DNA from: a gamma proteobacterium symbiont of Stewartia floridana
GTDB taxonomy: Bacteria > Pseudomonadota > Gammaproteobacteria > Chromatiales > Chromatiaceae
Reading direction: 5' to 3'
NCBI GenBank assembly: GCA_003676145.1
Contig: NAUB01000024.1
Span: 1-64,000 of the forward strand
Length of the DNA: 64,000 bases
A model generated the notes under the pieces. That model did no database searches, had not been told where the DNA came from, and saw only the letters and a program-made list of their open reading frames with translations. The number at the start of each line of letters is the position of its first letter. Within the stretch, counting starts at the first letter, position 1. Below, one piece after another: positions 1-64,000 of this stretch. Both the position numbers and the translations under genes were made by a program.

Positions 1-23
1 CGTGTCATCTCTTGCCGGAGAAA

Positions 24-54
24 AAGCGGTTAGCCTACGGACAACTGACCGCTT
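24..54 (-). terminator. Hairpin, possible intrinsic terminator (minus strand)
   Basis: AAGCGGTTAG (24-33) pairs with CTGACCGCTT (45-54) with one G-T wobble and an 11-nt loop. Read on the minus strand the stem is followed by a run of five T. No minus-strand gene is seen directly to its right, so its client is unclear. Confidence 0.35.
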
Positions 55-332
55 CTTCTAGCCTGTACAAGTTATGCACTTATGAATTGAATCCGGGTAG
101 ATAAATATTACCCCGATACTGGTATTAAAATTTTTTTCTTAATTCATTGTAGAATGATCTGGATGTTATAGATCTTTTGCAATAACATGACAGTTACAGG
201 TCCATTGGGACCCATGCATAAAACGACAGATTCAGATAAAGTCAATAAAGGGTGCATTCAGGGCCATAAGAATGCGCTGAACCAAAAACAGCTCATGCAA
301 ATAGTGATTTGTTAGCCTGAGCTGCAGCTAAA

Positions 333-363
333 AAACAGGGATCTTTATATGCAATCCCTGTTT
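333..363. terminator. Perfect 10-bp hairpin, possible bidirectional terminator
   Basis: AAACAGGGAT (333-342) and ATCCCTGTTT (354-363) are perfect inverted repeats around an 11-nt loop, with A-rich sequence on the left and T-rich sequence on the right. The shape fits an intrinsic terminator readable from both sides, but no gene ends just before it in this window. Confidence 0.4.
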
Positions 364-529
364 GATTGAATTCATAATGACAACTTTTTATGTTCGCTCA
401 TCTACAGACCTTAGGTTCAAGTTGCCTGTAGAGAAAATCATTATTGATCAATATTTATTTAAATACATCAATCCCCTGGTTGATTAAATTCCATTTCCCT
501 CAAATCAATTATCTTTCGGGTAAATCACA

Positions 530-1369
530 TTGCAGCAAATACTTAAAGTTGGCGTTTTTGTTGATGCCGAAAATGTACGTTACAACGGCGGCTACCAGCT
601 CCGTTATGACATCCTAAGAATGTTTGCCGGGCGTTATGGAGGCTCTCTGGTAAGACTCAACACCTATATCGCATTTGATCAGGAGCGTGCGAAAGAGGAC
701 CCAGAGTATAAAAGGCGCGCATTGACATACCAGCAGATGGTGAGGGAATACGGCTGGAAAGTCATTGTCAAGAATGTCCGCCGCTACACGGATGATGAAG
801 GCAATGTAACCACCAAGGCCAATGCCGATCTGGATATGGCGGTCGATGCAATGCTACAGGCGGAGAAACTTGACCTGCTGCTGATGGTAACCGGCGATGG
901 TGACTTTCTGCAGGTCGTAACGGCACTGCAGGACCGGGGTTGCCGGGTGGAACTGCTTGGCTTCCGCAACGTTTCGCAAGAGTTGCGACGCCTGGTCGAC
1001 GACTACTATTCCGGCTTCCTGATTCCGGATCTACTGCCGATCTCCTATGAGCCGAGAAATGAGTGGGGCGCTCCCGGCTCCTGCGTTCGCGGTGTCTGCT
1101 CCAAATGGTTTCCGGAAAAAGGTTATGGATTTCTGCGTTTCATCAAACGAATCGATCCAAACCTCTGGATCATCGATCCCCGTTTAGAGGACTCCCCATA
1201 CGAAAGTGTCTTCTGCCATGCCAATGAGCTGGCCGATGAGGTGACGGATGAGGTGATGATGAATCGTGACTCGATTCTGGAATTCTATATCGAAGAGAGC
1301 GACAAGGATGATGGCCTGGTCGCGAACAACGTCCGTCTGGTGCCCAGTTTCGGCGGCAACGGCCTGTAA
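530..1369 (+). CDS. NYN-domain (PIN-like) RNase-type protein with C-terminal cold-shock-like domain
   Basis: The 279-residue product has an N-terminal NYN domain (about 5-165), the LabA/DUF88-type PIN-like fold that binds metal and usually cuts or binds RNA. Acidic residues expected at the metal site are present: D12 and E14 in VFVDAEN, D100 and D102 in NADLDM, D123 and D125 in TGDGDF. The C-terminal part (about 185-250) contains KGYGFL and VFCHANEL, which look like the two RNA-binding motifs of a cold-shock domain, interrupted by a longer insert than usual. The start is TTG; no strong ribosome binding site is seen and no better start is near. The RNase role is inferred from family; a regulatory RNA-binding role is equally possible. 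It stands alone, facing away from the AT-rich left edge. Confidence 0.8.
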   Translation: MQQILKVGVFVDAENVRYNGGYQLRYDILRMFAGRYGGSLVRLNTYIAFDQERAKEDPEYKRRALTYQQMVREYGWKVIVKNVRRYTDDEGNVTTKANADLDMAVDAMLQAEKLDLLLMVTGDGDFLQVVTALQDRGCRVELLGFRNVSQELRRLVDDYYSGFLIPDLLPISYEPRNEWGAPGSCVRGVCSKWFPEKGYGFLRFIKRIDPNLWIIDPRLEDSPYESVFCHANELADEVTDEVMMNRDSILEFYIEESDKDDGLVANNVRLVPSFGGNGL

Positions 1370-1426
1370 CTTACTGCTGACGTGGAGGCCTTCAACGAAG
1401 GCTTCCACTGTCCGTCCTGAACGGCC

Positions 1427-2026
1427 TCAATCTGCTTGGCTTGGAAAATCGGCTCGATCCATGATCATCTGATATCCCCGCGGATTCTGTTGGTTGCGTA
1501 TGATGGTACCGCCACGCAGCGGAAACGTCCCCTTCTGCCGATCTTCGAAAAAGATCTTCAATGACTCCCGAATCACAGGAAAGGCCATCTCCTGCCAGGG
1601 AATCTCGGACTCTTTGAATAAAGCAACTTCCAGGCTCTCAGTGCCAGCGGCAAACTCCAGATCGAGCAGGCGGCTACGGAAGATCAAATAGACCTGATTG
1701 ATATGGGGTAGATTGTACAAACCATAGAGTCCTTCCACATCGACCCTTGCAGTCGCCTCTTCCAGGGTCTCTCTGGCGGCGCCCTGCTGGCTGGTCTCAC
1801 CATTTTCCATAAAGCCTGCCGGCAGGGTCCAGAGACCATACCTGGGCTCAATCGCCCGACGACACAACAGGATTTGATCTTCCCAGACCGGGATGCAGCC
1901 GACGACGATTTTAGGGTTCTGATAGTGAATGGTGCTGCATGAGTCACACACATGCCTCGGACGGTTATCCCCGTCAGGAACCTTAACCTCAACCTTCGCA
2001 CCGCATTGACTGCAAAAATTCATCAC
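1427..2026 (-). CDS. Nudix hydrolase with N-terminal zinc ribbon
   Basis: This 199-residue protein begins with a four-cysteine zinc ribbon (C5, C8, C27, C30) followed by a Nudix domain. The Nudix box spans about 71-93: G71, E77, R85-E86 and E89-E90 are in place, so catalysis is likely intact. Members of this zinc-ribbon Nudix group hydrolyse nucleoside diphosphate compounds such as ADP-ribose or NAD-like dinucleotides; the exact substrate cannot be told here. It starts with two successive ATG codons, so the true start could be 2023. It converges with the NYN gene and is divergent from ppx, with 279 bp between. Confidence 0.85.
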   Translation of the reverse strand: MMNFCSQCGAKVEVKVPDGDNRPRHVCDSCSTIHYQNPKIVVGCIPVWEDQILLCRRAIEPRYGLWTLPAGFMENGETSQQGAARETLEEATARVDVEGLYGLYNLPHINQVYLIFRSRLLDLEFAAGTESLEVALFKESEIPWQEMAFPVIRESLKIFFEDRQKGTFPLRGGTIIRNQQNPRGYQMIMDRADFPSQAD

Positions 2027-2305
2027 CCACTCCGCTGAGACCGATTGGCTACCATTAACCCGGCGACTAAGTATGTCGTGTTATTGCCTATTGTCACTCA
2101 TAGGCTGAACGCACCGCAAACCTAAACACATCCACAGTCGTGCATTAAAGGCACGCTTTTCAGATGGTTTGTCTGTTATCTGACAACACCTGTCGGAGAG
2201 TGATCCTGAGTCCGGCTTCAAGTGACCAATCCTATGCGGATTATTGAAGGCTCCATTTTCTTGATATGATGCCCCGGTTTTTTATTTCAGCGAGTTAAAA
2301 ATAGC

Positions 2306-3817
2306 ATGACGCAACAGCATCCAGAGGCGGACCTGGAGGAAGCCATCGCCGCCATCGACCTGGGTTCCAACAGTTTTCACCTGATTGTAGCCCGGGTGAA
2401 TGACGGGCATCTGCAGATCATCGACAAAATGAAAGAGATGGTCAGATTGGGCGAAGGTCTGACCGCAGACAAACGTCTGGATCCTGTGGTTGCTGAGCGG
2501 GCACTCAGCTGTCTTAACCGCTTTTCCCAGCGTTTACGACCGCTCCCCCCCGAGAATATCCGGGTTGTGGGCACCAACACCATGCGTCAGATCCACCCGG
2601 CCGATAATTTCCAGAAGCTCGCTGAAAAGGCCCTGAACCACCCAATCGAGATCATCGCCGGTCGTGAAGAGGCCAGGTTGGTCTATCTCGGTGTGGCTCA
2701 TGGTCTGGCAGCCGATAACGACAAGCGCCTGGTGGTGGATATCGGCGGTGGCAGTACCGAACTGATCATCGGCCAGGGCTATCAGCCGTTAGAGCGGGAG
2801 AGTCTGCACATGGGTTGTGTCAGTATGAGCCGACGCTTCTTCCCTGACGGGAAGATCACCAATCAATCGATGGCTGCTGTAATGCTGGCCTGTGCGATTG
2901 AGATACGCCCGGTCAGAAACGAGTTTCGGGATGGCGACTGGAACCGCGCCATCGGTAGCTCGGGGAGTATCAAATCGATCCGCAACGTGGTCATCGAGCA
3001 AGGCTGGAGTGAATCCGGCATCACCCGCAAATCCCTGCAGAAACTCACCGATCATCTAATCGAAGTAGGCTCCGTGGACGCCCTCTCCCTGAAAGGATTG
3101 TCTGAGGAGCGAAAACCGGTTTTCGCTGGTGGTGTAGCGGTGTTATCCGCCGTCTTCGAGCATATCGGTATCGATCACATGGAGGTCTCATCGGAAGCAC
3201 TCCGAGAGGGCCTGATCTATGACATGGTCGGGAGAAGCCAGGATGAGGATGCCCGGGAAAGAACCCTGAAAACCCTGATCAAGCGTTACAACGTGGATCA
3301 GGATCAATCAAATCGTATCGAAGAGACTGCACACAGCCTGCTGGAACAGGTGAAGCGTAGCTGGCAACTGGACGTCCCCAAATATTCAGCCATGTTGACA
3401 TGGGCCGCTCAAGTCCACGAAATTGGGCTGACTGTGGCTCACAGTCAATTCCAGAAACATGGTGCCTATCTGATCGAAAACTCCGATCTGTCCGGATTTT
3501 CCCGACAAGAGCAGCGGGTCTTGTCTGCCATGGTGCGAGGCCATCGAAGAAAATTTCCCAGTTCGGTGTTCGAACAGCTGCCCAGTGAGGTTGTCACCTG
3601 CACCAAACATCTCTGCATTCTGCTCCGGCTTGCCGTATTGAGCCACCGGGCCCGCTCCCCAGTTGCCAAACCGATTCCCAGAATCGAGGCGGAAGATAAC
3701 CGCATCTCACTGGTATTTCCAGAGGATTGGATCGAACACCACCCGCTGACGCGGGCTGAGCTGGAACAGGAGGCGAACTATCTGGAAGCTGCCGGATTTC
3801 TACTCCGATTTTCCTAG
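2306..3817 (+). CDS. ppx: Exopolyphosphatase / guanosine pentaphosphate phosphohydrolase (Ppx/GppA)
   Basis: The 503-residue protein belongs to the Ppx/GppA family of the ASKHA fold. The phosphate-1 motif AAIDLGSNSFHLIV lies near residues 14-27 and the phosphate-2 motif DIGGGSTELIIG near 145-156. Length fits E. coli Ppx (513) or GppA (494), and the long C-terminal HD-like half is present. It should release phosphate from polyphosphate or convert pppGpp to ppGpp; sequence reading alone does not separate these. A weak TTGAAG/TATGAT pair with only 15 bp spacing lies at 2244-2270. No ppk gene is adjacent. Confidence 0.9.
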   Translation: MTQQHPEADLEEAIAAIDLGSNSFHLIVARVNDGHLQIIDKMKEMVRLGEGLTADKRLDPVVAERALSCLNRFSQRLRPLPPENIRVVGTNTMRQIHPADNFQKLAEKALNHPIEIIAGREEARLVYLGVAHGLAADNDKRLVVDIGGGSTELIIGQGYQPLERESLHMGCVSMSRRFFPDGKITNQSMAAVMLACAIEIRPVRNEFRDGDWNRAIGSSGSIKSIRNVVIEQGWSESGITRKSLQKLTDHLIEVGSVDALSLKGLSEERKPVFAGGVAVLSAVFEHIGIDHMEVSSEALREGLIYDMVGRSQDEDARERTLKTLIKRYNVDQDQSNRIEETAHSLLEQVKRSWQLDVPKYSAMLTWAAQVHEIGLTVAHSQFQKHGAYLIENSDLSGFSRQEQRVLSAMVRGHRRKFPSSVFEQLPSEVVTCTKHLCILLRLAVLSHRARSPVAKPIPRIEAEDNRISLVFPEDWIEHHPLTRAELEQEANYLEAAGFLLRFS

Positions 3818-3915
3818 CACCGGTTAAGACGCATCCAATCCGCTCTGCTGGGTCTGTTTCTCTCTATCAATTGGGTGGGATTGCCTGGCAAAGCCAGACT
3901 GGCGGAGCCGTACAA

Positions 3916-4512
3916 TCAAAGCAGCTCTCGAACGGCAGCCATCAGCGCCTCCAGATCGGTACCGTGTGGGAGGATCTTTGCCAGCTTCCCATGCGTATCG
4001 ATCAGGTAGGTATCTGCGGTGTGATCGACAACATAGTTGTCATCACCCTGTTTTGCATGGATCTTGTAAGCGGCACCATACAGCTCTGCAACTTCAGTCA
4101 GGGCAGACTCATCACCAGTCAATCCTAGCAGACTGGGATGAAAATACTCCACATACTCCTTCAGTCTCTGCACACTGTCCCTGGCAGGATCCACACTGAT
4201 GAATATCGGCTGTACTCTTGCCCGCTCTGCCACCGGGAACTCGTCCAGAATGGTACTGATCATGGATAGGTTTGTCGGGCAGATATCCGGGCACCAGGTG
4301 TAACCGAAATAGAGCAGCACCACGCTGCCACGAAACTCCTTAAGGCTCACTTCCCCCCGATAGGAGTCAAAACTGAAATCACCGCCCTGAGGTATCTCCT
4401 GCAGCGGAACAGTTGCGTGCCTTTCATCCTGAGGTTGCCAGAACAGCAGCATCCAAACCAAGGCAGCCGCAAGCGTCAACGTAACTACGATCAGTATCGG
4501 TCTTTGCATCAC
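3916..4512 (-). CDS. SCO1/SenC-family copper chaperone
   Basis: This 198-residue protein has one N-terminal membrane anchor (about 5-25) and a thioredoxin-like SCO domain facing the periplasm. The copper ligands of the family are visible: C74 and C78 in CPDIC, and H164 in VVDHTAD. SCO1 proteins deliver copper to the CuA site of cytochrome c oxidase or keep its cysteines reduced. No oxidase genes are nearby; the upstream gene overlaps its start by 4 bp (ATGA), so the two are cotranslated and may act together. Confidence 0.9.
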   Translation of the reverse strand: MMQRPILIVVTLTLAAALVWMLLFWQPQDERHATVPLQEIPQGGDFSFDSYRGEVSLKEFRGSVVLLYFGYTWCPDICPTNLSMISTILDEFPVAERARVQPIFISVDPARDSVQRLKEYVEYFHPSLLGLTGDESALTEVAELYGAAYKIHAKQGDDNYVVDHTADTYLIDTHGKLAKILPHGTDLEALMAAVRELL

Positions 4513-5078
4513 TCAACTTCATTTTCATTCTGAATATTTTGAACACTCAGAATCACCAGACACTCATCCATCAGTTGATTGTAGCTACCCAACTGCAGTT
4601 GCAGCTCACTGTAATCTTCCAACAACTCACTCTTAGCCGTCTCAGGGTCTTCCTGCTCCCGTTCGATCAATGCCATGACATAGTTTTCACCAGCATGCAG
4701 ATTTCTGCTTTTGCGACGCAGACTGTCCGCAAGAAAATGGGCTCTCATCTCATTGAAACGGTCGCCTCGATGCATGATGATCAAGCGCTCCAGGTCCCGT
4801 TCCGAGTGGCTGATGCTGCGTTCGATGGCATGGATCTGTCGAACGTCGAACTCGACCCGTGAACGCACCTTCCTGAGCTGAACCCTCAATTGCGGGGCCA
4901 GTGCCTTCATCTCATCGAGCTTGGCTTGCAGTTGCTCCACATCCGTATCAACCAGCTGTTGAAACTCTGCCGCTTGTACGGTCGAGGCCAGTGAGAAGAT
5001 GAGTAGCAGGAGCGCTACGGAAACCGACCGCAATGAAGCAGATCGGTAATTCTGGAATTTGCAGGTATAAATATTCAT
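4509..5078 (-). CDS. Secreted coiled-coil protein, unknown function
   Basis: I do not recognise this 189-residue protein. It has a hydrophobic signal sequence ending near residue 36 (VQA-AEF), then a charged, helix-rich region with heptad-like spacing of Leu and Arg/Glu from about 40 to 180. A periplasmic coiled coil is the best description. The first 15 residues are unusually polar for a signal peptide, so a later start is possible. It sits 19 bp downstream of parE and overlaps the SCO1 gene by 4 bp, so all three may share a transcript. Confidence 0.6.
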   Translation of the reverse strand: MNIYTCKFQNYRSASLRSVSVALLLLIFSLASTVQAAEFQQLVDTDVEQLQAKLDEMKALAPQLRVQLRKVRSRVEFDVRQIHAIERSISHSERDLERLIIMHRGDRFNEMRAHFLADSLRRKSRNLHAGENYVMALIEREQEDPETAKSELLEDYSELQLQLGSYNQLMDECLVILSVQNIQNENEVE

Positions 5079-5097
5079 CGTTATCGAAAACTCAAAA

Positions 5098-6984
5098 TCA
5101 GATTTCTACAAGATCGCCCTTTTTCTCCAACCATTTTTTCCGATCAGATGCCCGTTTCTTGGCCAACATCATATCCATGACCTTATTGGTGCTGTCGCCG
5201 CTCTCTACCGTCAGCTGGATCAACCTCCGGGTGTCCGGATGGATGGTGGTCTCACGCAGTTGCATCGGGTTCATTTCACCCAGTCCTTTAAAACGCTGCA
5301 CATTGACCTTTCCCTTCAGTTTTTCCGCCTCGATCCGATCCAGAACCCCCTCTTTCTCGGAATCATCCAGGGCATAAAAGACCCGCTTGCCTACATCGAT
5401 CCGGTAGAGTGGCGGCATAGCGATATAGACATGTCCCTGCTCAACCAGTTGCCTGAAATGTTTCAGAAACAGGGCACACAGCAGGGTTGCGATGTGCAGC
5501 CCGTCTGAGTCCGCATCGGCCAGAATGCAGACTTTGCCGAATCTTAAACCGGACAGATCACTGCTGCCCGGCTCCACGCCGATCGCCACGGAGATGTCAT
5601 GAACCTCCTGAGAGGCCAGCACATCGGCCGGATCCACTTCCCAGGTGTTGAGAATCTTACCCCGCAACGGCATGATCGCCTGGTATTCACGGTCCCGGGC
5701 CTGCTTGGCGGAGCCGCCTGCCGAGTCACCCTCCACCAGAAACAGCTCGCTGCGAGTTGGATCCACCGCACTGCAATCTGCCAGCTTACCCGGCAGAGCC
5801 GGCCCCTGGGTCACCTTCTTCCTGGCCACCTTGCGCCCGGCCCGCATGCGGCTCTGAGCTGAGTTAATCGCCAGCTCGGCGATACGTTCGCCTGCCTCGG
5901 TATGCTGGTTCAGCCACAAACTGAACGAGTCCTTGACCACACCGGATACGAACGCCGCACACTCCCTGGAGGATAGACGCTCTTTGGTTTGTCCGGAGAA
6001 TTGCGGGTCCTGGAGTTTGACAGAGAGCACATATGAAACCCTGTTCCAGACATCTTCAGGCGTTAATTTCACACCCCGGGGGAGCAGATTACGGAATTCG
6101 CAGAACTCCCGCACCGCATCGGTGAGGCCGGTTCTGAGGCCATTGACGTGGGTTCCCCCCTGGGCGGTGGGAATCAGATTGACATAACTCTCGGTCACCA
6201 GTTCGCCCGTTTCAGGCAACCAGACAAGCGCCCAGGCCGCGGCCTCCCGGTTACCCGCCATCTCACCGACAAAGGCATCATCAGGAATCCGCTCCGCCTG
6301 CTCAAGGGCATCCAGAAGATAGTCCCTTAAACCATCCTGGTAGAGCCAGGTCTCCTTGTCACCACTCTTTTCGTCATGGAAGGTGACCTTAAGACCGGGA
6401 CAGAGTACCGCTTTGGCCCGCAGCACGTGACGCAATTGACGAATGGAAAATCTAACACTGTCGAAATACTGCTCATCCGGCCAGAAGCGTACCCTGGTAC
6501 CGGTATTGTTACGCCCGACCTTGCCCACCTCTTCCAGATCCGAGATCTTCTCGCCACCGGCAAAAGCGATGTTGTACTCCTTGGAGCCGCGTTTTACCCA
6601 CACCTCCAGGTGTTTTGACAGCGCATTCACGACAGAGACACCGACACCGTGCAGACCGCCGGAAAACTGATAACTCTTGTTGGAGAATTTGCCGCCCGCG
6701 TGAAGCTTGGTCAAGATGACCTCCACGCCGGGTACACCCTGTTGAGGATGTACGTCAACCGGCATACCGCGACCGTCATCGACCACTTGCAGGGATCCAT
6801 CCTCAAACAGGGTGACCTCGATCGTCTTGGCAAATCCGGCTACGGCCTCATCAACACTGTTGTCGATCACCTCCTGCGCAAGATGGTTCGGGCGGGAGGT
6901 GTCAGTGTACATCCCCGGTCTCTTGCGGACCGGTTCAAGACCACTGAGTACTTCGATATCAGAAGCGTCGTAACTGCCACTCAT
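5098..6984 (-). CDS. parE: DNA topoisomerase IV subunit B
   Basis: The 628-residue protein matches the size of E. coli ParE (630). The GHKL ATPase is at the N terminus: N-box around EVIDNSVDEA (38-47), DDGRGMP (69-75) and GGLHGVGVSVVN (109-120). The TOPRIM domain follows with LVEGDSAGGSA near 412 and the metal-binding DADSDG near 495. The C-terminal RFKGLGEM motif is present. Together with ParC it decatenates daughter chromosomes. parC is not in the window. Absence of the long insert found in Gram-negative GyrB supports ParE over GyrB. Confidence 0.96.
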   Translation of the reverse strand: MSGSYDASDIEVLSGLEPVRKRPGMYTDTSRPNHLAQEVIDNSVDEAVAGFAKTIEVTLFEDGSLQVVDDGRGMPVDVHPQQGVPGVEVILTKLHAGGKFSNKSYQFSGGLHGVGVSVVNALSKHLEVWVKRGSKEYNIAFAGGEKISDLEEVGKVGRNNTGTRVRFWPDEQYFDSVRFSIRQLRHVLRAKAVLCPGLKVTFHDEKSGDKETWLYQDGLRDYLLDALEQAERIPDDAFVGEMAGNREAAAWALVWLPETGELVTESYVNLIPTAQGGTHVNGLRTGLTDAVREFCEFRNLLPRGVKLTPEDVWNRVSYVLSVKLQDPQFSGQTKERLSSRECAAFVSGVVKDSFSLWLNQHTEAGERIAELAINSAQSRMRAGRKVARKKVTQGPALPGKLADCSAVDPTRSELFLVEGDSAGGSAKQARDREYQAIMPLRGKILNTWEVDPADVLASQEVHDISVAIGVEPGSSDLSGLRFGKVCILADADSDGLHIATLLCALFLKHFRQLVEQGHVYIAMPPLYRIDVGKRVFYALDDSEKEGVLDRIEAEKLKGKVNVQRFKGLGEMNPMQLRETTIHPDTRRLIQLTVESGDSTNKVMDMMLAKKRASDRKKWLEKKGDLVEI

Positions 6985-7228
6985 ATTGGGTTATCAATCC
7001 TATTACATACTGTTGACACCGCGGGGAGTTTACACATCTGGGCATTGGCTGGCGAGTCCATCGACACCCTTGAGAACGAAAATTCTCCCGGCCTGATCGG
7101 ACTCTCTCGCGCTATCCGCCTGAATGAGTTCCAGATTATCATTGACCCCCCTATCTGGGGTGGGTTAGTTTTACAGGCTGTAAACCTAAAATAATCGATC
7201 GGCACCACATCAGCCGACCCAAGTTACC

Positions 7229-7468
7229 GTGCCCAGAAAACCGAAAACACCGACCTTTGAAGAAGCCTTGAAAGAGCTGGAGAGCCTGGTTGAGACCCTG
7301 GAACAGGGCGATCAATCCCTCGAGGAGTCCCTGAAATCATTCGAACGGGGTGTCTCGTTGACCCGACTCTGTCAGGAGGCCCTTAAGGAAGCTGAGCAGA
7401 AAGTTCAGATTCTCAGTGGAGAGCAACAGACATCCGAACTGGAATCTTTCTCAAATGACAGCGAATAA
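7229..7468 (+). CDS. xseB: Exodeoxyribonuclease VII small subunit
   Basis: This 79-residue helical protein is the small subunit of exonuclease VII, which degrades single-stranded DNA with XseA. The family core [18 protein letters not shown] (about 9-26) and the second helix [12 protein letters not shown] are clear. It starts with GTG. Its last 14 nt overlap the start of ispA, an arrangement common in gammaproteobacteria. The large subunit gene is not here. The region to parE (6985-7228) must hold divergent promoters, but I see no clear consensus pair. Confidence 0.93.
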
Positions 7469-8357
7469 CCCCCTGGAAGCCTACATCGAGCAGTGCAAAC
7501 AGCGGGTTGAAGCAACACTTGATCAACGCCTGCCTAGTGAATCCACCCTGCCCGCCCACCTGCATCAGGCGATGCGCTATAGCTGCCTGAATGGGGGTAA
7601 AAGGGTGCGTCCCCTGCTGGTCTACGCCTCCGGCCAGGCCCTGGGCCTGCCACTGGAGTCGCTCGACGGCCCGGCCTGCGCAATCGAGCTGGTGCATGTC
7701 TACTCCCTGGTCCACGATGACCTGCCGGCAATGGATGATGACGATTTAAGGCGCAACCGCCCCACCTGCCACAAGGCCTTCGATGAGGCGACCGCCATTC
7801 TGGTTGGGGATGCCTTGCAGACCCTCGCCTTTCAGGTACTCTGCTGCGACCCGAAGATCCCTGCCGACGCAGAGACCCGCCTGGCGATGGTGGAGACCCT
7901 GGCCAGAGCCAGTGGTTCCCGTGGCATGGCTGGCGGACAGGCGATCGATCTGCAGGCCGTAGGTCAGGAGCTCAATCTTGCTGAGCTGGAGAATCTGCAC
8001 ATCCATAAAACCGGTGCACTGATTCGCGCGGCGGTTCGCATGGGCGCTCAACTGAGCCCCACGGCCAGCAAGTCCCAGGTATCCCACCTGGACCGTTATG
8101 CCAAATGCATCGGTCTGGCGTTCCAGATCCAGGACGATATCCTGGATGTGGAGGGAGACCCGAAAACCCTTGGCAAGACCAAAGGCAAGGATCTGGCCCA
8201 GGAAAAACCCACCTATCCCTCAATCATGGGCCTGAAAGAGGCGAAACAGAAGGCGTCGGGATTGATCGAGGAAGCCCTGCAGAATCTTGAGATTTTTTCC
8301 GATGAAGCGGATCCCCTGCGCTGGATCGCGAACTACATCATCGACCGAACCTACTGA
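7455..8357 (+). CDS. ispA: Polyprenyl (farnesyl) diphosphate synthase
   Basis: The 300-residue enzyme is a trans-isoprenyl diphosphate synthase that condenses IPP with DMAPP or GPP to make FPP. The first Asp-rich motif [10 protein letters not shown] is at 88-97 and the second, DDILD, near 225. The start is placed at the ATG at 7455 because [10 protein letters not shown] aligns with usual IspA starts; an upstream in-frame ATG at 7416 would add 13 residues overlapping xseB. In many relatives dxs follows ispA; here folE2 comes next after a 238-bp gap. Confidence 0.93.
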
Positions 8358-8472
8358 CCGAACCCCACCCCCCAAGAATTGACTCGAACCCTCGATTCTG
8401 GAGATAATTTGCTGTTCGACCAAGCGGTTTCGTGCTGCGAGGTGGTTGTACCGCCCCCGATAACCGTTTGAT

Positions 8473-8494
8473 ATCAAGGTAATAAATACCTGAT
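8473..8494. promoter_or_regulatory. Inverted repeat upstream of folE2, possible operator
   Basis: ATCAAGGTA and TACCTGAT face each other across a 5-nt centre, about 100 bp before folE2. The imperfect dyad could be a binding site for a dimeric regulator. It does not match a Zur site well, although folE2 is zinc-regulated in some bacteria. Confidence 0.25.
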
Positions 8495-8595
8495 GTTCTC
8501 CCCGTTGTCCCTACCCGGCAGCGGGGATAACCTTGGAACAATACGATTAGACCAGCGGTCCACATCCAATATATGGCTGGACAGGAAACACCGAA

Positions 8596-9414
8596 ATGCT
8601 CGATAAAACACCAGTTAATGGTTCACAGATTGCCGATGTCCAGAACAGCGCCGATACACGGCAGATTGCCATTAACAAGGTAGGTATCAAAGACATAAGC
8701 CACCCGATGCGGATCCGGGATCGCAGTGAAGGCGAGCAACACACCATTGCCAACTTCAACATGTATGTCAACCTGCCCCACAACTTCAAGGGCACTCACA
8801 TGTCCCGTTTCGTGGAGATTCTCAACAGCCACGAAACCGAAATCACCGTCGAGTCCTTCAAGGACATGCTGGCGGAGATGACCGAACGCCTGGAGGCGGA
8901 ATCCGGTCATATCGAGATGAATTTCCCCTTCTTCATCAACAAGACCGCCCCAATCTCCGGGGTTAAGAGTCTGCTCGATTACGATGTCACCCTGATCGGT
9001 GAGATCCATGGCGGCAAACCGATCATCGAGATCAAGGTGGTGGTACCGGTGACCAGTCTCTGCCCCTGTTCGAAGAAGATCTCAGACCGGGGCGCACACA
9101 ACCAGCGCTCTCATGTCACCGTACAGGCCAGAACCAAAGGTTTCATCTGGATTGAAGAGATCATCGACATGGTTGAGAAACAGGCCTCCTGCGAGCTGTT
9201 CGGCCTGCTGAAACGCCCGGACGAGAAGTTTGTCACTGAAACCGCCTATGACAATCCGAAGTTTGTCGAAGACATGGTTCGGGACATCGCGGTTCAGTTC
9301 AACCGGGAAGATCGGATAAGCGCCTATGTGATTGAATCGGAGAACTTCGAGTCGATTCACAACCATTCGGCCTATGCCCTGATCGAGCGGGATAAGACCA
9401 CCGAGCCCGCCTGA
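8596..9414 (+). CDS. folE2: GTP cyclohydrolase IB
   Basis: The 272-residue protein is a type IB GTP cyclohydrolase (FolE2/YgcM fold), which converts GTP to 7,8-dihydroneopterin triphosphate for folate or queuosine synthesis. The metal-binding cysteine region [10 protein letters not shown] is at 152-161 (C156, C158). Family blocks HPMRIRD (36-42) and GAHNQRSHV are also present. FolE2 works with Mn or other metals where the zinc-dependent FolE fails, so cells often use it under zinc shortage. An AGGAAA ribosome binding site lies 8 nt before the ATG. Confidence 0.94.
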
Positions 9415-9435
9415 CTGGCTGATCGTTGAAAGGGC

Positions 9436-10086
9436 TTAGAAACGCTTCTCAAGCACCAGCACATCACCCTGGTCATCCATTTTGACCCGGTTGAGAAAAC
9501 TCATACCGAGTAAGACCCGGCCAGGCCCAGAGCCTTCGATGACGAAGCCTCTGACCCGTCGCAGTGTGATCTCCCCCACTTGAACCCGATCCAGGGTCAC
9601 CTCATAACCCTTGGTGACACCGTTGGCGGTGTTCACCATGATCGGTTTGCCTTTATAGCGGTACTGGACACCAAGACGCTTCGCCTGACTGGTATTCATC
9701 GCCACCGCGGTGGCGCCGGTATCGACCAGAAAATTCACGGTCAAGCCGTTGATCGTACCCACAGTGGAGTAGGCACCGGCCAGATCGCGCCAGACTTTCG
9801 CGGTTACCTGCTCGGGCTTACTGAATTGACTGGAGATATGTCCGCCCAGCTGATAGGTATCACGCTTGCCATCCACTTCGATCACAGCCTGCTTACTGGT
9901 AGCGGAGATCAGCAACACCCCTTCCGGCGAGGGTTTGTTGAGTTTCAGCAGCCTTCTGGTGCCATCGATATTGACCATCGCCTTATCGGCAAACAGCGCT
10001 TCCACCACAATCCGCTCCACCCCGACAGCTGGAGAGGCAGCAACAGAGAGCCAGAACAGGCAGATCAGCAGAGTTCGGTTTGTCAT
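9436..10086 (-). CDS. Retropepsin-like aspartic protease, periplasmic
   Basis: This 216-residue protein has a signal peptide (about 1-22) and a single retropepsin-like domain at 105-216. The catalytic motif VDTGA (D122) and the matching LLGMSFLNR near the C terminus are typical of the clan AA family TIGR02281. Such proteins would act as dimers; their natural targets are largely unknown. The gene directly abuts pgpA (no intergenic base), and the pair is probably one transcript. Confidence 0.85.
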   Translation of the reverse strand: MTNRTLLICLFWLSVAASPAVGVERIVVEALFADKAMVNIDGTRRLLKLNKPSPEGVLLISATSKQAVIEVDGKRDTYQLGGHISSQFSKPEQVTAKVWRDLAGAYSTVGTINGLTVNFLVDTGATAVAMNTSQAKRLGVQYRYKGKPIMVNTANGVTKGYEVTLDRVQVGEITLRRVRGFVIEGSGPGRVLLGMSFLNRVKMDDQGDVLVLEKRF

Positions 10087-10575
10087 TCAGAACCACTCCC
10101 ATTGATTCAACAGCACCAGGCAGAAGGCAGCAAAAACTCCGGCGATCAGATCGTCCACCATGATACCGAATCCGCCTTCGACCCGTTGATCGACCCAACG
10201 GATCGGCCAGGGTTTCACAATATCGAAAAAGCGGAACAGAATGAAACCGATCATCAGCCAAAACCAACCGCTGGGAGCAAACGCCATGGTTACCAGGTAA
10301 CCGACGATCTCATCCCAGACAATCCCGCCATGGTCATGCACACCCAGATCCCGGGATGTCTGCTCGCAGAGCCAGATGCCAATCAGAAACGCCACCGCGG
10401 TAATGGTTAGATAGTAGACCAGTGGCAGAGGTTGCATGGCCAGGTAGATCGGTATGCCGACCAGGGTACCGAGCGTACCCGGCGCCTTAGGCGACAGCCC
10501 GCTACCAAACCCGAAGGCCAGCAGATGCACGGGGTTGCCCATATTCGGTGGATTGCTTTGCTGTTCGCTACTCAT
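10087..10575 (-). CDS. pgpA: Phosphatidylglycerophosphatase A
   Basis: The 162-residue inner-membrane enzyme dephosphorylates phosphatidylglycerol phosphate to phosphatidylglycerol. Family signatures GFGSGLSPKAPGTLGT (22-37) and DDLIAGV near the C terminus, plus four hydrophobic segments, are clear. In most gammaproteobacteria pgpA directly follows thiL; here thiL ends about 7.2 kb away on the same strand, which suggests that the 10.6-17.8 kb block was inserted between them. Confidence 0.95.
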   Translation of the reverse strand: MSSEQQSNPPNMGNPVHLLAFGFGSGLSPKAPGTLGTLVGIPIYLAMQPLPLVYYLTITAVAFLIGIWLCEQTSRDLGVHDHGGIVWDEIVGYLVTMAFAPSGWFWLMIGFILFRFFDIVKPWPIRWVDQRVEGGFGIMVDDLIAGVFAAFCLVLLNQWEWF

Positions 10576-10609
10576 TTATCAGCTAGGGCCTGTTAACGCG
10601 AAACCAATT

Positions 10610-10631
10610 CGCCCAGCTGGGGCGGTTTTTT
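10610..10631 (+). terminator. Hairpin with T-run, possible terminator
   Basis: CGCCC (10610-10614) pairs with GGGCG (10620-10624) and is followed by six T (10626-10631). The form is that of a plus-strand terminator, yet both flanking genes are on the minus strand. It may be a leftover of an inserted element; the nearby TAGGGCCTGT (10584) recurs at 32309. Confidence 0.35.
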
Positions 10632-10808
10632 GTCTCCAGCATGGCAGAATGTGTGAATGATAACGCAGCTGGGCAGAAAATAGCCCCAATCATTTGATAA
10701 AAAGGGCGAATGGATTCTCTCTAATCGATGGAAAATCGAGTAATCCCCCCAGGCGACTGCTTTCGCAATGAGTGCGGATTCTTCTGCATGCCTGTCTGGG
10801 TATTACTT

Positions 10809-11540
10809 CTACTCATCTGAAGTCTTATGATCAAAATGGCCATTTTTTAAGAAAAACACGATCTGATCAATCACTGCATCGTTCCGCATGATGAACGTAT
10901 GGCCGGATTTCACCCTGAGAAAATCCCTCATTTCCGGCAGTTTGGTACGTTCAACGGCGACTTTACCGTCATCGGCCCCGGGTATTTCCGGTAGAAACCA
11001 GGGCTCCCCATCCGCTTCTCCTGCAATGATGCCAATTTCACCCTCGATCGGTTGAAGACGGTTGGGCAGACTGTTCTGATCCGTTCCCAGAACCTGGGCA
11101 TTGGGACCCATGATGGTTTGATAGAGAAATCCATCTTTCATCTCATCTGCCACTTCGCTGCCTTTGTTGGGTGGCGCCAACATCACGATACGGCCCAGAT
11201 CGTCAATCTGATGATTCTGCAGGTAGTAGCGCACGATAATTCCACCAAGGGAGTGTGTGACGAAGTGGATGGATGCAGCCTGGTTGTCACGACAGTATCG
11301 AATGGCCGACTCCACCATCGGTTTGGTGAATACCTCCAACCTCTGGGTCAGACTCGGGTAACTCTCATTCCATACCCGATATCCCTGCGCGATTAACGCA
11401 TCCTCGATCAAGCTCATCGACTGGGAGGTGCGCCCCATGCCGTGCAGAAGAATGGCGCAATCGCCCACGCCTGTGTCTGCCGGTGTGAGTGTCGGTAACA
11501 GCAACAGCAGTGCCGCGACAAAATGTAGCTCTCTTCTCAT
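10809..11540 (-). CDS. Secreted alpha/beta hydrolase (lipase-like)
   Basis: The 243-residue protein has a signal peptide (about 1-21) and a lipase-type alpha/beta hydrolase fold. LLHGMGRTS (31-39) is the oxyanion region, THSLGG (95-100, nucleophile S97) the elbow, and SGHTFIMR near 221 holds the likely catalytic histidine. It resembles PGAP1/triacylglycerol-lipase-type esterases; the substrate cannot be told. It lies 20 bp downstream of a PlsC-type acyltransferase, so the pair may remodel lipids together. Confidence 0.85.
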   Translation of the reverse strand: MRRELHFVAALLLLLPTLTPADTGVGDCAILLHGMGRTSQSMSLIEDALIAQGYRVWNESYPSLTQRLEVFTKPMVESAIRYCRDNQAASIHFVTHSLGGIIVRYYLQNHQIDDLGRIVMLAPPNKGSEVADEMKDGFLYQTIMGPNAQVLGTDQNSLPNRLQPIEGEIGIIAGEADGEPWFLPEIPGADDGKVAVERTKLPEMRDFLRVKSGHTFIMRNDAVIDQIVFFLKNGHFDHKTSDE

Positions 11541-11560
11541 TTGATCGATATGGGGTTGAT

Positions 11561-12934
11561 TCAGTGGTTTGAGAGCCGATTGGCTATCCTGACCATTTTG
11601 GCCAACTCCTTTTCCAGTGCCCGCCTTTTTTTCCGCAGGTAGTTTTTTAGGTCACGTTTTCTCAGAAACAGAACAAATACCCGGATGTTTTCCATAATCC
11701 TCTGCTTCTCTCCGCGCACCATCAACAGTACTGCAATACTGAGAATCAGTGTCACGATATAGGTCAACATCCACTGCCAACCGAAATATTCAAAGATCAG
11801 ATAGATCTGCAGACTCCACACGGATGAAAAACAGATCAATCCCAATACCATTTGGGCGGTATCGTATTGATTGGTTCCCTTGGCGAAATGGCGTGTTAAG
11901 TATTGAGTCATCTGGTACGGGATATAACTATTGAGAATAGCCCAAAGCGCAATCGGGAACACGACCAGTACCATCCCTACCATTCTTAGAACATAGAGCG
12001 CGATCAAAGTAGGCTTGTAATCGATCGAAAGCTGATAATCCTTGACCCCGCAATAGTGGCAGATCCGTTCGAAATGTTTGAGCTGGATAATCAGTGCCCT
12101 CACCCGGTCAGGCTCATAGTTTCTAAGCAGCTTTTGTGCATCGATGATGCGTTGCTGGGCACGAAATCGTTGTTGTAGATTTCGTCGATGGTATCTGCCA
12201 TTACGTAAGGCGAAAAAACGCTCTACCCGGTTGACCAGATGAATCTCTTCCCAACTCTCTGCATTCAGCGTGAGCGATGTTAGGCCCAGTCTGATTCTTT
12301 CGGTGAGTTCGGCAGCTTTCAGCTCATCGGTAAGGTTTGCAGGAAATGTCAGTTCGATCGGCTTGCCGAACTGCACTAATGCGGCACTTCTGAATTGACC
12401 CTTTTGCGGAAAGGTCAGACCGACTGGAATGACTGCGGGTTCGACACCGGTCATTTCAATCGTTCCTAAAGCCAGGCGTGCCGCCCCCGTTTTTAACGCA
12501 GACAACTTGGAGTCATCATGACTTTGTCCCTCGGGAAAGATAATCAGGGTCTCCCCTTTTGCAAGCAGTCCGTAACATTTTTCAAAGGTGTCCCTGTTTT
12601 TACTGACATCGACCCCCGGATCGTCTCGACGATAGATTGGTACCGCACCAATACGTTGCAGGATCGGTCTTAGCAAGGGATTATCGAATAAACCACTGCG
12701 CGTCAAAGGTCGAATGGCCTTTTGTGTTGCTGCCTGTATCACCACAGGGTCGGCCAGGGCATTGACATGGTTGGCGCAGAGCACAATACCTTGCTCCTCT
12801 GGCAGATTTTCCAAACCCGAGACCTCGAATCGGCGATAAAAGAGCTTTACCACCCATCGACAGAAGGTCTGCCAGAGTTTTTCAAACCAGCTCAGCTTTA
12901 TAACACTGGATATTGTGGTAGTTTGATTTTCCAT
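11561..12934 (-). CDS. PlsC-family glycerolipid acyltransferase
   Basis: This 457-residue protein has an N-terminal acyltransferase domain (about 30-250). Catalytic H56 and D62 sit in NHVNALAD, an H-x5-D spacing seen in the yeast Gat/Sct-like branch rather than the usual H-x4-D, and IIFPEGQS supplies the glycerophosphate-binding motif. Two to four hydrophobic segments (about 310-410) and a very basic C terminus follow, so it is membrane bound. It probably acylates lysophosphatidate or a related lysolipid. The longer C-terminal membrane part separates it from the housekeeping PlsC (about 240 residues). Confidence 0.82.
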   Translation of the reverse strand: MENQTTTISSVIKLSWFEKLWQTFCRWVVKLFYRRFEVSGLENLPEEQGIVLCANHVNALADPVVIQAATQKAIRPLTRSGLFDNPLLRPILQRIGAVPIYRRDDPGVDVSKNRDTFEKCYGLLAKGETLIIFPEGQSHDDSKLSALKTGAARLALGTIEMTGVEPAVIPVGLTFPQKGQFRSAALVQFGKPIELTFPANLTDELKAAELTERIRLGLTSLTLNAESWEEIHLVNRVERFFALRNGRYHRRNLQQRFRAQQRIIDAQKLLRNYEPDRVRALIIQLKHFERICHYCGVKDYQLSIDYKPTLIALYVLRMVGMVLVVFPIALWAILNSYIPYQMTQYLTRHFAKGTNQYDTAQMVLGLICFSSVWSLQIYLIFEYFGWQWMLTYIVTLILSIAVLLMVRGEKQRIMENIRVFVLFLRKRDLKNYLRKKRRALEKELAKMVRIANRLSNH

Positions 12935-13137
12935 GAGTTGATTCTCAATCCTTTGTCATTTCATCTGGTCATTATAATTGGCAATCGCCACCAACCCATA
13001 AACTCTCTAGATTATGGTGCCAACTGACCAACCGTTGGTTGGCTTTATTACTGGTTGAGAATTGAAAAGAAAACAGTTCAGCAGGTAGACAAAGCTGAAA
13101 CTAGCATCGGAATGTCAAATGGTCTGAGATAATAACT

Positions 13138-13162
13138 CCCCTCTCCCATCAAGGGAGAGGGG
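13138..13162. terminator. Strong hairpin, likely terminator
   Basis: CCCCTCTCCC (13138-13147) and GGGAGAGGGG (13153-13162) form a perfect 10-bp stem with a 5-nt loop, followed by CTTTTA on the plus strand. It lies just beyond the stop of the small secreted-protein gene at 13192 and could end that minus-strand transcript, although the T-run is better on the other strand. Confidence 0.5.
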
Positions 13163-13191
13163 CTTTTAGAGGCGTTGGTTCTTCGGACGGT

Positions 13192-13467
13192 TTACCAATT
13201 GATTGGGGTACCGACATCGATCAGGATGCTGCCGTAGCCTTCATCCACTCCATTTTGTGCAACATGGCGTGTATCGGCATAGCCACCTGCGTGGAGAATG
13301 GAGTTAGCGTAGGAATCGCCAATTCCCGGTTGTACAGCGGTTGCCAGTTGGGTCGATTCTGCGGTTCCATCATAGAGGTCATGGTTTTGGCCCGTTACAT
13401 CAAATGCACTGGCGTAGAGGTTGCTAGAAAGGAACATGGCTGCTGCTGTGAGTACGATTTTGTTCAT
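13192..13467 (-). CDS. Small secreted protein, unknown
   Basis: I do not recognise this 91-residue protein. It has a clear signal peptide (about 1-21, ending YASA) and a mature part of about 70 residues rich in Gly, Asp, Ala and Tyr with no cysteine. A good ribosome binding site (AGAGGA) lies 8 nt before the ATG, and a strong hairpin lies downstream, so it looks like a real single-gene unit. Its role is unknown. Confidence 0.6.
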   Translation of the reverse strand: MNKIVLTAAAMFLSSNLYASAFDVTGQNHDLYDGTAESTQLATAVQPGIGDSYANSILHAGGYADTRHVAQNGVDEGYGSILIDVGTPINW

Positions 13468-14048
13468 GGTGTTTTTCCTCTGTTTTTCAATTTTGATTCG
13501 CAGAAATTGCTGCGTTCAGTTACCTATACGCAGGGTTTTGCGGGTTGGATTCAATACTGTTTCTGAGTGAATTTGTTAATCGGTTTGCTGCATCTCAACC
13601 AATGGATATTCAGATGTGAGGCAAGGGGTTGCTAATAAGACAGAACGTCTCATTGACCTTTTGACATAGAGTAAATACCCGAACCCAATTGGAGTAACTG
13701 GCAGATGTTCAGATACTCTCTCTACACAGACACGGATGCTACAGACCACGCTTTCTCTGTAGTTTCACGCTCAACTCTTTTTGCGGCGTAGATAAACAGA
13801 AGAACGGATCCAGCGATGTCATTCGGTTAAGCGAATTCACTTTTCATAGCCAATAAGCAGCCAGACCATGAGAGTTTTCAGGCTGGATAATCATTGGTTT
13901 TCGATCCTGTCAATCGGTAGAGATACTCTGTCTATCCATAGGACATAATTTGAAAGTGGGTCTATGCTTCCTATATTGATTAGGGATCTACCGGAATCCA
14001 AATAAGCCGCTTTGTTGGAATAATAAATACAAAGAGGATCAACAGCTT
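13468..14048. other. 581-bp intergenic region
   Basis: No gene is visible. The stretch separates the divergent small secreted-protein gene and the CHAT-like operon, so it holds both promoters. A good candidate for the operon is listed at 13950-13977. The rest shows no repeats or remnants that I can identify. Confidence 0.6.
13950..13977 (+). promoter_or_regulatory. Candidate sigma-70 promoter of the CHAT-like operon
   Basis: TTGAAA (13950-13955) and TATATT (13972-13977) are separated by 16 bp, each one base from consensus. Transcription would start near 13984, giving a leader of about 65 nt with AGAGGA 10 nt before the ATG at 14049. Confidence 0.45.
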
Positions 14049-16307
14049 ATGAGTTCCAAGATTGATCAGCAGCGCAGCGTCACTCTGCGCCCGCTGTATG
14101 GCAATGAAGTCACGCTGACCTGCGATTGGGCCAAATTTCAGGCCGCAGCCATTCGCTGGAGTCGCTCCCTGCGCAATCGTCGCCGCTGGCTGACCAGTGA
14201 TGCCATCATTGAACGCCGCCGCCAGGCTGTCGAACAAGCGGCTGAGATCTTTATCGAGCTGAGGAATCCGAAAAAACATCAGGAGATCATCAGCCGCCTG
14301 GCGAAAGGCGGCATCGTCGAAGTGACACTGCCGCCATTTGAAAGTGAGTCCAAGGATTGGGCACTGAGAATTTTTCCCTGGGAGTATTTTCTATCCACTT
14401 TGACCCGTGAAACCCGCAAGGCACAGCAACCGCCACTGCCATTTCTGATCACCCGGGTATTGCCGCTGGAACACGCCGACAGGGATTACGCAACCATCGC
14501 GGACGACAACATACTGATGGCCCAATGCGCCCCAAAACCTCTGGAGGCGCTCTACAGTTTCCGTTCTGAAGTGGAACTGATGCGCATCAACCTGGACCTG
14601 AAAGATTGGGATTTTGTTCTTCCCAATCCCAACAGTAGCACGCTGAAAGATCGCATCGCTGATCAGTCTCCCGGTCTCGTCCATCTGGCCGGTTTCGATC
14701 TGCACCAGGCGCTACACTACCTGCCGCCGCAAATCAGCGAAGGGGTGGGTCGGCATGAGGATGGTTTTATCATCTCCGATCCGCAAGGGGTGGCGGTAGC
14801 CCTGAAGCCTGAACAACTGGCTGAAATCGTCAATGCCGGCGCACTCAAACCGGCCCTCGTATCGGTAAATGTCTATAACTCTGCAGCCCGCCTTTGTGCC
14901 CTGGCAGTCGCCCATGGTGCCAGGGTTGCGGTGGGTTTCCAGGATGAGATCGATAACCATCTGGCCGAGATATTTTTTGCCAGTCTCTATCGTGCCTGGC
15001 ACGACGATCCTGACACATACGTTCTACCCGCCTTTCAGGCGGCCTTCGAAGAGACCCGAAAACTGCCCGATGAGTACCGTATGCAGGGCAGCGGTATCGT
15101 TCTCTGGTCCAACACCTCCCTGTTATATCAAGTCAGTGAGCGTGAACGTAGTGTGCCACTGATTGAACGGCCATCCACGGGTAGTGGGGACGGGGTTGGT
15201 GATCTGTTACTCGATATTGCACCTTATCAGCGTCTCAACTACGCCATTCTGCACAATCGCGGCCACCTGTTCACTCAGTTCAACGTAACACGGACCTCGC
15301 GGAACTCCCCGGATAAGGTGCACGTGGAAGTCGTCGCCCGCGTCGGTGCGCAGGAGTACCCCTACCGTGGCTCCCACAGTACCGGCGAGGTGGGAAAACC
15401 GGAAGATATCGGCAAGTACATACGCATACCGCTCTCCTGGGACTACCTGCGAACCCTCTCGGAGACTTTGCGAACCACTGTCTATGTACGAATTACCGCC
15501 CACGATAATGTCATCGAGGAGAAGACTTACCAGGTGGATGTGGCACCGCTCGAGGAGTGGAGCGACACAGACGAAGACCGCATCTGGCTGCCATCCTTCG
15601 TGTTACCCAGGGATGTGGCCGTGATCGACGCGGTAGCCGGTGCACGACGCTATTTGAGCGCATTGAGCGACGATCCGAACGCCGGTTTTGATGGCTACCA
15701 GAGTTACGGTCTCTATGTGGATGATCCCTACGGACCGGTGGACACCCAGGTCAGAACAATCTGGTCGGCACTCGTCCTCGATCACCGTCTGCAATACATC
15801 AATCCACCACCATCCTACTATGCCAAAGCGCAAAGGGTGCGCAGTCCATCGGAGGTGTTACGACGCTCTCATGGCACCTGCATTGATCTGACATTGTTGC
15901 TGGCCGCCTGCCTGGAATACATCGAGATCCACCCGGTACTGTTTCTCATCGAAGGTCACGCTTTTCCAGGTTACTGGCGCAGCCCGCAACAGGCGGATTA
16001 CTTTGTTCAAGGTGACTACCCCGACGGTGAGACGGACGCTGAAGAACTGACTGAGGATATGGGCACACCGTCCTGGATGTACTCCAAGGCCCATCTGGAG
16101 CGTATCTACGCCTTTGTATCGGCCGGGCACCTGGTACCTATCGAGAGTACGCTGCTAACCTCCAACAGCGGTTTCTTCGCCGCATGCGATGCAGGCATCG
16201 AGTCACTCAGCGATCCCGACCGATTCCAGTATCTGATCGATGTGCGCCGCGCCAGAAGCGATCCCCAGGGCGCCACCCCACTACCTATCAATAATCAAAT
16301 GTCATGA
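14049..16307 (+). CDS. Degenerate CHAT-like domain fused to transglutaminase-like cysteine protease domain
   Basis: The 752-residue protein has two recognisable halves. Residues about 60-365 look like a CHAT (caspase-like) domain: WALRIFPWEYFL (104-115), LVHLAGFDLH (210-219) and SVNVYNSAARL (272-282) followed by the usual Gly-Ala-rich helix and a surface-tail. The catalytic positions are changed: the second His of the H-x3-HG motif is F216/D217 and the Cys position is Y276, so the domain looks inactive. Residues about 520-710 form a transglutaminase-like domain with C611 in GTCIDLTLLLA, H637 in GHAFPGYW and a possible acidic partner E699 in PIEST. This motif pair recalls the one in DUF4011-type helicase fusions. 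The middle (380-510) resembles a beta-sandwich linker. Its stop overlaps the next gene (ATGA). A defence or regulated-proteolysis role is inference only. Confidence 0.7.
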   Translation: MSSKIDQQRSVTLRPLYGNEVTLTCDWAKFQAAAIRWSRSLRNRRRWLTSDAIIERRRQAVEQAAEIFIELRNPKKHQEIISRLAKGGIVEVTLPPFESESKDWALRIFPWEYFLSTLTRETRKAQQPPLPFLITRVLPLEHADRDYATIADDNILMAQCAPKPLEALYSFRSEVELMRINLDLKDWDFVLPNPNSSTLKDRIADQSPGLVHLAGFDLHQALHYLPPQISEGVGRHEDGFIISDPQGVAVALKPEQLAEIVNAGALKPALVSVNVYNSAARLCALAVAHGARVAVGFQDEIDNHLAEIFFASLYRAWHDDPDTYVLPAFQAAFEETRKLPDEYRMQGSGIVLWSNTSLLYQVSERERSVPLIERPSTGSGDGVGDLLLDIAPYQRLNYAILHNRGHLFTQFNVTRTSRNSPDKVHVEVVARVGAQEYPYRGSHSTGEVGKPEDIGKYIRIPLSWDYLRTLSETLRTTVYVRITAHDNVIEEKTYQVDVAPLEEWSDTDEDRIWLPSFVLPRDVAVIDAVAGARRYLSALSDDPNAGFDGYQSYGLYVDDPYGPVDTQVRTIWSALVLDHRLQYINPPPSYYAKAQRVRSPSEVLRRSHGTCIDLTLLLAACLEYIEIHPVLFLIEGHAFPGYWRSPQQADYFVQGDYPDGETDAEELTEDMGTPSWMYSKAHLERIYAFVSAGHLVPIESTLLTSNSGFFAACDAGIESLSDPDRFQYLIDVRRARSDPQGATPLPINNQMS

Positions 16308-17638
16308 CAGACGATATACGTGTAAACAGTAAGCATCTGGATCGAGCGCTTGAGGCGTTGAATCTCACGCCGGATCCCGACACCCTGAAATCAGCCGACT
16401 CACTCGGCCGGCCGGGCCCTCGCCGCGCCGGGGCGAAAAAGGCGGCCTTGCAAATGACCAAGATGCGGGTGCTGGATATCGGTGGCGAAGCCCTGAGCCT
16501 CGAAGAGCGGCCACTGACCCCGGTTTCACCCAAACGAAGGGGACGCCCTCGCAAAGTAACCGGCAGAGAGCAGGTCAAACTGGAACGCCCGATGTCACTG
16601 TTGCCCTACAACCAGGTCACCCAGGCGGTGGCCCTGCTCGATTATAAATTGACCCCCGAGCGAGGTTTGCGCGAATGGAAGAACGGCAAGATCGTTGGTG
16701 ATGGAACGGATATCAAACCCATGGGCAAAGGCAAAAAAATATTGCTGTTCGTGCACGGCACCTTCAGCAAATCGGATGCCTACTTTGACCAGATAGACAG
16801 AAGAGGCTTCAAGGCCGGTGATGAGTTCCTGCGCTGGGCAAGCCGGCAATACGACCAGATACTCACCTTCGACCATGCCACTCTCTCGAAGAGTCCATTC
16901 GTAAATGCCCACACACTTGCGCTTGCCATGGGCAATACAAACGCCGATGTGGATATCATCAGCCACAGCCGCGGTGGTGTGGTAACCCGCTGGTGGGTTG
17001 AGGCTTTGGACCGGGGGCGTGGCAAAAGGCGGGTGGTATTTGCCGGATCCCCATTGGCCGGTACCGGACTGGCCTCCCCGGCCAACATCCGGGGCGCTAT
17101 GGATATGGCCTATAACATCGGCAATGTCATCACCAAGGTCAGTGCTGCGGTGCCCTTGCTGATGTTTGCCACCGGTATGTTTCAGATCATCACCTCGGTG
17201 TTGCGAGTCGCCGGCAAGACACCCTTGGCCGATGCGGTGGTGGCCATCGTTCCCGGACTCGCCGGTCAATCCCGGGTCGGCAACAACTACGAACTGCTGA
17301 GCTTGCGAAGTTATGCAAATCCCCGCGCGGATCGAGACTATTTTTTTATCGTATCCGATTTTGAGAGTGAGAAAGTTGGCTGGAAGTTCTGGAAGGTGTT
17401 TCGCAAAGGAAAGCTGAAGATGAAGCTTGCCGATATCGGAACAGATATCCTGTTCGAAGGTAAAAATGATCTGGTTGTCGACACCCTCTCCATGACCGAT
17501 TTGACCGATGAACTGATCATCCCGGATTCACAGATTCTCGACTATGGCACCCAGAGTAAAGTGATCCATACAAACTACTTTGAACAGGCCAAGACCCTGG
17601 CCTTTATTCGTAAATCATTTGAGACTACGTCGGGATAG
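16304..17638 (+). CDS. Alpha/beta hydrolase partner of the CHAT-like protein
   Basis: The 444-residue protein has a disordered, basic N terminus (about 1-100, with RRGRPRK at 78-84) and an alpha/beta hydrolase fold from about 143. FVHGTFS (149-155) is the oxyanion region; the nucleophile elbow is SHSRGG (S222); D389 and H422 are candidate triad members. A hydrophobic stretch (about 275-300) may touch membranes. It resembles the PGAP1-like/DUF7379 hydrolases often found next to CHAT genes, an assignment from memory. The 4-bp overlap with the upstream gene indicates translational coupling. No signal peptide is seen, so it is probably cytoplasmic. Whether it cleaves lipids or other esters is unknown. 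Confidence 0.75.
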   Translation: MTDDIRVNSKHLDRALEALNLTPDPDTLKSADSLGRPGPRRAGAKKAALQMTKMRVLDIGGEALSLEERPLTPVSPKRRGRPRKVTGREQVKLERPMSLLPYNQVTQAVALLDYKLTPERGLREWKNGKIVGDGTDIKPMGKGKKILLFVHGTFSKSDAYFDQIDRRGFKAGDEFLRWASRQYDQILTFDHATLSKSPFVNAHTLALAMGNTNADVDIISHSRGGVVTRWWVEALDRGRGKRRVVFAGSPLAGTGLASPANIRGAMDMAYNIGNVITKVSAAVPLLMFATGMFQIITSVLRVAGKTPLADAVVAIVPGLAGQSRVGNNYELLSLRSYANPRADRDYFFIVSDFESEKVGWKFWKVFRKGKLKMKLADIGTDILFEGKNDLVVDTLSMTDLTDELIIPDSQILDYGTQSKVIHTNYFEQAKTLAFIRKSFETTSG

Positions 17639-17818
17639 TAGATAAGACCCAAGTTCAATAAACCACACTAACCATTCGATCAGAAACTTTGGCTTCAAAT
17701 GGACGACTTTGCCAGGATCTACCGCCAACTGAACTCCTTTGCGGCATTAATCAGAATGAGCGACGACTGCACAACTTGACTGATTCCGTTGGCAAGAAGA
17801 TGCACCGATGGATCGGTG

Positions 17819-18802
17819 CTAGCTGGTCCTGAAGTGATCGAACCCAAGCTGTGGTGGGTGCCATGCTTCGCCTTGCTTATCGACACAACGCAAGCCCGGT
17901 TCTGCTTCGACACAGCCTATGCGACTGATCGGCAGTGACAACTGTCTGGCAACGGCCGACACCGCCTCACGACATTCAGCGGGCAGGGTCAGGCAGAGCT
18001 CGTAGTCATCACCCGCTGAAACCAAGCGGGACCAATCCATATCATCCCCCATGACCGCACGCAGTTCAGCTGAAACAGGCAACTGCTCAAGTTGCAGACT
18101 GGCCCCTACGCCACTCTTTGAAAGGATATGTCCCAGGTCAGCAAGCAGACCATCAGAGAGATCAATGGCGCTATGGGCCAGATGGCGTAGTGCAATGCCT
18201 GCCTCCACTCTCGGTTGCGGCCGCTCCAATCGGTCGACCAGTTTCTGCTGAGCTGCTGTGAAAGCCTGTGTTGATTCAAGCAAGCGCAACCCCATCGCCG
18301 CATCACCCAGGGTCCCGGTGACATAGATATCGTCCCCAACCTGCGCGCCGTCACGACGCATCGCCTGATCTTTTGCAACCATTCCATGGATCTGTACAGT
18401 GAGACTGAGCGGTCCTCTGGTGGTATCGCCACCCACCAGGGAGACGTTGAATCGATTCGCCAACTCGGCGAATCCTCGACAAAAGCCGGCGATCCACTGT
18501 TCATCCACTTCCGGCAGAGTCAGTGCCAGGGTGGCCCAGCTGGGTTCAGCGCCCATCGCGGCCATGTCACTCAGATTGACCGCCAATGCCTTATGCCCCA
18601 GTGCCTCGGCGGACACATCCTGAAAAAAGTGTACCCCCGAGACCATCGTATCGACACTCACCACCAACAAGCTCTCTTCCGGCACCTGCAGCAACGCAGC
18701 ATCATCGCCAACCCCCAGAACCACATCCTGGCGCGGATTGGTGAGCTGTTTGAAATATTGGTTAATCAGGGCGAACTCAGGGGTCTCTTTATTGATCTTC
18801 AT
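17819..18802 (-). CDS. thiL: Thiamine-monophosphate kinase
   Basis: The 327-residue enzyme phosphorylates thiamine monophosphate to the active diphosphate. The PurM-like N-terminal motif GVGDDAALL (30-38), SVDTMVSGVHF (49-59) and VGGDTTRG identify the family, and DLSDGLLADLGH near 215 completes the substrate site. Length is normal. In relatives thiL lies between nusB and pgpA; here it stands alone, about 8.8 kb from nusB and 7.2 kb from pgpA, all on the same strand. Confidence 0.95.
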   Translation of the reverse strand: MKINKETPEFALINQYFKQLTNPRQDVVLGVGDDAALLQVPEESLLVVSVDTMVSGVHFFQDVSAEALGHKALAVNLSDMAAMGAEPSWATLALTLPEVDEQWIAGFCRGFAELANRFNVSLVGGDTTRGPLSLTVQIHGMVAKDQAMRRDGAQVGDDIYVTGTLGDAAMGLRLLESTQAFTAAQQKLVDRLERPQPRVEAGIALRHLAHSAIDLSDGLLADLGHILSKSGVGASLQLEQLPVSAELRAVMGDDMDWSRLVSAGDDYELCLTLPAECREAVSAVARQLSLPISRIGCVEAEPGLRCVDKQGEAWHPPQLGFDHFRTS

Positions 18803-18916
18803 CTGATAATCAGCAATTGTCTCCTATAATTGGCAGTGTAACTTTCCACCAAAAGAAGAACAAAGCGAGATTCCCTCCGGGGTTGAATTAAAAAGAAGAA
18901 GAAAGAGGCGGTAGTA

Positions 18917-19330
18917 ATGAGTGAACCGAAGAGCTTCCAGATCATCGAAAAACTGGGAGATATCCTGGTAGAGACCTTCCACATCGTCGGCCTGTTCGTG
19001 ATCGGCGCCACCGTGGTCTGGTCCGGCGTGGTGGCCTACATGGAGATGGTCAGCCACGGCCATGCGACTCTCAAGGACATCCTGCTGCTTTTCATCTACC
19101 TGGAACTGGGTGCCATGGTCGGTATCTATTTCAAGACCCGCAGACTGCCGGTACAGTTTCTGATCTATATCGCTATCACCGCCCTGACCCGCTTGCTGAC
19201 CATCGATATCAAACAGATGCCGAATGAGACCATTCTCACCATTACCGGCGCAATCCTGATGTTGACCTTTGCCATTCTGGTGCTTCGCTACCGCCACAGT
19301 CAGGCCAAAGGAGAGCAGGAAGATTTTTAA
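18917..19330 (+). CDS. PsiE-like inner-membrane protein
   Basis: The 137-residue protein has four hydrophobic segments (about 17-40, 56-73, 80-98, 108-127) and the PsiE (phosphate-starvation-inducible E) family signature around LLLFIYLELGAMVGIYF. Function in E. coli is not known. A TATAAT hexamer at 18825-18830 could be its -10 but lacks a good -35. AGAGGCGG precedes the ATG closely. It is divergent from thiL and 233 bp upstream of modA; the sigma-54 promoter lies between psiE and modA, so the two are separately controlled. Confidence 0.82.
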   Translation: MSEPKSFQIIEKLGDILVETFHIVGLFVIGATVVWSGVVAYMEMVSHGHATLKDILLLFIYLELGAMVGIYFKTRRLPVQFLIYIAITALTRLLTIDIKQMPNETILTITGAILMLTFAILVLRYRHSQAKGEQEDF

Positions 19331-19382
19331 CTTCAGCGTTATCGGCTGAGACCATTGATGTGGCTGGGGCAAATCTGACAAT

Positions 19383-19398
19383 TGTCGTATCAGCGACA
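19383..19398 (+). promoter_or_regulatory. NifA-type upstream activator site (TGT-N10-ACA)
   Basis: TGTCGTATCAGCGACA is an exact match to the NifA enhancer consensus TGT-N10-ACA. It is centred about 87 bp before the start expected from the sigma-54 promoter at 19452, a normal distance for an enhancer of this type. The joint occurrence makes chance unlikely, but NifA itself is not in the window. Confidence 0.65.
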
Positions 19399-19451
19399 GA
19401 CCTCCACCAACATACTCACCCTATCCCATTGTTATTAATATAAAAAAATAT

Positions 19452-19467
19452 TGGCACCTGGATTGCA
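19452..19467 (+). promoter_or_regulatory. Sigma-54 (-24/-12) promoter of modABC
   Basis: TGGCAC (19452-19457), five bases, then TTGCA (19463-19467) match the sigma-54 consensus TGGCAC-N5-TTGCA exactly. Transcription would start near 19477 and give a leader of about 87 nt before modA. Sigma-54 needs an activator; the site at 19383 points to NifA, which would tie molybdate uptake to nitrogenase synthesis. Confidence 0.75.
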
Positions 19468-19563
19468 AAATACGATAGGGTTGGTCTTAACCACCCAATC
19501 GAACGCACACTGACTGATTATGAATGGCAGCTTCGAATCGTGGTCCCAATGTAGTATCGAATC

Positions 19564-20325
19564 ATGACTGGAAGATCTGTGAAACCGCTAACCACACTCC
19601 TGCTGACGCTTGCTCTCTCCACCACCGGCATTGAAGCTGCAGAAGTCAAACTCGCCATCGCCGCCAATTTCACCGATGTGGCACGTATCCTGGCTGAGCG
19701 GTTCGAGCAGCAGACAGGCCATACCACCAGGATCAGCTACGGTTCCACCGGCAAACTCTATTCACAGATCGAGCATGGCGCGCCCTTCGAGGTCTTCCTT
19801 GCCGCCGACCGGGCGAGGCCTGAAAAGGTGCAAGACGAGGGTCTTGCGGTTTCCGGCAGCGGCTTTGTCTATGCCCGGGGAAAACTGGTTCTGTGGAGCC
19901 TCCGGGAGTCACTGTTTACGGAGGGCGAGTCCTATCTTAAAGGGTCTGATTTCAGACACCTGGCCCTCGCCAATCCGAAAACCGCCCCTTACGGCCTGGC
20001 GGCACAACAGGTGATGCAGCATCTTGGTGTCATGGAGTCGATACGACCCAGGCTGGTAAAGGGTGATTCAATCGCTCAGACCTTTCAGTTCGTGGCAACC
20101 GGCAATGCGGATGCCGGGTTTGTCGCCTTGGCTCAGATCAAGGCATGGCAGGGCGAAAGCGGTACCTTATGGGAGATCCCGGAGAGCTACTATGCACCGA
20201 TCGACCAGGCAGCGGTTTTACTCAATAAAGGCCAGGACAACCCCGCTGCCCACGCCTTTCTCGACTTTCTCAAGAGCGAAAAGGCAAAACAGCTGATCCA
20301 GGCCTACGGCTACGGGGTGGAGTAG
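19564..20325 (+). CDS. modA: Molybdate ABC transporter, periplasmic binding protein
   Basis: The 253-residue protein has a signal peptide (about 1-25, ending EA-AEV) and a ModA-type binding fold. Blocks VKLAIAANFTDVA, YGSTGKLYSQI and GAPFEVFLAAD match the oxyanion-binding residues of ModA. The ATG at 19564 has no good ribosome binding site; a GTG at 19579 has GGAAG at ideal distance, so the true start may be five codons later. First gene of modABC, 51-63 bp before modB, and preceded by a sigma-54 promoter. Confidence 0.93.
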   Translation: MTGRSVKPLTTLLLTLALSTTGIEAAEVKLAIAANFTDVARILAERFEQQTGHTTRISYGSTGKLYSQIEHGAPFEVFLAADRARPEKVQDEGLAVSGSGFVYARGKLVLWSLRESLFTEGESYLKGSDFRHLALANPKTAPYGLAAQQVMQHLGVMESIRPRLVKGDSIAQTFQFVATGNADAGFVALAQIKAWQGESGTLWEIPESYYAPIDQAAVLLNKGQDNPAAHAFLDFLKSEKAKQLIQAYGYGVE

Positions 20326-20388
20326 ACAGCACGAGTCGAGGTATGGTGATCCACCATCAATCTCTATCAGCGTCTGTTGGAGCGGACT

Positions 20389-21066
20389 ATGGACTTTGAC
20401 TGGCAACCTGTCTGGTTGACCCTGAAACTGGCTGGCACCACCACTGTGCTGCTGCTGATCATCGGTACACCGATCGCCTGGTGGCTGGCCAGAACCCACG
20501 TCTGGTACAAACAGGCCCTGGCCGCCGTGGTAGCTCTGCCCCTGGTGCTGCCACCCACGGTACTCGGTTTCTATCTTCTGATCATGCTAGCCCCGGACGG
20601 TCCGGTGGGCCAGCTTACCCAGGCGATGGGCATCGGCACCCTGCCCTTCACCTTCGAAGGTCTGGTGTTCGCCTCGGTCCTCTACTCCCTGCCGTTTGTG
20701 GTCCAACCACTGCAGAACGCCTTCGAGGCCCTGGGGCCCCGACCGATGGAGGTCGCCTCAACCCTTCGCGCCTCGCCCTGGGACCGTTTTATCACTATTG
20801 TGATTCCCCTGGCCCGGCCCGGCTTCCTCACCGCAGCGGTGCTCTGCTTCGCCCACACCATCGGTGAGTTCGGGGTGGTTTTGATGATCGGCGGTAACAT
20901 CCCCGGAGAGACCAAGGTGCTCTCGGTGGCGATCTACGACCATGTGGAATCGCTCGAATACGATCAGGCCCACCTGCTGGCCGCCGGTATGCTGGCCTTC
21001 TCATTCCTGGTGCTGATGACCCTCTACCTGGTCAATGGCCGTTACACCCGGAGCCATCGTCCATGA
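20389..21066 (+). CDS. modB: Molybdate ABC transporter permease
   Basis: The 225-residue inner-membrane permease has five to six hydrophobic segments. The cytoplasmic EAA-type loop, [17 protein letters not shown], contacts ModC. I place the start at the ATG at 20389, preceded by GGAGCGG, instead of the in-frame TTG at 20377. It overlaps modC by 4 bp (ATGA), so subunit synthesis is coupled. Confidence 0.94.
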
Positions 21067-22136
21067 GCGAGATCGAGGTCCGGATATCCAACCAGCTGGG
21101 TGATTTCGATCTGGATGTGGCCTTCTCCGTACCGGCCCAGGGGGTCACCGCCCTGTTTGGCTCCTCCGGTTCCGGTAAAACCAGCGTATTGAGGGCGATT
21201 GCGGGCCTGGAGCGCCCCTCCCAGGGGCTGGTTCGTATCAATGATGAGGTGTGGCAGGATCAGCGCCGCTTTCTGCCGCCTCACCGCCGTGCTCTGGGGT
21301 ACGTGTTTCAGGAGGCGAGTCTGTTCCCTCATCTCTCGGTGCGCCGCAACCTGGAGTACGGCATGCGCCGGGTGGCCGAGAAGGCGCGCCTGATCGCCTT
21401 TCACGATGTGGTGGAACTGCTCGGTATCGCCGGACTGCTCAAACGGGAGACCCACAAGCTCTCCGGCGGAGAGCGTCAGAGGGTGGCGATTGCCCGCGCC
21501 CTGCTGACCAGTCCGAGGCTGATGCTGATGGATGAACCGCTGTCAGCCCTCGACCATGGGGCCAAACAGCTGATCCTCCCCTACCTGGAGAGCCTGCACG
21601 ACGAGCTCGGCATCCCCTCGATCTATGTCTCCCACGATCCCAACGAGGTCGCCAGGCTGGCCGACCGAATGGTGCTGCTCGATCAGGGCAAGGTGATCGC
21701 ATCCGGTGAAGCCGCCAACCTGCTGACCCGACTCGATCTCCCCCTCTCCGGCTACGGCGACGCCTCGGCGTTTCTGGAGGGCACGGTAAGCTCCCATGAC
21801 AACAGCTACCATCTCACCTGGATCTCCCTGCAGGGCAACCGGGTGGCGGTGCCGAGGGAGGATCTGCCGGTGGGACGTCATGCCCGGGTGCAGATCCAGG
21901 CCAGGGATGTGAGTCTGGCGATACATGCCCATTCGGACACCAGCATTTTGAACATCCTGCCCGCCCGGGTGATCGATACCCACGATATCAACCCGACCCA
22001 GATGCTGGTGCGCCTGGAACTGGAGGATGGCCAGACCCTGCTGTCGCGCATTACCCGCCGTTCAGCCATGGGCATGGGGATCCATGAAGGGATGATGCTC
22101 TATGCCCAGGTGAAGAGTGTCGCGCTGCTCGCATAG
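21063..22136 (+). CDS. modC: Molybdate ABC transporter ATP-binding protein
   Basis: The 357-residue ATPase carries Walker A GSSGSGKT (33-40), the ABC signature [10 protein letters not shown] near 134-143, Walker B LMLMDEP near 152-158 and a C-terminal TOBE/MOP domain (about 290-355) that binds molybdate. It energises uptake by ModAB. The last 24 codons recur, with mostly silent changes, at 26954-27028. No modE regulator is adjacent; control appears to be through sigma-54/NifA. Confidence 0.95.
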
Positions 22137-22343
22137 ACTGATCGAGATCTGACGTTGTTTATCCGATCAGTGATATTGATCTCTGCAGATCAGCTCATCG
22201 ATCTATGAATTTGTCTCTTTTGACATCAAGACAAGCATCCAGTGCTGAAGGGCCTATTGGGCACCTCTTATGTTTATCAATGATTTATCCGGATACCAGC
22301 GGTATCATGGACTCTCCCATTGAGTAGTGACCGAGGCCACCCC

Positions 22344-23288
22344 ATGAAGACCCATGCCAATCTTCAACGGCAAATGATCCGTCTCTTCATTATCACCCTT
22401 CTGGTTGCCGGCTGTGGTATGCCCGGACCTTTGGTCACCAAAGACCGGATGATCGAACTGAAAAATCATTTCGTCGGGCGTGAGTTTGTCTTTCGCACCG
22501 ACTGGACCAACCAGTTGCTTGTCTACAAGGGAGAGCCGACTCACCTCTGTTTGACCACACCCCATGCAAAAGCGGATTGTCTGAGTAAATCGGAGAGGAC
22601 CAAAAAACTGCTCGCAGCTGCAGGTACCCTGGCAAAGATTACAGATGTGACTCAGCAATCCACCTGGCGAATCTATCTTGCCTATGAGACCGATCAGAAC
22701 AAAACCGGTAAGATCATTATCGAAACCGAACATCTGGACAACTGGGCCATGCATGGCCCCATGGCCCATGCCAAGTGGACCAACGACAATGCCACCCCAT
22801 CGAACCTGGAGGCAATGGTTAGCCGATCCACAATCCGTTTCCTGGCGGAAGACGATATCGAAAGCCAAGTCGTGGAGACAGAGAAGGTCGCCCCTCCAAA
22901 GCAGCTTTCGTTAACCCCAGCCGTTACACCAAAGCCACAGGCAGAGAAGGTTGTCAGGCCGCAACTTAGAGCGTTGCAAGCGGTGGCTGAACCGGCAAGA
23001 ATCATCCCCGGCAAGACGCTGAGACTGAATTTGGATTATCGATTGGAAACCGGCGGGCGCGAAAGTATCGAAGTCACCGAGACACGCCATTTGATCTTCA
23101 ACGGAAAAACCCTACCAGGCTATCCCAAACAGCGTCGGGAGCTGAAATCTGCAGGACAACACACCTCCACCTTTCGTCAACAGATCCCTTCACGAGCCAA
23201 GCCAGGGGTCTATACCTACAAGGGTGAGGTCTGTATCGATTCTGCCTGCAGTAGTCAGCTAATGAGGTTTTCCGTCGAAAGCCGCTAA
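22344..23288 (+). CDS. Putative lipoprotein, unknown function
   Basis: The 314-residue product starts at the ATG at 22344 (GAGG lies just upstream; a TTG eight codons earlier is less likely). A lipobox LLVAGC near residue 30 marks it as a lipoprotein. Residues about 40-185 form one domain with no match I recognise; after a Pro/Lys-rich linker (about 190-220) comes a likely beta-sandwich (about 225-314) with two cysteines in VCIDSACSS. The gene converges with the giant secreted-protein gene, with only 2 bp between the stops, and both lie between modC and the modC remnant. Confidence 0.65.
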   Translation: MKTHANLQRQMIRLFIITLLVAGCGMPGPLVTKDRMIELKNHFVGREFVFRTDWTNQLLVYKGEPTHLCLTTPHAKADCLSKSERTKKLLAAAGTLAKITDVTQQSTWRIYLAYETDQNKTGKIIIETEHLDNWAMHGPMAHAKWTNDNATPSNLEAMVSRSTIRFLAEDDIESQVVETEKVAPPKQLSLTPAVTPKPQAEKVVRPQLRALQAVAEPARIIPGKTLRLNLDYRLETGGRESIEVTETRHLIFNGKTLPGYPKQRRELKSAGQHTSTFRQQIPSRAKPGVYTYKGEVCIDSACSSQLMRFSVESR

Positions 23289-23290
23289 CC

Positions 23291-26200
23291 TCAGAATCTG
23301 TTCTCGTCACACCACTCACGGGAACCAGTGCACTCATAACCTCCCGTCGAAGGCGGCAGAATACCGCCTCCTGGGGGAGGCAGTATGCCACCATCCTGAG
23401 ATGGTGGCGGAGTTCCTGGTGATCGTCCGGGCTCAGGGGAACGGGGCCTTGTCTGCCAATCCGTCTGATCACTGACTGTCGTCTGTCGCCCTGTTGGCGC
23501 AGTGAAGGAGCTCTGGCTCTCCCGGTACTTTTCCATCATACCGCCATATTTACGCTCATTCTCCTTAGCCATACGGTCGAAAATGTCATCGCCATTGTTT
23601 GCGGATGAAGTCGAACCGGCAGTACTGCTGCGTGCTGTCTGTGCCTGATTCACTGCTCCGAGCGCCCCCATCAATGCGCCTCGAAGCGCAGCGGCCGAGC
23701 GTCTGCGCTCGGCCCGATCCCGTTCAAAACGGGCACGGGCCTGTTCCCGCTCCCAGGCACTGCGTGCCCCTTCCCGCCTGGCCTCATCGATGACGGCCTG
23801 CCGCTCCAGCTGGGCTATCTGTTTGGCGTCTTGCAACAGACCACGCACCGTATCGTCCTGGCCACAGTGAGTGGAAGCATTCTGCATGGCTGTTTTAAGC
23901 GATCCAATGCTGCCACTTACTTGACCCTGCTCCAGGCTATCGATTGCGGAACCTATCGCACGTCGATAGGCCTGATCACGTTGCGCCAACAGTTGGATAG
24001 TCGGATAGTTCTGGCTAAGCCAGGGGTGGTCCGGGTCCAATCCATGCGCTTCATTCGCCAACGCCAATGCCCGTTGATACTCACAGGCATCGTTGGCCGC
24101 TGTGATCGCGCTGACATAGCGCTCGGCCGGGCTAACCTGCTCATACCCCCCATCACCCCAATCACTACCCTGGTCCGCAGTCTCACTCTCTGCGGCACCA
24201 CCATGTTCACGTATGGCTTCACGTATCAGCGCCTTACGTTTTTGCGGATCGGGCTCACTGAGCATGATCTCGGTAATTCTTTCCGTCAGTGCCTCTTCGC
24301 TGGTTAGCGCTTTTGTGATCGGCTCATCACCGTAACCACTCTCTGCGCTGCCCCAGCCGTCGTCTTGTTGTTGCTTTTTTTGTTGCGCTTCATCAGCCTG
24401 CTTCGCCGCCTCACTGCGAGCCTCTTCACTCACCTGCCGGGCATAGTCCGCCATGCTCTGAGGATCTGGATGGGCACCCGCCAGCCCGCGTAGAGTTGCC
24501 AGTTTTTTCGGATCAACCTCAGCAAGATTACGATCCGCAATGGCGATCAGCTGATTCATCTTCTGTTGATTCGCGTCTATCTCTCCCAATAGCGCCTTGA
24601 TGCGCTGCTGGTTCTCAGGCGTATGCGGTTGACCAGAGTTGAGAATGCTCTCCAACTCAGCAACCGCCTTTTGGGTTCGCTTATTGGCCCATATCGACTC
24701 ATGTGTCAGCTGTTGAACCATCGCCTTCTGCTGTTCCGACCATTGGGCACGGGATTCGTAGGTATCCATCTCAGCTGCAGTATTGGCCGCAGCACCCATT
24801 CCAAGTGCATTGCCGACCACCTCAGCGCTGATATTCGCCATTGCCGGTATACCATCACGCAAAAATTCAGGCTTTCTCCCTTCCGCCTTGGCTTGAGCCT
24901 CCATCTCCTGCCAACGACGGGATGCTATCTCCTTGTTGGGCTCCACCAGCATCTGATTACCCAGATCCTGCAAATTCGATGCAGTGGTATCCGCGTTTGC
25001 CACCTGGGTTTTAAGACGATCGATTTCTGCCTGCTCCGCTGCAGTTCGCGGCCCCGGTTTGCCTTCCAGCTCCTTGATGCGGTTTTGCAGCTCTATTTTC
25101 TGCATTTTCTGGCGCAACCGGGTATCCACAATCGCTTGGCGCATAGGCGTGTAACCGGTGCCTTCACCGATGATCTCACCAACATCCCGAGCGGTGACAC
25201 GCTTATCGTCCCGATCCAATACCTTACCCAACTGGCGTGCCGTGGCCTCCCCCATCTGTACTCCGGCCTCTACCGCACCCATACCATCAATCATCGGGGT
25301 ACCCCCCCCTTTTTTTGGTATACCACCATCGATGGGCTTGACCTTCACCTTACTGCCAGGCTTACCCAAAACGGCAACATCCCCAAGATCAGGCTGTTTG
25401 AGTGCTGGTTTGGCGCCGGGACGACGCGCCATCTCGTTGCGTAAATCACTCATCAGCTGACGACCTTCCGGCGTGAGATCACCAGTCCGGGGGTCTTTGG
25501 GCAGACTATGCTCTACCTCAGACATGAAGCGGCCTTTTTCCGATGGCGACATGTTTTCCATTATCTGGGCTGCATCCCGGGCAGCCTGTTTGCTATGCCC
25601 ACTCGGCACATTGGGATCAGCAAGGCCGTTTTGACGCATCCACTGGTCGACCTCGGAATCCAACTGAGCCTTCTCCATAACCCCCTTGGCCATACTCCGT
25701 TTGGCATTCTGATAAATGTTCTGTTCTGTTCCGAAAGCGGCCTGACGTTTGCTGTCAAGCTGACGCTGTGCCCGATCCATGTCCGCCGGTGACAGAGTCT
25801 CTCCGGGCTTTTTCCCCAACAGTTCCCGCGCCAGATCCTCGGATACATCAGGCTCCCGGTTGGCTCCCAAACGGGCAAGGTCGTGTGTGGGGTTATCCGC
25901 TGCCGACAGGCCATGATCCTGACGGTAGCGTGCATCAGCATCACCGATCCGGGAATCATATTTCTGCTGCTGGGCCTGCTTTTGAATCAACTTGCCCTCA
26001 TCCAGGGTTCCCTTTTCCACCCCCTTGGCCTTCAATGCCTCGATCTGGCGTTTTTTCTTATTGCGGAAATCCTCCATTTCGCTGTCATACTCGACCGTCT
26101 CCCGTTGCCTGATCGGTCCCGCCTTGGGATTACGCGACTTATATTCCCAATCGGCCGCTTCGGGACGCTGATAGGCATCATTATTGGAAAGGGAAACCTG

Positions 26201-26761
26201 CTCGAACTCAGACCGTTTCACATTTTTTGGATTGGCCATGAAATCCGTATCCAGTTTATTGTGCCAATTGTCCCTGTCAGCCGAAATTACCTCATGTTCC
26301 TGCAGATAGTCGTTGACCCGGCGATTGTAACCCTGCTGCATCTGCTTGATCTGATCGGGTGAATCGACATCGGTGATATAGTCGGAGTCGGTACCCGGTT
26401 GTGATCGCGTTGATTTCGATTTCTGCACTTCAAACCCCGCCTTCGCCTCCTTGGCCGCATCGGCCGCAAACTCCTGGTTGAGTTGTTTGAAATGCTCCTG
26501 AGCCGCCTGATATTGCTTATCCGGTATCTGTCTGGCCAAACGGGCCCGGTTGATCGCATCATTGTTGGCGAACAACAACGCCTCCTGCCTTGGCGTGGCA
26601 TTGCCGGCCACCTTGGCACGCAGGGCTTCATGAATTTCAGGAGATAAGTATTGGGGACCATCGGCGATTGCCAATGAGCTGAGGGTAGCGGAGATTGTCA
26701 ACGCCACGACTAGAGTGATCCTGGCAGCACCCACTATCAAATTCATCTGCATTCTCATCAT
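23291..26761 (-). CDS. Very large secreted alpha-helical protein, unknown
   Basis: I do not recognise this 1156-residue protein. A signal peptide ends near residue 33 (LAIA-DGP). The body is rich in Ala, Gln, Glu and Lys with long stretches likely to be helical or coiled coil (about 60-480 and 550-800), broken by a Gly/Pro-rich region around 460-500 (KKGGGTP). Near 890-1010 there is a helical region resembling TPR-type repeats (AERYVSAITAANDACEYQ). The C terminus is very Arg/Ala-rich, then Pro/Gly-rich, ending with a two-cysteine loop CTGSREWC. It may be a periplasmic or surface structural protein. Its position between two modC ends suggests acquisition with the neighbouring lipoprotein gene. 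Confidence 0.6.
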   Translation of the reverse strand: MMRMQMNLIVGAARITLVVALTISATLSSLAIADGPQYLSPEIHEALRAKVAGNATPRQEALLFANNDAINRARLARQIPDKQYQAAQEHFKQLNQEFAADAAKEAKAGFEVQKSKSTRSQPGTDSDYITDVDSPDQIKQMQQGYNRRVNDYLQEHEVISADRDNWHNKLDTDFMANPKNVKRSEFEQVSLSNNDAYQRPEAADWEYKSRNPKAGPIRQRETVEYDSEMEDFRNKKKRQIEALKAKGVEKGTLDEGKLIQKQAQQQKYDSRIGDADARYRQDHGLSAADNPTHDLARLGANREPDVSEDLARELLGKKPGETLSPADMDRAQRQLDSKRQAAFGTEQNIYQNAKRSMAKGVMEKAQLDSEVDQWMRQNGLADPNVPSGHSKQAARDAAQIMENMSPSEKGRFMSEVEHSLPKDPRTGDLTPEGRQLMSDLRNEMARRPGAKPALKQPDLGDVAVLGKPGSKVKVKPIDGGIPKKGGGTPMIDGMGAVEAGVQMGEATARQLGKVLDRDDKRVTARDVGEIIGEGTGYTPMRQAIVDTRLRQKMQKIELQNRIKELEGKPGPRTAAEQAEIDRLKTQVANADTTASNLQDLGNQMLVEPNKEIASRRWQEMEAQAKAEGRKPEFLRDGIPAMANISAEVVGNALGMGAAANTAAEMDTYESRAQWSEQQKAMVQQLTHESIWANKRTQKAVAELESILNSGQPHTPENQQRIKALLGEIDANQQKMNQLIAIADRNLAEVDPKKLATLRGLAGAHPDPQSMADYARQVSEEARSEAAKQADEAQQKKQQQDDGWGSAESGYGDEPITKALTSEEALTERITEIMLSEPDPQKRKALIREAIREHGGAAESETADQGSDWGDGGYEQVSPAERYVSAITAANDACEYQRALALANEAHGLDPDHPWLSQNYPTIQLLAQRDQAYRRAIGSAIDSLEQGQVSGSIGSLKTAMQNASTHCGQDDTVRGLLQDAKQIAQLERQAVIDEARREGARSAWEREQARARFERDRAERRRSAAALRGALMGALGAVNQAQTARSSTAGSTSSANNGDDIFDRMAKENERKYGGMMEKYRESQSSFTAPTGRQTTVSDQTDWQTRPRSPEPGRSPGTPPPSQDGGILPPPGGGILPPSTGGYECTGSREWCDENRF

Positions 26762-26953
26762 TTTTCACCTTCGAATGCCTGCTCAGATAATTCCAATTCG
26801 AGCACAAATCCAGCATAGCCAAAAAGCGGCTACTGTTCACTATTTCAGGTCCATTAATTCCTTATTAGTTGATACAAAACAAGTCATTGCAGTGGGACTC
26901 GCCAGTTAATGACATGTAATTTCTGAACAAGTCATGGTGCAATAGACTGCCAC

Positions 26954-27028
26954 TCAGCCAAGGGTATGGGGATCCATGAGGGGATGATGCTCTATGCCCA
27001 AGTGAAGAGCGTTGCCCTACTCGCATAG
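26954..27028 (+). pseudogene. Truncated second copy of the modC 3' end
   Basis: The segment encodes the last 24 residues of ModC plus stop, ending [10 protein letters not shown]. Compared with modC at 22062-22136 only one residue differs, while about eight bases differ, nearly all silent. Similarity continues more weakly past the stop to about 27060. There is no upstream modC coding sequence, ribosome binding site or start. The silent pattern means the copy diverged while still under selection, so it is the tail of a different modC allele, not a decayed duplicate. Confidence 0.85.
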
Positions 27029-27058
27029 ACTGATCTAAGTCTGGTATTGATTCTACGA

Positions 27059-27400
27059 TCAGCGGTAACGGATCAGATAGGCAAATGCTGCGGGGGGAAT
27101 GATCAGAAGCAATACAACCCATCTCACCTGACGCATGGCAACTGCCTTCAGAATAGAGATGAACCATGCCGTGAGTTGCAAAGCCAAGAGATTGAAAAGA
27201 AGTGCCAACTTTAGCCTAAGCCAATGATCTGCCATGGCAGACACGTCGAGTTCCTGGTTACTAATCGGGATCGTATAGACAGCAATGATCGCCAATAGAC
27301 CGGCTACCAATAACAACCACCAACGCGCATGCCAGAGACCCTCTATGACCTTCCTATGAACTCTGAACAAATCAGCCTGACTGTTATCTGATGTGGTCAA
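27059..27400 (-). CDS. Small inner-membrane protein, unknown
   Basis: The 113-residue protein has three predicted membrane segments (about 25-46, 66-86, 92-110) and a polar N terminus. I do not recognise the family. It lies between the modC remnant and nusB. Its stop falls exactly where the modC-like similarity ends, so it was probably next to the ancestral modC end. Confidence 0.55.
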   Translation of the reverse strand: MTTSDNSQADLFRVHRKVIEGLWHARWWLLLVAGLLAIIAVYTIPISNQELDVSAMADHWLRLKLALLFNLLALQLTAWFISILKAVAMRQVRWVVLLLIIPPAAFAYLIRYR

Positions 27401-27475
27401 GGGGAGAGTATCTTAAAGTTGACGTTCTGATTTATCGCATATGAGGACTATGCTAACTCTTGTATTTGCGGAATG

Positions 27476-27503
27476 TTTGCGGTGATTGGCGTCCATTCGC
27501 GGC
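27476..27503. repeat. Copy of short intergenic repeat (core GTGATTAGCGTCCATTCGCGG)
   Basis: The copy reads GCGGTGATTGGCGTCC followed by ATTCGCGGC. Related copies occur at 31620-31710 (as an inverted pair) and 49875-49902. This one lies at the 3' side of nusB, where the accessory block begins. Confidence 0.5.
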
Positions 27504-27556
27504 TGCCATCGGTCGGACCAACGGCAGACACCAAAGACGAACCCAGTGCTCAGGTA

Positions 27557-27991
27557 TCAGCCCTTCGACTTGGCATCCATCTCAACCGCACGGACCTTTC
27601 TGGCCACCTGATCGAGAACACCGTTGACGAACTTGTGGCCCTGTTCGGCGCCAAACACCTTGGCCATCTCAACCGCTTCGTTGATCACCACCCGGTAGGG
27701 CACTTCGATTTTGTGCTGCAGTTCGTAGGCGCCGATTCTCAGTATCGCCCGCTCCACCGGATCGACGCTGTCGATGGCCCGGTCGAGGGAGGGTTTGAGC
27801 AGCTCATCCAGCTGCCCCAGGTTGCACGGAACCCCCTGCAGCAGATCCTGGAAATAGGGAACCTCGAAGCTGGAGAGCTCCTGCTCTTCGAGAAATTGAT
27901 TGGCGATATCGGAGACATCCTGACCGGCCATCTGCCACTGGTAGATAGCCTGCACCGCATGTCGTCTTGCCTGACTGCGTTTTTCGCTCAT
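27557..27991 (-). CDS. nusB: Transcription antitermination factor NusB
   Basis: The 144-residue all-helical RNA-binding protein joins NusE (S10) at boxA to prevent early termination in rRNA operons. Typical blocks ARRHAVQAIYQWQM (8-21), YFQDLL and INEAVEMAKVFG are present. Its start shares one base with the ribH stop, so the pair is coupled. Normally thiL follows; here that link is broken. Confidence 0.95.
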   Translation of the reverse strand: MSEKRSQARRHAVQAIYQWQMAGQDVSDIANQFLEEQELSSFEVPYFQDLLQGVPCNLGQLDELLKPSLDRAIDSVDPVERAILRIGAYELQHKIEVPYRVVINEAVEMAKVFGAEQGHKFVNGVLDQVARKVRAVEMDAKSKG

Positions 27992-28461
27992 TAATCGATC
28001 TGACGTAGAAGATTGACCATTTCGATGGCGGAGAGGGTGGCTTCAGCACCCTTGTTGCCTGCCTTGGTGCCGGCGCGTTCGATGGCCTGCTCGATGGTAT
28101 CCACCGTCAGCACGCCGAAAGCGATCGGCACACCGTGCTTGAGGCTGACCTGAGCCATACCTTTGACACACTCGCCGGCCACATAATCGAAATGGGGGGT
28201 ACCGCCGCGAATTACCGCGCCGAGGGCGATGATGGCATCGTATTTACCGCTGGCCGCAAGCTTCTCGAGCGCCACCGGCATCTCGAAGGCGCCAGGCAGA
28301 CGCACCAGGGTCAAATCGTCCTCGTTGGCCCCATGGCGCTTCAGGGTATCGATCGCCCCATCCAGCAGACTCTCAACAATGAAACTGTTGAAGCGCGCCG
28401 CCACCAGGCAAAAGCGTGCGTTGTCGACAGTCATTGCCCCTTCGATTGTCTTGATCGTCAT
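27991..28461 (-). CDS. ribH: 6,7-dimethyl-8-ribityllumazine synthase
   Basis: The 156-residue enzyme condenses the ribBA product (3,4-dihydroxy-2-butanone 4-phosphate) with 5-amino-6-ribitylaminouracil. Motifs [12 protein letters not shown] (22-33), [14 protein letters not shown] (54-67), [14 protein letters not shown] with the active-site histidine, and [12 protein letters not shown] are all intact. It lies 78 bp downstream of ribBA and directly upstream of nusB. Confidence 0.96.
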
Positions 28462-28539
28462 TCTGTTATTCCTGATTAGTAACCAATTGAACTCAATATT
28501 ACCTGAATCCGCCGACTCAGATGCAACTCAGTGGGAAGC

Positions 28540-29655
28540 CTACTCCGCTTCCACATACTCGGTGACTTCCATATCGAATCCGGACAGCGCGTGGATACTC
28601 TTCGGTGCACTCAATACACGCATCTTCCTGACCCCCAGATCGGAGAGGATCTGCGCCCCCACACCATAGGTCCGCAGCTCTTTGCTGTTGTCCTTCTTGT
28701 GGTATTTCTGATGACCGCTGCTCTGGGTCTGGAACTCCATCATCCGCTGTACGACCTCCCGGGCGGTATCGTGATTTCGCAGCACCACGATCACCCCTTC
28801 ATCCTGCTTGCTGATGTAGCTCATGGCATGACGCAGAGGCCATCCGCACTCGCTGACCTTGGCCTCGAACAGGTCGCACAGACTGTTCTGCATGTGTACC
28901 CGCACCAGGGTCGGTCGATCGGCGCTGGGGTGGCCTTTGACCAGAGCCAGATGGAGATCGTTGTCCACCATGTCCTGATAAGCGACCAGACGAAAATCGC
29001 CGAACTCGGTGGGGAAATGGCACTCACTCACCCGTTCGATGGTGGTCTCATTCTGTATCCGATACTGGATCAGATCGGCAATGGTGCCCATCTTCAAATC
29101 GTGTTCGGTCGCGAACTTTTCCAGATCGGCGCGGCGGGCCATGGTGCCATCCTCGTTGAGGATCTCCACGATCACCGAGGCCGGGGAGAGACCGGCCAGT
29201 CTGGCCAGATCGCAGCCCGCCTCGGTATGCCCGGCACGCACCAGAACACCACCAGGCTGTGCCATCAGAGGAAAGATATGTCCGGGCTGAACCAGATCCT
29301 GAGGCTTGGCATCCTGTGCTACGGCGGCCAGCACAGTGGTGGAGCGGTCTGCCGCGGAGATTCCGGTGGTAACCCCCTCGGCCGCCTCGATCGAGACCGT
29401 GAAATTGGTCGCCGCCAGCTCATCGTCGGTGGTAACCATCAGCGGCAGGCGCAACTGACTGCAGTGCTCTTTGGTCAAGGTAAGGCAGATCAATCCGCGG
29501 CCATAGCGGGCCATGAAATTGATCGCATCCGGGGTCACCGCCTCGGCCGCCATCACGAGGTCACCCTCGTTTTCCCGATCCTCATCATCCATGATGACGA
29601 CCATTTTGCCCTGCTTCAGGTCTTCAATGATTTCTTCTGTGGTGTTCAACGACAT
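28540..29655 (-). CDS. ribBA: DHBP synthase with degenerate GTP cyclohydrolase II domain (RibBX type)
   Basis: The 371-residue protein starts at the ATG at 29655 (MSLNTTEEI); longer upstream frames lack support. The N-terminal half (1-205) is a complete 3,4-dihydroxy-2-butanone 4-phosphate synthase with [11 protein letters not shown] near 23-33 and [15 protein letters not shown] near 147-161. The C-terminal half has the cyclohydrolase II fold but keeps only one of the three zinc cysteines: the usual C-(x)10-C-x-C pattern is replaced by [18 protein letters not shown]. It therefore probably makes only the butanone precursor, as known for RibBX hybrids, and a separate ribA should exist elsewhere. 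No FMN riboswitch was seen upstream. Confidence 0.9.
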
Positions 29656-29887
29656 GGAAACTTCTATGGGTTTTGTCCAAAGTGAACCGATTATTGTATC
29701 AGAGCCAGCTCCACAGAGCATCAAGCAATCCTACCCGGCTGTTTGTGATCCATTCGTGATGATTTCGTGATCCTGCCGGGAAACTCAAAGCCCAGACTCC
29801 TCATTACAGCGCAGGCCCAACCAACCTGCTTCAGCTTTCACACGATCCCTGGGGCTGCGCTGTCTTATACCTAAAGGAGAATTAACC

Positions 29888-30607
29888 ATGAAAAAGACCT
29901 TAACCAGCCTGCTGGTGTCAGCGAGCATGCTGTATGGAACCACAACTCTGGCCGATGACCGCACCCTTAGTGTGGAGATCACCAACCTGACCAACGCCAT
30001 CTATTTCACCCCTCTGCTGGTCGCCAAACACGACCGTCATGCGGATCTGTTTGAGCTCGGCGAAGCGGCTTCGGCCAATCTGCAGGCGATGGCGGAAGGT
30101 GGCAATATTGGCGGCCTGATCGCCGACCTGGATGCCACCGGCAATGACTATGTGGACAACCCGGCCGGCGGCCTGCTGGCGCCCGGCGCCTCAGCAACGG
30201 CGGATTTCTACGATTTCGGCAAGAAAAAGCGCTTCCTCTCCATCGTCGCCATGCTGCTGCCGACCAACGACGGATTTGTCGGCCTGGACAGCATGAGAAT
30301 CCCCAAACGCAAGGGCACCTATACCTACTATCTGCACGCCTATGACGCAGGCACCGAGGCCAATGATGAGATCATCAACGGCGGCGGCGCACCCAACACC
30401 CCCGGTATCCCAGCGGATCCGGGCGGTAATGCAGGCAGCGGCGCCATTGCAACGACTGGACCTGACCACAATCCGACCGTACACATCCATCGGGGCAATA
30501 TCGGTGACAACGATCCCTTCGGTGGCCACAGTGACCTGGATGCCCGGGTTCACAGCTGGGACGGCCCGGTCGCCAAAGTGGTGGTTCGGGTTCGGGATGA
30601 CGATTAA
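29888..30607 (+). CDS. Secreted spondin-domain protein
   Basis: The 239-residue protein has a signal peptide (about 1-22, LADDR) and a single spondin_N-like domain: ITNLTNAIYFTPLLVAKH (28-45), ELGEAASANLQAMAEGG and the C-terminal VAKVVVRVRDDD. The Asp/His-rich stretch near 195-215 (PTVHIHRGN) may bind calcium. Spondin domains in bacteria occur in secreted proteins with suspected adhesive or matrix roles. A strong ribosome binding site (AAAGGAG) precedes the ATG, and a 14-bp hairpin follows, so it is a single-gene unit. GC is high, like the core genes. Confidence 0.85.
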   Translation: MKKTLTSLLVSASMLYGTTTLADDRTLSVEITNLTNAIYFTPLLVAKHDRHADLFELGEAASANLQAMAEGGNIGGLIADLDATGNDYVDNPAGGLLAPGASATADFYDFGKKKRFLSIVAMLLPTNDGFVGLDSMRIPKRKGTYTYYLHAYDAGTEANDEIINGGGAPNTPGIPADPGGNAGSGAIATTGPDHNPTVHIHRGNIGDNDPFGGHSDLDARVHSWDGPVAKVVVRVRDDD

Positions 30608-30644
30608 ACCCGGATGTTGATACTGAGCTGATTGTGCTTAGGAC

Positions 30645-30681
30645 AATCCCACTACCGGCCAGAGACCCCGGTAGTGGGATT
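30645..30681 (+). terminator. Strong hairpin, likely terminator of the spondin gene
   Basis: AATCCCACTACCGG (30645-30658) and CCGGTAGTGGGATT (30668-30681) are perfect 14-bp inverted repeats with a 9-nt loop, 37 bp after the stop. No clear T-run follows, so the stop may be Rho-assisted or the hairpin may protect the mRNA. Confidence 0.55.
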
Positions 30682-30718
30682 CAAATCCAACCATCAGATC
30701 CATCCATATCCGACTCAT

Positions 30719-31060
30719 ATGGTAAAGTTGACCGAAATGGCACAACTGCAGGATTTCTCAATGAGTCAACCACCAAGCCGGAATGAATTCGATGCCCAGG
30801 CGGCTGAGCTGATCAACGAGCTTGGAGCAACAGCCTTTTGTGCCCCACCCGGTCAAATGCCCGATTACACGCTCTTCGTTGATGACAACCAAGTGATTGC
30901 AGAGCCCAGGAGCGGTCCGCGTCACCCTTATGGTATTCACTGTGAGGTCCGTGAAGGTGTGACTCAATCCCAAATGGGTGAAGCGCTGCAGACATGGCTG
31001 GAGTCCGGTGAAGCCTACGAGGCATTCATTTCAACAAACGTCTGCAGATTCAACTGCTGA
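30719..31060 (+). CDS. Small protein, unknown
   Basis: The 113-residue product (from the ATG at 30719) is not recognised. The start is uncertain: ATG codons at 30737 and 30761 are equally possible and no clear ribosome binding site decides. The C-terminal part (about 35-113) looks like a compact soluble domain with three cysteines, two of them at the end (VCRFNC). It converges with the YjbQ gene. Confidence 0.5.
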   Translation: MVKLTEMAQLQDFSMSQPPSRNEFDAQAAELINELGATAFCAPPGQMPDYTLFVDDNQVIAEPRSGPRHPYGIHCEVREGVTQSQMGEALQTWLESGEAYEAFISTNVCRFNC

Positions 31061-31072
31061 TCGTTACGCCTG

Positions 31073-31516
31073 TCACTGGGTACCGATCAGCTGTACCGCG
31101 CATTTCCGCTGCCTCGGCCCATCCATCTCCAGCATCAGAATAGACTGGTATCTTCCCAGAACCAGTTCGCCCTGATGAACCGAAACGGATTCACTGTTGC
31201 CAAGCATCATGGCAATCAGGTGCGCATGGGCGTTCTCCGGCTCGTCCGGTGGAATATTGACCCGCAGATGAAGATCGTTGTGCTTATAGGGTTTATCAGC
31301 AGGTGCAAGAGCTAAGAAGTAGTTGCGAATATCATCCAGCAGCCGCTCCTCATTCTCATTTACCGCCAGCGCACAGGTTGTATGCAGGGAAGTGATCGTG
31401 ACGATAGCCTCCTGCAGTGCCGACTTCTCGACAATCTGTTTAACCTGTTTGGTGATATCGATTACTTCGAATGACTTGGCCGTAGGCAGCTCAATTTCGT
31501 CGTAAAAGTTCAACAT
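31073..31516 (-). CDS. YjbQ/UPF0047-family protein
   Basis: The 147-residue protein belongs to the YjbQ family, described as a secondary thiamine-phosphate synthase activity in some members but of uncertain true role. Family signatures TSLHTTCALAVNENEERLL (43-61), HNDLHLR and LVLGRYQSILMLEMDGPR are clear, including the conserved histidines. It stands as a single gene and converges with the unknown gene at 30719. Confidence 0.9.
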   Translation of the reverse strand: MLNFYDEIELPTAKSFEVIDITKQVKQIVEKSALQEAIVTITSLHTTCALAVNENEERLLDDIRNYFLALAPADKPYKHNDLHLRVNIPPDEPENAHAHLIAMMLGNSESVSVHQGELVLGRYQSILMLEMDGPRQRKCAVQLIGTQ

Positions 31517-31619
31517 GCAGATCTCTCAGGGGGCATAGGTAGTGCGCCAGGTTATAGCACAAACCCCTGTGAGCTGCGATTGTTGACTGGATCAATTTTG
31601 CAATCGATTGCTAAACGCC

Positions 31620-31710
31620 AACGGACGCTAATCACCCCTATCCGCCGCGAATCAGAGAATACTGTTTTTATAGGACCGTTAGCGAGTATTAGCAGTGATT
31701 AGCATCCATT
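31620..31710. repeat. REP-like inverted pair
   Basis: AACGGACGCTAATCAC (31620-31635) faces GTGATTAGCATCCATT (31695-31710), 14 of 16 pairs matching, around a 59-nt centre. Each arm carries the short repeat also found at 27476 and 49875. The arrangement is like a repetitive extragenic palindrome. Confidence 0.55.
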
Positions 31711-31720
31711 CGCGGCCAAT

Positions 31721-32251
31721 TCAATTCCCCGACAGAGAACAGATAGCCTGAGCCTCCTGCTCCAGCACCCCAAACTCAAGCAGCCGCCGGAAAAACTCAT
31801 CGTGCTCGATGTAGTGGCTCCCGTCACAGGAGAAGTTCATGCCGATCAGGCCGTTAAGCCGATTGACCGAAGCACTGCGAAGATAGATCTGCTCATCAGT
31901 AAAGCGCAACCGTTTGAACTCATCGAGTATCAACATCATCTGCTGAGGAGTCACATAGGGCTTTCTGCCTTCGTAGCTCAGGTCCGGAAAACTCTCCAGG
32001 AACCCGGGATCAAGCACCTCCTCCTTGACATAGACCTTGTAATTATAAGGATCGTCATAAAACCAGCAGGTCAACTGCGATGAGGAGTAGTGGGCTTTCA
32101 CATGAAAGGCGCCCTTCTGGGTACACATGGTGTTGATGATGTGATGAATGCGCACAAGATGCTCATCAAACAGGCTGGTTTTACGTGTTTGATGAAACAG
32201 AAACTCTCGGACCGACGGATCACCTTTGATCTGTAACCAACGCTGGGGCAT
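31721..32251 (-). CDS. Conserved-looking soluble protein, unknown
   Basis: The 176-residue product is not recognised. I place the start at 32251, where GGGAG lies 8 nt upstream; an ATG at 32299 would add 16 residues. The protein has no signal peptide or membrane segment. It contains mixed helices and strands, with LTCWFYDDPYNYKVYVKEE near 75-93 as a probable beta hairpin. Neighbours give no hint. Confidence 0.55.
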   Translation of the reverse strand: MPQRWLQIKGDPSVREFLFHQTRKTSLFDEHLVRIHHIINTMCTQKGAFHVKAHYSSSQLTCWFYDDPYNYKVYVKEEVLDPGFLESFPDLSYEGRKPYVTPQQMMLILDEFKRLRFTDEQIYLRSASVNRLNGLIGMNFSCDGSHYIEHDEFFRRLLEFGVLEQEAQAICSLSGN

Positions 32252-32300
32252 CTCAGTTCTCCCGTGAATATGGGTTTCATTGAACAACCGACAATTCATT

Positions 32301-32336
32301 CAGTCACTTAGGGCCTGTCGGGCAGACAGGTAACTG
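32301..32336. repeat. Short hairpin with TAGGGCCTGT motif
   Basis: CCTGTC (32314-32319) and GACAGG (32325-32330) form an inner stem; CAGT and ACTG add an outer one. The motif TAGGGCCTGT (32309-32318) also occurs at 10584, in both cases just upstream of a minus-strand gene. Confidence 0.3.
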
Positions 32337-32506
32337 AGAAAACCTCGTGCACCTAAGGCCAGAGAATCTCCCCTTAACTGGCCCTGGGTTGACCGGTGAA
32401 AAATATCCTAGTGGAATACTATGTTTTAAAACACCTAAAGATCCAGCGGTATTTGGCAGATCAAGATCAGACAGAAGAAGCGAACAGAGCAGGGTCGTTT
32501 TTTGTT

Positions 32507-32926
32507 TTATGACAATTTGTCAGAGTCCTGTCCTAACTGCTTGAAACGTTGGTATTCGTAGACCCCAATCAGAGGTAATAGCAACGGCAATCCGCCCCAC
32601 AGCACCCAGGTCACAAGTAACTCATGGAACCCAACACCTTGTGAAAGTCCGTAGGCAATGAACTGCAGTTGAAAAATGGTATAGAAAACGATCCAGGCTT
32701 TGAGCAATGGAAAATAGTCGTTGAATTCACTCAGCCTGATGCCGGGTCTGTCCCCCTGTACTGCCTCTTTTCCACCCCAAAGTAAAAATATCACAACAAA
32801 CAATGGCACCGCCCAACTCAACCAGCCCCAGATACCCAAAGTGAAGTACTGATCAACAATGACAAGAGTGACCATAACCAGAAAAAAAGACCACATGACC
32901 AGAAGTTTTTGTTGAGAATGATTCAT
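32507..32926 (-). CDS. Small inner-membrane protein, unknown
   Basis: The 139-residue protein has four predicted membrane segments (about 8-25, 33-52, 76-95, 105-125) joined by a charged loop (GGKEAVQGDRPG, about 52-63) and a polar C terminus. The family is not recognised. AT content is higher than in the core genes. A single-gene unit in the accessory block. Confidence 0.55.
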   Translation of the reverse strand: MNHSQQKLLVMWSFFLVMVTLVIVDQYFTLGIWGWLSWAVPLFVVIFLLWGGKEAVQGDRPGIRLSEFNDYFPLLKAWIVFYTIFQLQFIAYGLSQGVGFHELLVTWVLWGGLPLLLPLIGVYEYQRFKQLGQDSDKLS

Positions 32927-33058
32927 AATTCTCTATTTCAAATCCACGAATATAGGCAATGACAACAGACAGAAGCACTCTTATAACTATAACCAAAAAA
33001 TCCAAATTTAAAATCAATTGCTATATAATCAATTTCTACATTATTCCATGCGGCCAAG

Positions 33059-33334
33059 ATGAAATCACCAGTAGATGATCTATTGAAAACTCACCGCGAG
33101 TTAACTCACTCAGAGATGAAACAGGTAACCTCTCATGTGCAGAGAGAGAGCGGTGATTGGATACTCAATACCCTATTGATTGAAGAGACGGATATCCCAT
33201 TCAAATACAAAAGAAAGAAGCTCTATAAAAGCCTGGTGGGACAACGGGTTAACCTGACCTACTATGCAGATTCGGAAAGCGTGGCAGGGATCGATATGGA
33301 TGTGATGCGGGTTGTAAGAATCAAGCTATCCTGA
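33059..33334 (+). CDS. Small basic protein, unknown
   Basis: The 91-residue protein has no signal peptide or membrane segment. It begins with a helix (about 4-30) and ends with likely beta strands (VNLTYYADSES, VMRVVRIKLS). I do not recognise it. No strong ribosome binding site is visible before the ATG. It converges with the transglutaminase-like gene. Confidence 0.5.
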   Translation: MKSPVDDLLKTHRELTHSEMKQVTSHVQRESGDWILNTLLIEETDIPFKYKRKKLYKSLVGQRVNLTYYADSESVAGIDMDVMRVVRIKLS

Positions 33335-33362
33335 ATTGGGTACCTCCCGGTAGAGACATCTA

Positions 33363-33944
33363 TCACCCTTTTGTAATATCGATATCCGGTAAATTATCCG
33401 CGACCTCCTGATAAGTTTCAGATTCAGTAAGCACCCTGACAACCTCCATCAAAGGCTCAGACCATACCTCGGAAAAATCCGCTTCACCTTGCACAACGAC
33501 CCGGAAGGCAAGTTGCTCTCTCGGCGGGGTAAACTGAGCCTCAACCCCCTCCTTGTTTCCCCTGGCGTCGATCCGATACCAACCGAACTCGGGCAGATAG
33601 ACAGCATTCAATCCATGCAGACAAAATGGCGGTTTGTCATCTTCTATGGTGAGCCTCTGATAACATAAGCCAGCCGGAATGCCATTGGCTCTCAACAATG
33701 CGGCCAGCAGATGGCTCTTGGCGTAGCAATAGCCGGTCTTGTGTTTGAGAACATCGGAAGCTTTGCAGGTAACCGGATTCAATTTGAAATCGTTGCTGTG
33801 TTTGATTTCATCACGTACAAATTCGAAACAGGCCTTGGCAATAGCCGCCTGATCACCCAACCCTTGAGAAAGCGCTTTTGCTTTTCTGAGGATATCAGGA
33901 TGCTTCCAGTCAATGAGATCCGTCGACGCCAAATACTCTTTCAT
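33363..33944 (-). CDS. Transglutaminase-like cysteine protease domain protein
   Basis: The 193-residue protein is a stand-alone transglutaminase-like domain with an intact triad: C73 in GYCYAKSHLLAALLR, H110 in CLHGLNAVY, and D126 in GWYRIDARGN. It lacks a signal peptide, so it acts in the cytoplasm. Bacterial members are usually peptidases or amidases rather than cross-linking enzymes. It differs in motifs from the domain in the CHAT-like protein at 14049 (GHAFPGYW type), so the two are not close paralogs. Confidence 0.85.
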   Translation of the reverse strand: MKEYLASTDLIDWKHPDILRKAKALSQGLGDQAAIAKACFEFVRDEIKHSNDFKLNPVTCKASDVLKHKTGYCYAKSHLLAALLRANGIPAGLCYQRLTIEDDKPPFCLHGLNAVYLPEFGWYRIDARGNKEGVEAQFTPPREQLAFRVVVQGEADFSEVWSEPLMEVVRVLTESETYQEVADNLPDIDITKG

Positions 33945-34087
33945 ATCATTGTTAACAAGCCATTCTGACCAAATAGAGAATGTATGCCTAATCCTGTCTG
34001 AGCAAATGGATCAGTTATTAGCCATGTATCGAGCATTATGCGATCAAGTCATAGATGGCACGCAATTCTGTTATTTCTCTTTATTGT

Positions 34088-34684
34088 TTAACTGCTTGCC
34101 GCTCGCTTACTGATTCTCCATATTGAAATACCATCGATTTCACTGGCGATCTCCAGTTCAACTACGGCATCTATTTTCTCTGCATAGCTTGGTATTTCAC
34201 CACTTCTGCGGTAGCGCTTGTAGTTACCATAGTGTCCTGAAATCAACTCATCAAATTCAATTCCGATTTTACTCGATGTGCTCTTAGCGGCTGTGTAGTC
34301 CGCAATAAGCACGACTTTTGAACGATCAACCATCAACCGCAGGAGATCACAGGCTTTGGATTCAGGCATTTCGTGCAGACACAGCGTGCTGGTTGCAATA
34401 TCGAACTGCTTATCACGCACTTGCAGTGCATCGATACACTCGAAGGTAAGATGGTCGAGGTCTCTCTCCAGCTTCTTGTTACCGGCGAATTCAATCATTG
34501 CCGGATCGAGATCGACACCATAACCTGATTTTATCTTTGATGCTGATTGAAATAGAAGATCACCGGTACCACACCCTACTTCGAACACCGCAGAACCTGG
34601 GTCGATCAGTTCAATGAGTTCCTTTCGTAACGGTGACAGAACCCGGTCTGCCACTCTGTTTTTCAGCCAGACTTTGAAGTGCAT
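34088..34684 (-). CDS. Class I SAM-dependent methyltransferase
   Basis: The 198-residue protein has a Rossmann-type methyltransferase fold. Motif I AVFEVGCGTGDLL (32-44), the acidic end of strand 2 in GVDLDP, and ATSTLCLHEMPE are visible. The substrate is unknown; the small size suggests a methylase of a small molecule or lipid. It stands 79 bp from the large lipoprotein gene upstream on the same strand, so cotranscription is possible. Confidence 0.82.
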   Translation of the reverse strand: MHFKVWLKNRVADRVLSPLRKELIELIDPGSAVFEVGCGTGDLLFQSASKIKSGYGVDLDPAMIEFAGNKKLERDLDHLTFECIDALQVRDKQFDIATSTLCLHEMPESKACDLLRLMVDRSKVVLIADYTAAKSTSSKIGIEFDELISGHYGNYKRYRRSGEIPSYAEKIDAVVELEIASEIDGISIWRISKRAASS

Positions 34685-34763
34685 AGTTGTTGATTTCAGG
34701 AATATTTGGTTATTCTATATCTTTCTGCGATATCCCATATCGAACACTACGCCATTCAGACAA

Positions 34764-37700
34764 CTAAAGGCTACAGTTTTGTGCTGCAGCAATGGCGTAG
34801 AATACCATCTGCACCATCTGCGAAGCGTCCTTGTGCCAACCATAACCGCTGTCACGAAGGTGATTGGCGACGGTTGGGCTGTTGAGGTTGGAATTGAATC
34901 CACGCCTTGCCTGAGCGCAGCGGCTGTCACTCACCTGCCCGGTATCGAGGGCATTGCCAAGCATCACAGTTCCAAGCGTGTTGAGATGGGCGTTGTCATA
35001 GGTGGGATCCGTGGAGCAGGTGCCGTTGCTCGGATTGATCATTCCTGTGCAGTTATATTGAACGCACTGTTCAACGATATCACTGCCACTACTGAAATCG
35101 CAGACATAGCTGTTTCCCCAGGCAGCGGGTGAGAAGTCGGTAATTTCATCACTGCCGTCGCGTGGAATACCCGCGTCGATCAGGCGAGCACTGCTGGCCA
35201 GCGCATTGATAATGGTTTCACGCTGGCTGTTTCCCGGCGGCAGATCGAGTGCATGATTGTAGAACAGTTCCTGCCACAGGGCGACATAGTGGAAGACCCC
35301 ACCGGGTGCAAAGGCACAGTCGGTCCGGTTGGTATCCGCATCATCGCTGTAGCAGAAAAGACCATTCGAGAGATTGTCTGCAATGTACTCCTGCATCATT
35401 GCACTGTACTTGGCCCTTAGTGCCTTATCGTTTTCAAATGCAAAATCGGCGGCGAATCGCAGGGCATTGAGATGCTGCATCACCTGACGGTTGATGACTC
35501 TTGATGAAACCGTATCCTCCCGATTCTCAGCCGTATCAACATAGCGACTGATCACCGAGTCACCCGCCGCCTGGAATCGCTCGGCCAGTGACCGGTGTGG
35601 ACGGATCACATACGCCTTACCTGAGCCCTGGTTGTAAAACTTGTCATCCGAACCGTAACCGGAGCGGTAGCGGGCACCATCCCCAATACTACTCGAACCG
35701 ATCACCAAGCCGCTGCGAATACCCACCACTCCCCGACTGCCAGTGTTGTAGGCATTGCTCTTCCACAGGTTCCACTCCGCCGGCAGCGCATAGTCCCACA
35801 CCCACTTTGGATCGCCGGTGATAAACCACATCAGCAGCTCACTGTTTGTCGGACTCCAGATATTGTTGCCGGGTGAATAGTCATTCACGCTGGTGTTGAC
35901 GATATCCTTGATGCCTTCCTGCATCGAGTCGACCCAACCAACCAGAGAGTAACCCTTCATACGATCCCGTTGCGCCCCACCGAGGATACTGTCAGTGACA
36001 CTGTTCTCATGCGCCCCCTCGATCAACGGCACCAGAACATCCATCTCAGAAGCGGAAACTGCCGGAAGTTGAGGAAACACTTTGGCTTGATTCAGATACC
36101 ACAGAGGTGAGCGCCAGAGCAGACCCCGCTCCATGGCAGCGTTGTTGCGAGCTGCACGCAGCGCAAACTCACTGTCACTCAGGCTCTCTGTATCGATGGA
36201 GAGACGCCCGCGACCCCAGATTCCCTGAGCCTCACCGAGGACAAAGGGATCGGTTAGATCAGCCATCACAGGATAGAGACTGACCGAGACCTGGCCTGAG
36301 CCATAGTTGCTTTGTGCTGCAAGCCCCTGGGGTTCGCGAAAACGCATCCAGGGCTGCTGCACCTGCAGAGTCAGATTGGCATCACTTACCCCGGCGACCG
36401 GTAGCGGGAAAAATTCAGCATCAACACTGTTTGATGCATCGGATGGTAAGGTGGTTATGGTCTCCCTCGCCCATCGCCAATCACTACCCGAAAGGTTTCC
36501 CACAGCACCTTTATACTGTCTCACTACAGCCGACGCACTGCTGGTACCGGCTCCCCCACTATTGCTGATGTCACTGCCATCTCGGCTGGAACGGGTGACA
36601 ACCGTCGTACCATCCATGCCGCTGAAATCGAATGTCAGAATCAGATTACCGATATCGAGGGTACGGCTCCACCAGTCGGAACCATTGATTGCCCCGCCCG
36701 GCGAAGCGGCGAACATGCCGTCACCACACTCATTGACAAAATCGGTTTCAAGATCGAGATCGGCACTGCCACGCGTCAAGGTCCAGCGCAGGGTATAACC
36801 GGGAGGGTTGCTGCAACCAGGACCAGTCAAACCGTTCACATGACCACGAACTCTTATGACGGCCTTGACCGGACCGTTCTCCTCCACGAGAAATTCACTG
36901 CTGTCGGCCCCAGGTGTTGCCGATTGAACGGAATCCCCGTCAACCTGAATCCTGCCGGTAAAGGTAGCCGTACCGACCTGCCCACTGCTGATGCCTGAGG
37001 CGGATGCCGGATCGAAGCTTACCTGACTCAGACCGGTATCCACATTGACGGTACCATCAGGATTGATCGATACCTGCAAAGCGTTTGTATCAGTGACTGA
37101 CGGCATTGTGGCGCAGTAGCGTAGTGAATAGTTGGATTTTCTGGACGGTTCAGCAGCCACCACAGCGGCCACCTCCAGCCATTTAAGGGGTGCATCGCTA
37201 TCGGACAGCGCTCCATTCCAACGAGCCAGGGGACGAAACTGGGCGGCAACCAGGGTCTCATCCGGGCCGACAAGCACCAGGTTTGACGTACCGGTGAGTG
37301 ACACCTCCCGTGGTATCGGAACACCGCTCCAGGCCAATTCCGAGCTCCGATCCACCGATTGATCGTTGGTCAGCTCAAGTGTGGTAAGCGCTTCACATTG
37401 ATTGGTCAATCTCCCCAGACTGGAAATGACCGGGACGCTGGTACCGCTGTTATGGAAGGGGCTGGTATTCGACGCAAGGGTGTTAACATCGTCGACGTAT
37501 TCCCAGCGCCAGCTGGCAGGACGGCCATCGATCGAACCGTTGATACTACCCCTGACCTGAAAAAGATGTTCACCTACGCCCACTCCTGCAACAGTATGCG
37601 GACTGCTACAGCTGCTCCATCCAGAGTCATCCAGATTACACTCAAAAACGGCACCATCCGGACCACTGAAACTGAACGATGCATCAGCACGCCGGGTGCC

Positions 37701-37997
37701 GGGGAATGGTGCCGAGGAGATCCAGGTTGTAGTGGCGCTGCCAGATGTAGTTACGGGAGGTTCACTGTCATCAGGCGGTGTATCTTCAGGAGGCGTGCCA
37801 TCGGGTGGAGTATCATCTGCCGGTGTATCGTCGTCTGTCGTTGGCGGGCTCTCATCGGATGTCCCATCATCGCCCGGCGCAGCGTCGTCATTAGAAGATC
37901 CGCCACCACAGGCCGGTAACAATAAAAGTAGCGTAGCGAGAAGCATAAATAACGGAATCCATCTGCGTGAGATGCGATTCAACGACAAAAAGGTCAT
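34764..37997 (-). CDS. Large surface lipoprotein, possible rhamnogalacturonan-lyase-like enzyme
   Basis: The 1077-residue protein has a signal peptide and lipobox LLPACG near residues 25-30, followed by an acidic Asp/Pro/Thr linker (about 34-85), typical of outer-membrane lipoproteins that display a domain outside. Residues about 88-165 look like an Ig-like domain with a Cys pair. From about 190 the sequence (SVDRSSELAWSGVPIPREV; APLKWLEVAAVV) resembles the PcRGLX/YetA exo-rhamnogalacturonan lyase group, which has RIFT-barrel and alpha/alpha domains. This is a tentative match from memory. Several cysteines near the C terminus (about 990-1045) could form disulfides. It would degrade or bind polysaccharide outside the cell. 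Confidence 0.6.
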   Translation of the reverse strand: MTFLSLNRISRRWIPLFMLLATLLLLLPACGGGSSNDDAAPGDDGTSDESPPTTDDDTPADDTPPDGTPPEDTPPDDSEPPVTTSGSATTTWISSAPFPGTRRADASFSFSGPDGAVFECNLDDSGWSSCSSPHTVAGVGVGEHLFQVRGSINGSIDGRPASWRWEYVDDVNTLASNTSPFHNSGTSVPVISSLGRLTNQCEALTTLELTNDQSVDRSSELAWSGVPIPREVSLTGTSNLVLVGPDETLVAAQFRPLARWNGALSDSDAPLKWLEVAAVVAAEPSRKSNYSLRYCATMPSVTDTNALQVSINPDGTVNVDTGLSQVSFDPASASGISSGQVGTATFTGRIQVDGDSVQSATPGADSSEFLVEENGPVKAVIRVRGHVNGLTGPGCSNPPGYTLRWTLTRGSADLDLETDFVNECGDGMFAASPGGAINGSDWWSRTLDIGNLILTFDFSGMDGTTVVTRSSRDGSDISNSGGAGTSSASAVVRQYKGAVGNLSGSDWRWARETITTLPSDASNSVDAEFFPLPVAGVSDANLTLQVQQPWMRFREPQGLAAQSNYGSGQVSVSLYPVMADLTDPFVLGEAQGIWGRGRLSIDTESLSDSEFALRAARNNAAMERGLLWRSPLWYLNQAKVFPQLPAVSASEMDVLVPLIEGAHENSVTDSILGGAQRDRMKGYSLVGWVDSMQEGIKDIVNTSVNDYSPGNNIWSPTNSELLMWFITGDPKWVWDYALPAEWNLWKSNAYNTGSRGVVGIRSGLVIGSSSIGDGARYRSGYGSDDKFYNQGSGKAYVIRPHRSLAERFQAAGDSVISRYVDTAENREDTVSSRVINRQVMQHLNALRFAADFAFENDKALRAKYSAMMQEYIADNLSNGLFCYSDDADTNRTDCAFAPGGVFHYVALWQELFYNHALDLPPGNSQRETIINALASSARLIDAGIPRDGSDEITDFSPAAWGNSYVCDFSSGSDIVEQCVQYNCTGMINPSNGTCSTDPTYDNAHLNTLGTVMLGNALDTGQVSDSRCAQARRGFNSNLNSPTVANHLRDSGYGWHKDASQMVQMVFYAIAAAQNCSL

Positions 37998-38348
37998 AGT
38001 CGGGTCCTCAATGATTTCCTTTTATTATGCTATTTAACACCTCACATGGGGATCACATGCTGAACCACTCATCCAGAAATAGATACCGGTAGTCTGCGGA
38101 TCCAGCGTTAAAGAATTAAAGGTCATGCTCAAGCTAGCAGACGATTATAGCCACCGATAGAGAAGTTGACGGTGTAAAGATGCTATTGATGTCGTTTCTG
38201 TTTCAGGCTCAAGATTACAGATTTAAGAATATTTGGATAAAACTGAAACAAGTTTTGGGATAGAAATTTTGCAGTCTGGTTATGCAACTTAGTATTGATC
38301 AAGTGAAATGAGAATAGACGATTCTCTCTCATTCACTATTGCAGGTAC
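37998..38348. other. 351-bp intergenic region
   Basis: No gene is visible. AT-rich sequence between two minus-strand genes; it holds the promoter of the large lipoprotein gene and the end of the binding-protein operon. No clear terminator or promoter consensus was found. Confidence 0.55.
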
Positions 38349-39260
38349 CTATTTACTCCCGGATTCATTTAACAAACTTTCATATTTCAGTACGAGTTCA
38401 CGAACTTTATCGAGTTCGGATGCAGAGATATTGACCACTCGATTGGATCTGAACAACGAGAGAAGATGCATTGTTCTCGGATACTGGTCGAGATTACCTG
38501 CCATCTGAGCAATACGTTCTTTGAAATTTAACGGCACACGCTTATTAATGCCTATTACCACTTGAATCGTGGGTTCGGATGCGATGACTGGTACGATTGC
38601 ATGGCGAATCTGCGGGTTGAGCTCCTGTGCAAGTTCGAAAGCCACATCGGTAACCAATGCCGAGTCCACCTTGTTGAAAAACAGATTTATGATGGCGTCG
38701 TTGAGACTTTCCGGGTGTTGAATTTCTGAAAAATGCTCTGCTGTTTGAGGCAATTTTCGATCCAGCAGGTTCATATCAAGAAATATTTTTCCAAGTTGGT
38801 GACCATAGGGAAAGGCTGGTGATCTCCCCGCCAATTGCGACAGCTCCTTGATATTGTCTGATTTTCTGACCAGCAACATAATTTTCTGCTGTAACCGCTC
38901 TCCAAACAGCAGTGAATAGTGATGATCTTCGTCAATCTGCTGCTCTATGGCCAGGTAATCCACAGGATTTGCCAGAACCGCATCGAGATTGTCTTCGCGC
39001 ATCTGCCTAATAACATTCATCGGATCCTGAAACTCAGTGAATTGGCACTGTTTATCGATGTTTTTCATAAACTCGATAAACGTCATCTCAGTGGCGATGC
39101 GTGAATCCATGCTGTGTGTCGAATAGAACAGACGAGACATGATGCCGATATAGGCAGCATCTCTTTCATAGGGATCACTCTGAGCCTGGGAAAAACCAAT
39201 AGCCGCCATACCGCTTAAAAACAGTAACAGCTGTATTACCTTATAGGCTTTGGTTTTCAT
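38349..39260 (-). CDS. PhnD-like periplasmic binding protein (paralog 1)
   Basis: The 303-residue protein has a signal peptide (about 1-27) and a PhnD/SsuA-type type-2 periplasmic binding fold. It shares with three neighbours the block FFNKVDSALVTDVAFELA then QELNPQIR near 195-220, and HLLSLFRSNRVV near the end. In PhnD-type transporters such proteins bind phosphonate or phosphate analogues, but no permease or ATPase is here, so a sensory role with the GGDEF-EAL protein is more likely. Last gene of the operon, 32 bp after paralog 2. It is closest to paralog 2. Confidence 0.8.
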   Translation of the reverse strand: MKTKAYKVIQLLLFLSGMAAIGFSQAQSDPYERDAAYIGIMSRLFYSTHSMDSRIATEMTFIEFMKNIDKQCQFTEFQDPMNVIRQMREDNLDAVLANPVDYLAIEQQIDEDHHYSLLFGERLQQKIMLLVRKSDNIKELSQLAGRSPAFPYGHQLGKIFLDMNLLDRKLPQTAEHFSEIQHPESLNDAIINLFFNKVDSALVTDVAFELAQELNPQIRHAIVPVIASEPTIQVVIGINKRVPLNFKERIAQMAGNLDQYPRTMHLLSLFRSNRVVNISASELDKVRELVLKYESLLNESGSK

Positions 39261-39292
39261 GGCTCACATGTTTTCGAGCTAAAATCTGATTG

Positions 39293-40243
39293 CTACCTGG
39301 ATTGCAGTAATTGGTTATATCGATCGATAAGCTGTTGTGTTGAGCTGATATCAGACTGATTCAGTTTAATGAATTTATTTGCTCTGAATAGCGAGAGCAG
39401 ATGTTTAATTCTCACGTTTTCATGGGTTTTACTCATAATGCCGTCGATTCTGGCTTTGTTTTTCTCTGAGATGTTCTTATTCAGACCGATGATTTGAGGT
39501 ATCATGCCCTGGGATTCTGCCAGAGGTTTCAGATTGGTTCTAATGCGAGGATTAAGCTCTGAGGCAAGTTCAAATGCTATATCCGAGACCAGAGCTGCAT
39601 CTGTCTTATTGAAAAAAAGATCCACAATCGCGCTATTGGTATCTATCGTTTCATGAACAGTAGTAAAGTACTGGTCAATTGTTGGGTAGTCACTTTCCAT
39701 TAAAAGCACGTCGAGATAGGCTCTACCCAGGAAATGCCCTGCGGGTATCGATATCTCTTTGCCATATAATCCCGATATACTGTCGATATTGTCGGACTTC
39801 CTGACAAGAAGCAGTACAGTTTGCTCAGCTCGTTCCCCGTAGATCAGGGAGTAGAGCCTACGCATATCAATTAAATTTTGCATCTCAAGAAAATCGATCG
39901 TATTGATGAATATCGCATCAATTCGATTATTGGCCAAGTCATTCTTCAGCTTGTTTTTATCGTCATAAACAATGATTTCCGACCTCATACCCAATGCGCC
40001 AAATACTTCCCTGATAATCATATCGGTCGCAATCGTGGTATCTGTTGCATTGGCATCGAACAAGACTTTAGACATTCTGCCAAAGTAACCATTTTCTGGC
40101 ATCTGAACGTACCGGTCTGGTAATTTACCCGCTTGAGTGGCAAAAAATGGAATTGAAGCCAGCAACAGAAGCATCGCGGCTATAGAAGTGACAAACCAAC
40201 GGCCCTTTGACGGCCAAACAGTGATGAGTTTTCTAACAACCAT
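39293..40243 (-). CDS. PhnD-like periplasmic binding protein (paralog 2)
   Basis: The 316-residue protein begins with an N-terminal hydrophobic segment (about 15-37) after a basic stretch, so it may be a signal peptide or a membrane anchor. The binding domain carries FFNKTDAALVSDIAFELA then SELNPRIR near 210-236 and HLLSLFRANKFIKL near the C terminus, matching paralog 1 closely. The pair probably arose by tandem duplication. It lies 133 bp after paralog 3. Confidence 0.8.
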   Translation of the reverse strand: MVVRKLITVWPSKGRWFVTSIAAMLLLLASIPFFATQAGKLPDRYVQMPENGYFGRMSKVLFDANATDTTIATDMIIREVFGALGMRSEIIVYDDKNKLKNDLANNRIDAIFINTIDFLEMQNLIDMRRLYSLIYGERAEQTVLLLVRKSDNIDSISGLYGKEISIPAGHFLGRAYLDVLLMESDYPTIDQYFTTVHETIDTNSAIVDLFFNKTDAALVSDIAFELASELNPRIRTNLKPLAESQGMIPQIIGLNKNISEKNKARIDGIMSKTHENVRIKHLLSLFRANKFIKLNQSDISSTQQLIDRYNQLLQSR

Positions 40244-40376
40244 TATTTGTCATATGTTGAATACTACTTTCAACACCCCTTCATAGTAGCTTTTTAGCAG
40301 TGATTTCTGGTTAAACCGCCTTTTCTATTATCTTTGTTGGCTGTGAATCCCGTTAATTTTCTGACTCAGATTAAAG

Positions 40377-41297
40377 CTAATTTGCGGCATGGTTTGCTCT
40401 GCGGGATAAGTCATGGAATTCATGACGTAATTCACGCACCTCAGTCAGGGAACTACTGGATAGCTTTGTTATTGCCGATATCCGAAACAGGAGCATTGAT
40501 TGAGCCAAGTTGGCTGAACGCTGAGTATTGAGAAAAAAAGGTTCTATCTTCTCAAGTTTAACCTGAGAAAAGTCTTGTCTTACTGCAACCACTTGGTGTA
40601 TCAGCGGTTCAGAGACCTGAATGATATTCAGTTGTTTCCGCATCTGTGGATTGAGCTCACAAGCCACTTCATACGAAAAGTCGGTGACCAGTGCAGCATC
40701 GACCTTACCAAAAAAGAGGTCTATCAAGGCGGAATTGGAATCACTGGTTTCGCGAATTGCTGAAAAGAACTGGTTCGAAACAGGATAGTTTTGACGCATC
40801 AGCAGCACATCGAGATACATATTACCGACGTCATATCCCTTGGGTATACTGATTTTCCTGCGTTTCAGGTCCTCCAGACTGTCTGTGCCAGCATTGCGTT
40901 TTGCAATCAGGTAGAATTTTGGTTTGATATTGGGACCATGCTGAATGACATAAGTACCATTTGGATTAAGAATCTCCTCCATTTCCAGATATTGAAGTGT
41001 ATCGGTAAATACAGCATCGATATCTCCTTTGAGTAACTTATTCTGAACCTCGATCTTATTCTGAAAGACGTCAAGTGCAACCACTTCACCTGACTCCTTG
41101 AGGATATCATTCAGCACCAGGGTAAATGCTATTTTCGCATCAGCGACGCTGATATCGTAGAGCGTATCCTTACTGACGCCCGCCAGGATAGTGGCTTTCT
41201 GCTCACTACCAATGGCCGGCAAAAAAAGCTGCATCATTATGAATACTACACACGCAAAATTTATTAATCTGCTTGATAGTTTCATAATTTTTGGCAA
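40377..41297 (-). CDS. PhnD-like periplasmic binding protein (paralog 3)
   Basis: The 306-residue protein has a signal peptide (about 1-30) and the same binding fold. It carries ATILAGVSKDTL just after the signal peptide, LPFGKV-type block FFGKVDAALVTDFSYEVA then CELNPQMRKQ, and MLLFRISAITKL. These mirror paralog 4, so 3 and 4 form one subgroup and 1 and 2 another. It follows the GGDEF-EAL gene after 69 bp. Confidence 0.8.
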   Translation of the reverse strand: MPKIMKLSSRLINFACVVFIMMQLFLPAIGSEQKATILAGVSKDTLYDISVADAKIAFTLVLNDILKESGEVVALDVFQNKIEVQNKLLKGDIDAVFTDTLQYLEMEEILNPNGTYVIQHGPNIKPKFYLIAKRNAGTDSLEDLKRRKISIPKGYDVGNMYLDVLLMRQNYPVSNQFFSAIRETSDSNSALIDLFFGKVDAALVTDFSYEVACELNPQMRKQLNIIQVSEPLIHQVVAVRQDFSQVKLEKIEPFFLNTQRSANLAQSMLLFRISAITKLSSSSLTEVRELRHEFHDLSRRANHAAN

Positions 41298-41366
41298 ATC
41301 AGTTATTTCAGTCAGCTTCTATAATTTTAGATAATAAACGTCAACATACAATCGCGTCATTTATGT

Positions 41367-43817
41367 TCAACCATCACTCTCTCTTTTCGCTTTAATATCA
41401 GTCACAACCGCTTGAGTCACACCACGATTGATCAAATTGTAGAGCGCTGTTGCCGGCATAGGTTTATAGTAGAAAAAGCCCTGTATCAGGTGGCACCCAT
41501 TTGATCTCAACCATTCCATCTGCTCTTTTTCTTCGACACCCTCTCCCACAGTGGTAATATCAAGACTATGGGCTAAGGATATGATTGACTTCACCACAGC
41601 AACAGTCCGTTTATCTTCCGGTAGACGATTGATAAAAGACTTATCCAGTTTAATGACATCAATCGGCAGTTCTGAAATATAGCTCAATGAGGAGAATCCT
41701 GTACCGAAATCGTCTACAGCCAGTTGAAACCCCATGCGCTTGAGTTGATTCAACAGCGGCAGATTGTTCCCTTCTTCACTCACAAGAACATGCTCAGTAA
41801 ATTCCAATTGAATCTGATGCGCTGATATATCATATTCAATCAGTTTCTCACGCAGTCTTTCTGCATAATTTACATTGACCAGCTCTGTACCGGAAACATT
41901 AACCGAGACAGTGATACCAGAGCCCCACTGCTGAAGCTGCCTACAGACTTGATCAAATACCCAATCACCAATAGAACGAATCAAGCCGGACTGTTCGGCT
42001 ATCGGTATAAATCTTCCCGGCGGAATCATTCCACGCTCAGGATGCTTCCATCTGAGCAAAGCCTCACAATGCTTGATACTATTCGTTCTTTCGTCGACAA
42101 ATGGCTGAAAGACCAGATAGAGCCCCGTATCGTTGATCGATTTTCTAAGCGCACTCTCAATATCCAGATACTCTCGCATATTGTCATGCATCTCTTCGGA
42201 GAAGAATCGATAGCAGTTTTTACCACTTTTTTTCGCGGCATACATGGCCGTATCCGCATTTTTGATCAACTCCTTGGTGCTAACGCCATCATTCGGAAAG
42301 GTAACTATACCTATACTCGCACTGGTTCTAAGCTCATGATCATTGATATAGACAGGCATGCTGAACTTATTCAGTATGGTTTCACACACCCGGCTGATCG
42401 CGTCATAGTCGTTAGCACCACGGATAATGGCAGTAAACTCATCACCACCAAGCCGACAGATAGTATCGTCGGTTCTCAACGACTCCTGCATTCTCCAGCC
42501 AATATCCTCCAAAACCTGGTCGCCCACTTCGTGACCGAGTGAATCATTGATGATCTTGAAATTATCCACATCCAGAAATATCAACGTAAAGGCTGTATTG
42601 AACATTTCCGCTTCTTCAACCGCCTCATTCATACGATCCATGAAATAGCGGCGATTCGGCAGTTGGGTTAACTTATCGATATAGGCCAGGGTCTCCAGTT
42701 CCTGCTCCAACTGCTTTCTTCTGGTAATATCCGACAAAATGATGAAGAAGCCACCGGATTCCACTTCATGCAGATCGAATTTCTCGATTCGCATTGTCAG
42801 ATGATAGGTTTTATCAGTCGACACTTTAAACGTTAAGTCGTTTGTACAGTCATGAAAGTCAATCCCTGACAGCTCATTCTGTAACTCTTTTTGTTTGTTT
42901 CGTCCGATTTTCAGATGTATGAAAAACTTTGTCAGACTCATTCCGTTGAAATTATCAGCATCTTCACTGAAAAAATTGGTCAGCGCGGAATTCACATAGA
43001 TGATTTTGCTATTGTCATCGAATATCGCAATCGCATCGTTGGTATCCTGAACAAGTCGCGCAAGCCGTCTCAGGTGTCGTGTGTTCTCGTCAAGACTGAT
43101 CGCCATACCGTTCAATGTATTGGCCAACAGACTGATTTCACCGATGGCGTTCGTCGGCGCACGTGCCAATAAATCACCTTCTGCCAGCTTTGACGCAGTT
43201 TGCCGAAGCTTTGTTAATTGCTGTGAAAGACTCAGTGAACTACCATGAAGCAACAGCAGCGTGATAACCACCAGCATCAGACTGAATAACAGTACATTTT
43301 TAAAATAACTGGTGAGCAGAGCCTGATATTCCTCATCTGATAGACCGATAGTGAAATCACCCCAATCGTATCCACTGATTATTATCGGTTTTGAGAAGAC
43401 AAACCCACTTAAACTATCTGAGCCATTAATATTCTCCAGGTGATCTATACTGAATGCGTCTTGTGAACGCTCCAGTTGCAATACACTGCGACCATCTTGC
43501 TGTTCAAACACCCACCCTTCAGAAGTTAATTTGATCGTATTGCCATCATGTGATGAGAAATTCACAAAGTTCACTTCCGGTGTGTTCTTCAGTACTTTAT
43601 TGATATAGGAGATGATAAAGCTGAAATCCTTTGTATAGAGCGCCTCACCGCAGGCTGCTATCGTCGAATTAGCAAAGGTCTCACCCTGACTTGCAATCAT
43701 CTTAACCAGTTTGTCTTGGTAGATCGGCAGCAATATCAAAGAAAATATCACATTGATCGCCAGCAGAATCAGCGCAATTCTTTTGAACAGATGTTTAAAA
43801 ATCGTTGATTTGTTCAT
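41367..43817 (-). CDS. Membrane GGDEF-EAL protein with periplasmic sensor, HAMP and PAS domains
   Basis: The 816-residue protein has TM1 (about 13-32), a periplasmic domain (about 33-170), TM2 (about 172-190), HAMP (about 193-246), PAS (about 253-370), GGDEF (motif near 457) and EAL (motif near 585). The diguanylate cyclase site is intact (GGDEF) with an inhibitory RxxD (RTDD) five residues before it. The phosphodiesterase site also looks intact (EALLRW, NVSGTE, EFTEH, DDFGTGFSSL, K in IKLDKSF, GEGVE). It can therefore make and break cyclic di-GMP, with the balance set by the periplasmic input. Its start overlaps the stop of paralog 4 by 4 bp, so at least that binding protein is a likely partner, as NspS is for MbaA in Vibrio cholerae. 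Confidence 0.93.
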   Translation of the reverse strand: MNKSTIFKHLFKRIALILLAINVIFSLILLPIYQDKLVKMIASQGETFANSTIAACGEALYTKDFSFIISYINKVLKNTPEVNFVNFSSHDGNTIKLTSEGWVFEQQDGRSVLQLERSQDAFSIDHLENINGSDSLSGFVFSKPIIISGYDWGDFTIGLSDEEYQALLTSYFKNVLLFSLMLVVITLLLLHGSSLSLSQQLTKLRQTASKLAEGDLLARAPTNAIGEISLLANTLNGMAISLDENTRHLRRLARLVQDTNDAIAIFDDNSKIIYVNSALTNFFSEDADNFNGMSLTKFFIHLKIGRNKQKELQNELSGIDFHDCTNDLTFKVSTDKTYHLTMRIEKFDLHEVESGGFFIILSDITRRKQLEQELETLAYIDKLTQLPNRRYFMDRMNEAVEEAEMFNTAFTLIFLDVDNFKIINDSLGHEVGDQVLEDIGWRMQESLRTDDTICRLGGDEFTAIIRGANDYDAISRVCETILNKFSMPVYINDHELRTSASIGIVTFPNDGVSTKELIKNADTAMYAAKKSGKNCYRFFSEEMHDNMREYLDIESALRKSINDTGLYLVFQPFVDERTNSIKHCEALLRWKHPERGMIPPGRFIPIAEQSGLIRSIGDWVFDQVCRQLQQWGSGITVSVNVSGTELVNVNYAERLREKLIEYDISAHQIQLEFTEHVLVSEEGNNLPLLNQLKRMGFQLAVDDFGTGFSSLSYISELPIDVIKLDKSFINRLPEDKRTVAVVKSIISLAHSLDITTVGEGVEEKEQMEWLRSNGCHLIQGFFYYKPMPATALYNLINRGVTQAVVTDIKAKRESDG

Positions 43818-44716
43818 GGTGATTCCGATTTACTACTTAATCTGCGGTATTCACTGATGAGCTGTTGCACTTCAGCCAGAGTGTTCTCCTTCACTTTTTT
43901 CATGGCTGTGATGCGAAAGGTTTTCATCGTCTCATGCAACTTAGGAGTGTTATGCATATTTAAAACATACGGCTCAAGACCATCGATTCTCTGTTGTGAA
44001 AAATCAGATCGTACTGAAACCACCTGATGCACAAGTGGCTGAGAAACCTCTATCACACCAAGCTGTTTTTTCATCTGGAGATTGAGCTCTGTTGCCACAT
44101 CATAGGCATAATCCAAAACCAAGGCAGCATCAACCGACTCAAAAAACAGATTGATTACCGAGGAGTTAGAGTCACTGGTCATACGAACTTCTGAAAAAAA
44201 GCGATCGGATTTTGGCAATCCATGCCGCATCAATAGCACATCGAGAAACAGCTCACCGACCGCGTATCCTTGCGGTATTGCGATTCTTTTTCCAGACAGC
44301 TGATCTACTCGCTCTATCCCACTGCTTTTTTTAGTCAACAGGTAGTATTTGGGCTTTACACTGGGGCCATGTTGAACAACATAGCTTCCATTCGGATTCA
44401 GATGATCTTTGACTTGAAGGTAGTGAATTGTGTTAGTGAAGACAGCATCAAGTTCGCCAGCCAACAGTTGACTCTGCAACTGCTCGTTTGTCTCATATAC
44501 CTCTAGTATGAAACGCTCATTGGTTTTTTCTATTGCTTCATTGAAAAGCAGAGAGAAACTGATTTTTGCTTCAGTGACAGTTGAGTCAAGAAGAGACTCT
44601 TCACTGGTACCCGCAATGATTGTGACCTCATGCTCATCGCCATGGATCACAGCCACCCCCTGACCAAACAGCAGGGCCACAAACAGGGTATAGAGCAATG
44701 CTTTTTGTAAACGCAT
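43814..44716 (-). CDS. PhnD-like periplasmic binding protein (paralog 4)
   Basis: The 300-residue protein starts at the ATG at 44716 (MRLQKALLYTLF), which gives a normal signal peptide (about 1-25); a longer frame upstream runs into tolC and is unlikely. It carries VTIIAGTSEESL and FFESVDAALVLDYAYDVA then TELNLQMKKQ, matching paralog 3. Its stop overlaps the GGDEF-EAL start (ATGA), and it begins 22 bp after the TolC-like gene, so all are cotranscribed. Confidence 0.82.
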   Translation of the reverse strand: MRLQKALLYTLFVALLFGQGVAVIHGDEHEVTIIAGTSEESLLDSTVTEAKISFSLLFNEAIEKTNERFILEVYETNEQLQSQLLAGELDAVFTNTIHYLQVKDHLNPNGSYVVQHGPSVKPKYYLLTKKSSGIERVDQLSGKRIAIPQGYAVGELFLDVLLMRHGLPKSDRFFSEVRMTSDSNSSVINLFFESVDAALVLDYAYDVATELNLQMKKQLGVIEVSQPLVHQVVSVRSDFSQQRIDGLEPYVLNMHNTPKLHETMKTFRITAMKKVKENTLAEVQQLISEYRRLSSKSESP

Positions 44717-44738
44717 TATAAACCTGGGAACATCACAT

Positions 44739-46178
44739 CTACTCAGTGGCCTCTCTGCCCAGCAGGTAGGTAATCTCGGCCAGGTGCAGCGCCTGGTCAT
44801 GTTTCGCGCGATAGTGATTGGCTCGCACCAGGGCATCCATCAGATTGGCCTCGATCACTTTTTCGGTCTTTACTGCACCGGTCTGGTAGGCCCGGCTGCT
44901 CAGATCCCGATTCTCCCGGGCGGTCTCGACGGCGCTCTGGGTGATCTCGATCTGCTGTTTTGCCGCGCTTGTCTGCAGGAACAGATGCTTGATCTGGGTA
45001 GCCAGACTCTCATTGAGCAACAATCGCTGTTGCTCCTTCTGGTCACGCCCCACTCTGGCTGCGGAGACACGGTGTTGTGTCCGGCCGCCTTCAAACAGTT
45101 TCAGTTTGACCCCGATACCCAGGGTCCAGGAGTTCCGGTTGGCATCCGTATCGAGACCACCATCCAGATCGTTGTCGAAACCACCGACCGAGGCCATCAG
45201 GCCCACCATGGGGTAGTGATCGCTGGTTGCCTCCTCGATCTTCGCCTCATACACATCGACTGCCAGCTTCAACTGTTGCGCCTGGGGATTGAAATCGAGC
45301 GCCTGCTCGACCAGGTTCTCCAGGGCATCCTCCGGAATGGTGACGGCATAATCGGGATTCTCTAGACGAATCTCGTCACGCCAGTCCAGGCCCATGGCAA
45401 ACGCCAGGGCCGCCAGGGCCGAGGCATGTTTGGCGGCCAGCTCAGCCCGGGTCGCTGAAGCGAGGGTGTAGGCCAGCTTGCTCTGCAGCAGATCCAGCTT
45501 GTTGACAGAATTCGAGCCACCATCGTAGAACGCCTGGGTGATATCCCGTAACGCCTCGAAGGAGATGGAGATCTCCTCGGCGAGATCCTCCAGCTGCTGG
45601 GTGTAGTGAGCCGCATAGAAATAGCGCTTCACATCCTGCACCACCTGCAGGTCGGTGCGTCGCACCTCCTGTGCGGCGATGTCCACCCCGAGCCTGGCCT
45701 GCTCGATCAGACTGGAGCGCTTGCCCCCGGTATAGAGGGGGTAGTTCATATCGAGGGAATAGAGGGTGGTGTCCCGCCCCAGGATATCGATCTCCTGAGC
45801 TGGCACATCCACCGGCGGCAGCATACCCGGCATCAGATCGAAACGCTGTGCGGGGTACTCAAAAGTGGCGGTTTCGTCCCGTCTCTGGAAGCTGGCATTC
45901 AGACTGAGGCTCGGCCAGTAGGCCGACTTGGCCTGTTGGTACTGCTCCTCGGCGATCTGCATGGATTGTTGGGAGATGGTCCTCAGGCGATTGTTCTCCA
46001 GGGCCACGGCAATCGCCTGATCAAGATCATAGGCTTTGACGGAAGATTCCGCGGTCGCGAGAGCTGGAAAAACAATCAGAAAAACAGCTGTGAACAAGCG
46101 TGTCACACTGGGTGTGCGCCCGTTATTCTGCCGTTTATGGGGACCAAACGAGTGCTTTGGTAACGGCTCGAAAGTCAT
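44739..46178 (-). CDS. TolC-family outer-membrane protein
   Basis: The 479-residue protein has a signal region ending near residue 43 and two repeated helical halves typical of outer-membrane efflux proteins (YDLDQAIAVALENN near 50-63; RTDLQVVQDVKRYFYAAHYT; LARAYQTGAV-type region near 440). Such proteins form trimeric channels for type I secretion or RND efflux. No inner-membrane pump is adjacent; instead it heads the operon of binding proteins and the c-di-GMP enzyme. That suggests export of a signal, adhesin or polymer, but the partner is unknown. Confidence 0.88.
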   Translation of the reverse strand: MTFEPLPKHSFGPHKRQNNGRTPSVTRLFTAVFLIVFPALATAESSVKAYDLDQAIAVALENNRLRTISQQSMQIAEEQYQQAKSAYWPSLSLNASFQRRDETATFEYPAQRFDLMPGMLPPVDVPAQEIDILGRDTTLYSLDMNYPLYTGGKRSSLIEQARLGVDIAAQEVRRTDLQVVQDVKRYFYAAHYTQQLEDLAEEISISFEALRDITQAFYDGGSNSVNKLDLLQSKLAYTLASATRAELAAKHASALAALAFAMGLDWRDEIRLENPDYAVTIPEDALENLVEQALDFNPQAQQLKLAVDVYEAKIEEATSDHYPMVGLMASVGGFDNDLDGGLDTDANRNSWTLGIGVKLKLFEGGRTQHRVSAARVGRDQKEQQRLLLNESLATQIKHLFLQTSAAKQQIEITQSAVETARENRDLSSRAYQTGAVKTEKVIEANLMDALVRANHYRAKHDQALHLAEITYLLGREATE

Positions 46179-46425
46179 GATGGCCTCTGCTTGGCGTCAG
46201 GTTCCACCATGAACTCTCAACGCGTGTAGCATCTACAGATTAAAAATGCTGCAACACCCTGATTCCATGGGCTCCCTTGCATACAGCCTCACAATATAAC
46301 CTCGTTTAATTATAACAACAAATCATTGAATTCTTATACTTAATGTAGGGATATTTAAAGTCATTTCTGAAGTTATACGTAACGATTCTCAATTACCAAT
46401 GACCAGTGCCGTATTTCCTGATTTT

Positions 46426-47364
46426 TCAGAAAACAAAGAAATGGGCTGCACTTCGAAACAGGATCGCCAACACAGCACCATACAGAGCCGGTTTCAAAAC
46501 AGAAGCCACACGCCTACCCGCCGACAGGTAGATTGCGATCCCGGCCAGGTCCAGAGGATGAATCAGAAAACCGGCGATCTGGTTGAGCTCGGCCTTGGTT
46601 AACAATCCCTGGTTAATGTAGTCGACCGTAACGCCCATCATCGCCGTTCCACCGGCAATATATTTGGTGATGATCGGTAGCAACATGGACGAAGGCAAAT
46701 CAAACAGGTTGAATACCGGCACCAACCAGCCCTCTATCAACCCAATGGTTCCAGAGGAGCGCAGGATATTGACCAGCAGCAGCGCCAGAACCAGCATCGG
46801 AATCGCTGTTACGGAGATATTGAAGGCCTCTTTACCTGCAGCGTTGATCACCGCCAACACACCTTTGGTATCCTCTGCTACGGGATGTTCGGGCACCGGT
46901 TCGGGCAGTTGATCATCTTTAGGCAGGTTGCGTGCAAACCAGTGATAGGTCAGTGCGGCAGCCAGAATGGCAGAGAGGGCTGAAATCAGCAGGGTAAGCA
47001 ATCCATTCAAGCCAACCGCTGACATGGGAAAAGTCACATTGGCTTGGGCCGCTGCCAGGACAAGCGCTAAGGTTGCCGCAATATGCCGACGGGAAATACC
47101 GCTCTTGTTCATCATCGTCAGGGTTGCCAGTGGCGCGGCAAAACTGGCAAACAGAATCTGGATCAATGCAAATACACCCAGGCCGGGAATCCCGAATGGG
47201 AGCAACCATGGAGAGATCCTGCTCACGATCCAGTCAAGAACTCCCCTCGCCTCCAGCAGCCTCATCAACGTGAGCATGACGATCATTACAGGCAATAACA
47301 CGAAGAAAGCCAGCTCAACACCTGCACGACCAGCGTGTAGGATCAGTTCGGAGATTTCAGTCAT
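46426..47364 (-). CDS. Nucleoside-recognition (Gate) domain membrane protein
   Basis: The 312-residue protein has about eight hydrophobic segments and two Gate/nucleoside-recognition domains (about 5-140 and 165-305), related to spore-maturation proteins SpmA/SpmB and nucleoside transporters. Substrate and role are unknown. No signal peptide beyond the first membrane segment. It lies upstream of tolC on the same strand with a 247-bp gap, so it is probably a separate unit. Confidence 0.8.
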   Translation of the reverse strand: MTEISELILHAGRAGVELAFFVLLPVMIVMLTLMRLLEARGVLDWIVSRISPWLLPFGIPGLGVFALIQILFASFAAPLATLTMMNKSGISRRHIAATLALVLAAAQANVTFPMSAVGLNGLLTLLISALSAILAAALTYHWFARNLPKDDQLPEPVPEHPVAEDTKGVLAVINAAGKEAFNISVTAIPMLVLALLLVNILRSSGTIGLIEGWLVPVFNLFDLPSSMLLPIITKYIAGGTAMMGVTVDYINQGLLTKAELNQIAGFLIHPLDLAGIAIYLSAGRRVASVLKPALYGAVLAILFRSAAHFFVF

Positions 47365-47834
47365 GGAGGGCTTTTGAAATGTCTAAAAATAGACTGTAAT
47401 CTGAAACGGTTTTTTTCACCATGAAGCTTATCTATTCAGACTATTATTTCTGGAGAAGTGATAATGCATAGTGATGGAGACAGCATGGACACTCACTCGA
47501 CATCGATGCAAACAACACTCACATTCTCATATCGAGAAGCGATATCAAGCAAAAGACGAAGAAAGCGCGTACCCATCTTGATACTACTCCCTCCCATCAT
47601 TGAGGTGGATGCCTTTGCTCGTATTAAACCACCATAACCAATTTACACTGAATTTCTGTGTTTATATTCAAGCGTTTAACAACCATAACGATCGAACTTT
47701 TAAAGTCTCCATGTGCTCCAAACCAATTAAGTGCAGACTCTAATCAAACTAACTCGTTTTAGATGGTCAAAATCACATCTCAGACATTATTTCTGGACAG
47801 GCTAACCTGTTCGTATAGCAGTGGAGACATGGAT
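47365..47834. other. 470-bp intergenic region
   Basis: No gene is supported. A short frame on the minus strand within 47482-47580 has no start site evidence and falls in a repeat (47482-47625). The rest is AT-rich and should contain divergent promoters for the nucleoside-recognition gene and the SOUL gene. Confidence 0.5.
47482..47625. repeat. Degenerate copy 1 of a local intergenic repeat
   Basis: The left end (GCATGGACACTCACTC) and right end (TGGATGCCTTTGCTCG, then TATT) resemble those of copies at 49008-49180 and 49610-49699. Internal text such as CATCTTGATACTACTCCC also matches CACTCTTGATGCTATCCC of copy 2. Confidence 0.4.
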
Positions 47835-48500
47835 ATGAAGTATCTCGTACAAATTGCAACAATGGTGTTGCTCACAGCGTTTGGAGCCAAGCAAGTCATG
47901 GCGATTGAAGAAGCTCAGTATGATGTGATCCAGAAAGAGAACGATTTTGAGATTCGTGACTATGCGCCCCACATTCTTGCCGAAACCTATGTTACCGGTG
48001 CTATGGAGGATGCAGGATCGGCCGCTTTTGGGCGCCTTTTCGATTACATATCCGGCAATAACCAGTCTCGTAAAGAGGTTACTATGACGGCGCCGGTCTC
48101 CCAGCAGCCTGCCGGTGAAAAAATCAAAATGACCGCGCCGGTTGGGCAGCAGCCAGACAGTGAAGGTTGGGTTGTCAGTTTTATGATGCCCAGTGAATTT
48201 ACAATGGAAACACTTCCCCTACCGACAGATTCAAAGGTCACACTGCGCGAAGTCCCGCCACGACGGATGGCTGCAATACGCTATTCCGGTTTCTGGAGCG
48301 AGAGCAGCTACCTTGAACACAAAGCAGAACTGCTGCAGTGGATAGAAGAGGCAGGGCTATCCATCACCGGTGAGCCTGTCTGGGCCAGGTATAATGCTCC
48401 GTTTACGCCATGGTTTATGAGAAGAAATGAAATCCTGATACCGGTTAGTGAAGCAGCCAAAACTGCCGCAACGAGCCATCGAGCTGATGCCTCATATTGA
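47835..48500 (+). CDS. SOUL-family heme-binding-like protein, secreted
   Basis: The 221-residue protein has a signal peptide (about 1-24) and a SOUL domain. Starting at the ATG at 47835 places GTGGAG 8 nt upstream; an ATG two codons earlier is too close. Typical blocks are FEIRDYAPHILAET, the repeated KMTAPVSQQP-like and KMTAPVGQQP segments, and VPPRRMAAIRYSGFW. SOUL proteins bind heme or porphyrin in some organisms; bacterial roles are unknown. It stands alone. Confidence 0.87.
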   Translation: MKYLVQIATMVLLTAFGAKQVMAIEEAQYDVIQKENDFEIRDYAPHILAETYVTGAMEDAGSAAFGRLFDYISGNNQSRKEVTMTAPVSQQPAGEKIKMTAPVGQQPDSEGWVVSFMMPSEFTMETLPLPTDSKVTLREVPPRRMAAIRYSGFWSESSYLEHKAELLQWIEEAGLSITGEPVWARYNAPFTPWFMRRNEILIPVSEAAKTAATSHRADASY

Positions 48501-48521
48501 GCACCTTACTCTGAACTATCC

Positions 48522-48573
48522 CTTAGCACGCGGGCTGCCGAAATGCTCTGGCACTTTGGTAGCCCGAGCTAAG
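48522..48573. repeat. Long imperfect hairpin between convergent genes
   Basis: CTTAGC...CGGGCTGCC pairs with GGTAGCCCG...GCTAAG, with three wobble or mismatched pairs in the upper stem and a 4-nt loop. It sits between the SOUL gene and the convergent gene at 48604, so it may be a shared terminator, though there is no T-run. Confidence 0.45.
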
Positions 48574-48603
48574 TAGCAGCGATTGCACTGCAACTTGTTA
48601 TAC

Positions 48604-48969
48604 CTACTTCCAATTACTGACATTATTACACTTTTTATTGGAAATACGCTTTTCCCTTAAAGTCGTCTCGTAAGCTGTACCCGCACATGTACCAACCTTA
48701 TTACCCCACAGAGTGCCATCTCTTGGCTGTACGAGCATGTTAGGAATTTGAGGATTAAGATCATTTAAGCAAATACGTGTTGCTGAGGCTGCCACTTCTT
48801 CACATTCAGTGGCTGACACTTTAAAGCATTGGCGAAAGTACTGAGCCTCTTGGCAAAAGTAAGCTGGTATTGCCGTTTTCATTGCTTCAACCCATTTCCC
48901 TTTAGGTACTTCTTGTGCGTGTATAGGCAAAGATGCAAGGAATAATGCGCCCAGTACTGCTTTCTTCAT
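48604..48969 (-). CDS. Small secreted cysteine-containing protein, unknown
   Basis: The 121-residue protein has a signal peptide (about 1-18, IHA-QEV) and a mature part with six cysteines, likely forming disulfides in the periplasm. I do not recognise the family. AAGGAG lies 7 nt before the ATG. The gene is tightly bracketed by GTTATAC (48597-48603) next to its stop and GTATAAC (48985-48991) before its start, an arrangement reminiscent of an integron gene cassette, although full recombination sites are not evident. Confidence 0.6.
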   Translation of the reverse strand: MKKAVLGALFLASLPIHAQEVPKGKWVEAMKTAIPAYFCQEAQYFRQCFKVSATECEEVAASATRICLNDLNPQIPNMLVQPRDGTLWGNKVGTCAGTAYETTLREKRISNKKCNNVSNWK

Positions 48970-49007
48970 GATTTCTCCTTATGGGTATAACGGCCGGCTT
49001 TGGCAGG

Positions 49008-49180
49008 ATTGCATGGCACCCCATCAGATATTGCTACAAAAAAAGTAATCTGGCAATCTGACCTAGAATTAACATACCCATTTTGAATTCAAGGAAAGAT
49101 ATCAGGCCCAAGCCAAGAAAAGCGCTCATCACTCTTGATGCTATCCCCTACCATCAACATAGCGTATGTGCTTGTTATTC
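49008..49180. repeat. Copy 2 of the local intergenic repeat
   Basis: Begins ATTGCATGGCACCCCATC and ends TATGTGCTTGTTATTC, matching the ends of copy 3 (ATTGCATGGACACCCAATC ... GGGTGTCCTTGTTATTC). It separates two small minus-strand genes. Confidence 0.45.
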
Positions 49181-49189
49181 GCTGGCCTA

Positions 49190-49543
49190 TTATTCTTCAA
49201 GAATTATGTTAAAGCCGCCATATATCAGACGTTCACCATCAAATGGCATTGGATTTTGATCTTCCTGCATTCTTGGGTCTTCCATTGTCTTCTGCCATGC
49301 GACGTCTCTTACATCTTTTGACGGCCAGATAACCCAAGAAAGCACCACTGTTTCGTTAGCTTTACACTTTACCGACATCGGAAATGAAGTTATTTCACCA
49401 TCCGGTATATCATCCCCCCATGTCTCAACGACTTTTAGTGCTCCATAGTCCTTAAATACCATTGCGGAAATTTTAGCATGAGCAATGTATTCATCTTTTT
49501 TCTCAGTAGGTACAGCTGCGATAAAACCATCTACATATGACAT
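49190..49543 (-). CDS. DUF1428 (YbaA-like) protein
   Basis: The 117-residue protein matches the DUF1428/YbaA family of small dimeric alpha/beta-barrel proteins: SYVDGFIAAVPTEKKDEYI (2-20), WGDDIPDGE, MPFDGERLIYGGF. The role is unknown. The gene is flanked by repeat copies 2 and 3, suggesting that it was acquired or duplicated with them. Confidence 0.85.
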   Translation of the reverse strand: MSYVDGFIAAVPTEKKDEYIAHAKISAMVFKDYGALKVVETWGDDIPDGEITSFPMSVKCKANETVVLSWVIWPSKDVRDVAWQKTMEDPRMQEDQNPMPFDGERLIYGGFNIILEE

Positions 49544-49609
49544 TTTTGCTCTCCTTAATTAGTTTAATCTGAAGATATAATTATGGACCATTGAAAGGTT
49601 TGCATGGGA

Positions 49610-49699
49610 TTGCATGGACACCCAATCTAATATTGCACTTCTATCTTCTATGACTAGGATTACTTTTCGACATTCTTAGAGTGGGTGTCCTTGTTATTC
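49610..49699. repeat. Copy 3 of the local repeat, with 15-bp inverted ends
   Basis: GGACACCCAATCTAA (49616-49630) and TTAGAGTGGGTGTCC (49676-49690) are inverted repeats with one mismatch, 45 nt apart. This best-preserved copy looks like a small non-autonomous mobile or REP-type element. Confidence 0.55.
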
Positions 49700-49874
49700 T
49701 TCTAATTCCATCAACTGACAAATCAAGTACTTCCTCTGGGTACGATTCACTAATGGGAAGCCCAAATGGAAACAAAGAGAAATACTATAGAGATGGTAGT
49801 TTCTGGATCTTGGCATACACCAAGAGGACGAGGTGAATAGAAACGGTCCAGGTATAAAAATCTAGAACACACCA

Positions 49875-49902
49875 TTTGCGTTCTTAGCGTTCATTTGCGG
49901 AC
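49875..49902. repeat. Copy of the short REP-like repeat
   Basis: TTTGCGTTCTTAGCG followed by TTCATTTGCGG resembles the copies at 27476 and 31620-31710. It lies about 70 bp from the ribE stop. Confidence 0.4.
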
Positions 49903-49972
49903 TGAATTGTCTTTTCTTTTGCGATGAAGGGACGATACGCCAATTGTTCCAATTACAGGAGGGGCTGTAAGA

Positions 49973-50638
49973 TTAGCGACCTTTTATAAACCCCCGCTCC
50001 ATCAACAACGCTTCAGTCACGCCAGTAGCATTCATCTCAGCCGCCCCCTCCCCCATCATCAACCTCTCCAGATAACGTGCAATCAGATCCACCTCAAGAT
50101 TGACCCGAGTCCCCGCCTGATAACCATCCATAATGGTCTCCTGCAAGGTATGGGGCACCAGATTGAGTTCAAACTGGGCTCCGTTAACGCCGTTAACGGT
50201 AAGACTTACCCCATCGACACAGATCGACCCCTTATGGGCAATGTACTTCGCCAGTTCTTTCGGCGCGGCTACGCTGAAGCGAATGGACCGGGCATCATCT
50301 GCGCGCGACACAATCTCCCCTACCCCATCCACATGCCCACTGACCAGATGACCACCAAGCCGGGTGCTGAGCGTCAGAGCCTTCTCCAGGTTGACCGGAC
50401 TTCCCGCTTTGAGTTTGTGCAGGGTGGTCAGATTGATCGTCTCCCTGGAGACATCAGCTTTGAACCCCCGCCCAGTGAGTTCGATGACGGTCAGGCAGAT
50501 GCCATTGGTGGCGATACTATCGCCCAATGCCACATCATCAAGCTCAAGCTTGCCGCTGTTGATGGTCAGGCGCAGATCGCCGCCCCTAGTCTCCAGTGAC
50601 TCCACTTGGCCGATGGCCTGGATGATTCCGGTAAACAT
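49973..50638 (-). CDS. ribE: Riboflavin synthase alpha subunit
   Basis: The 221-residue enzyme dismutates two 6,7-dimethyl-8-ribityllumazine molecules to riboflavin. The N-terminal MFTGIIQAIGQVES and the two homologous lumazine-binding barrels (GICLTV near 46-51 and SLTVNGV near 144-150) are clear. The C terminus is slightly longer than usual. It lies 2 bp after ribD. In relatives ribBA follows directly; here 20 kb intervenes. Confidence 0.95.
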   Translation of the reverse strand: MFTGIIQAIGQVESLETRGGDLRLTINSGKLELDDVALGDSIATNGICLTVIELTGRGFKADVSRETINLTTLHKLKAGSPVNLEKALTLSTRLGGHLVSGHVDGVGEIVSRADDARSIRFSVAAPKELAKYIAHKGSICVDGVSLTVNGVNGAQFELNLVPHTLQETIMDGYQAGTRVNLEVDLIARYLERLMMGEGAAEMNATGVTEALLMERGFIKGR

Positions 50639-50640
50639 CC

Positions 50641-51768
50641 TTAATCCTCGTTGATGCGGGGGATGGCGGTAATACGGATGTCCGGGCCGATCTGTCGCAC
50701 ATCGGTGATGTTGAGTGACAGCCGTTGGGACATCTGCTGAATGCCTGGCAGTTTGAACAGCCCTCGCGCCGAGTCACCCATCAGGTGGGGAGCCTGGTAG
50801 ATGATCAGTTCATCGACCAGTCCCTGTTCGAGCATGGCGCCTGCCAGGGTTGCTCCCGACTCCAGGAGGATCTCGTTGATCTCCTGATCGGCGAGAAAAT
50901 GGAGCACTTCGTGCAGGTCCAGCCCCTGCTCCGTTGCCGGCACGGTGACCACCTGGGCGCCAGCGGCTTCCAGGGCGATGCCATGGGTTGGGTTGTCATC
51001 GCTGCAGACCACCAGGGTGGGACCCGGCAGGCTGAGCATTTTAGCGTTGGCCGGGGTTTGCAGTTTCGGGTCGAGCACCACCCGCACCGGGCCGGGGATC
51101 TGCAGATCCTCGTCGATGCCCAGTTCGCTGTGGGAGATGCGCACATTCATCGAGGGGTCATCGGCGAGCATGGTGCCGATACCGGTTAGGATGGCGTTGC
51201 TGGCGGCTCGCAGTTTGTGCACATCGACCCGCGACTCGTCGGAGGTGATCCACTTGCTCTCACCATTGGCCATGGCGGTTCGGCCATCCAGGCTCATGCC
51301 CATCTTACAGCGCACATAGGGCAACCCCTGACCCATGCGCTTGATGAAACCGGGATTGAGGGCAGCGGCCTGGGCTTCCAGGACGCCGCTGACCACCTCG
51401 ATTCCGGCCTCTTTCAGTTGTTCGAATCCTTTGCCTGCCACCTTGGGGTTGGGATCGGTCATGGCGGCCACCACCCGTTTCACCCCCGCCTCGATCAGGC
51501 CTTCGGTACAGGGTGGGGTTCTTCCCTGGTGACAACAGGGCTCCAGGGTGACATAGGCGGTGGCTCCACGGGCCGCTTCGCCCGCATCCGCCAGGGCGTT
51601 GCGCTCCGCGTGGAGCTCCCCGGCCCGGCGATGGTAGCCTTCGCCGACGATCTCCCCATCCTTGACCAGCACACATCCGACTCTGGGATTGGGCTGGGTG
51701 GTGTACCAGCCCCGCTTCGCCAACTGGATGGCGCGCCCCATATAGCGATGGTCGAGATCACTGCTCAA
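50641..51768 (-). CDS. ribD: Bifunctional pyrimidine deaminase/reductase
   Basis: The 375-residue protein joins the deaminase (about 1-145; HAERNAL near 53-59 and [11 protein letters not shown] near 77-87 bind zinc) and the NADPH-dependent reductase (about 148-370). It performs the second and third steps of riboflavin synthesis. Its start overlaps the nrdR stop by 4 bp. Confidence 0.96.
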
Positions 51769-52277
51769 GATTTCTTTTCCTCATCGCCCAGCAGATCCAG
51801 CTGGCGACGCCGGGTCTCCGGGCTGGGTTGCTGTTCCAGACGCTCGATCTCTTCGCGGAAAGCGTTCACATCCTCGAACTTGCGATAGACCGAGGCGAAG
51901 CGCACATAGGCCACCTGGTCGAGCTGTTTCAGCTCCTCCATCACCAGTTCACCGATCGCCAGGGAGTTGATCTCCCGCTCGCCCCCCGCCATCAGTTTGC
52001 GGGTGATGTGGTTGATCGCCGCATCGACCTGATCGGCACTCACTGCCCTTTTTTCCAGGGCCCGATCCATACCGGCGCGGAGTTTACGTCCATCGAAATG
52101 GACCCGGCTGCCGTCCTGCTTGACGACCCAGGGGAGATTGAGTTCGGCGGTTTCGTAGGTGGTGAAGCGCTCTTTGCAGACAGTGCACTCCCGGCGCCGG
52201 CGGATCTGGTCACCCTCTCCCGCCAGGCGGGAGTCGATCACCTTGGTATCCTGGGCACCACAGAATGGACAGCGCAT
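51765..52277 (-). CDS. nrdR: Transcriptional repressor NrdR
   Basis: The 170-residue regulator has a zinc ribbon (C3, C6, C31, C34) and an ATP-cone domain (about 49-139) that senses ATP/dATP. It represses ribonucleotide reductase operons through NrdR boxes. Position between glyA and ribD is the standard one. The gap to glyA is 64 bp. Confidence 0.96.
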
Positions 52278-52341
52278 CGCTCTTTATCGGTTACGGTAAT
52301 CCGGGTGCCTGTTCAGCACCCGGTTACCTGTAGGTTGATTG

Positions 52342-53598
52342 TCAGTCGGCATAGACCGGGTGCTTGGCGCAGATATCCAGCACTTTGGCCTTGACCTCTT
52401 CGATCACCGCTTCATCGCCACGGGCATCGATTACGTCGCACATCCAGCCGGCCAATTCCACACACTCGGACTTGTTGAAGCCGCGGGTGGTGACCGCTGG
52501 GGTGCCGACCCGAATGCCGGAGGTGACAAAGGGTGACTGGGGATCGTTGGGCACTGCATTTTTATTCACGGTGATGTTGGACGCACCAAGCCAGGCATCC
52601 ACATCCTTACCGGTCAGGCCCGCTTCGATGAAGCTGACCAGAAACAGATGGTCGTCGGTGCCCTTGGAGACCACATCGTAACCCCGATCCATGAAGACCT
52701 GGGCCATGGCGCGGGCGTTGTCGATCACCTGACGCTGATAGGTTTTGTAGTCTGGCTCCATCGCCTCTTTGAAGGCCACCGCCTTGGCGGCGATCACATG
52801 CATCAGCGGACCACCCTGAATGCCGGGGAAGACCAGGGAGTTGAGTTTCTTCTCAATCTCCGGGTTGGACTTAGCCAGGATCAGACCGCCACGGGGACCG
52901 CGCAGGGTTTTATGGGTGGTGGTGGTGGTGACATCGGCAATATTCACCGGGCTGGGGTAGTGCCCCGCCGCGATCAGACCGGCCACATGGGCCATGTCGA
53001 CAAACAGATAGGCACCGATTTCATCGGCGATATCACGGAAGCGTTTCCAGTCGACGACCCGGGAGTAGGCGGAGAAACCGGCCACGATCATCTTCGGCTT
53101 GTGCTCTCTGGCGAGACGATCCACTTCGTCGTAATCGATCTCACCGGTCTCCGGATTCAGGCCGTACTGCACCGCGTTGTAGAGCTTGCCGGAGAAGTTG
53201 GGCTTGGCGCCGTGGGTCAGATGGCCGCCGTGGGCCAGACTCATACCGAGGATGGTATCCCCCGGCTGACAGAGTGCCATATAGACCGCCGCATTGGCCT
53301 GGGAACCGGAGTGGGGCTGCACGTTGGCGTAGTCCGCATCGAACAGAGCCTTGGCCCGGTCGATCGCCAGCTGCTCGGCCACATCCACATTCTCACAGCC
53401 ACCGTAGTAGCGTTTGGCGGGATAACCTTCGGCGTATTTGTTGGTCATCACACCGCCTTGCGCCTGCATCACCCGAGGGCTGGTGTAGTTCTCAGACGCT
53501 ATCAGCTCGATGTGCTCTTCCTGACGACGCTCTTCGGCCTCAATGGCGGCCCAAAGTTCATCATCGTAACCTTGAATCTGCATACTCTTATTGAACAT
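52342..53598 (-). CDS. glyA: Serine hydroxymethyltransferase
   Basis: The 418-residue PLP enzyme converts serine and tetrahydrofolate to glycine and methylene-tetrahydrofolate. [14 protein letters not shown] contains the PLP lysine near residue 230; ENYTSPRV and HSGSQAN are also typical. Length is normal. It heads the glyA-nrdR-ribD-ribE run. Confidence 0.97.
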
Positions 53599-53950
53599 AT
53601 CGCCCTCTTCTACTGCGCACTGGGCTGGCCCAGGCGGAAAAACATTCTGTTAATGGTGTTATCTTTTTTGTCACGTCCTACCAATGGGATTCCGTAATCA
53701 TGGCGCCATCGGCTGCGGTAACAGACTTCGACAACGCTACGGCCACAGAGCTCCGGGTCGATCCTGCTGACCCGTGGAGCAGAGGCGGAATATATCAAAG
53801 ATCGGGTTCTGAGTCCTGCCTCTGGGTACGCCTGAAATCCCCGTTTTAATCAAGGAATGGTGGGACACGCCTCGTGCGGCTCGCTGGCTGGAAACCGGCG
53901 CTCGATCCACGCCTCGCCCGGGCTCTGAATTGAACGCCCGAGGAGTTCGG
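53599..53950. other. 352-bp intergenic region upstream of glyA
   Basis: No gene is supported. Contains the glyA promoter region and a direct repeat of CACGCCTCG (around 53868 and 53911). No glycine, SAM or other known riboswitch pattern was recognised. Confidence 0.5.
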
Positions 53951-55564
53951 TTAATTACCGATCAACCCACTCTGCTGGAGAATCAGCAGAATCTCGTCCC
54001 GCAAGCCGAATATATAGACAGCGACAATGCCGATGAATAGCACAATCAACAGGACAAACATGGTTATGAAGCCACTGATCGCCACCCGCCGCTTGGTCTT
54101 CACCTCATCGGTCATGACTCTTGAGACCTGGCCGACCACGGGGAACTCAAGCTCGGTGCCCAAGGTCCGCATATCGAAATAGACCGGCTTCAACTGAGAC
54201 AGCAGGAAGGCCAGGGCGCCACCGATACCGAGTGCGGCAAACAGCACACCAATGGTCAGCATCAGCCGCTTGGGTCCAACCGGCAGCAAGGGCACTTTCG
54301 GCGGTTCGACCACACGGAACTTCAGGTTGTCGCCCGCCTCGTCGGCCCGCTCGGACATCTTCGCCGACTCGAGTCGCTGCACCAGCTCCTGATAGTTGGT
54401 CTTGTTGATGTTGTAGTCACGGTTCAGACGGGTCAGCTCCGCTTCCACCTTGGGCAGGGTATCGAGTTTCTTTCTGATCTCATCGACCCGATCCTGGTAC
54501 TCATCGTTGCGCAAGCGTATCGCCCGTAAGTCGACTTCCGACTGACGATAGGCAAGCTTCAGCTCTTCCAGTGCGGAAGAGACGCCTGGGGTGGTGTTGG
54601 AAACCGGTGCCACGGTGGTCGGCGGCTGATTGGCGGCCTGCTTTCTCAGCTCCTCGATCTTCGACCTCAGCTCCTGCACATTCGGATGCTGATCCGTATA
54701 GCGCAGCAGCAGTTCATCCAGGCGGGTCTGCATCGCCAGCAGACGCTGCCCCATGGGTGAGGTGGAGGCCGCCGAGAGCCCCAGACTCTCCTGCCGACGC
54801 TGCTCCTCGGCCAGGGTGGTGTTGTATTGATTCTTCAGCTCGTCGCGGCGGATTCTCGCCTCTTTGTACTCCAGCTGAACCGTCTCCAGATCGGCCCGGG
54901 CCGATTCCAGACGGGCGAAGATGCCGCCACTCTCTCTTGGCAGGGTGTCGACGTTTTTGCGTTTGAATTCGGTCAGTTTGTTTTCCGCTTCAACCAGGCG
55001 GGACTCATACTCGACGATCTGCTTCTGCAGAAAATCCTGGGCCGCATCCGATTCGATGCGGGTATCCCCCAGAGCGCTTTCGACGAAGATATCGAGCAGC
55101 ACCTTCACCACCCGCTGGGCCATGAAGCGGTCGTCGTATTCGAAGGCGATGGTGTAGAAATTCTCGGTCTCCCGGGTGCCGGGAATGGTGCGGCGATTGA
55201 CATCGACCACGATGGTCTGTCTCAACCAGTCGATCAGCTTCTCCTCCTCCTCACGGGAAGAGGCCTTGTGATCCATGTCGGTCAGCATCAGCAGCTTTTT
55301 CAGATTCTCATGACTCAGCAGGGTGCGGGTCATCAGATGCAGACGCTGATTCATGTCGTTCTGCACCGCCAATCCCTGCAGCAGCGGACGCAACACGCTC
55401 TCCGTATCCACATAGACCTTGGCTTCCGACTCATACTTCGAGGGCATCGAAAAGACCACGCCCCAGCCGATCAGCGCGACAATCCAGGAAACGGCAATCG
55501 CCTGCCAGCGGAAACGCCAGGCCGAGCGGATATAGTTCTTAATCTTGTAAATAATTTCGTTCAT
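53951..55564 (-). CDS. Wzz-type polysaccharide chain-length protein (XrtA-associated type)
   Basis: The 537-residue protein has an N-terminal membrane segment (about 18-40), a long periplasmic coiled coil (about 170-410), and two C-terminal hydrophobic segments (about 432-457 and 497-524). The opening block SAWRFRWQAI and YVDTESVLRPLLQGLAV resemble the TIGR03007 chain-length determinants linked to exosortase (XrtA/PEP-CTERM) clusters. No tyrosine kinase, glycosyltransferase or exosortase genes are nearby, so it is an orphan here. It would set polysaccharide length during export. Confidence 0.85.
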   Translation of the reverse strand: MNEIIYKIKNYIRSAWRFRWQAIAVSWIVALIGWGVVFSMPSKYESEAKVYVDTESVLRPLLQGLAVQNDMNQRLHLMTRTLLSHENLKKLLMLTDMDHKASSREEEEKLIDWLRQTIVVDVNRRTIPGTRETENFYTIAFEYDDRFMAQRVVKVLLDIFVESALGDTRIESDAAQDFLQKQIVEYESRLVEAENKLTEFKRKNVDTLPRESGGIFARLESARADLETVQLEYKEARIRRDELKNQYNTTLAEEQRRQESLGLSAASTSPMGQRLLAMQTRLDELLLRYTDQHPNVQELRSKIEELRKQAANQPPTTVAPVSNTTPGVSSALEELKLAYRQSEVDLRAIRLRNDEYQDRVDEIRKKLDTLPKVEAELTRLNRDYNINKTNYQELVQRLESAKMSERADEAGDNLKFRVVEPPKVPLLPVGPKRLMLTIGVLFAALGIGGALAFLLSQLKPVYFDMRTLGTELEFPVVGQVSRVMTDEVKTKRRVAISGFITMFVLLIVLFIGIVAVYIFGLRDEILLILQQSGLIGN

Positions 55565-56044
55565 CTAACCCTGCTACTACAGTTTGTCCTGATCATGCTA
55601 CTGCAGAAAATGAGCGATCCTTTTCTTGATGATTTCGGATCCATCACGACTGTCTGAATTAAGCTATCCATTCTAAAGGAGATCCAATCAGTAAAGTAGC
55701 CTAATATTCACTTGGCAGACAATTTGCGATGAGTTTTTTGACCTCGGGCATGGCGGGAAGTGCGCCCTACCGCTCCCTGCGCCTGCCTGCCGCCGCCAAG
55801 CCGGCCTGGAAAAATAAAACTTAACTATAAATCATATAGTTATCAAATTCACCTGAAGTGCTGCCGAAACTCTGCACCGCGCCGAATGCCGCCCTGCCCC
55901 GGATTTGGCGTCCTCAAGAGAGTCTAACTCACTCCCATTAAAGGAGTTTTTCATCTTCCTTAACTAACTCGATTTTCCATCTATCCTTGCATTAGAAGCG
56001 ACACCAAAGGCCACAGGCTTAACTTCAATCGAGGTCTATTACGT
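55565..56044. other. 480-bp intergenic region
   Basis: No gene is supported on either strand; GC changes from high to low within the stretch. It separates the divergent Wzz-type gene and the unknown gene at 56045, so it should hold both promoters. Confidence 0.5.
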
Positions 56045-56743
56045 ATGACCATGATTAGTCAGGCAAAATATGTCGATGGGTTATTCTATCCCGAGTGTCA
56101 TCCCGGCTGGGGTGGCTGCGCGGAAGAGCTGTTTCACTATACCTCCCGCTATAGCGCCTATACGGAGGCGCTGTTGCGCAATCTCTCCGACCAGCGTCAA
56201 TTCAATATGTCGGGCTACCAGGCAGCGAACCTGAGCCATGAACAGCGGCGCCTGATGGCGGCAATCCTGGCCCACAAACCCTGCTGTCGCACCGCCCGGG
56301 ATATCACCCAGATCATCCGCGGTGTGATCAACGGCGAAACCCATGTCAGCGAAGCGCTGACAAGCCACTATGAGGATCAGCTGAAGGTGATTCCCAAGGA
56401 TGTGGAGCTGGTCTACAGCGGCAAAGCCCACCCCCATGAGACGCCGGATGTGGCGCCACTGGATCCTTTGCTGAATCTGGCTTCAAGGCTGCAACTGCCT
56501 GTCGCGGTGCGCGGCAGTCATGTGGAGATTCCGTTGAAAGAGCTGGCGCAACATCTGGACTCGAGCAACTCATCACTGCGCAACAGCCTTCAGGAAGCGA
56601 TTCTGCAACTCCATTTTGCAGGCTATCAGCTTAAGAACCATCCGGGCCTGACCCACCGAGAGGTTCGGGAACTGAGTATGAAACGCCGCTGCGAACCACC
56701 GCCGGCAAAATTTTCACCGGCCAGGCACCAGCGGCATCACTGA
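56045..56743 (+). CDS. Protein of unknown function
   Basis: The 232-residue protein is not recognised. It has no signal peptide or membrane segment. It is rich in His and Leu, with four cysteines in the first 90 residues (C18, C25, C79, C80), and is mostly helical. GAGGT lies 9 nt before the ATG at 56045; a second ATG at 56051 is possible. It converges with speA, with 16 bp between the stops. Confidence 0.6.
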   Translation: MTMISQAKYVDGLFYPECHPGWGGCAEELFHYTSRYSAYTEALLRNLSDQRQFNMSGYQAANLSHEQRRLMAAILAHKPCCRTARDITQIIRGVINGETHVSEALTSHYEDQLKVIPKDVELVYSGKAHPHETPDVAPLDPLLNLASRLQLPVAVRGSHVEIPLKELAQHLDSSNSSLRNSLQEAILQLHFAGYQLKNHPGLTHREVRELSMKRRCEPPPAKFSPARHQRHH

Positions 56744-56759
56744 GTCCGTTTACAACAGC

Positions 56760-58670
56760 TCAAACCGCCCCGGGGGACTCATCCTCCAGGTAGGTATAGC
56801 CCTGCAGCCCCTCCTGATAGCGGCGTAGAAAACGATTCGCCTCCCGGGCCGAGATGCGCCCCTGCAGGCGGGCCTCCTGGAGTTGTCGGCGCATCCGGTC
56901 GAGCAGCACTTTTTCATGGAACTGAACATAGTCGAGCACTTCCGCCACCGACTCCCCCTCGACCACCTGCTCCAGCTCATAGTGATCCCCATCCATGCGG
57001 ATGTGCACTGCATGGGTATCGCCGAACAGGTTGTGCAGATCGCCCAGGATCTCCTGGTAGGCCCCGGTGAGAAAAATCCCCAGCAGATAGGATTCGCCCG
57101 GCCGCTCGGTGTGCAGCGGCAGGGTTGGGGAGATGCCGTTCTGCAGCGGGAAATCCTCGATCTTGCCATCGGAGTCACAGGTGATATCCACCAGTATGGC
57201 CTGGCGGTCCGGCTCTTCATCGAGCCGGTGGATCGGCATCACCGGAAACACCTGGTTGATCGCCCAGCTGTCCGGCAGGGATTGAAATACGGAGAAATTG
57301 CAGAAGTAGCGATCGGCCATCTTCGAGCTCAGTCCCGGTTGCAGCTGACTCAGTTCCGACTCATCCATCGCTGTCATGATCCGGCTGATGATCCGCCAGT
57401 AGAGATCATCCGCATGGGCGCGATCCGAAAGTGTCGCATGGCCCAGGGCGAACAGCTTGTTGATGTCCTCCCGATAGGCGGTCACATCGTGCAGCGCCTC
57501 CCGTGCCTGCTGCTCATCGAACGAGATCAGGGTCTCCCAGAGTTGACGTAACTGCACCGGGCTATCCGCTTGCGGCTCTTGCGGCGCGGTCTCATGGATG
57601 CGCCGGGTAATGCCGATCACATCGACGATCATCACCGCGTGGTGGGCCACCAATGCCCTACCCGATTCAGAGATGATATGGGGATGGGGCAAAGCGGACT
57701 CATCGCAGACCTGCTTCAAAGCCCAGACCACATCGTTGGCATACTCCTGCAGACTGTAGTCAACCGAGGAGTTGCTGCCGGAGATGTTGCCGTCGTAGTT
57801 GACACCCAGTCCACCACCCACATCCATGAACTCGATGGGTGCACCCAGCTGACGCATCTCGACAAAGTAACGGGCTGCCTCCTGCATCGCCTCTTTGATA
57901 TAGCGGATCTGGGGCACCTGGCTGCCGATATGGAAATGCAGCAGTTTCAGTGAGTCGAGTTTATCGAGCTGCCTGAGTCGACTGACCGCCTCCAGCAGCT
58001 CCGTTGGTGAGAGACCGAATTTGGAGTGGTCACCACCGGAATCGTGCCACAAGCCATTGCTGGTTGTCACCATCCGGCAGCGTAGACCGATCAACGGCTC
58101 CACCTCGAAACGGGCTGCCGCATCGAGAATCAGCTCAAGCTCGTTGGGCTTCTCCACCACCACGAACACCCGCTTGCCCATCTTCAGACCGATCATCGCC
58201 AGATCGACAAACTCCTGATCTTTGTAGCCGTTGCAGATGATCAGCCCTTCCACATCCTCGAGCATCGCCAGGGTGGCGTGCAGTTCGGGTTTGGAGCCGG
58301 CTTCCAGACCCCAGTGGTAGTCCGCGCCGAACTCGACGATCTCCTCCACAACCTGTCGCTGTTGATTCACCTTGATCGGATAGACGCCATAGTAACGCCC
58401 CGTATACTCCGCCTCGTTGATGGCGATATTGAAGCGCTTGCTGATCTGATCCATACGCCGTTTCAGCATATCCGAAAAGCGTAACAGCAACGGCGGCTTG
58501 AGCTGCTGCTCCGCCAGCTCTTCGCAGAGTTTTTTCAGATCGATGCGGCGCAGACCGTCGGTGATCGCCTCCGCATGGCCCTGATCGTTGATGCTGAAAA
58601 AACCGTTCCCCCACTGGCTCAGTTGATAGAGCGCTTCCGCCTGTTGTTGATGCCAATGGTTACTACTCAT
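56760..58670 (-). CDS. speA: Biosynthetic arginine decarboxylase
   Basis: The 636-residue PLP enzyme makes agmatine from arginine. The start at 58670 (MSSNHWHQQQ) is preferred, because the longer frame runs into speB. GVYPIKVNQQ near 93-102 contains the PLP lysine; GLEAGSKPEL and the C-terminal domain are typical. It overlaps the 3' end of speB by 8 bp, so speB and speA are coupled. Confidence 0.95.
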   Translation of the reverse strand: MSSNHWHQQQAEALYQLSQWGNGFFSINDQGHAEAITDGLRRIDLKKLCEELAEQQLKPPLLLRFSDMLKRRMDQISKRFNIAINEAEYTGRYYGVYPIKVNQQRQVVEEIVEFGADYHWGLEAGSKPELHATLAMLEDVEGLIICNGYKDQEFVDLAMIGLKMGKRVFVVVEKPNELELILDAAARFEVEPLIGLRCRMVTTSNGLWHDSGGDHSKFGLSPTELLEAVSRLRQLDKLDSLKLLHFHIGSQVPQIRYIKEAMQEAARYFVEMRQLGAPIEFMDVGGGLGVNYDGNISGSNSSVDYSLQEYANDVVWALKQVCDESALPHPHIISESGRALVAHHAVMIVDVIGITRRIHETAPQEPQADSPVQLRQLWETLISFDEQQAREALHDVTAYREDINKLFALGHATLSDRAHADDLYWRIISRIMTAMDESELSQLQPGLSSKMADRYFCNFSVFQSLPDSWAINQVFPVMPIHRLDEEPDRQAILVDITCDSDGKIEDFPLQNGISPTLPLHTERPGESYLLGIFLTGAYQEILGDLHNLFGDTHAVHIRMDGDHYELEQVVEGESVAEVLDYVQFHEKVLLDRMRRQLQEARLQGRISAREANRFLRRYQEGLQGYTYLEDESPGAV

Positions 58671-59571
58671 CGACCACTCCGATCTGAGAACCCGTTTCAG
58701 GGTGTTGATTGAATCCTCTGGCCATACCCCAGAAGGAGATGCTTTTCTGCAGCAGTTTGGCGGCCAGCATGTCGGAGACCCGGTTCGCTTCAGGCACCAG
58801 TTCAACCATATCCATACCGGCCAGCTCGACCGCCCTATTGCTCAACAGGGTCTGCAGGATGGTCACCCCCTGGTGCCAGTTCAGCCCTCCCGGCTGTGGC
58901 GTACCGACTCCGGATATCAGCCCCGGATCGAAACCATCCAGGTCGATGGTCAGCCAGACCGGACCTCGCAGCGACGCCAGTCGCTCAAGCAGTTCATTCC
59001 AGATCTCGGGCTGCAACAACGGCCGATCAAAATAGCTGGTGATGCGACTCTCCTGTTTGATCAGCTCCGCTTCCCGCTCATGCAGTGAACGGATACCGAT
59101 CTGCAACAGTGAGTAGCCCTTCTGCCAGAGCCGATACATGGGACAGGCGTGATTATAGACCGAGCCCTGGTAACTGGGCCTGAGGTCCGCATGGGCATCG
59201 ATCTGCACGACGGTGCCCCCCTCAGGCATACGCGCATAGACCATCTCAGGTGTAATCGAGTGCTCTCCCCCGAGTGCTATGAATAGATTCTCCCGGGGCA
59301 GTTCCTCTACCGTTTGAAACAGCTGCTGATGGAACTCCGATTCTGTCGCTGCAGCCGATGCGATCGATGGCAGTACCGCGGACTTGAGATAGCGGCTTGG
59401 ACACCAGCCCATATCCTCTTCATAGAACTCCAGTTGAGTGCTGGCATCGAGGATCGCTGCGGGACCCTGACTTGTGCCTCCCTGGTAGGTAACAGTCCGC
59501 TCATAGGGAACCGGCAGAATAAGCACATCGGCGGATTCAACGGCAGCGTTTGGCAGATCAAGATATTTCAT
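58663..59571 (-). CDS. speB: Agmatinase
   Basis: The 302-residue ureohydrolase converts agmatine to putrescine and urea. Manganese ligands are visible: H104 in GGEHS, D125/H127/D129 in DAHAD, and D210/D212 in TIDLDGFDPG. With speA it completes the arginine route to putrescine; speB is the first gene of the pair. Arginase and agmatinase share motifs, but the adjacency to speA supports agmatinase. Confidence 0.92.
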   Translation of the reverse strand: MKYLDLPNAAVESADVLILPVPYERTVTYQGGTSQGPAAILDASTQLEFYEEDMGWCPSRYLKSAVLPSIASAAATESEFHQQLFQTVEELPRENLFIALGGEHSITPEMVYARMPEGGTVVQIDAHADLRPSYQGSVYNHACPMYRLWQKGYSLLQIGIRSLHEREAELIKQESRITSYFDRPLLQPEIWNELLERLASLRGPVWLTIDLDGFDPGLISGVGTPQPGGLNWHQGVTILQTLLSNRAVELAGMDMVELVPEANRVSDMLAAKLLQKSISFWGMARGFNQHPETGSQIGVVDE

Positions 59572-59883
59572 GGCGCAGAGTGTGCCAGAAAAAAGCGTTC
59601 AGTAAAGCGTATCAAACCGACAACGGACGATGAGCTGATCCAGCTGCCTGGCAAATTCCCCGATTGAAAGGGTATCCATCCAGCAGAAACGAAAACCAGA
59701 GCAAAAAACATTGGTCGATTCCAATCGACTGACTGTTCAGCTCGCAACAATTGAAAGATCCCATAAAGAATAGTGTTTGTCTCTGGGGTTTTTTCGGTAA
59801 TATATAGAGATCCAAGGGGCTACAGCCGCAGGCACTGCTCCAACAACAACTTTTTTCGCTAATTTCACCGGATAGATAGATAG
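59572..59883. other. 312-bp divergent intergenic region
   Basis: No gene is supported. It must carry promoters for speB-speA on the left and for the lipid-type cluster on the right. TTGTCT (59777) with TATATA (59801), 18 bp apart, is a weak candidate for the rightward one. A perfect short dyad is listed at 59714. Confidence 0.5.
59714..59729. promoter_or_regulatory. Perfect 16-bp dyad, possible operator
   Basis: GTCGATTCCAATCGAC is a perfect inverted repeat (7-bp arms, 2-bp centre) midway between the divergent speB and acyl-carrier genes. It could bind a dimeric regulator; none is identified. Confidence 0.35.
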
Positions 59884-60147
59884 ATGGAAAGTGCATCACC
59901 CACCGAACTCGAAGTTGCTCAGCTGATCGTTGAGACCCTCAACCTGGAAGACGTAACCGCTGAGGAGATTGAATCAGAAGCACCCCTGTTCAGAGACGGC
60001 CTCGGACTCGACTCGATTGACGCACTGGAACTCTCACTGGGCATCAAACAGAAATACGGCATTCAATTAAAAGCGGACGACGAGAACCTGACTGAAATCT
60101 TCTCCTCTCTATCCAAATTGACCCAGTACATCCGGGAAAATCGCTGA
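59884..60147 (+). CDS. Acyl carrier protein
   Basis: The 87-residue helical protein is an acyl carrier protein; S44 in GLDSIDALEL is the 4'-phosphopantetheine site. It differs from the housekeeping AcpP, which sits with fab genes. It starts a run of five genes 3 bp to 46 bp apart, which suggests a dedicated carrier for a specialised fatty-acyl or polyene product. Confidence 0.9.
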   Translation: MESASPTELEVAQLIVETLNLEDVTAEEIESEAPLFRDGLGLDSIDALELSLGIKQKYGIQLKADDENLTEIFSSLSKLTQYIRENR

Positions 60148-60149
60148 CT

Positions 60150-60458
60150 GTGTGGTGCAAAACAGCAGAACCCATTGCCAAAGATCACCCCTGCCTGGCC
60201 GGCCATTTTCCAGGCAATCCCATCGTACCGGGGACCTTGATCCTGGACCGGGTCATCGAACTGCTTGAGCACCACTTACCCGGCACCAGCATCAGTGAAA
60301 TCATCACCGCCAAGTTCATGCAGCCGCTGCTGCCTGAACAGAGCTTTGAGCTGCGAGCTGAAGTGAAACCGACGCAGATCAGTTTTGAGTGTGTTGTCGA
60401 TGAGCAAACCATAACAGCCGGCAAGCTGGCCTATATCGAGAGTGGATCGAATCCTTGA
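60150..60458 (+). CDS. FabZ/ApeI-like 3-hydroxyacyl-ACP dehydratase
   Basis: The 102-residue protein has a hot-dog fold with the dehydratase motif GHFPGNPIVPGTLILD (18-33): H19 is the catalytic His, and D33 takes the place of the Glu in FabZ, as in FabA-type and ApeI-like enzymes. It is short, as ApeI-type dehydratases are. It starts with GTG, 3 bp after the acyl carrier gene, and its stop overlaps the next start (TTGA). Confidence 0.82.
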   Translation: MWCKTAEPIAKDHPCLAGHFPGNPIVPGTLILDRVIELLEHHLPGTSISEIITAKFMQPLLPEQSFELRAEVKPTQISFECVVDEQTITAGKLAYIESGSNP

Positions 60459-61360
60459 GCAAACGATGGCAGGGACAGGTTGAACGGGGGACCACAGGTG
60501 CACTCCATCTGATCCTCTGGATCGCCTTGAATCTGGGTAGATTCACGGCCCGCCTGATACTCTACCCGATCACCCTCTACTTTCTGATCACCGGATCCAA
60601 CCAACGGCGCGCCTCGACAGACTATCTCAATCTTACCCTGGGACGCCCCGCCAACCTGCTCGATAACGCCAAACACATACACACTTTCTCCGCCACCATC
60701 CTGGACCGGGTATTCCTGATGGCGGATCGCTACGACTACTTCGATCTGGAGATCCACAACCACAAGCTGATTGCCGAACATCTGGATGCCAATCGGGGCT
60801 GCATTCTGCTCGGCTCCCATCTGGGCAGCTTTGAGATTCTTCGCGCCACGGCGATCGTGAAACGAGAACTGCCGCTGAAAATCCTGATGTATCCGCAACA
60901 CAATGAGATGATGATGCAGGTCTTCTCCGAGCTGAACCCATCGCTGAGTGACAGCATCATCGAGCTGGGCCGACCCGATACCCTGATCAAAGCCCAGGAG
61001 GTGGTCGATCAGGGCGGCATCCTTGGCCTGCTGGGCGATCGTGTCATGGATGCCAACAAAACCGTGCAGTGCCAGTTTCTCGGTCGGGAGACCACCTTTC
61101 CCCAGGGTCCGATGCTGCTTGCCTCGATCATGAAGTGCCCGGTATTTCTCTTCTTCGGACTCTACCTGGGCGGCAACCGCTACCAGATCCGTATGGAGCA
61201 TTTTACCGACCGGGTGGAGCTAGAGCGGGGACGTCGCGAGGAGATGCTGCAAATCTGGACCCAGCGCTACGCGGACAGGTTGGAGTTCTATGCCCGTCAC
61301 GCGCCCTATAACTGGTTTAACTTCTACGACTTCTGGGGGCGCGACGATGCCTCTGAATAG
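60455..61360 (+). CDS. LpxL/HtrB-like acyltransferase
   Basis: The 301-residue protein belongs to the lipid A acyltransferase-like family. The H-x4-E motif is at H122 and E127 (GSHLGSFE). A hydrophobic segment near 25-45 anchors it to the inner membrane. In polyene clusters such an enzyme moves the finished acyl chain to a lipid. It starts with TTG overlapping the upstream stop. True lipid A substrate is less likely given the context. Confidence 0.85.
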   Translation: MSKRWQGQVERGTTGALHLILWIALNLGRFTARLILYPITLYFLITGSNQRRASTDYLNLTLGRPANLLDNAKHIHTFSATILDRVFLMADRYDYFDLEIHNHKLIAEHLDANRGCILLGSHLGSFEILRATAIVKRELPLKILMYPQHNEMMMQVFSELNPSLSDSIIELGRPDTLIKAQEVVDQGGILGLLGDRVMDANKTVQCQFLGRETTFPQGPMLLASIMKCPVFLFFGLYLGGNRYQIRMEHFTDRVELERGRREEMLQIWTQRYADRLEFYARHAPYNWFNFYDFWGRDDASE

Positions 61361-61940
61361 ATATGGGATCGGTTCTCTGTCACTGATTCTGCTGCTGTTC
61401 AGTCTGAGCTTAACCGCTGCGGCCGATGAGCCTCACTGGTCGTTGGACTATCTGATGGATCAGTGGCAGGCGTCTGGCGAACGGCAGGCCCGTTTCACCG
61501 AAACACGCCAACTGGCCCTGCTCGATCAACCGATCGAACAACAGGGCACCCTGCTGTTCCAGCCGCCCGACCGATTGGTCAGAACCCTCGCACCGCCAAG
61601 CAACGCCAAATATGAGATCGAGGGAAACCGGCTCACCCTGTGGAGGAATCAACAGCAACAGGTCGTCCTGTTGGACAACATCCCGGAACTGCTGGCTTTC
61701 AGCGCCTCGTTCCGCTCGGTATTGAGTGGCGACCGGGAGACACTCGAACGCTACTTCAGCCCTGAACTGACCGGCAACCGGGATGCCTGGAGTCTGAATC
61801 TGATCCCCAAAGAGGCTGCTCTGGGCAGCAAAATCAAGCGCATCGAGATCACCGGAACGGTCCTGCAGATCGAACGCTACCTGGTGATCGAGAGCAACGG
61901 CGATCAGATCATCACCCAGCTGATGCCGATCGGGGAATGA
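61347..61940 (+). CDS. LolA-like periplasmic carrier protein
   Basis: The 197-residue protein starts at the ATG at 61347 (overlapping the acyltransferase by 14 bp), giving a normal signal peptide (about 1-26, TAAA-DEP). The mature part has the LolA/LppX-type half-barrel: ARFTETRQLALLD, QGTLLFQPPDRLVR, and KIKRIEITG. Such proteins carry hydrophobic molecules across the periplasm. Its position between an acyltransferase and an MMPL exporter fits transfer of the lipid product to the outer membrane. Confidence 0.82.
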   Translation: MPLNRYGIGSLSLILLLFSLSLTAAADEPHWSLDYLMDQWQASGERQARFTETRQLALLDQPIEQQGTLLFQPPDRLVRTLAPPSNAKYEIEGNRLTLWRNQQQQVVLLDNIPELLAFSASFRSVLSGDRETLERYFSPELTGNRDAWSLNLIPKEAALGSKIKRIEITGTVLQIERYLVIESNGDQIITQLMPIGE

Positions 61941-61986
61941 GTGTCGGCTGGTCCTCTGCAAGCCGCACCGAGAGCATGAACCGACA

Positions 61987-64000
61987 ATGACCATCCGAAC
62001 AGACACCCTGCTGGCCTGGCTTGCCGCACTGGCGCTCTGCAGTTGGTGGGTCTTCAGTCAGGTCTCCCTGCGTACCGACATGAGCCTGTTCCTGCCCGAG
62101 GGCACCGCCGCAGACCAGCAGATACTGCTGAATGAGATCAATCAGGGTCCCGCCAACCGACTGTTGTTACTGGCCATCACACAAGGCGATGCAGCATCCC
62201 GCGCCGCTCTCAGTCAACAATTGACTGCCCGTTTACGCAGCAGCCCGCTGCTCAGCCGGGTTGAAAACGGTGCCCCCGGGGCGTTGCAGATCGATCCACT
62301 GCTTTTCAAATACCGCTATCTGATCTCAGCCGGGATCGACACCTCCGCATTCAGCTCGGAGCGCCTCAATAGTGCCCTGAAGCAGCGTCTGGAGGAGCTG
62401 AAAGCCCCCTTCCCCTCCCCCTTCAAGGATCTTCTGGCAACCGACCCCGTGGGCAGTTACCAGACCATGCTGCGCAGTTGGCTGGCGGAGAAGAGCATCC
62501 ACCGGGAACAGGGCGTCTGGCAGTCGAAGCAGGGGGAGATGGCGCTGCTGCTGGTACAGACCCTGGCCGGGGGACTCGAACTCGATGAGCAGCAGGCGGT
62601 GCTCACCTATGTGCAGGATGAGTTCGAGCAGCTCGATCAGGATGCCGGACATCAATTGATCATCAGCGGCCCGGGTGTTTTCGGAGTGCAATCCCGGGCG
62701 GTCATCCACTATGAGACCCAGACGCTCAGCATGGTCGCCTCGGCACTGATCGCCCTGCTGCTGTTCAGTGCCTACCGGTTTCTGCCCTATCTGCTGTTTG
62801 CCGCCCTGCCCCTGCTGAGCGCCATGCTGGTCGGCGCCATCGTCTGTCAGCTTGCGTTTGGTGAGTTGCACGGTATCACCCTGGCGTTCGGCATCACCCT
62901 GCTCGGGGTGACGCTGGACTACCCGATCCATCTGTTCAGCCACCTGCGTCACTCGGAACCGGTAAACAGCACCATGCTGTCGATCTGGCGAACCCTGCGC
63001 CTGGGGGTCATCACCACCTGCATCGCCTATCTGGTGTTGTTGACCACCGATTTCATTGGCCTGCGCCAACTGGGCCTGTTTACCCTGACCGGTCTGCTGA
63101 CCGCCGCATTGACCAGCCGCCTGCTGCTGCCGAGAGTCTTTCCAGAGCCCTTCTCACCACCTCAGCCGAGAGGCATGACGCTGCTCAGCGTGATGCTGCA
63201 GAGAAAGCGCTGGCCCTCGCTGGTTATGCTTGCATTGGCGGCGATAAGCCTGACCAGCCTGTTGCTCTCCTCGAAACCACTCTGGCAGGACGATATCTCC
63301 ACCTTCTCGCCGCTGCCCAAGGCGTTGCTGGAGCAGGATCGGCAGCTTCGCCAGCATTTCAGCGCCACCGATCCCAGCCACCTGTTGCTGATCCAAGGGG
63401 AGGATCCACAACAGCTGCTGCAGCGCAGTGAAGCGCTGCGCCGGCATCTGCAACAGGATCCGGCAGGGGCTTCGCTGCTCGACATCGCGCTCCCCAGTGA
63501 TTACCTCCCCAGTCAGCAGCAGCAGAGAGCCAGACAGGCATCACTGCCCGATCGGCAGCAGCTCTCGGACAATCTGCAGCAGGCCATGCAGGGATTGCCG
63601 TTTCGCCAGGCCGCGTTCGAACCGTTCATCGCCGAGATCGAGCAGAGCCGCGACCTGCCTCCCCTGAGCTATGCACAGGCTATGTCGAGCGAACTGAAAA
63701 CCCGCCTTGAAACGATGATCCGTGAGGGTGAATCGTCCTGGTTCGCCCTGATCCCCCTGCAGACGGTTGCCGATCCCGAGCAGATTGAGCGCTATGTGGA
63801 GGAGAACCTGACTGAGGTGAGGTATCTGAACCTGAAGCAGCAGGTGAGTGGCCTGGTGGGGGAATTCCGACAGCAGACCCTGGAGCGGGTGGCCCTGGGC
63901 GCCGGCCTGATGTCGATCCTGTTGTGGATTGGCCTGGGCTCGTTGAAGCGCACACTGACCACCCTGATACCCATCGGCCTGGCTATTCTGTCCAGTGTGG
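61987..64000 (+). CDS. MMPL-family lipid exporter, truncated by window edge
   Basis: The frame opens at the ATG at 61987 and runs open for 671 codons to the window end, so the gene is incomplete only because of the edge. An N-terminal membrane segment (about 8-22) is followed by a periplasmic domain and then a group of membrane helices (about 245-385) with GVTLDYPIHLFSH, typical of MMPL/RND lipid exporters. A second periplasmic domain follows. It should export the lipid product made by the upstream enzymes. The reverse-strand frame at 62326-63069 is a shadow. Confidence 0.9.
   Translation, partial: MTIRTDTLLAWLAALALCSWWVFSQVSLRTDMSLFLPEGTAADQQILLNEINQGPANRLLLLAITQGDAASRAALSQQLTARLRSSPLLSRVENGAPGALQIDPLLFKYRYLISAGIDTSAFSSERLNSALKQRLEELKAPFPSPFKDLLATDPVGSYQTMLRSWLAEKSIHREQGVWQSKQGEMALLLVQTLAGGLELDEQQAVLTYVQDEFEQLDQDAGHQLIISGPGVFGVQSRAVIHYETQTLSMVASALIALLLFSAYRFLPYLLFAALPLLSAMLVGAIVCQLAFGELHGITLAFGITLLGVTLDYPIHLFSHLRHSEPVNSTMLSIWRTLRLGVITTCIAYLVLLTTDFIGLRQLGLFTLTGLLTAALTSRLLLPRVFPEPFSPPQPRGMTLLSVMLQRKRWPSLVMLALAAISLTSLLLSSKPLWQDDISTFSPLPKALLEQDRQLRQHFSATDPSHLLLIQGEDPQQLLQRSEALRRHLQQDPAGASLLDIALPSDYLPSQQQQRARQASLPDRQQLSDNLQQAMQGLPFRQAAFEPFIAEIEQSRDLPPLSYAQAMSSELKTRLETMIREGESSWFALIPLQTVADPEQIERYVEENLTEVRYLNLKQQVSGLVGEFRQQTLERVALGAGLMSILLWIGLGSLKRTLTTLIPIGLAILSSV

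Follow-up and report, generated by a model that had tools for sequence, protein, structure and literature searches.

Which process is served by four binding proteins encoded together with a membrane GGDEF-EAL enzyme? In the window, the whole stretch of 64,000 nucleotides that was analyzed, the minus strand at 38349-46178 carries a six-gene run in the order TolC-SBP1-GE-SBP2-SBP3-SBP4, where SBP denotes a binding protein and GE the GGDEF-EAL enzyme. The first gene (44739..46178) encodes a TolC-family outer-membrane protein of 479 aa (Pfam OEP, PF02321, 180 bits) and is followed by the genes for SBP1 (43814..44716, 300 aa, with a signal peptide by inspection), GE (41367..43817, 816 aa), SBP2 (40377..41297, 306 aa), SBP3 (39293..40243, 316 aa), and SBP4 (38349..39260, 303 aa). 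The gaps between consecutive genes are 22, -4, 69, 133, and 32 bp; the first presumes position 44716 as the SBP1 start, whereas the longest ORF begins at 44836, and SBP2 was read from a TTG start with an alternative ATG possible at 41285. No permease or ATPase gene is present within the run. The gene content and spacing given in the initial annotation, including this lack of transporter genes, were thus reproduced. Promoter-like sites were no more frequent than in shuffled sequences (13 vs 14.4), and a terminator scan gave 4 terminator-like sites vs 6.7 in shuffles; the 69- and 133-bp gaps leave room for separate promoters.

All four binding proteins matched PF12974 above its Pfam cut-off of 27 bits (SBP1, 87.5; SBP2, 74.5; SBP3, 67.6; SBP4, 47.8 bits). 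They had been described as two pairs, which holds in part: SBP3 and SBP4 formed separate supported clades joined together in the tree, whereas SBP2 was nested within the SBP1 clade as a duplicate confined to four species. The AF2 model of SBP1 (mean pLDDT 88.5) had ArrX and AioX as its closest folds, and the best profile match and nearest solved relative of the cluster SBPs was ArrX, a sensory oxyanion-binding protein. According to passages of PMC5908839, the AioX pocket comprises Tyr88, Cys106, Tyr131, Ser161, Ser163, His192, and Asp210, from which the Cys, the two Ser, and the His were compared. In the profile alignment at 18% identity, the pocket Cys of ArrX was aligned to Asn, the two Ser to a gap and Val/Leu, and the His to Ser/Thr/Leu; Ser-Thr-Ser of PtxB was also not retained. 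Key oxyanion contacts appear to be lost in the cluster SBPs, and the ligands are probably neither phosphonates nor arsenic oxyanions. The PhnD equivalog gave 37.6 bits for SBP2 and 36.5 bits for SBP1 against a cut-off of 261.1, and did not match SBP3 or SBP4. The proteins thus belong to PF12974 without being PhnD, and the earlier description as PhnD-like is misleading for the ligand.

GE is predicted to have a TM-Cache-TM topology followed by HAMP, PAS, GGDEF, and EAL. Pfam detected HAMP, a GGDEF domain with an RxxD I-site (42216..42686, PF00990, 166.8 bits; RTDDTICRLGGDEF) and an EAL domain (41460..42152, PF00563, 257.6 bits), with PAS_4 above the cut-off and PAS_9 just below it. The domain model assigned a Cache fold to the periplasmic sensor domain (residues 36-170, predicted; 43308..43712). 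GGDEF, the I-site RxxD, EAL, and DDFGTG were intact in all 19 GE homologs, as were the EAL, N, E, DDFGTG, K, and E motifs of the EAL domain, and its QG motif was present in 17 of the 19, i.e., in every row listed. Both the periplasmic domain and the intact catalytic motifs of the original description are borne out by these data.

A survey of homologs for this gene order, which had been proposed earlier, revealed the TolC-SBP1-GE run in 17 of the 22 genomes of the genus, indicating that the gene association is more than chance. We infer this genus to be Candidatus Thiodiazotropha, sulfur-oxidising symbionts of clams. SBP2 was found in 4, SBP3 in 16, and SBP4 in 14 of the 17 clusters, so that a cluster holds one to four SBPs depending on the species, and the gene order downstream of GE was conserved. 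The SBP1 and GE genes overlapped by 4 bp in all 19 pairs compared, which include two lone SBP-GE pairs without SBP2-4 or a full TolC. Sweeps of 210 genomes of the order and 369 of the class did not detect the cluster in any other genus.

A PhnC/PhnE-type transporter encoded elsewhere had been considered in the initial annotation as a possible user of the SBPs. No PhnE over the cut-off was found in the own genome, which is 96.97% complete (best 37.8 vs 216.7 bits), and phosphonate transport was rejected for this genome on that basis. PhnE was absent from 11 of the 17 cluster genomes, the own one included, and present in 6; phosphonate transport is thus dispensable for the majority of the genus. 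Outside the cluster, eight of the nine PF12974 matches of >100 bits in the own genome are either fused to signalling genes or overlap them (as judged by the longest ORF). For a census of the bacterial family, 77 rows at E 1e-15 were reduced to 39 whose length fits a stand-alone protein (34 from other genera, 5 from G009), leaving out the own genome (G000), cluster rows, fused proteins, two G033 rows (one broken, one short), and a double-domain frame of G029; regions L150, L153, and L165 were dropped for want of a valid SBP ORF, giving 36. The next downstream gene encoded a GGDEF protein, a histidine kinase, or an MCP in 29 of these 36 stand-alone genes, as classified by similarity to reference domains rather than by Pfam and with some regions stopping at contig ends; of the remainder, 2 stood with PhnE, 1 with another ABC gene, and 4 with none of these classes. 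Many 'phosphonate-binding' PF12974 proteins of the family therefore adjoin signalling rather than uptake genes, which bears on their annotation.

Co-variation between the SBPs and the GE sensor was analyzed by partial Mantel tests conditioned on GGDEF and EAL distances, with squares, in samples of 10-17 mutually related genomes. The correlation with the sensor was r = 0.55 for SBP1 (p = 0.0002, 17 genomes), 0.39 for SBP3 (p = 0.0028, 14 genomes), and 0.24 for SBP4 (p = 0.018, 14 genomes), and the PAS controls gave -0.18 and -0.01 (SBP1), -0.26 (SBP3), and -0.06 (SBP4), with p at least 0.53. The SBP3 correlation persisted when conditioned on SBP1 (r = 0.46, p = 0.002). For SBP4, significance was lost when SBP1 was conditioned on (p = 0.07), as well as in the dereplicated set (p = 0.057; p = 0.17 with PAS and TolC also removed). 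SBP1 was also correlated with TolC (r = 0.38, p = 0.005, dereplicated set of 10 genomes). As judged from sequence distances, the catalytic domains do not fully explain the co-variation of SBP1 and SBP3 with the Cache domain; that of SBP4 is weak.

Since the SBP1 gene adjoins the sensor-coding end of the GE gene, linked recombination could account for part of the SBP1 signal. When the window was compared with locus L038, SBP1 showed a dS of 2.24 and the sensor-coding end a pS of 0.79, vs a pS of 0.48-0.56 for the other GE domains and a dS of 0.34-0.35 for two flanking genes; one divergent tract spans SBP1 plus the sensor-coding end. In the comparison with L037, the dS was 0.08 for SBP1 and 0.88 for GE, indicating that the two differ in history and that the pair does not always travel together. 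Constant joint recombination of SBP1 and GE fits the comparisons with L038 and L039 but not that with L037, and was rejected.

Gene coupling, the lack of PhnE over the cut-off, the sensory wiring of PF12974 proteins, and the sensor co-variation support the NspS-MbaA-like reading put forward at the outset. We give a probability of roughly 65% to GE and the SBPs forming such a c-di-GMP receptor, on which several periplasmic inputs (one to four per species) converge. After export to the periplasm, SBP1 and its paralogs SBP2-4 would capture small ligands and then dock to GE at its Cache-fold domain rather than feed a transporter; docking would be relayed via TM2, HAMP, and PAS, and would shift c-di-GMP synthesis (GGDEF, I-site) versus breakdown (EAL). 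SBP1, whose gene overlaps that of GE, would be the core partner, SBP3 a second, older input, and SBP2 a duplicate of SBP1 specific to its lineage; SBP4 might act as a modulator. Of the four inputs claimed earlier, SBP1 and SBP3 are thus favored by co-variation, which is indirect; SBP2 is linked only by paralogy and SBP4 by its weak correlation. This conserved, genus-restricted candidate receptor with variable inputs and c-di-GMP output offers a concrete, testable candidate for how chemosymbionts acquired from the environment sense cues in host or sediment.

NspS is a polyamine SBP of the PotD type, unlike the PF12974 proteins of the cluster. YfiN and CHASE8-type cyclases are under the control of periplasmic proteins; GE resembles them in its Cache-clan periplasmic domain, HAMP, and GGDEF, whereas its partner would be an SBP instead of YfiR, and GE gave no Pfam match to CHASE8 at E 0.001. 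Passages of PMC8079147 state that detection rather than import drives the response of NspS-MbaA in Vibrio cholerae, in which, as in the cluster, the SBP gene lies directly upstream of that for a GGDEF-EAL-type membrane enzyme that has a periplasmic domain. The motifs of MbaA are SGDEF and EVL according to the same passages, whereas GE has canonical GGDEF and EAL, and the cluster differs further in its up to four SBPs and in the TolC of the run. A homolog of NspS-MbaA in Sinorhizobium meliloti is reported in PMC9993111. In AioX/ArrX, a PhnD-fold SBP is the first component of signal transduction (passages of PMC5908839); the cluster SBPs match it in fold and profile, whereas they lack equivalents of the pocket Cys, Ser-x-Ser, and His, and the partner gene encodes a GGDEF-EAL enzyme instead of an AioS-type sensor histidine kinase. 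Unlike PhnD/PtxB of phosphonate/phosphite uptake, the SBPs do not reach the PhnD equivalog cut-off and lie in a run without PhnC or PhnE. BstB, a sterol-binding PF12974 protein, is part of a transport set according to passages of PMC10942540, whereas the cluster SBPs are read as part of a receptor. Among the matches listed from the open-access literature, no account of such a multi-SBP GGDEF-EAL system was found. The cluster appears to encode an expanded form of a sensor type already known, with one to four SBPs per membrane enzyme; if true, several SBPs per c-di-GMP receptor would be a step past the one-SBP design of NspS-MbaA.

Several other readings overlap with one another, and the likelihoods given to them need not total one. 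SBP1 alone may be cognate with GE, with SBP2-4 serving other receptors or a transporter or buffering the ligand. SBP1-GE is indeed the minimal unit and the sole overlapping one beside GE, each of SBP2-4 is absent from some clusters, and SBP4 co-varies weakly; however, the SBP3 signal persists given SBP1, the downstream order is conserved, and the GE sensor has a single match at E 1e-8 in the own genome (7 of 10 candidates scored), which makes this rather unlikely. It is very unlikely that the SBPs serve an ABC transporter encoded elsewhere, with GE an unrelated or secondary neighbor: the PF12974 family is named after transport proteins, six permease matches under the PhnE cut-off in the own genome allow for another ABC permease, and PhnE occurs in some cluster genomes, whereas its absence from the own and 10 other cluster genomes, the mostly signalling neighbors of PF12974 proteins, the invariant 4-bp overlap, and the apparent loss of oxyanion contacts argue against uptake. 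The Cache domain of GE might bind the ligand itself, with the SBPs tuning access or antagonising, as its model resembles Cache and PAS domains that bind ligands, e.g., those of CitA and Tlp3; since the co-variation and gene overlap favor protein contact, we regard this as improbable. A tentative extension of the multi-input receptor, possible though doubtful, is that SBPs with different ligands, acting as agonists or antagonists, compete for a single Cache receptor, and that recombination among Thiodiazotropha species exchanges the alleles of SBPs and sensor, which would change the host or sediment cues that govern c-di-GMP with the enzyme core fixed.

The SBPs might instead read the periplasmic level of a product exported through TolC, a link to export having been proposed in the initial annotation. 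The tolC gene heads the run, a near-full-length match (E 1e-60) was found in exactly the 17 of 22 genus genomes with the cluster, and type I secretion TolC (TIGR01844) was the best-scoring NCBIfam model, at 139.7 bits below its cut-off of 225.15. TolC is thus a constant, co-inherited companion of the cluster and is probably co-transcribed with it. However, the run contains no inner-membrane export gene, no full TolC accompanies either of the lone SBP-GE pairs, and the GC content of TolC exceeds that of SBP1 at all 17 loci (59% vs 44% in the window), which suggests a different origin. A role for TolC as the outer channel of the type I secretion locus L055, which adjoins another SBP pair, was likewise unsupported, because the 719-aa ABC protein of that locus does not track the cluster: besides G000, matches of 97-98% occurred only in G010, G002, and G016, the last without the cluster TolC, five further genomes had 33% matches, and 13 of the 22 had none (E 1e-100). 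The proposed export link is thereby reduced to co-occurrence, and sensing of an exported product seems a poor prospect.

Across the class, the GE sensor profile matched in 14 and the SBP profile in 4 of the 369 genomes, with only part of the initial candidates scored in some genomes. Two of the sensor matches lie within the genus (474-476 bits), and the other 12 genomes scored 36-50 bits. Eleven of these 12 matches begin at residue 136 or beyond, at the C-terminal sensor edge, TM2, and HAMP; that of G283 (L086) begins at residue 58 and lies in a hybrid histidine kinase by inspection. At both out-of-genus loci matching the SBP profile (~1e-16), a chemoreceptor gene comes after the SBP gene (L084 by Pfam, L085 by inspection). 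The hybrid histidine kinase gene of G283 overlaps an SBP gene of another type.

The six minus-strand genes at 38349-46178, in the order TolC-SBP1-GE-SBP2-SBP3-SBP4, were recovered with the gaps given in the initial annotation. Pfam assigned one OEP domain (TolC), four PF12974 binding proteins (SBP1-4), and HAMP, PAS, GGDEF and EAL domains in the 816-aa membrane enzyme GE, whose periplasmic Cache-fold domain is referred to as the sensor. The catalytic motifs of GE, noted earlier as intact, are conserved; GGDEF, the I-site RxxD, EAL, DDFGTG and the residues N, E, K and E were present in 19/19 homologs, and the QG motif was intact in all 17 displayed of the 19. The closest design to SBP1-GE is the NspS-MbaA system of Vibrio cholerae, in which nspS is described as lying directly upstream of mbaA and MbaA as likely bifunctional (PMC8079147). 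Binding proteins are reported to stimulate cyclases and phosphodiesterases, besides kinases and chemoreceptors (PMC9602780), and a review on c-di-GMP sensing names SBP_bac_3 as the only member of the PBP clan studied in c-di-GMP networks (PMC8846402). Among the top-ranked results of our open-access literature searches, no published description of PF12974 proteins with GGDEF-EAL partners was found. The reading favoured for the cluster is a c-di-GMP receptor of the NspS-MbaA kind with one to four inputs, whose binding proteins resemble ArrX, a sensory oxyanion-binding protein.

The cluster is real, conserved and restricted to its genus, taken to be Candidatus Thiodiazotropha, which is described as comprising sulfur-oxidising symbionts of lucinid clams. 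The closest named record to SBP1 was from a Candidatus Thiodiazotropha sp. RUGA MAG (97% identity). Among 56 genomes, including the window's own and 21 others of its genus, SBP1 matched at E 1e-8 in 18, every one from the genus. The proposed survey of gene order, based on 18-19 kb around each cluster, found TolC, SBP1 and GE together in 17 of the 22 genus genomes, and these are exactly the genomes with a near-full-length TolC match (E 1e-60). SBP2, SBP3 and SBP4 were present in 4/17, 16/17 and 14/17 clusters, respectively, so that four genomes carry four binding proteins, ten carry three, two carry two and one carries one. Two more SBP-GE pairs stand alone: L040, in a genome that also has a full cluster and with a 105-aa ORF upstream matching TolC weakly over 50 residues, and L054 in another genome (G016). 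The SBP1 and GE genes overlap by 4 bp in 19/19 pairs. In the smallest genus genome (G014, about 2.6 Mb), which has no SBP match, a 267-residue stretch of the cluster TolC with one stop lies at C28:14453-15259, possibly a decayed cluster.

An SBP profile run over 210 genomes of the order matched in 18 genomes, all within the genus. Over 369 genomes of the class it matched in four, two of them outside the genus at about 1e-16, and in both of these a chemoreceptor gene comes next after the SBP gene. The sensor profile matched 14 of the 369, two in the genus at 474-476 bits and the rest at 36-50. At one of these weaker loci (L086, 3999-7813), a 354-aa SBP-like gene overlaps by 4 bp a gene that by inspection encodes a hybrid histidine kinase, and the sensor profile matches the N-terminal region of this kinase from residue 58; the arrangement resembles the present design with a different SBP type and output.

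Protein distances were compared across genomes once the part explained by the distances of GGDEF and EAL, and by the squares of these distances, had been taken out; a first version of the comparison agreed with this one. In 17 genomes, SBP1 correlated with the sensor (r 0.55, p 0.0002, the minimum attainable with 5000 permutations), and values with PAS (r -0.18, p 0.97) and TolC (r 0.12, p 0.13) were low. PAS is a fair control because it evolves at about the same rate as the sensor (mean distance 0.46 vs 0.55). In the 14 genomes with both SBP3 and SBP4, SBP3 correlated with the sensor (r 0.39, p 0.0028; given SBP1, 0.46, p 0.002) and not with PAS (r -0.26) or TolC (r -0.21), and SBP4 gave r 0.24 (p 0.018; given SBP1, 0.18, p 0.07). 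After dereplication to 10 genomes, the correlations with the sensor were 0.54 (p 0.0004) for SBP1, 0.44 (p 0.0002) for SBP3 and 0.25 (p 0.057) for SBP4. SBP1 also correlated with TolC in this set (r 0.38, p 0.005), which weakens the specificity of the SBP1-sensor signal. The SBP3 signal is harder to ascribe to linkage with the sensor-coding end, since the SBP3 gene lies beyond the EAL end. Coupling to GE is well supported for SBP1, fairly supported for SBP3, supported by paralogy for SBP2 and weakly supported for SBP4.

In a tree of 53 SBPs, in which long branches meet, SBP3 and SBP4 each formed a supported clade of its own and these two clades joined one another, whereas SBP2 branched within the SBP1 clade, beside SBP1 of the window and of the related cluster L037. 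This placement indicates that SBP1, SBP3 and SBP4 are old and that SBP2 is a duplicate confined to four species. The cluster looks mosaic, the synonymous divergence of SBP1, GE and SBP2-4 being far above or below that of flanking genes. Against L037, dS was 0.18-0.29 for six flanking genes, 0.08 for SBP1, 0.88 for GE and 0.49-0.77 for SBP2-4. Against a second relative, L038, it was 0.34-0.35 for two flanking genes, 0.25 for TolC, 2.24 for SBP1, 1.21 for GE and 0.43-0.77 for SBP2-4; within GE, pS was 0.79 in the sensor-coding part vs 0.48-0.56 in the other domains. At the TolC-SBP1 boundary DNA identity fell from 94% to 64%; it was back at 88% past the HAMP region. The simplest reading of these sequence comparisons is that alleles may have been exchanged within the genus, SBP1 together with the sensor end (vs L038) and SBP1 apart from GE (vs L037).

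The window's genome has 17 PF12974 matches above cut-off, four of them the cluster SBPs; nine others exceed 100 bits. Four of the nine are single-domain proteins whose genes, by longest ORF, overlap a receptor gene (GGDEF-EAL on contigs C36, C13 and C5, a kinase on C14). Another four are fused, to a kinase (C7, C32), GGDEF (C25) or PAS (C16, where a GGDEF gene overlaps next), and the ninth, a 251-aa gene on C5, adjoins a PAS protein by inspection. The weak matches comprise, on C31, a 265-aa gene next to a kinase and an ABC_sub_bind gene, GGDEF-EAL proteins on C35 and C10 that SBP_bac_3 matches better, and a 982-aa frame on C13. At 8757-12141 of locus L055 (C5:72000-90000), a second PF12974 SBP gene of this genome overlaps a HAMP-PAS-GGDEF-EAL gene, downstream of genes that look like a SulP transporter and a locus for type I secretion encoding HlyD and two ABC proteins. 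In a family census using 39 of 77 rows, with a valid SBP ORF in 36 regions, a signalling gene came next downstream in 29/36 (13 GGDEF or GGDEF-EAL, 15 histidine kinase, one MCP); two regions had PhnE, one another ABC protein and four none of these. Arrays of three or four SBPs are unusual, because 35/36 regions have a single SBP.

TolC had been linked to an exported product. It heads the run and is inherited together with the other cluster genes, but the analysis found no partner for export. The genome encodes five TolC-family proteins, not counting an HlyD protein that matches weakly; the best match to the E. coli TolC model was a C13 protein (394.5 of a cut-off of 495), and the cluster TolC scored a weak 63.9. 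Downstream of the cluster, a 1077-aa minus-strand protein at 34764-37997 begins, by inspection, like a lipoprotein and has no Pfam match at E 0.001. In L047, a cluster from another species, Complex1_30kDa, Complex1_49kDa (PF00346), oxidoreductase and rubrerythrin-like genes lie upstream (1829-6676), and downstream (13614-18937) are genes for a multihaem-type cytochrome and for a two-component pair. Across the 13 loci L041-L053, genes of similar size stand at the upstream positions, and in most of these loci at the downstream positions too; with the annotation taken from L047 alone, this hints at a redox context there. The neighbours in the window's clade differ from those of L047.
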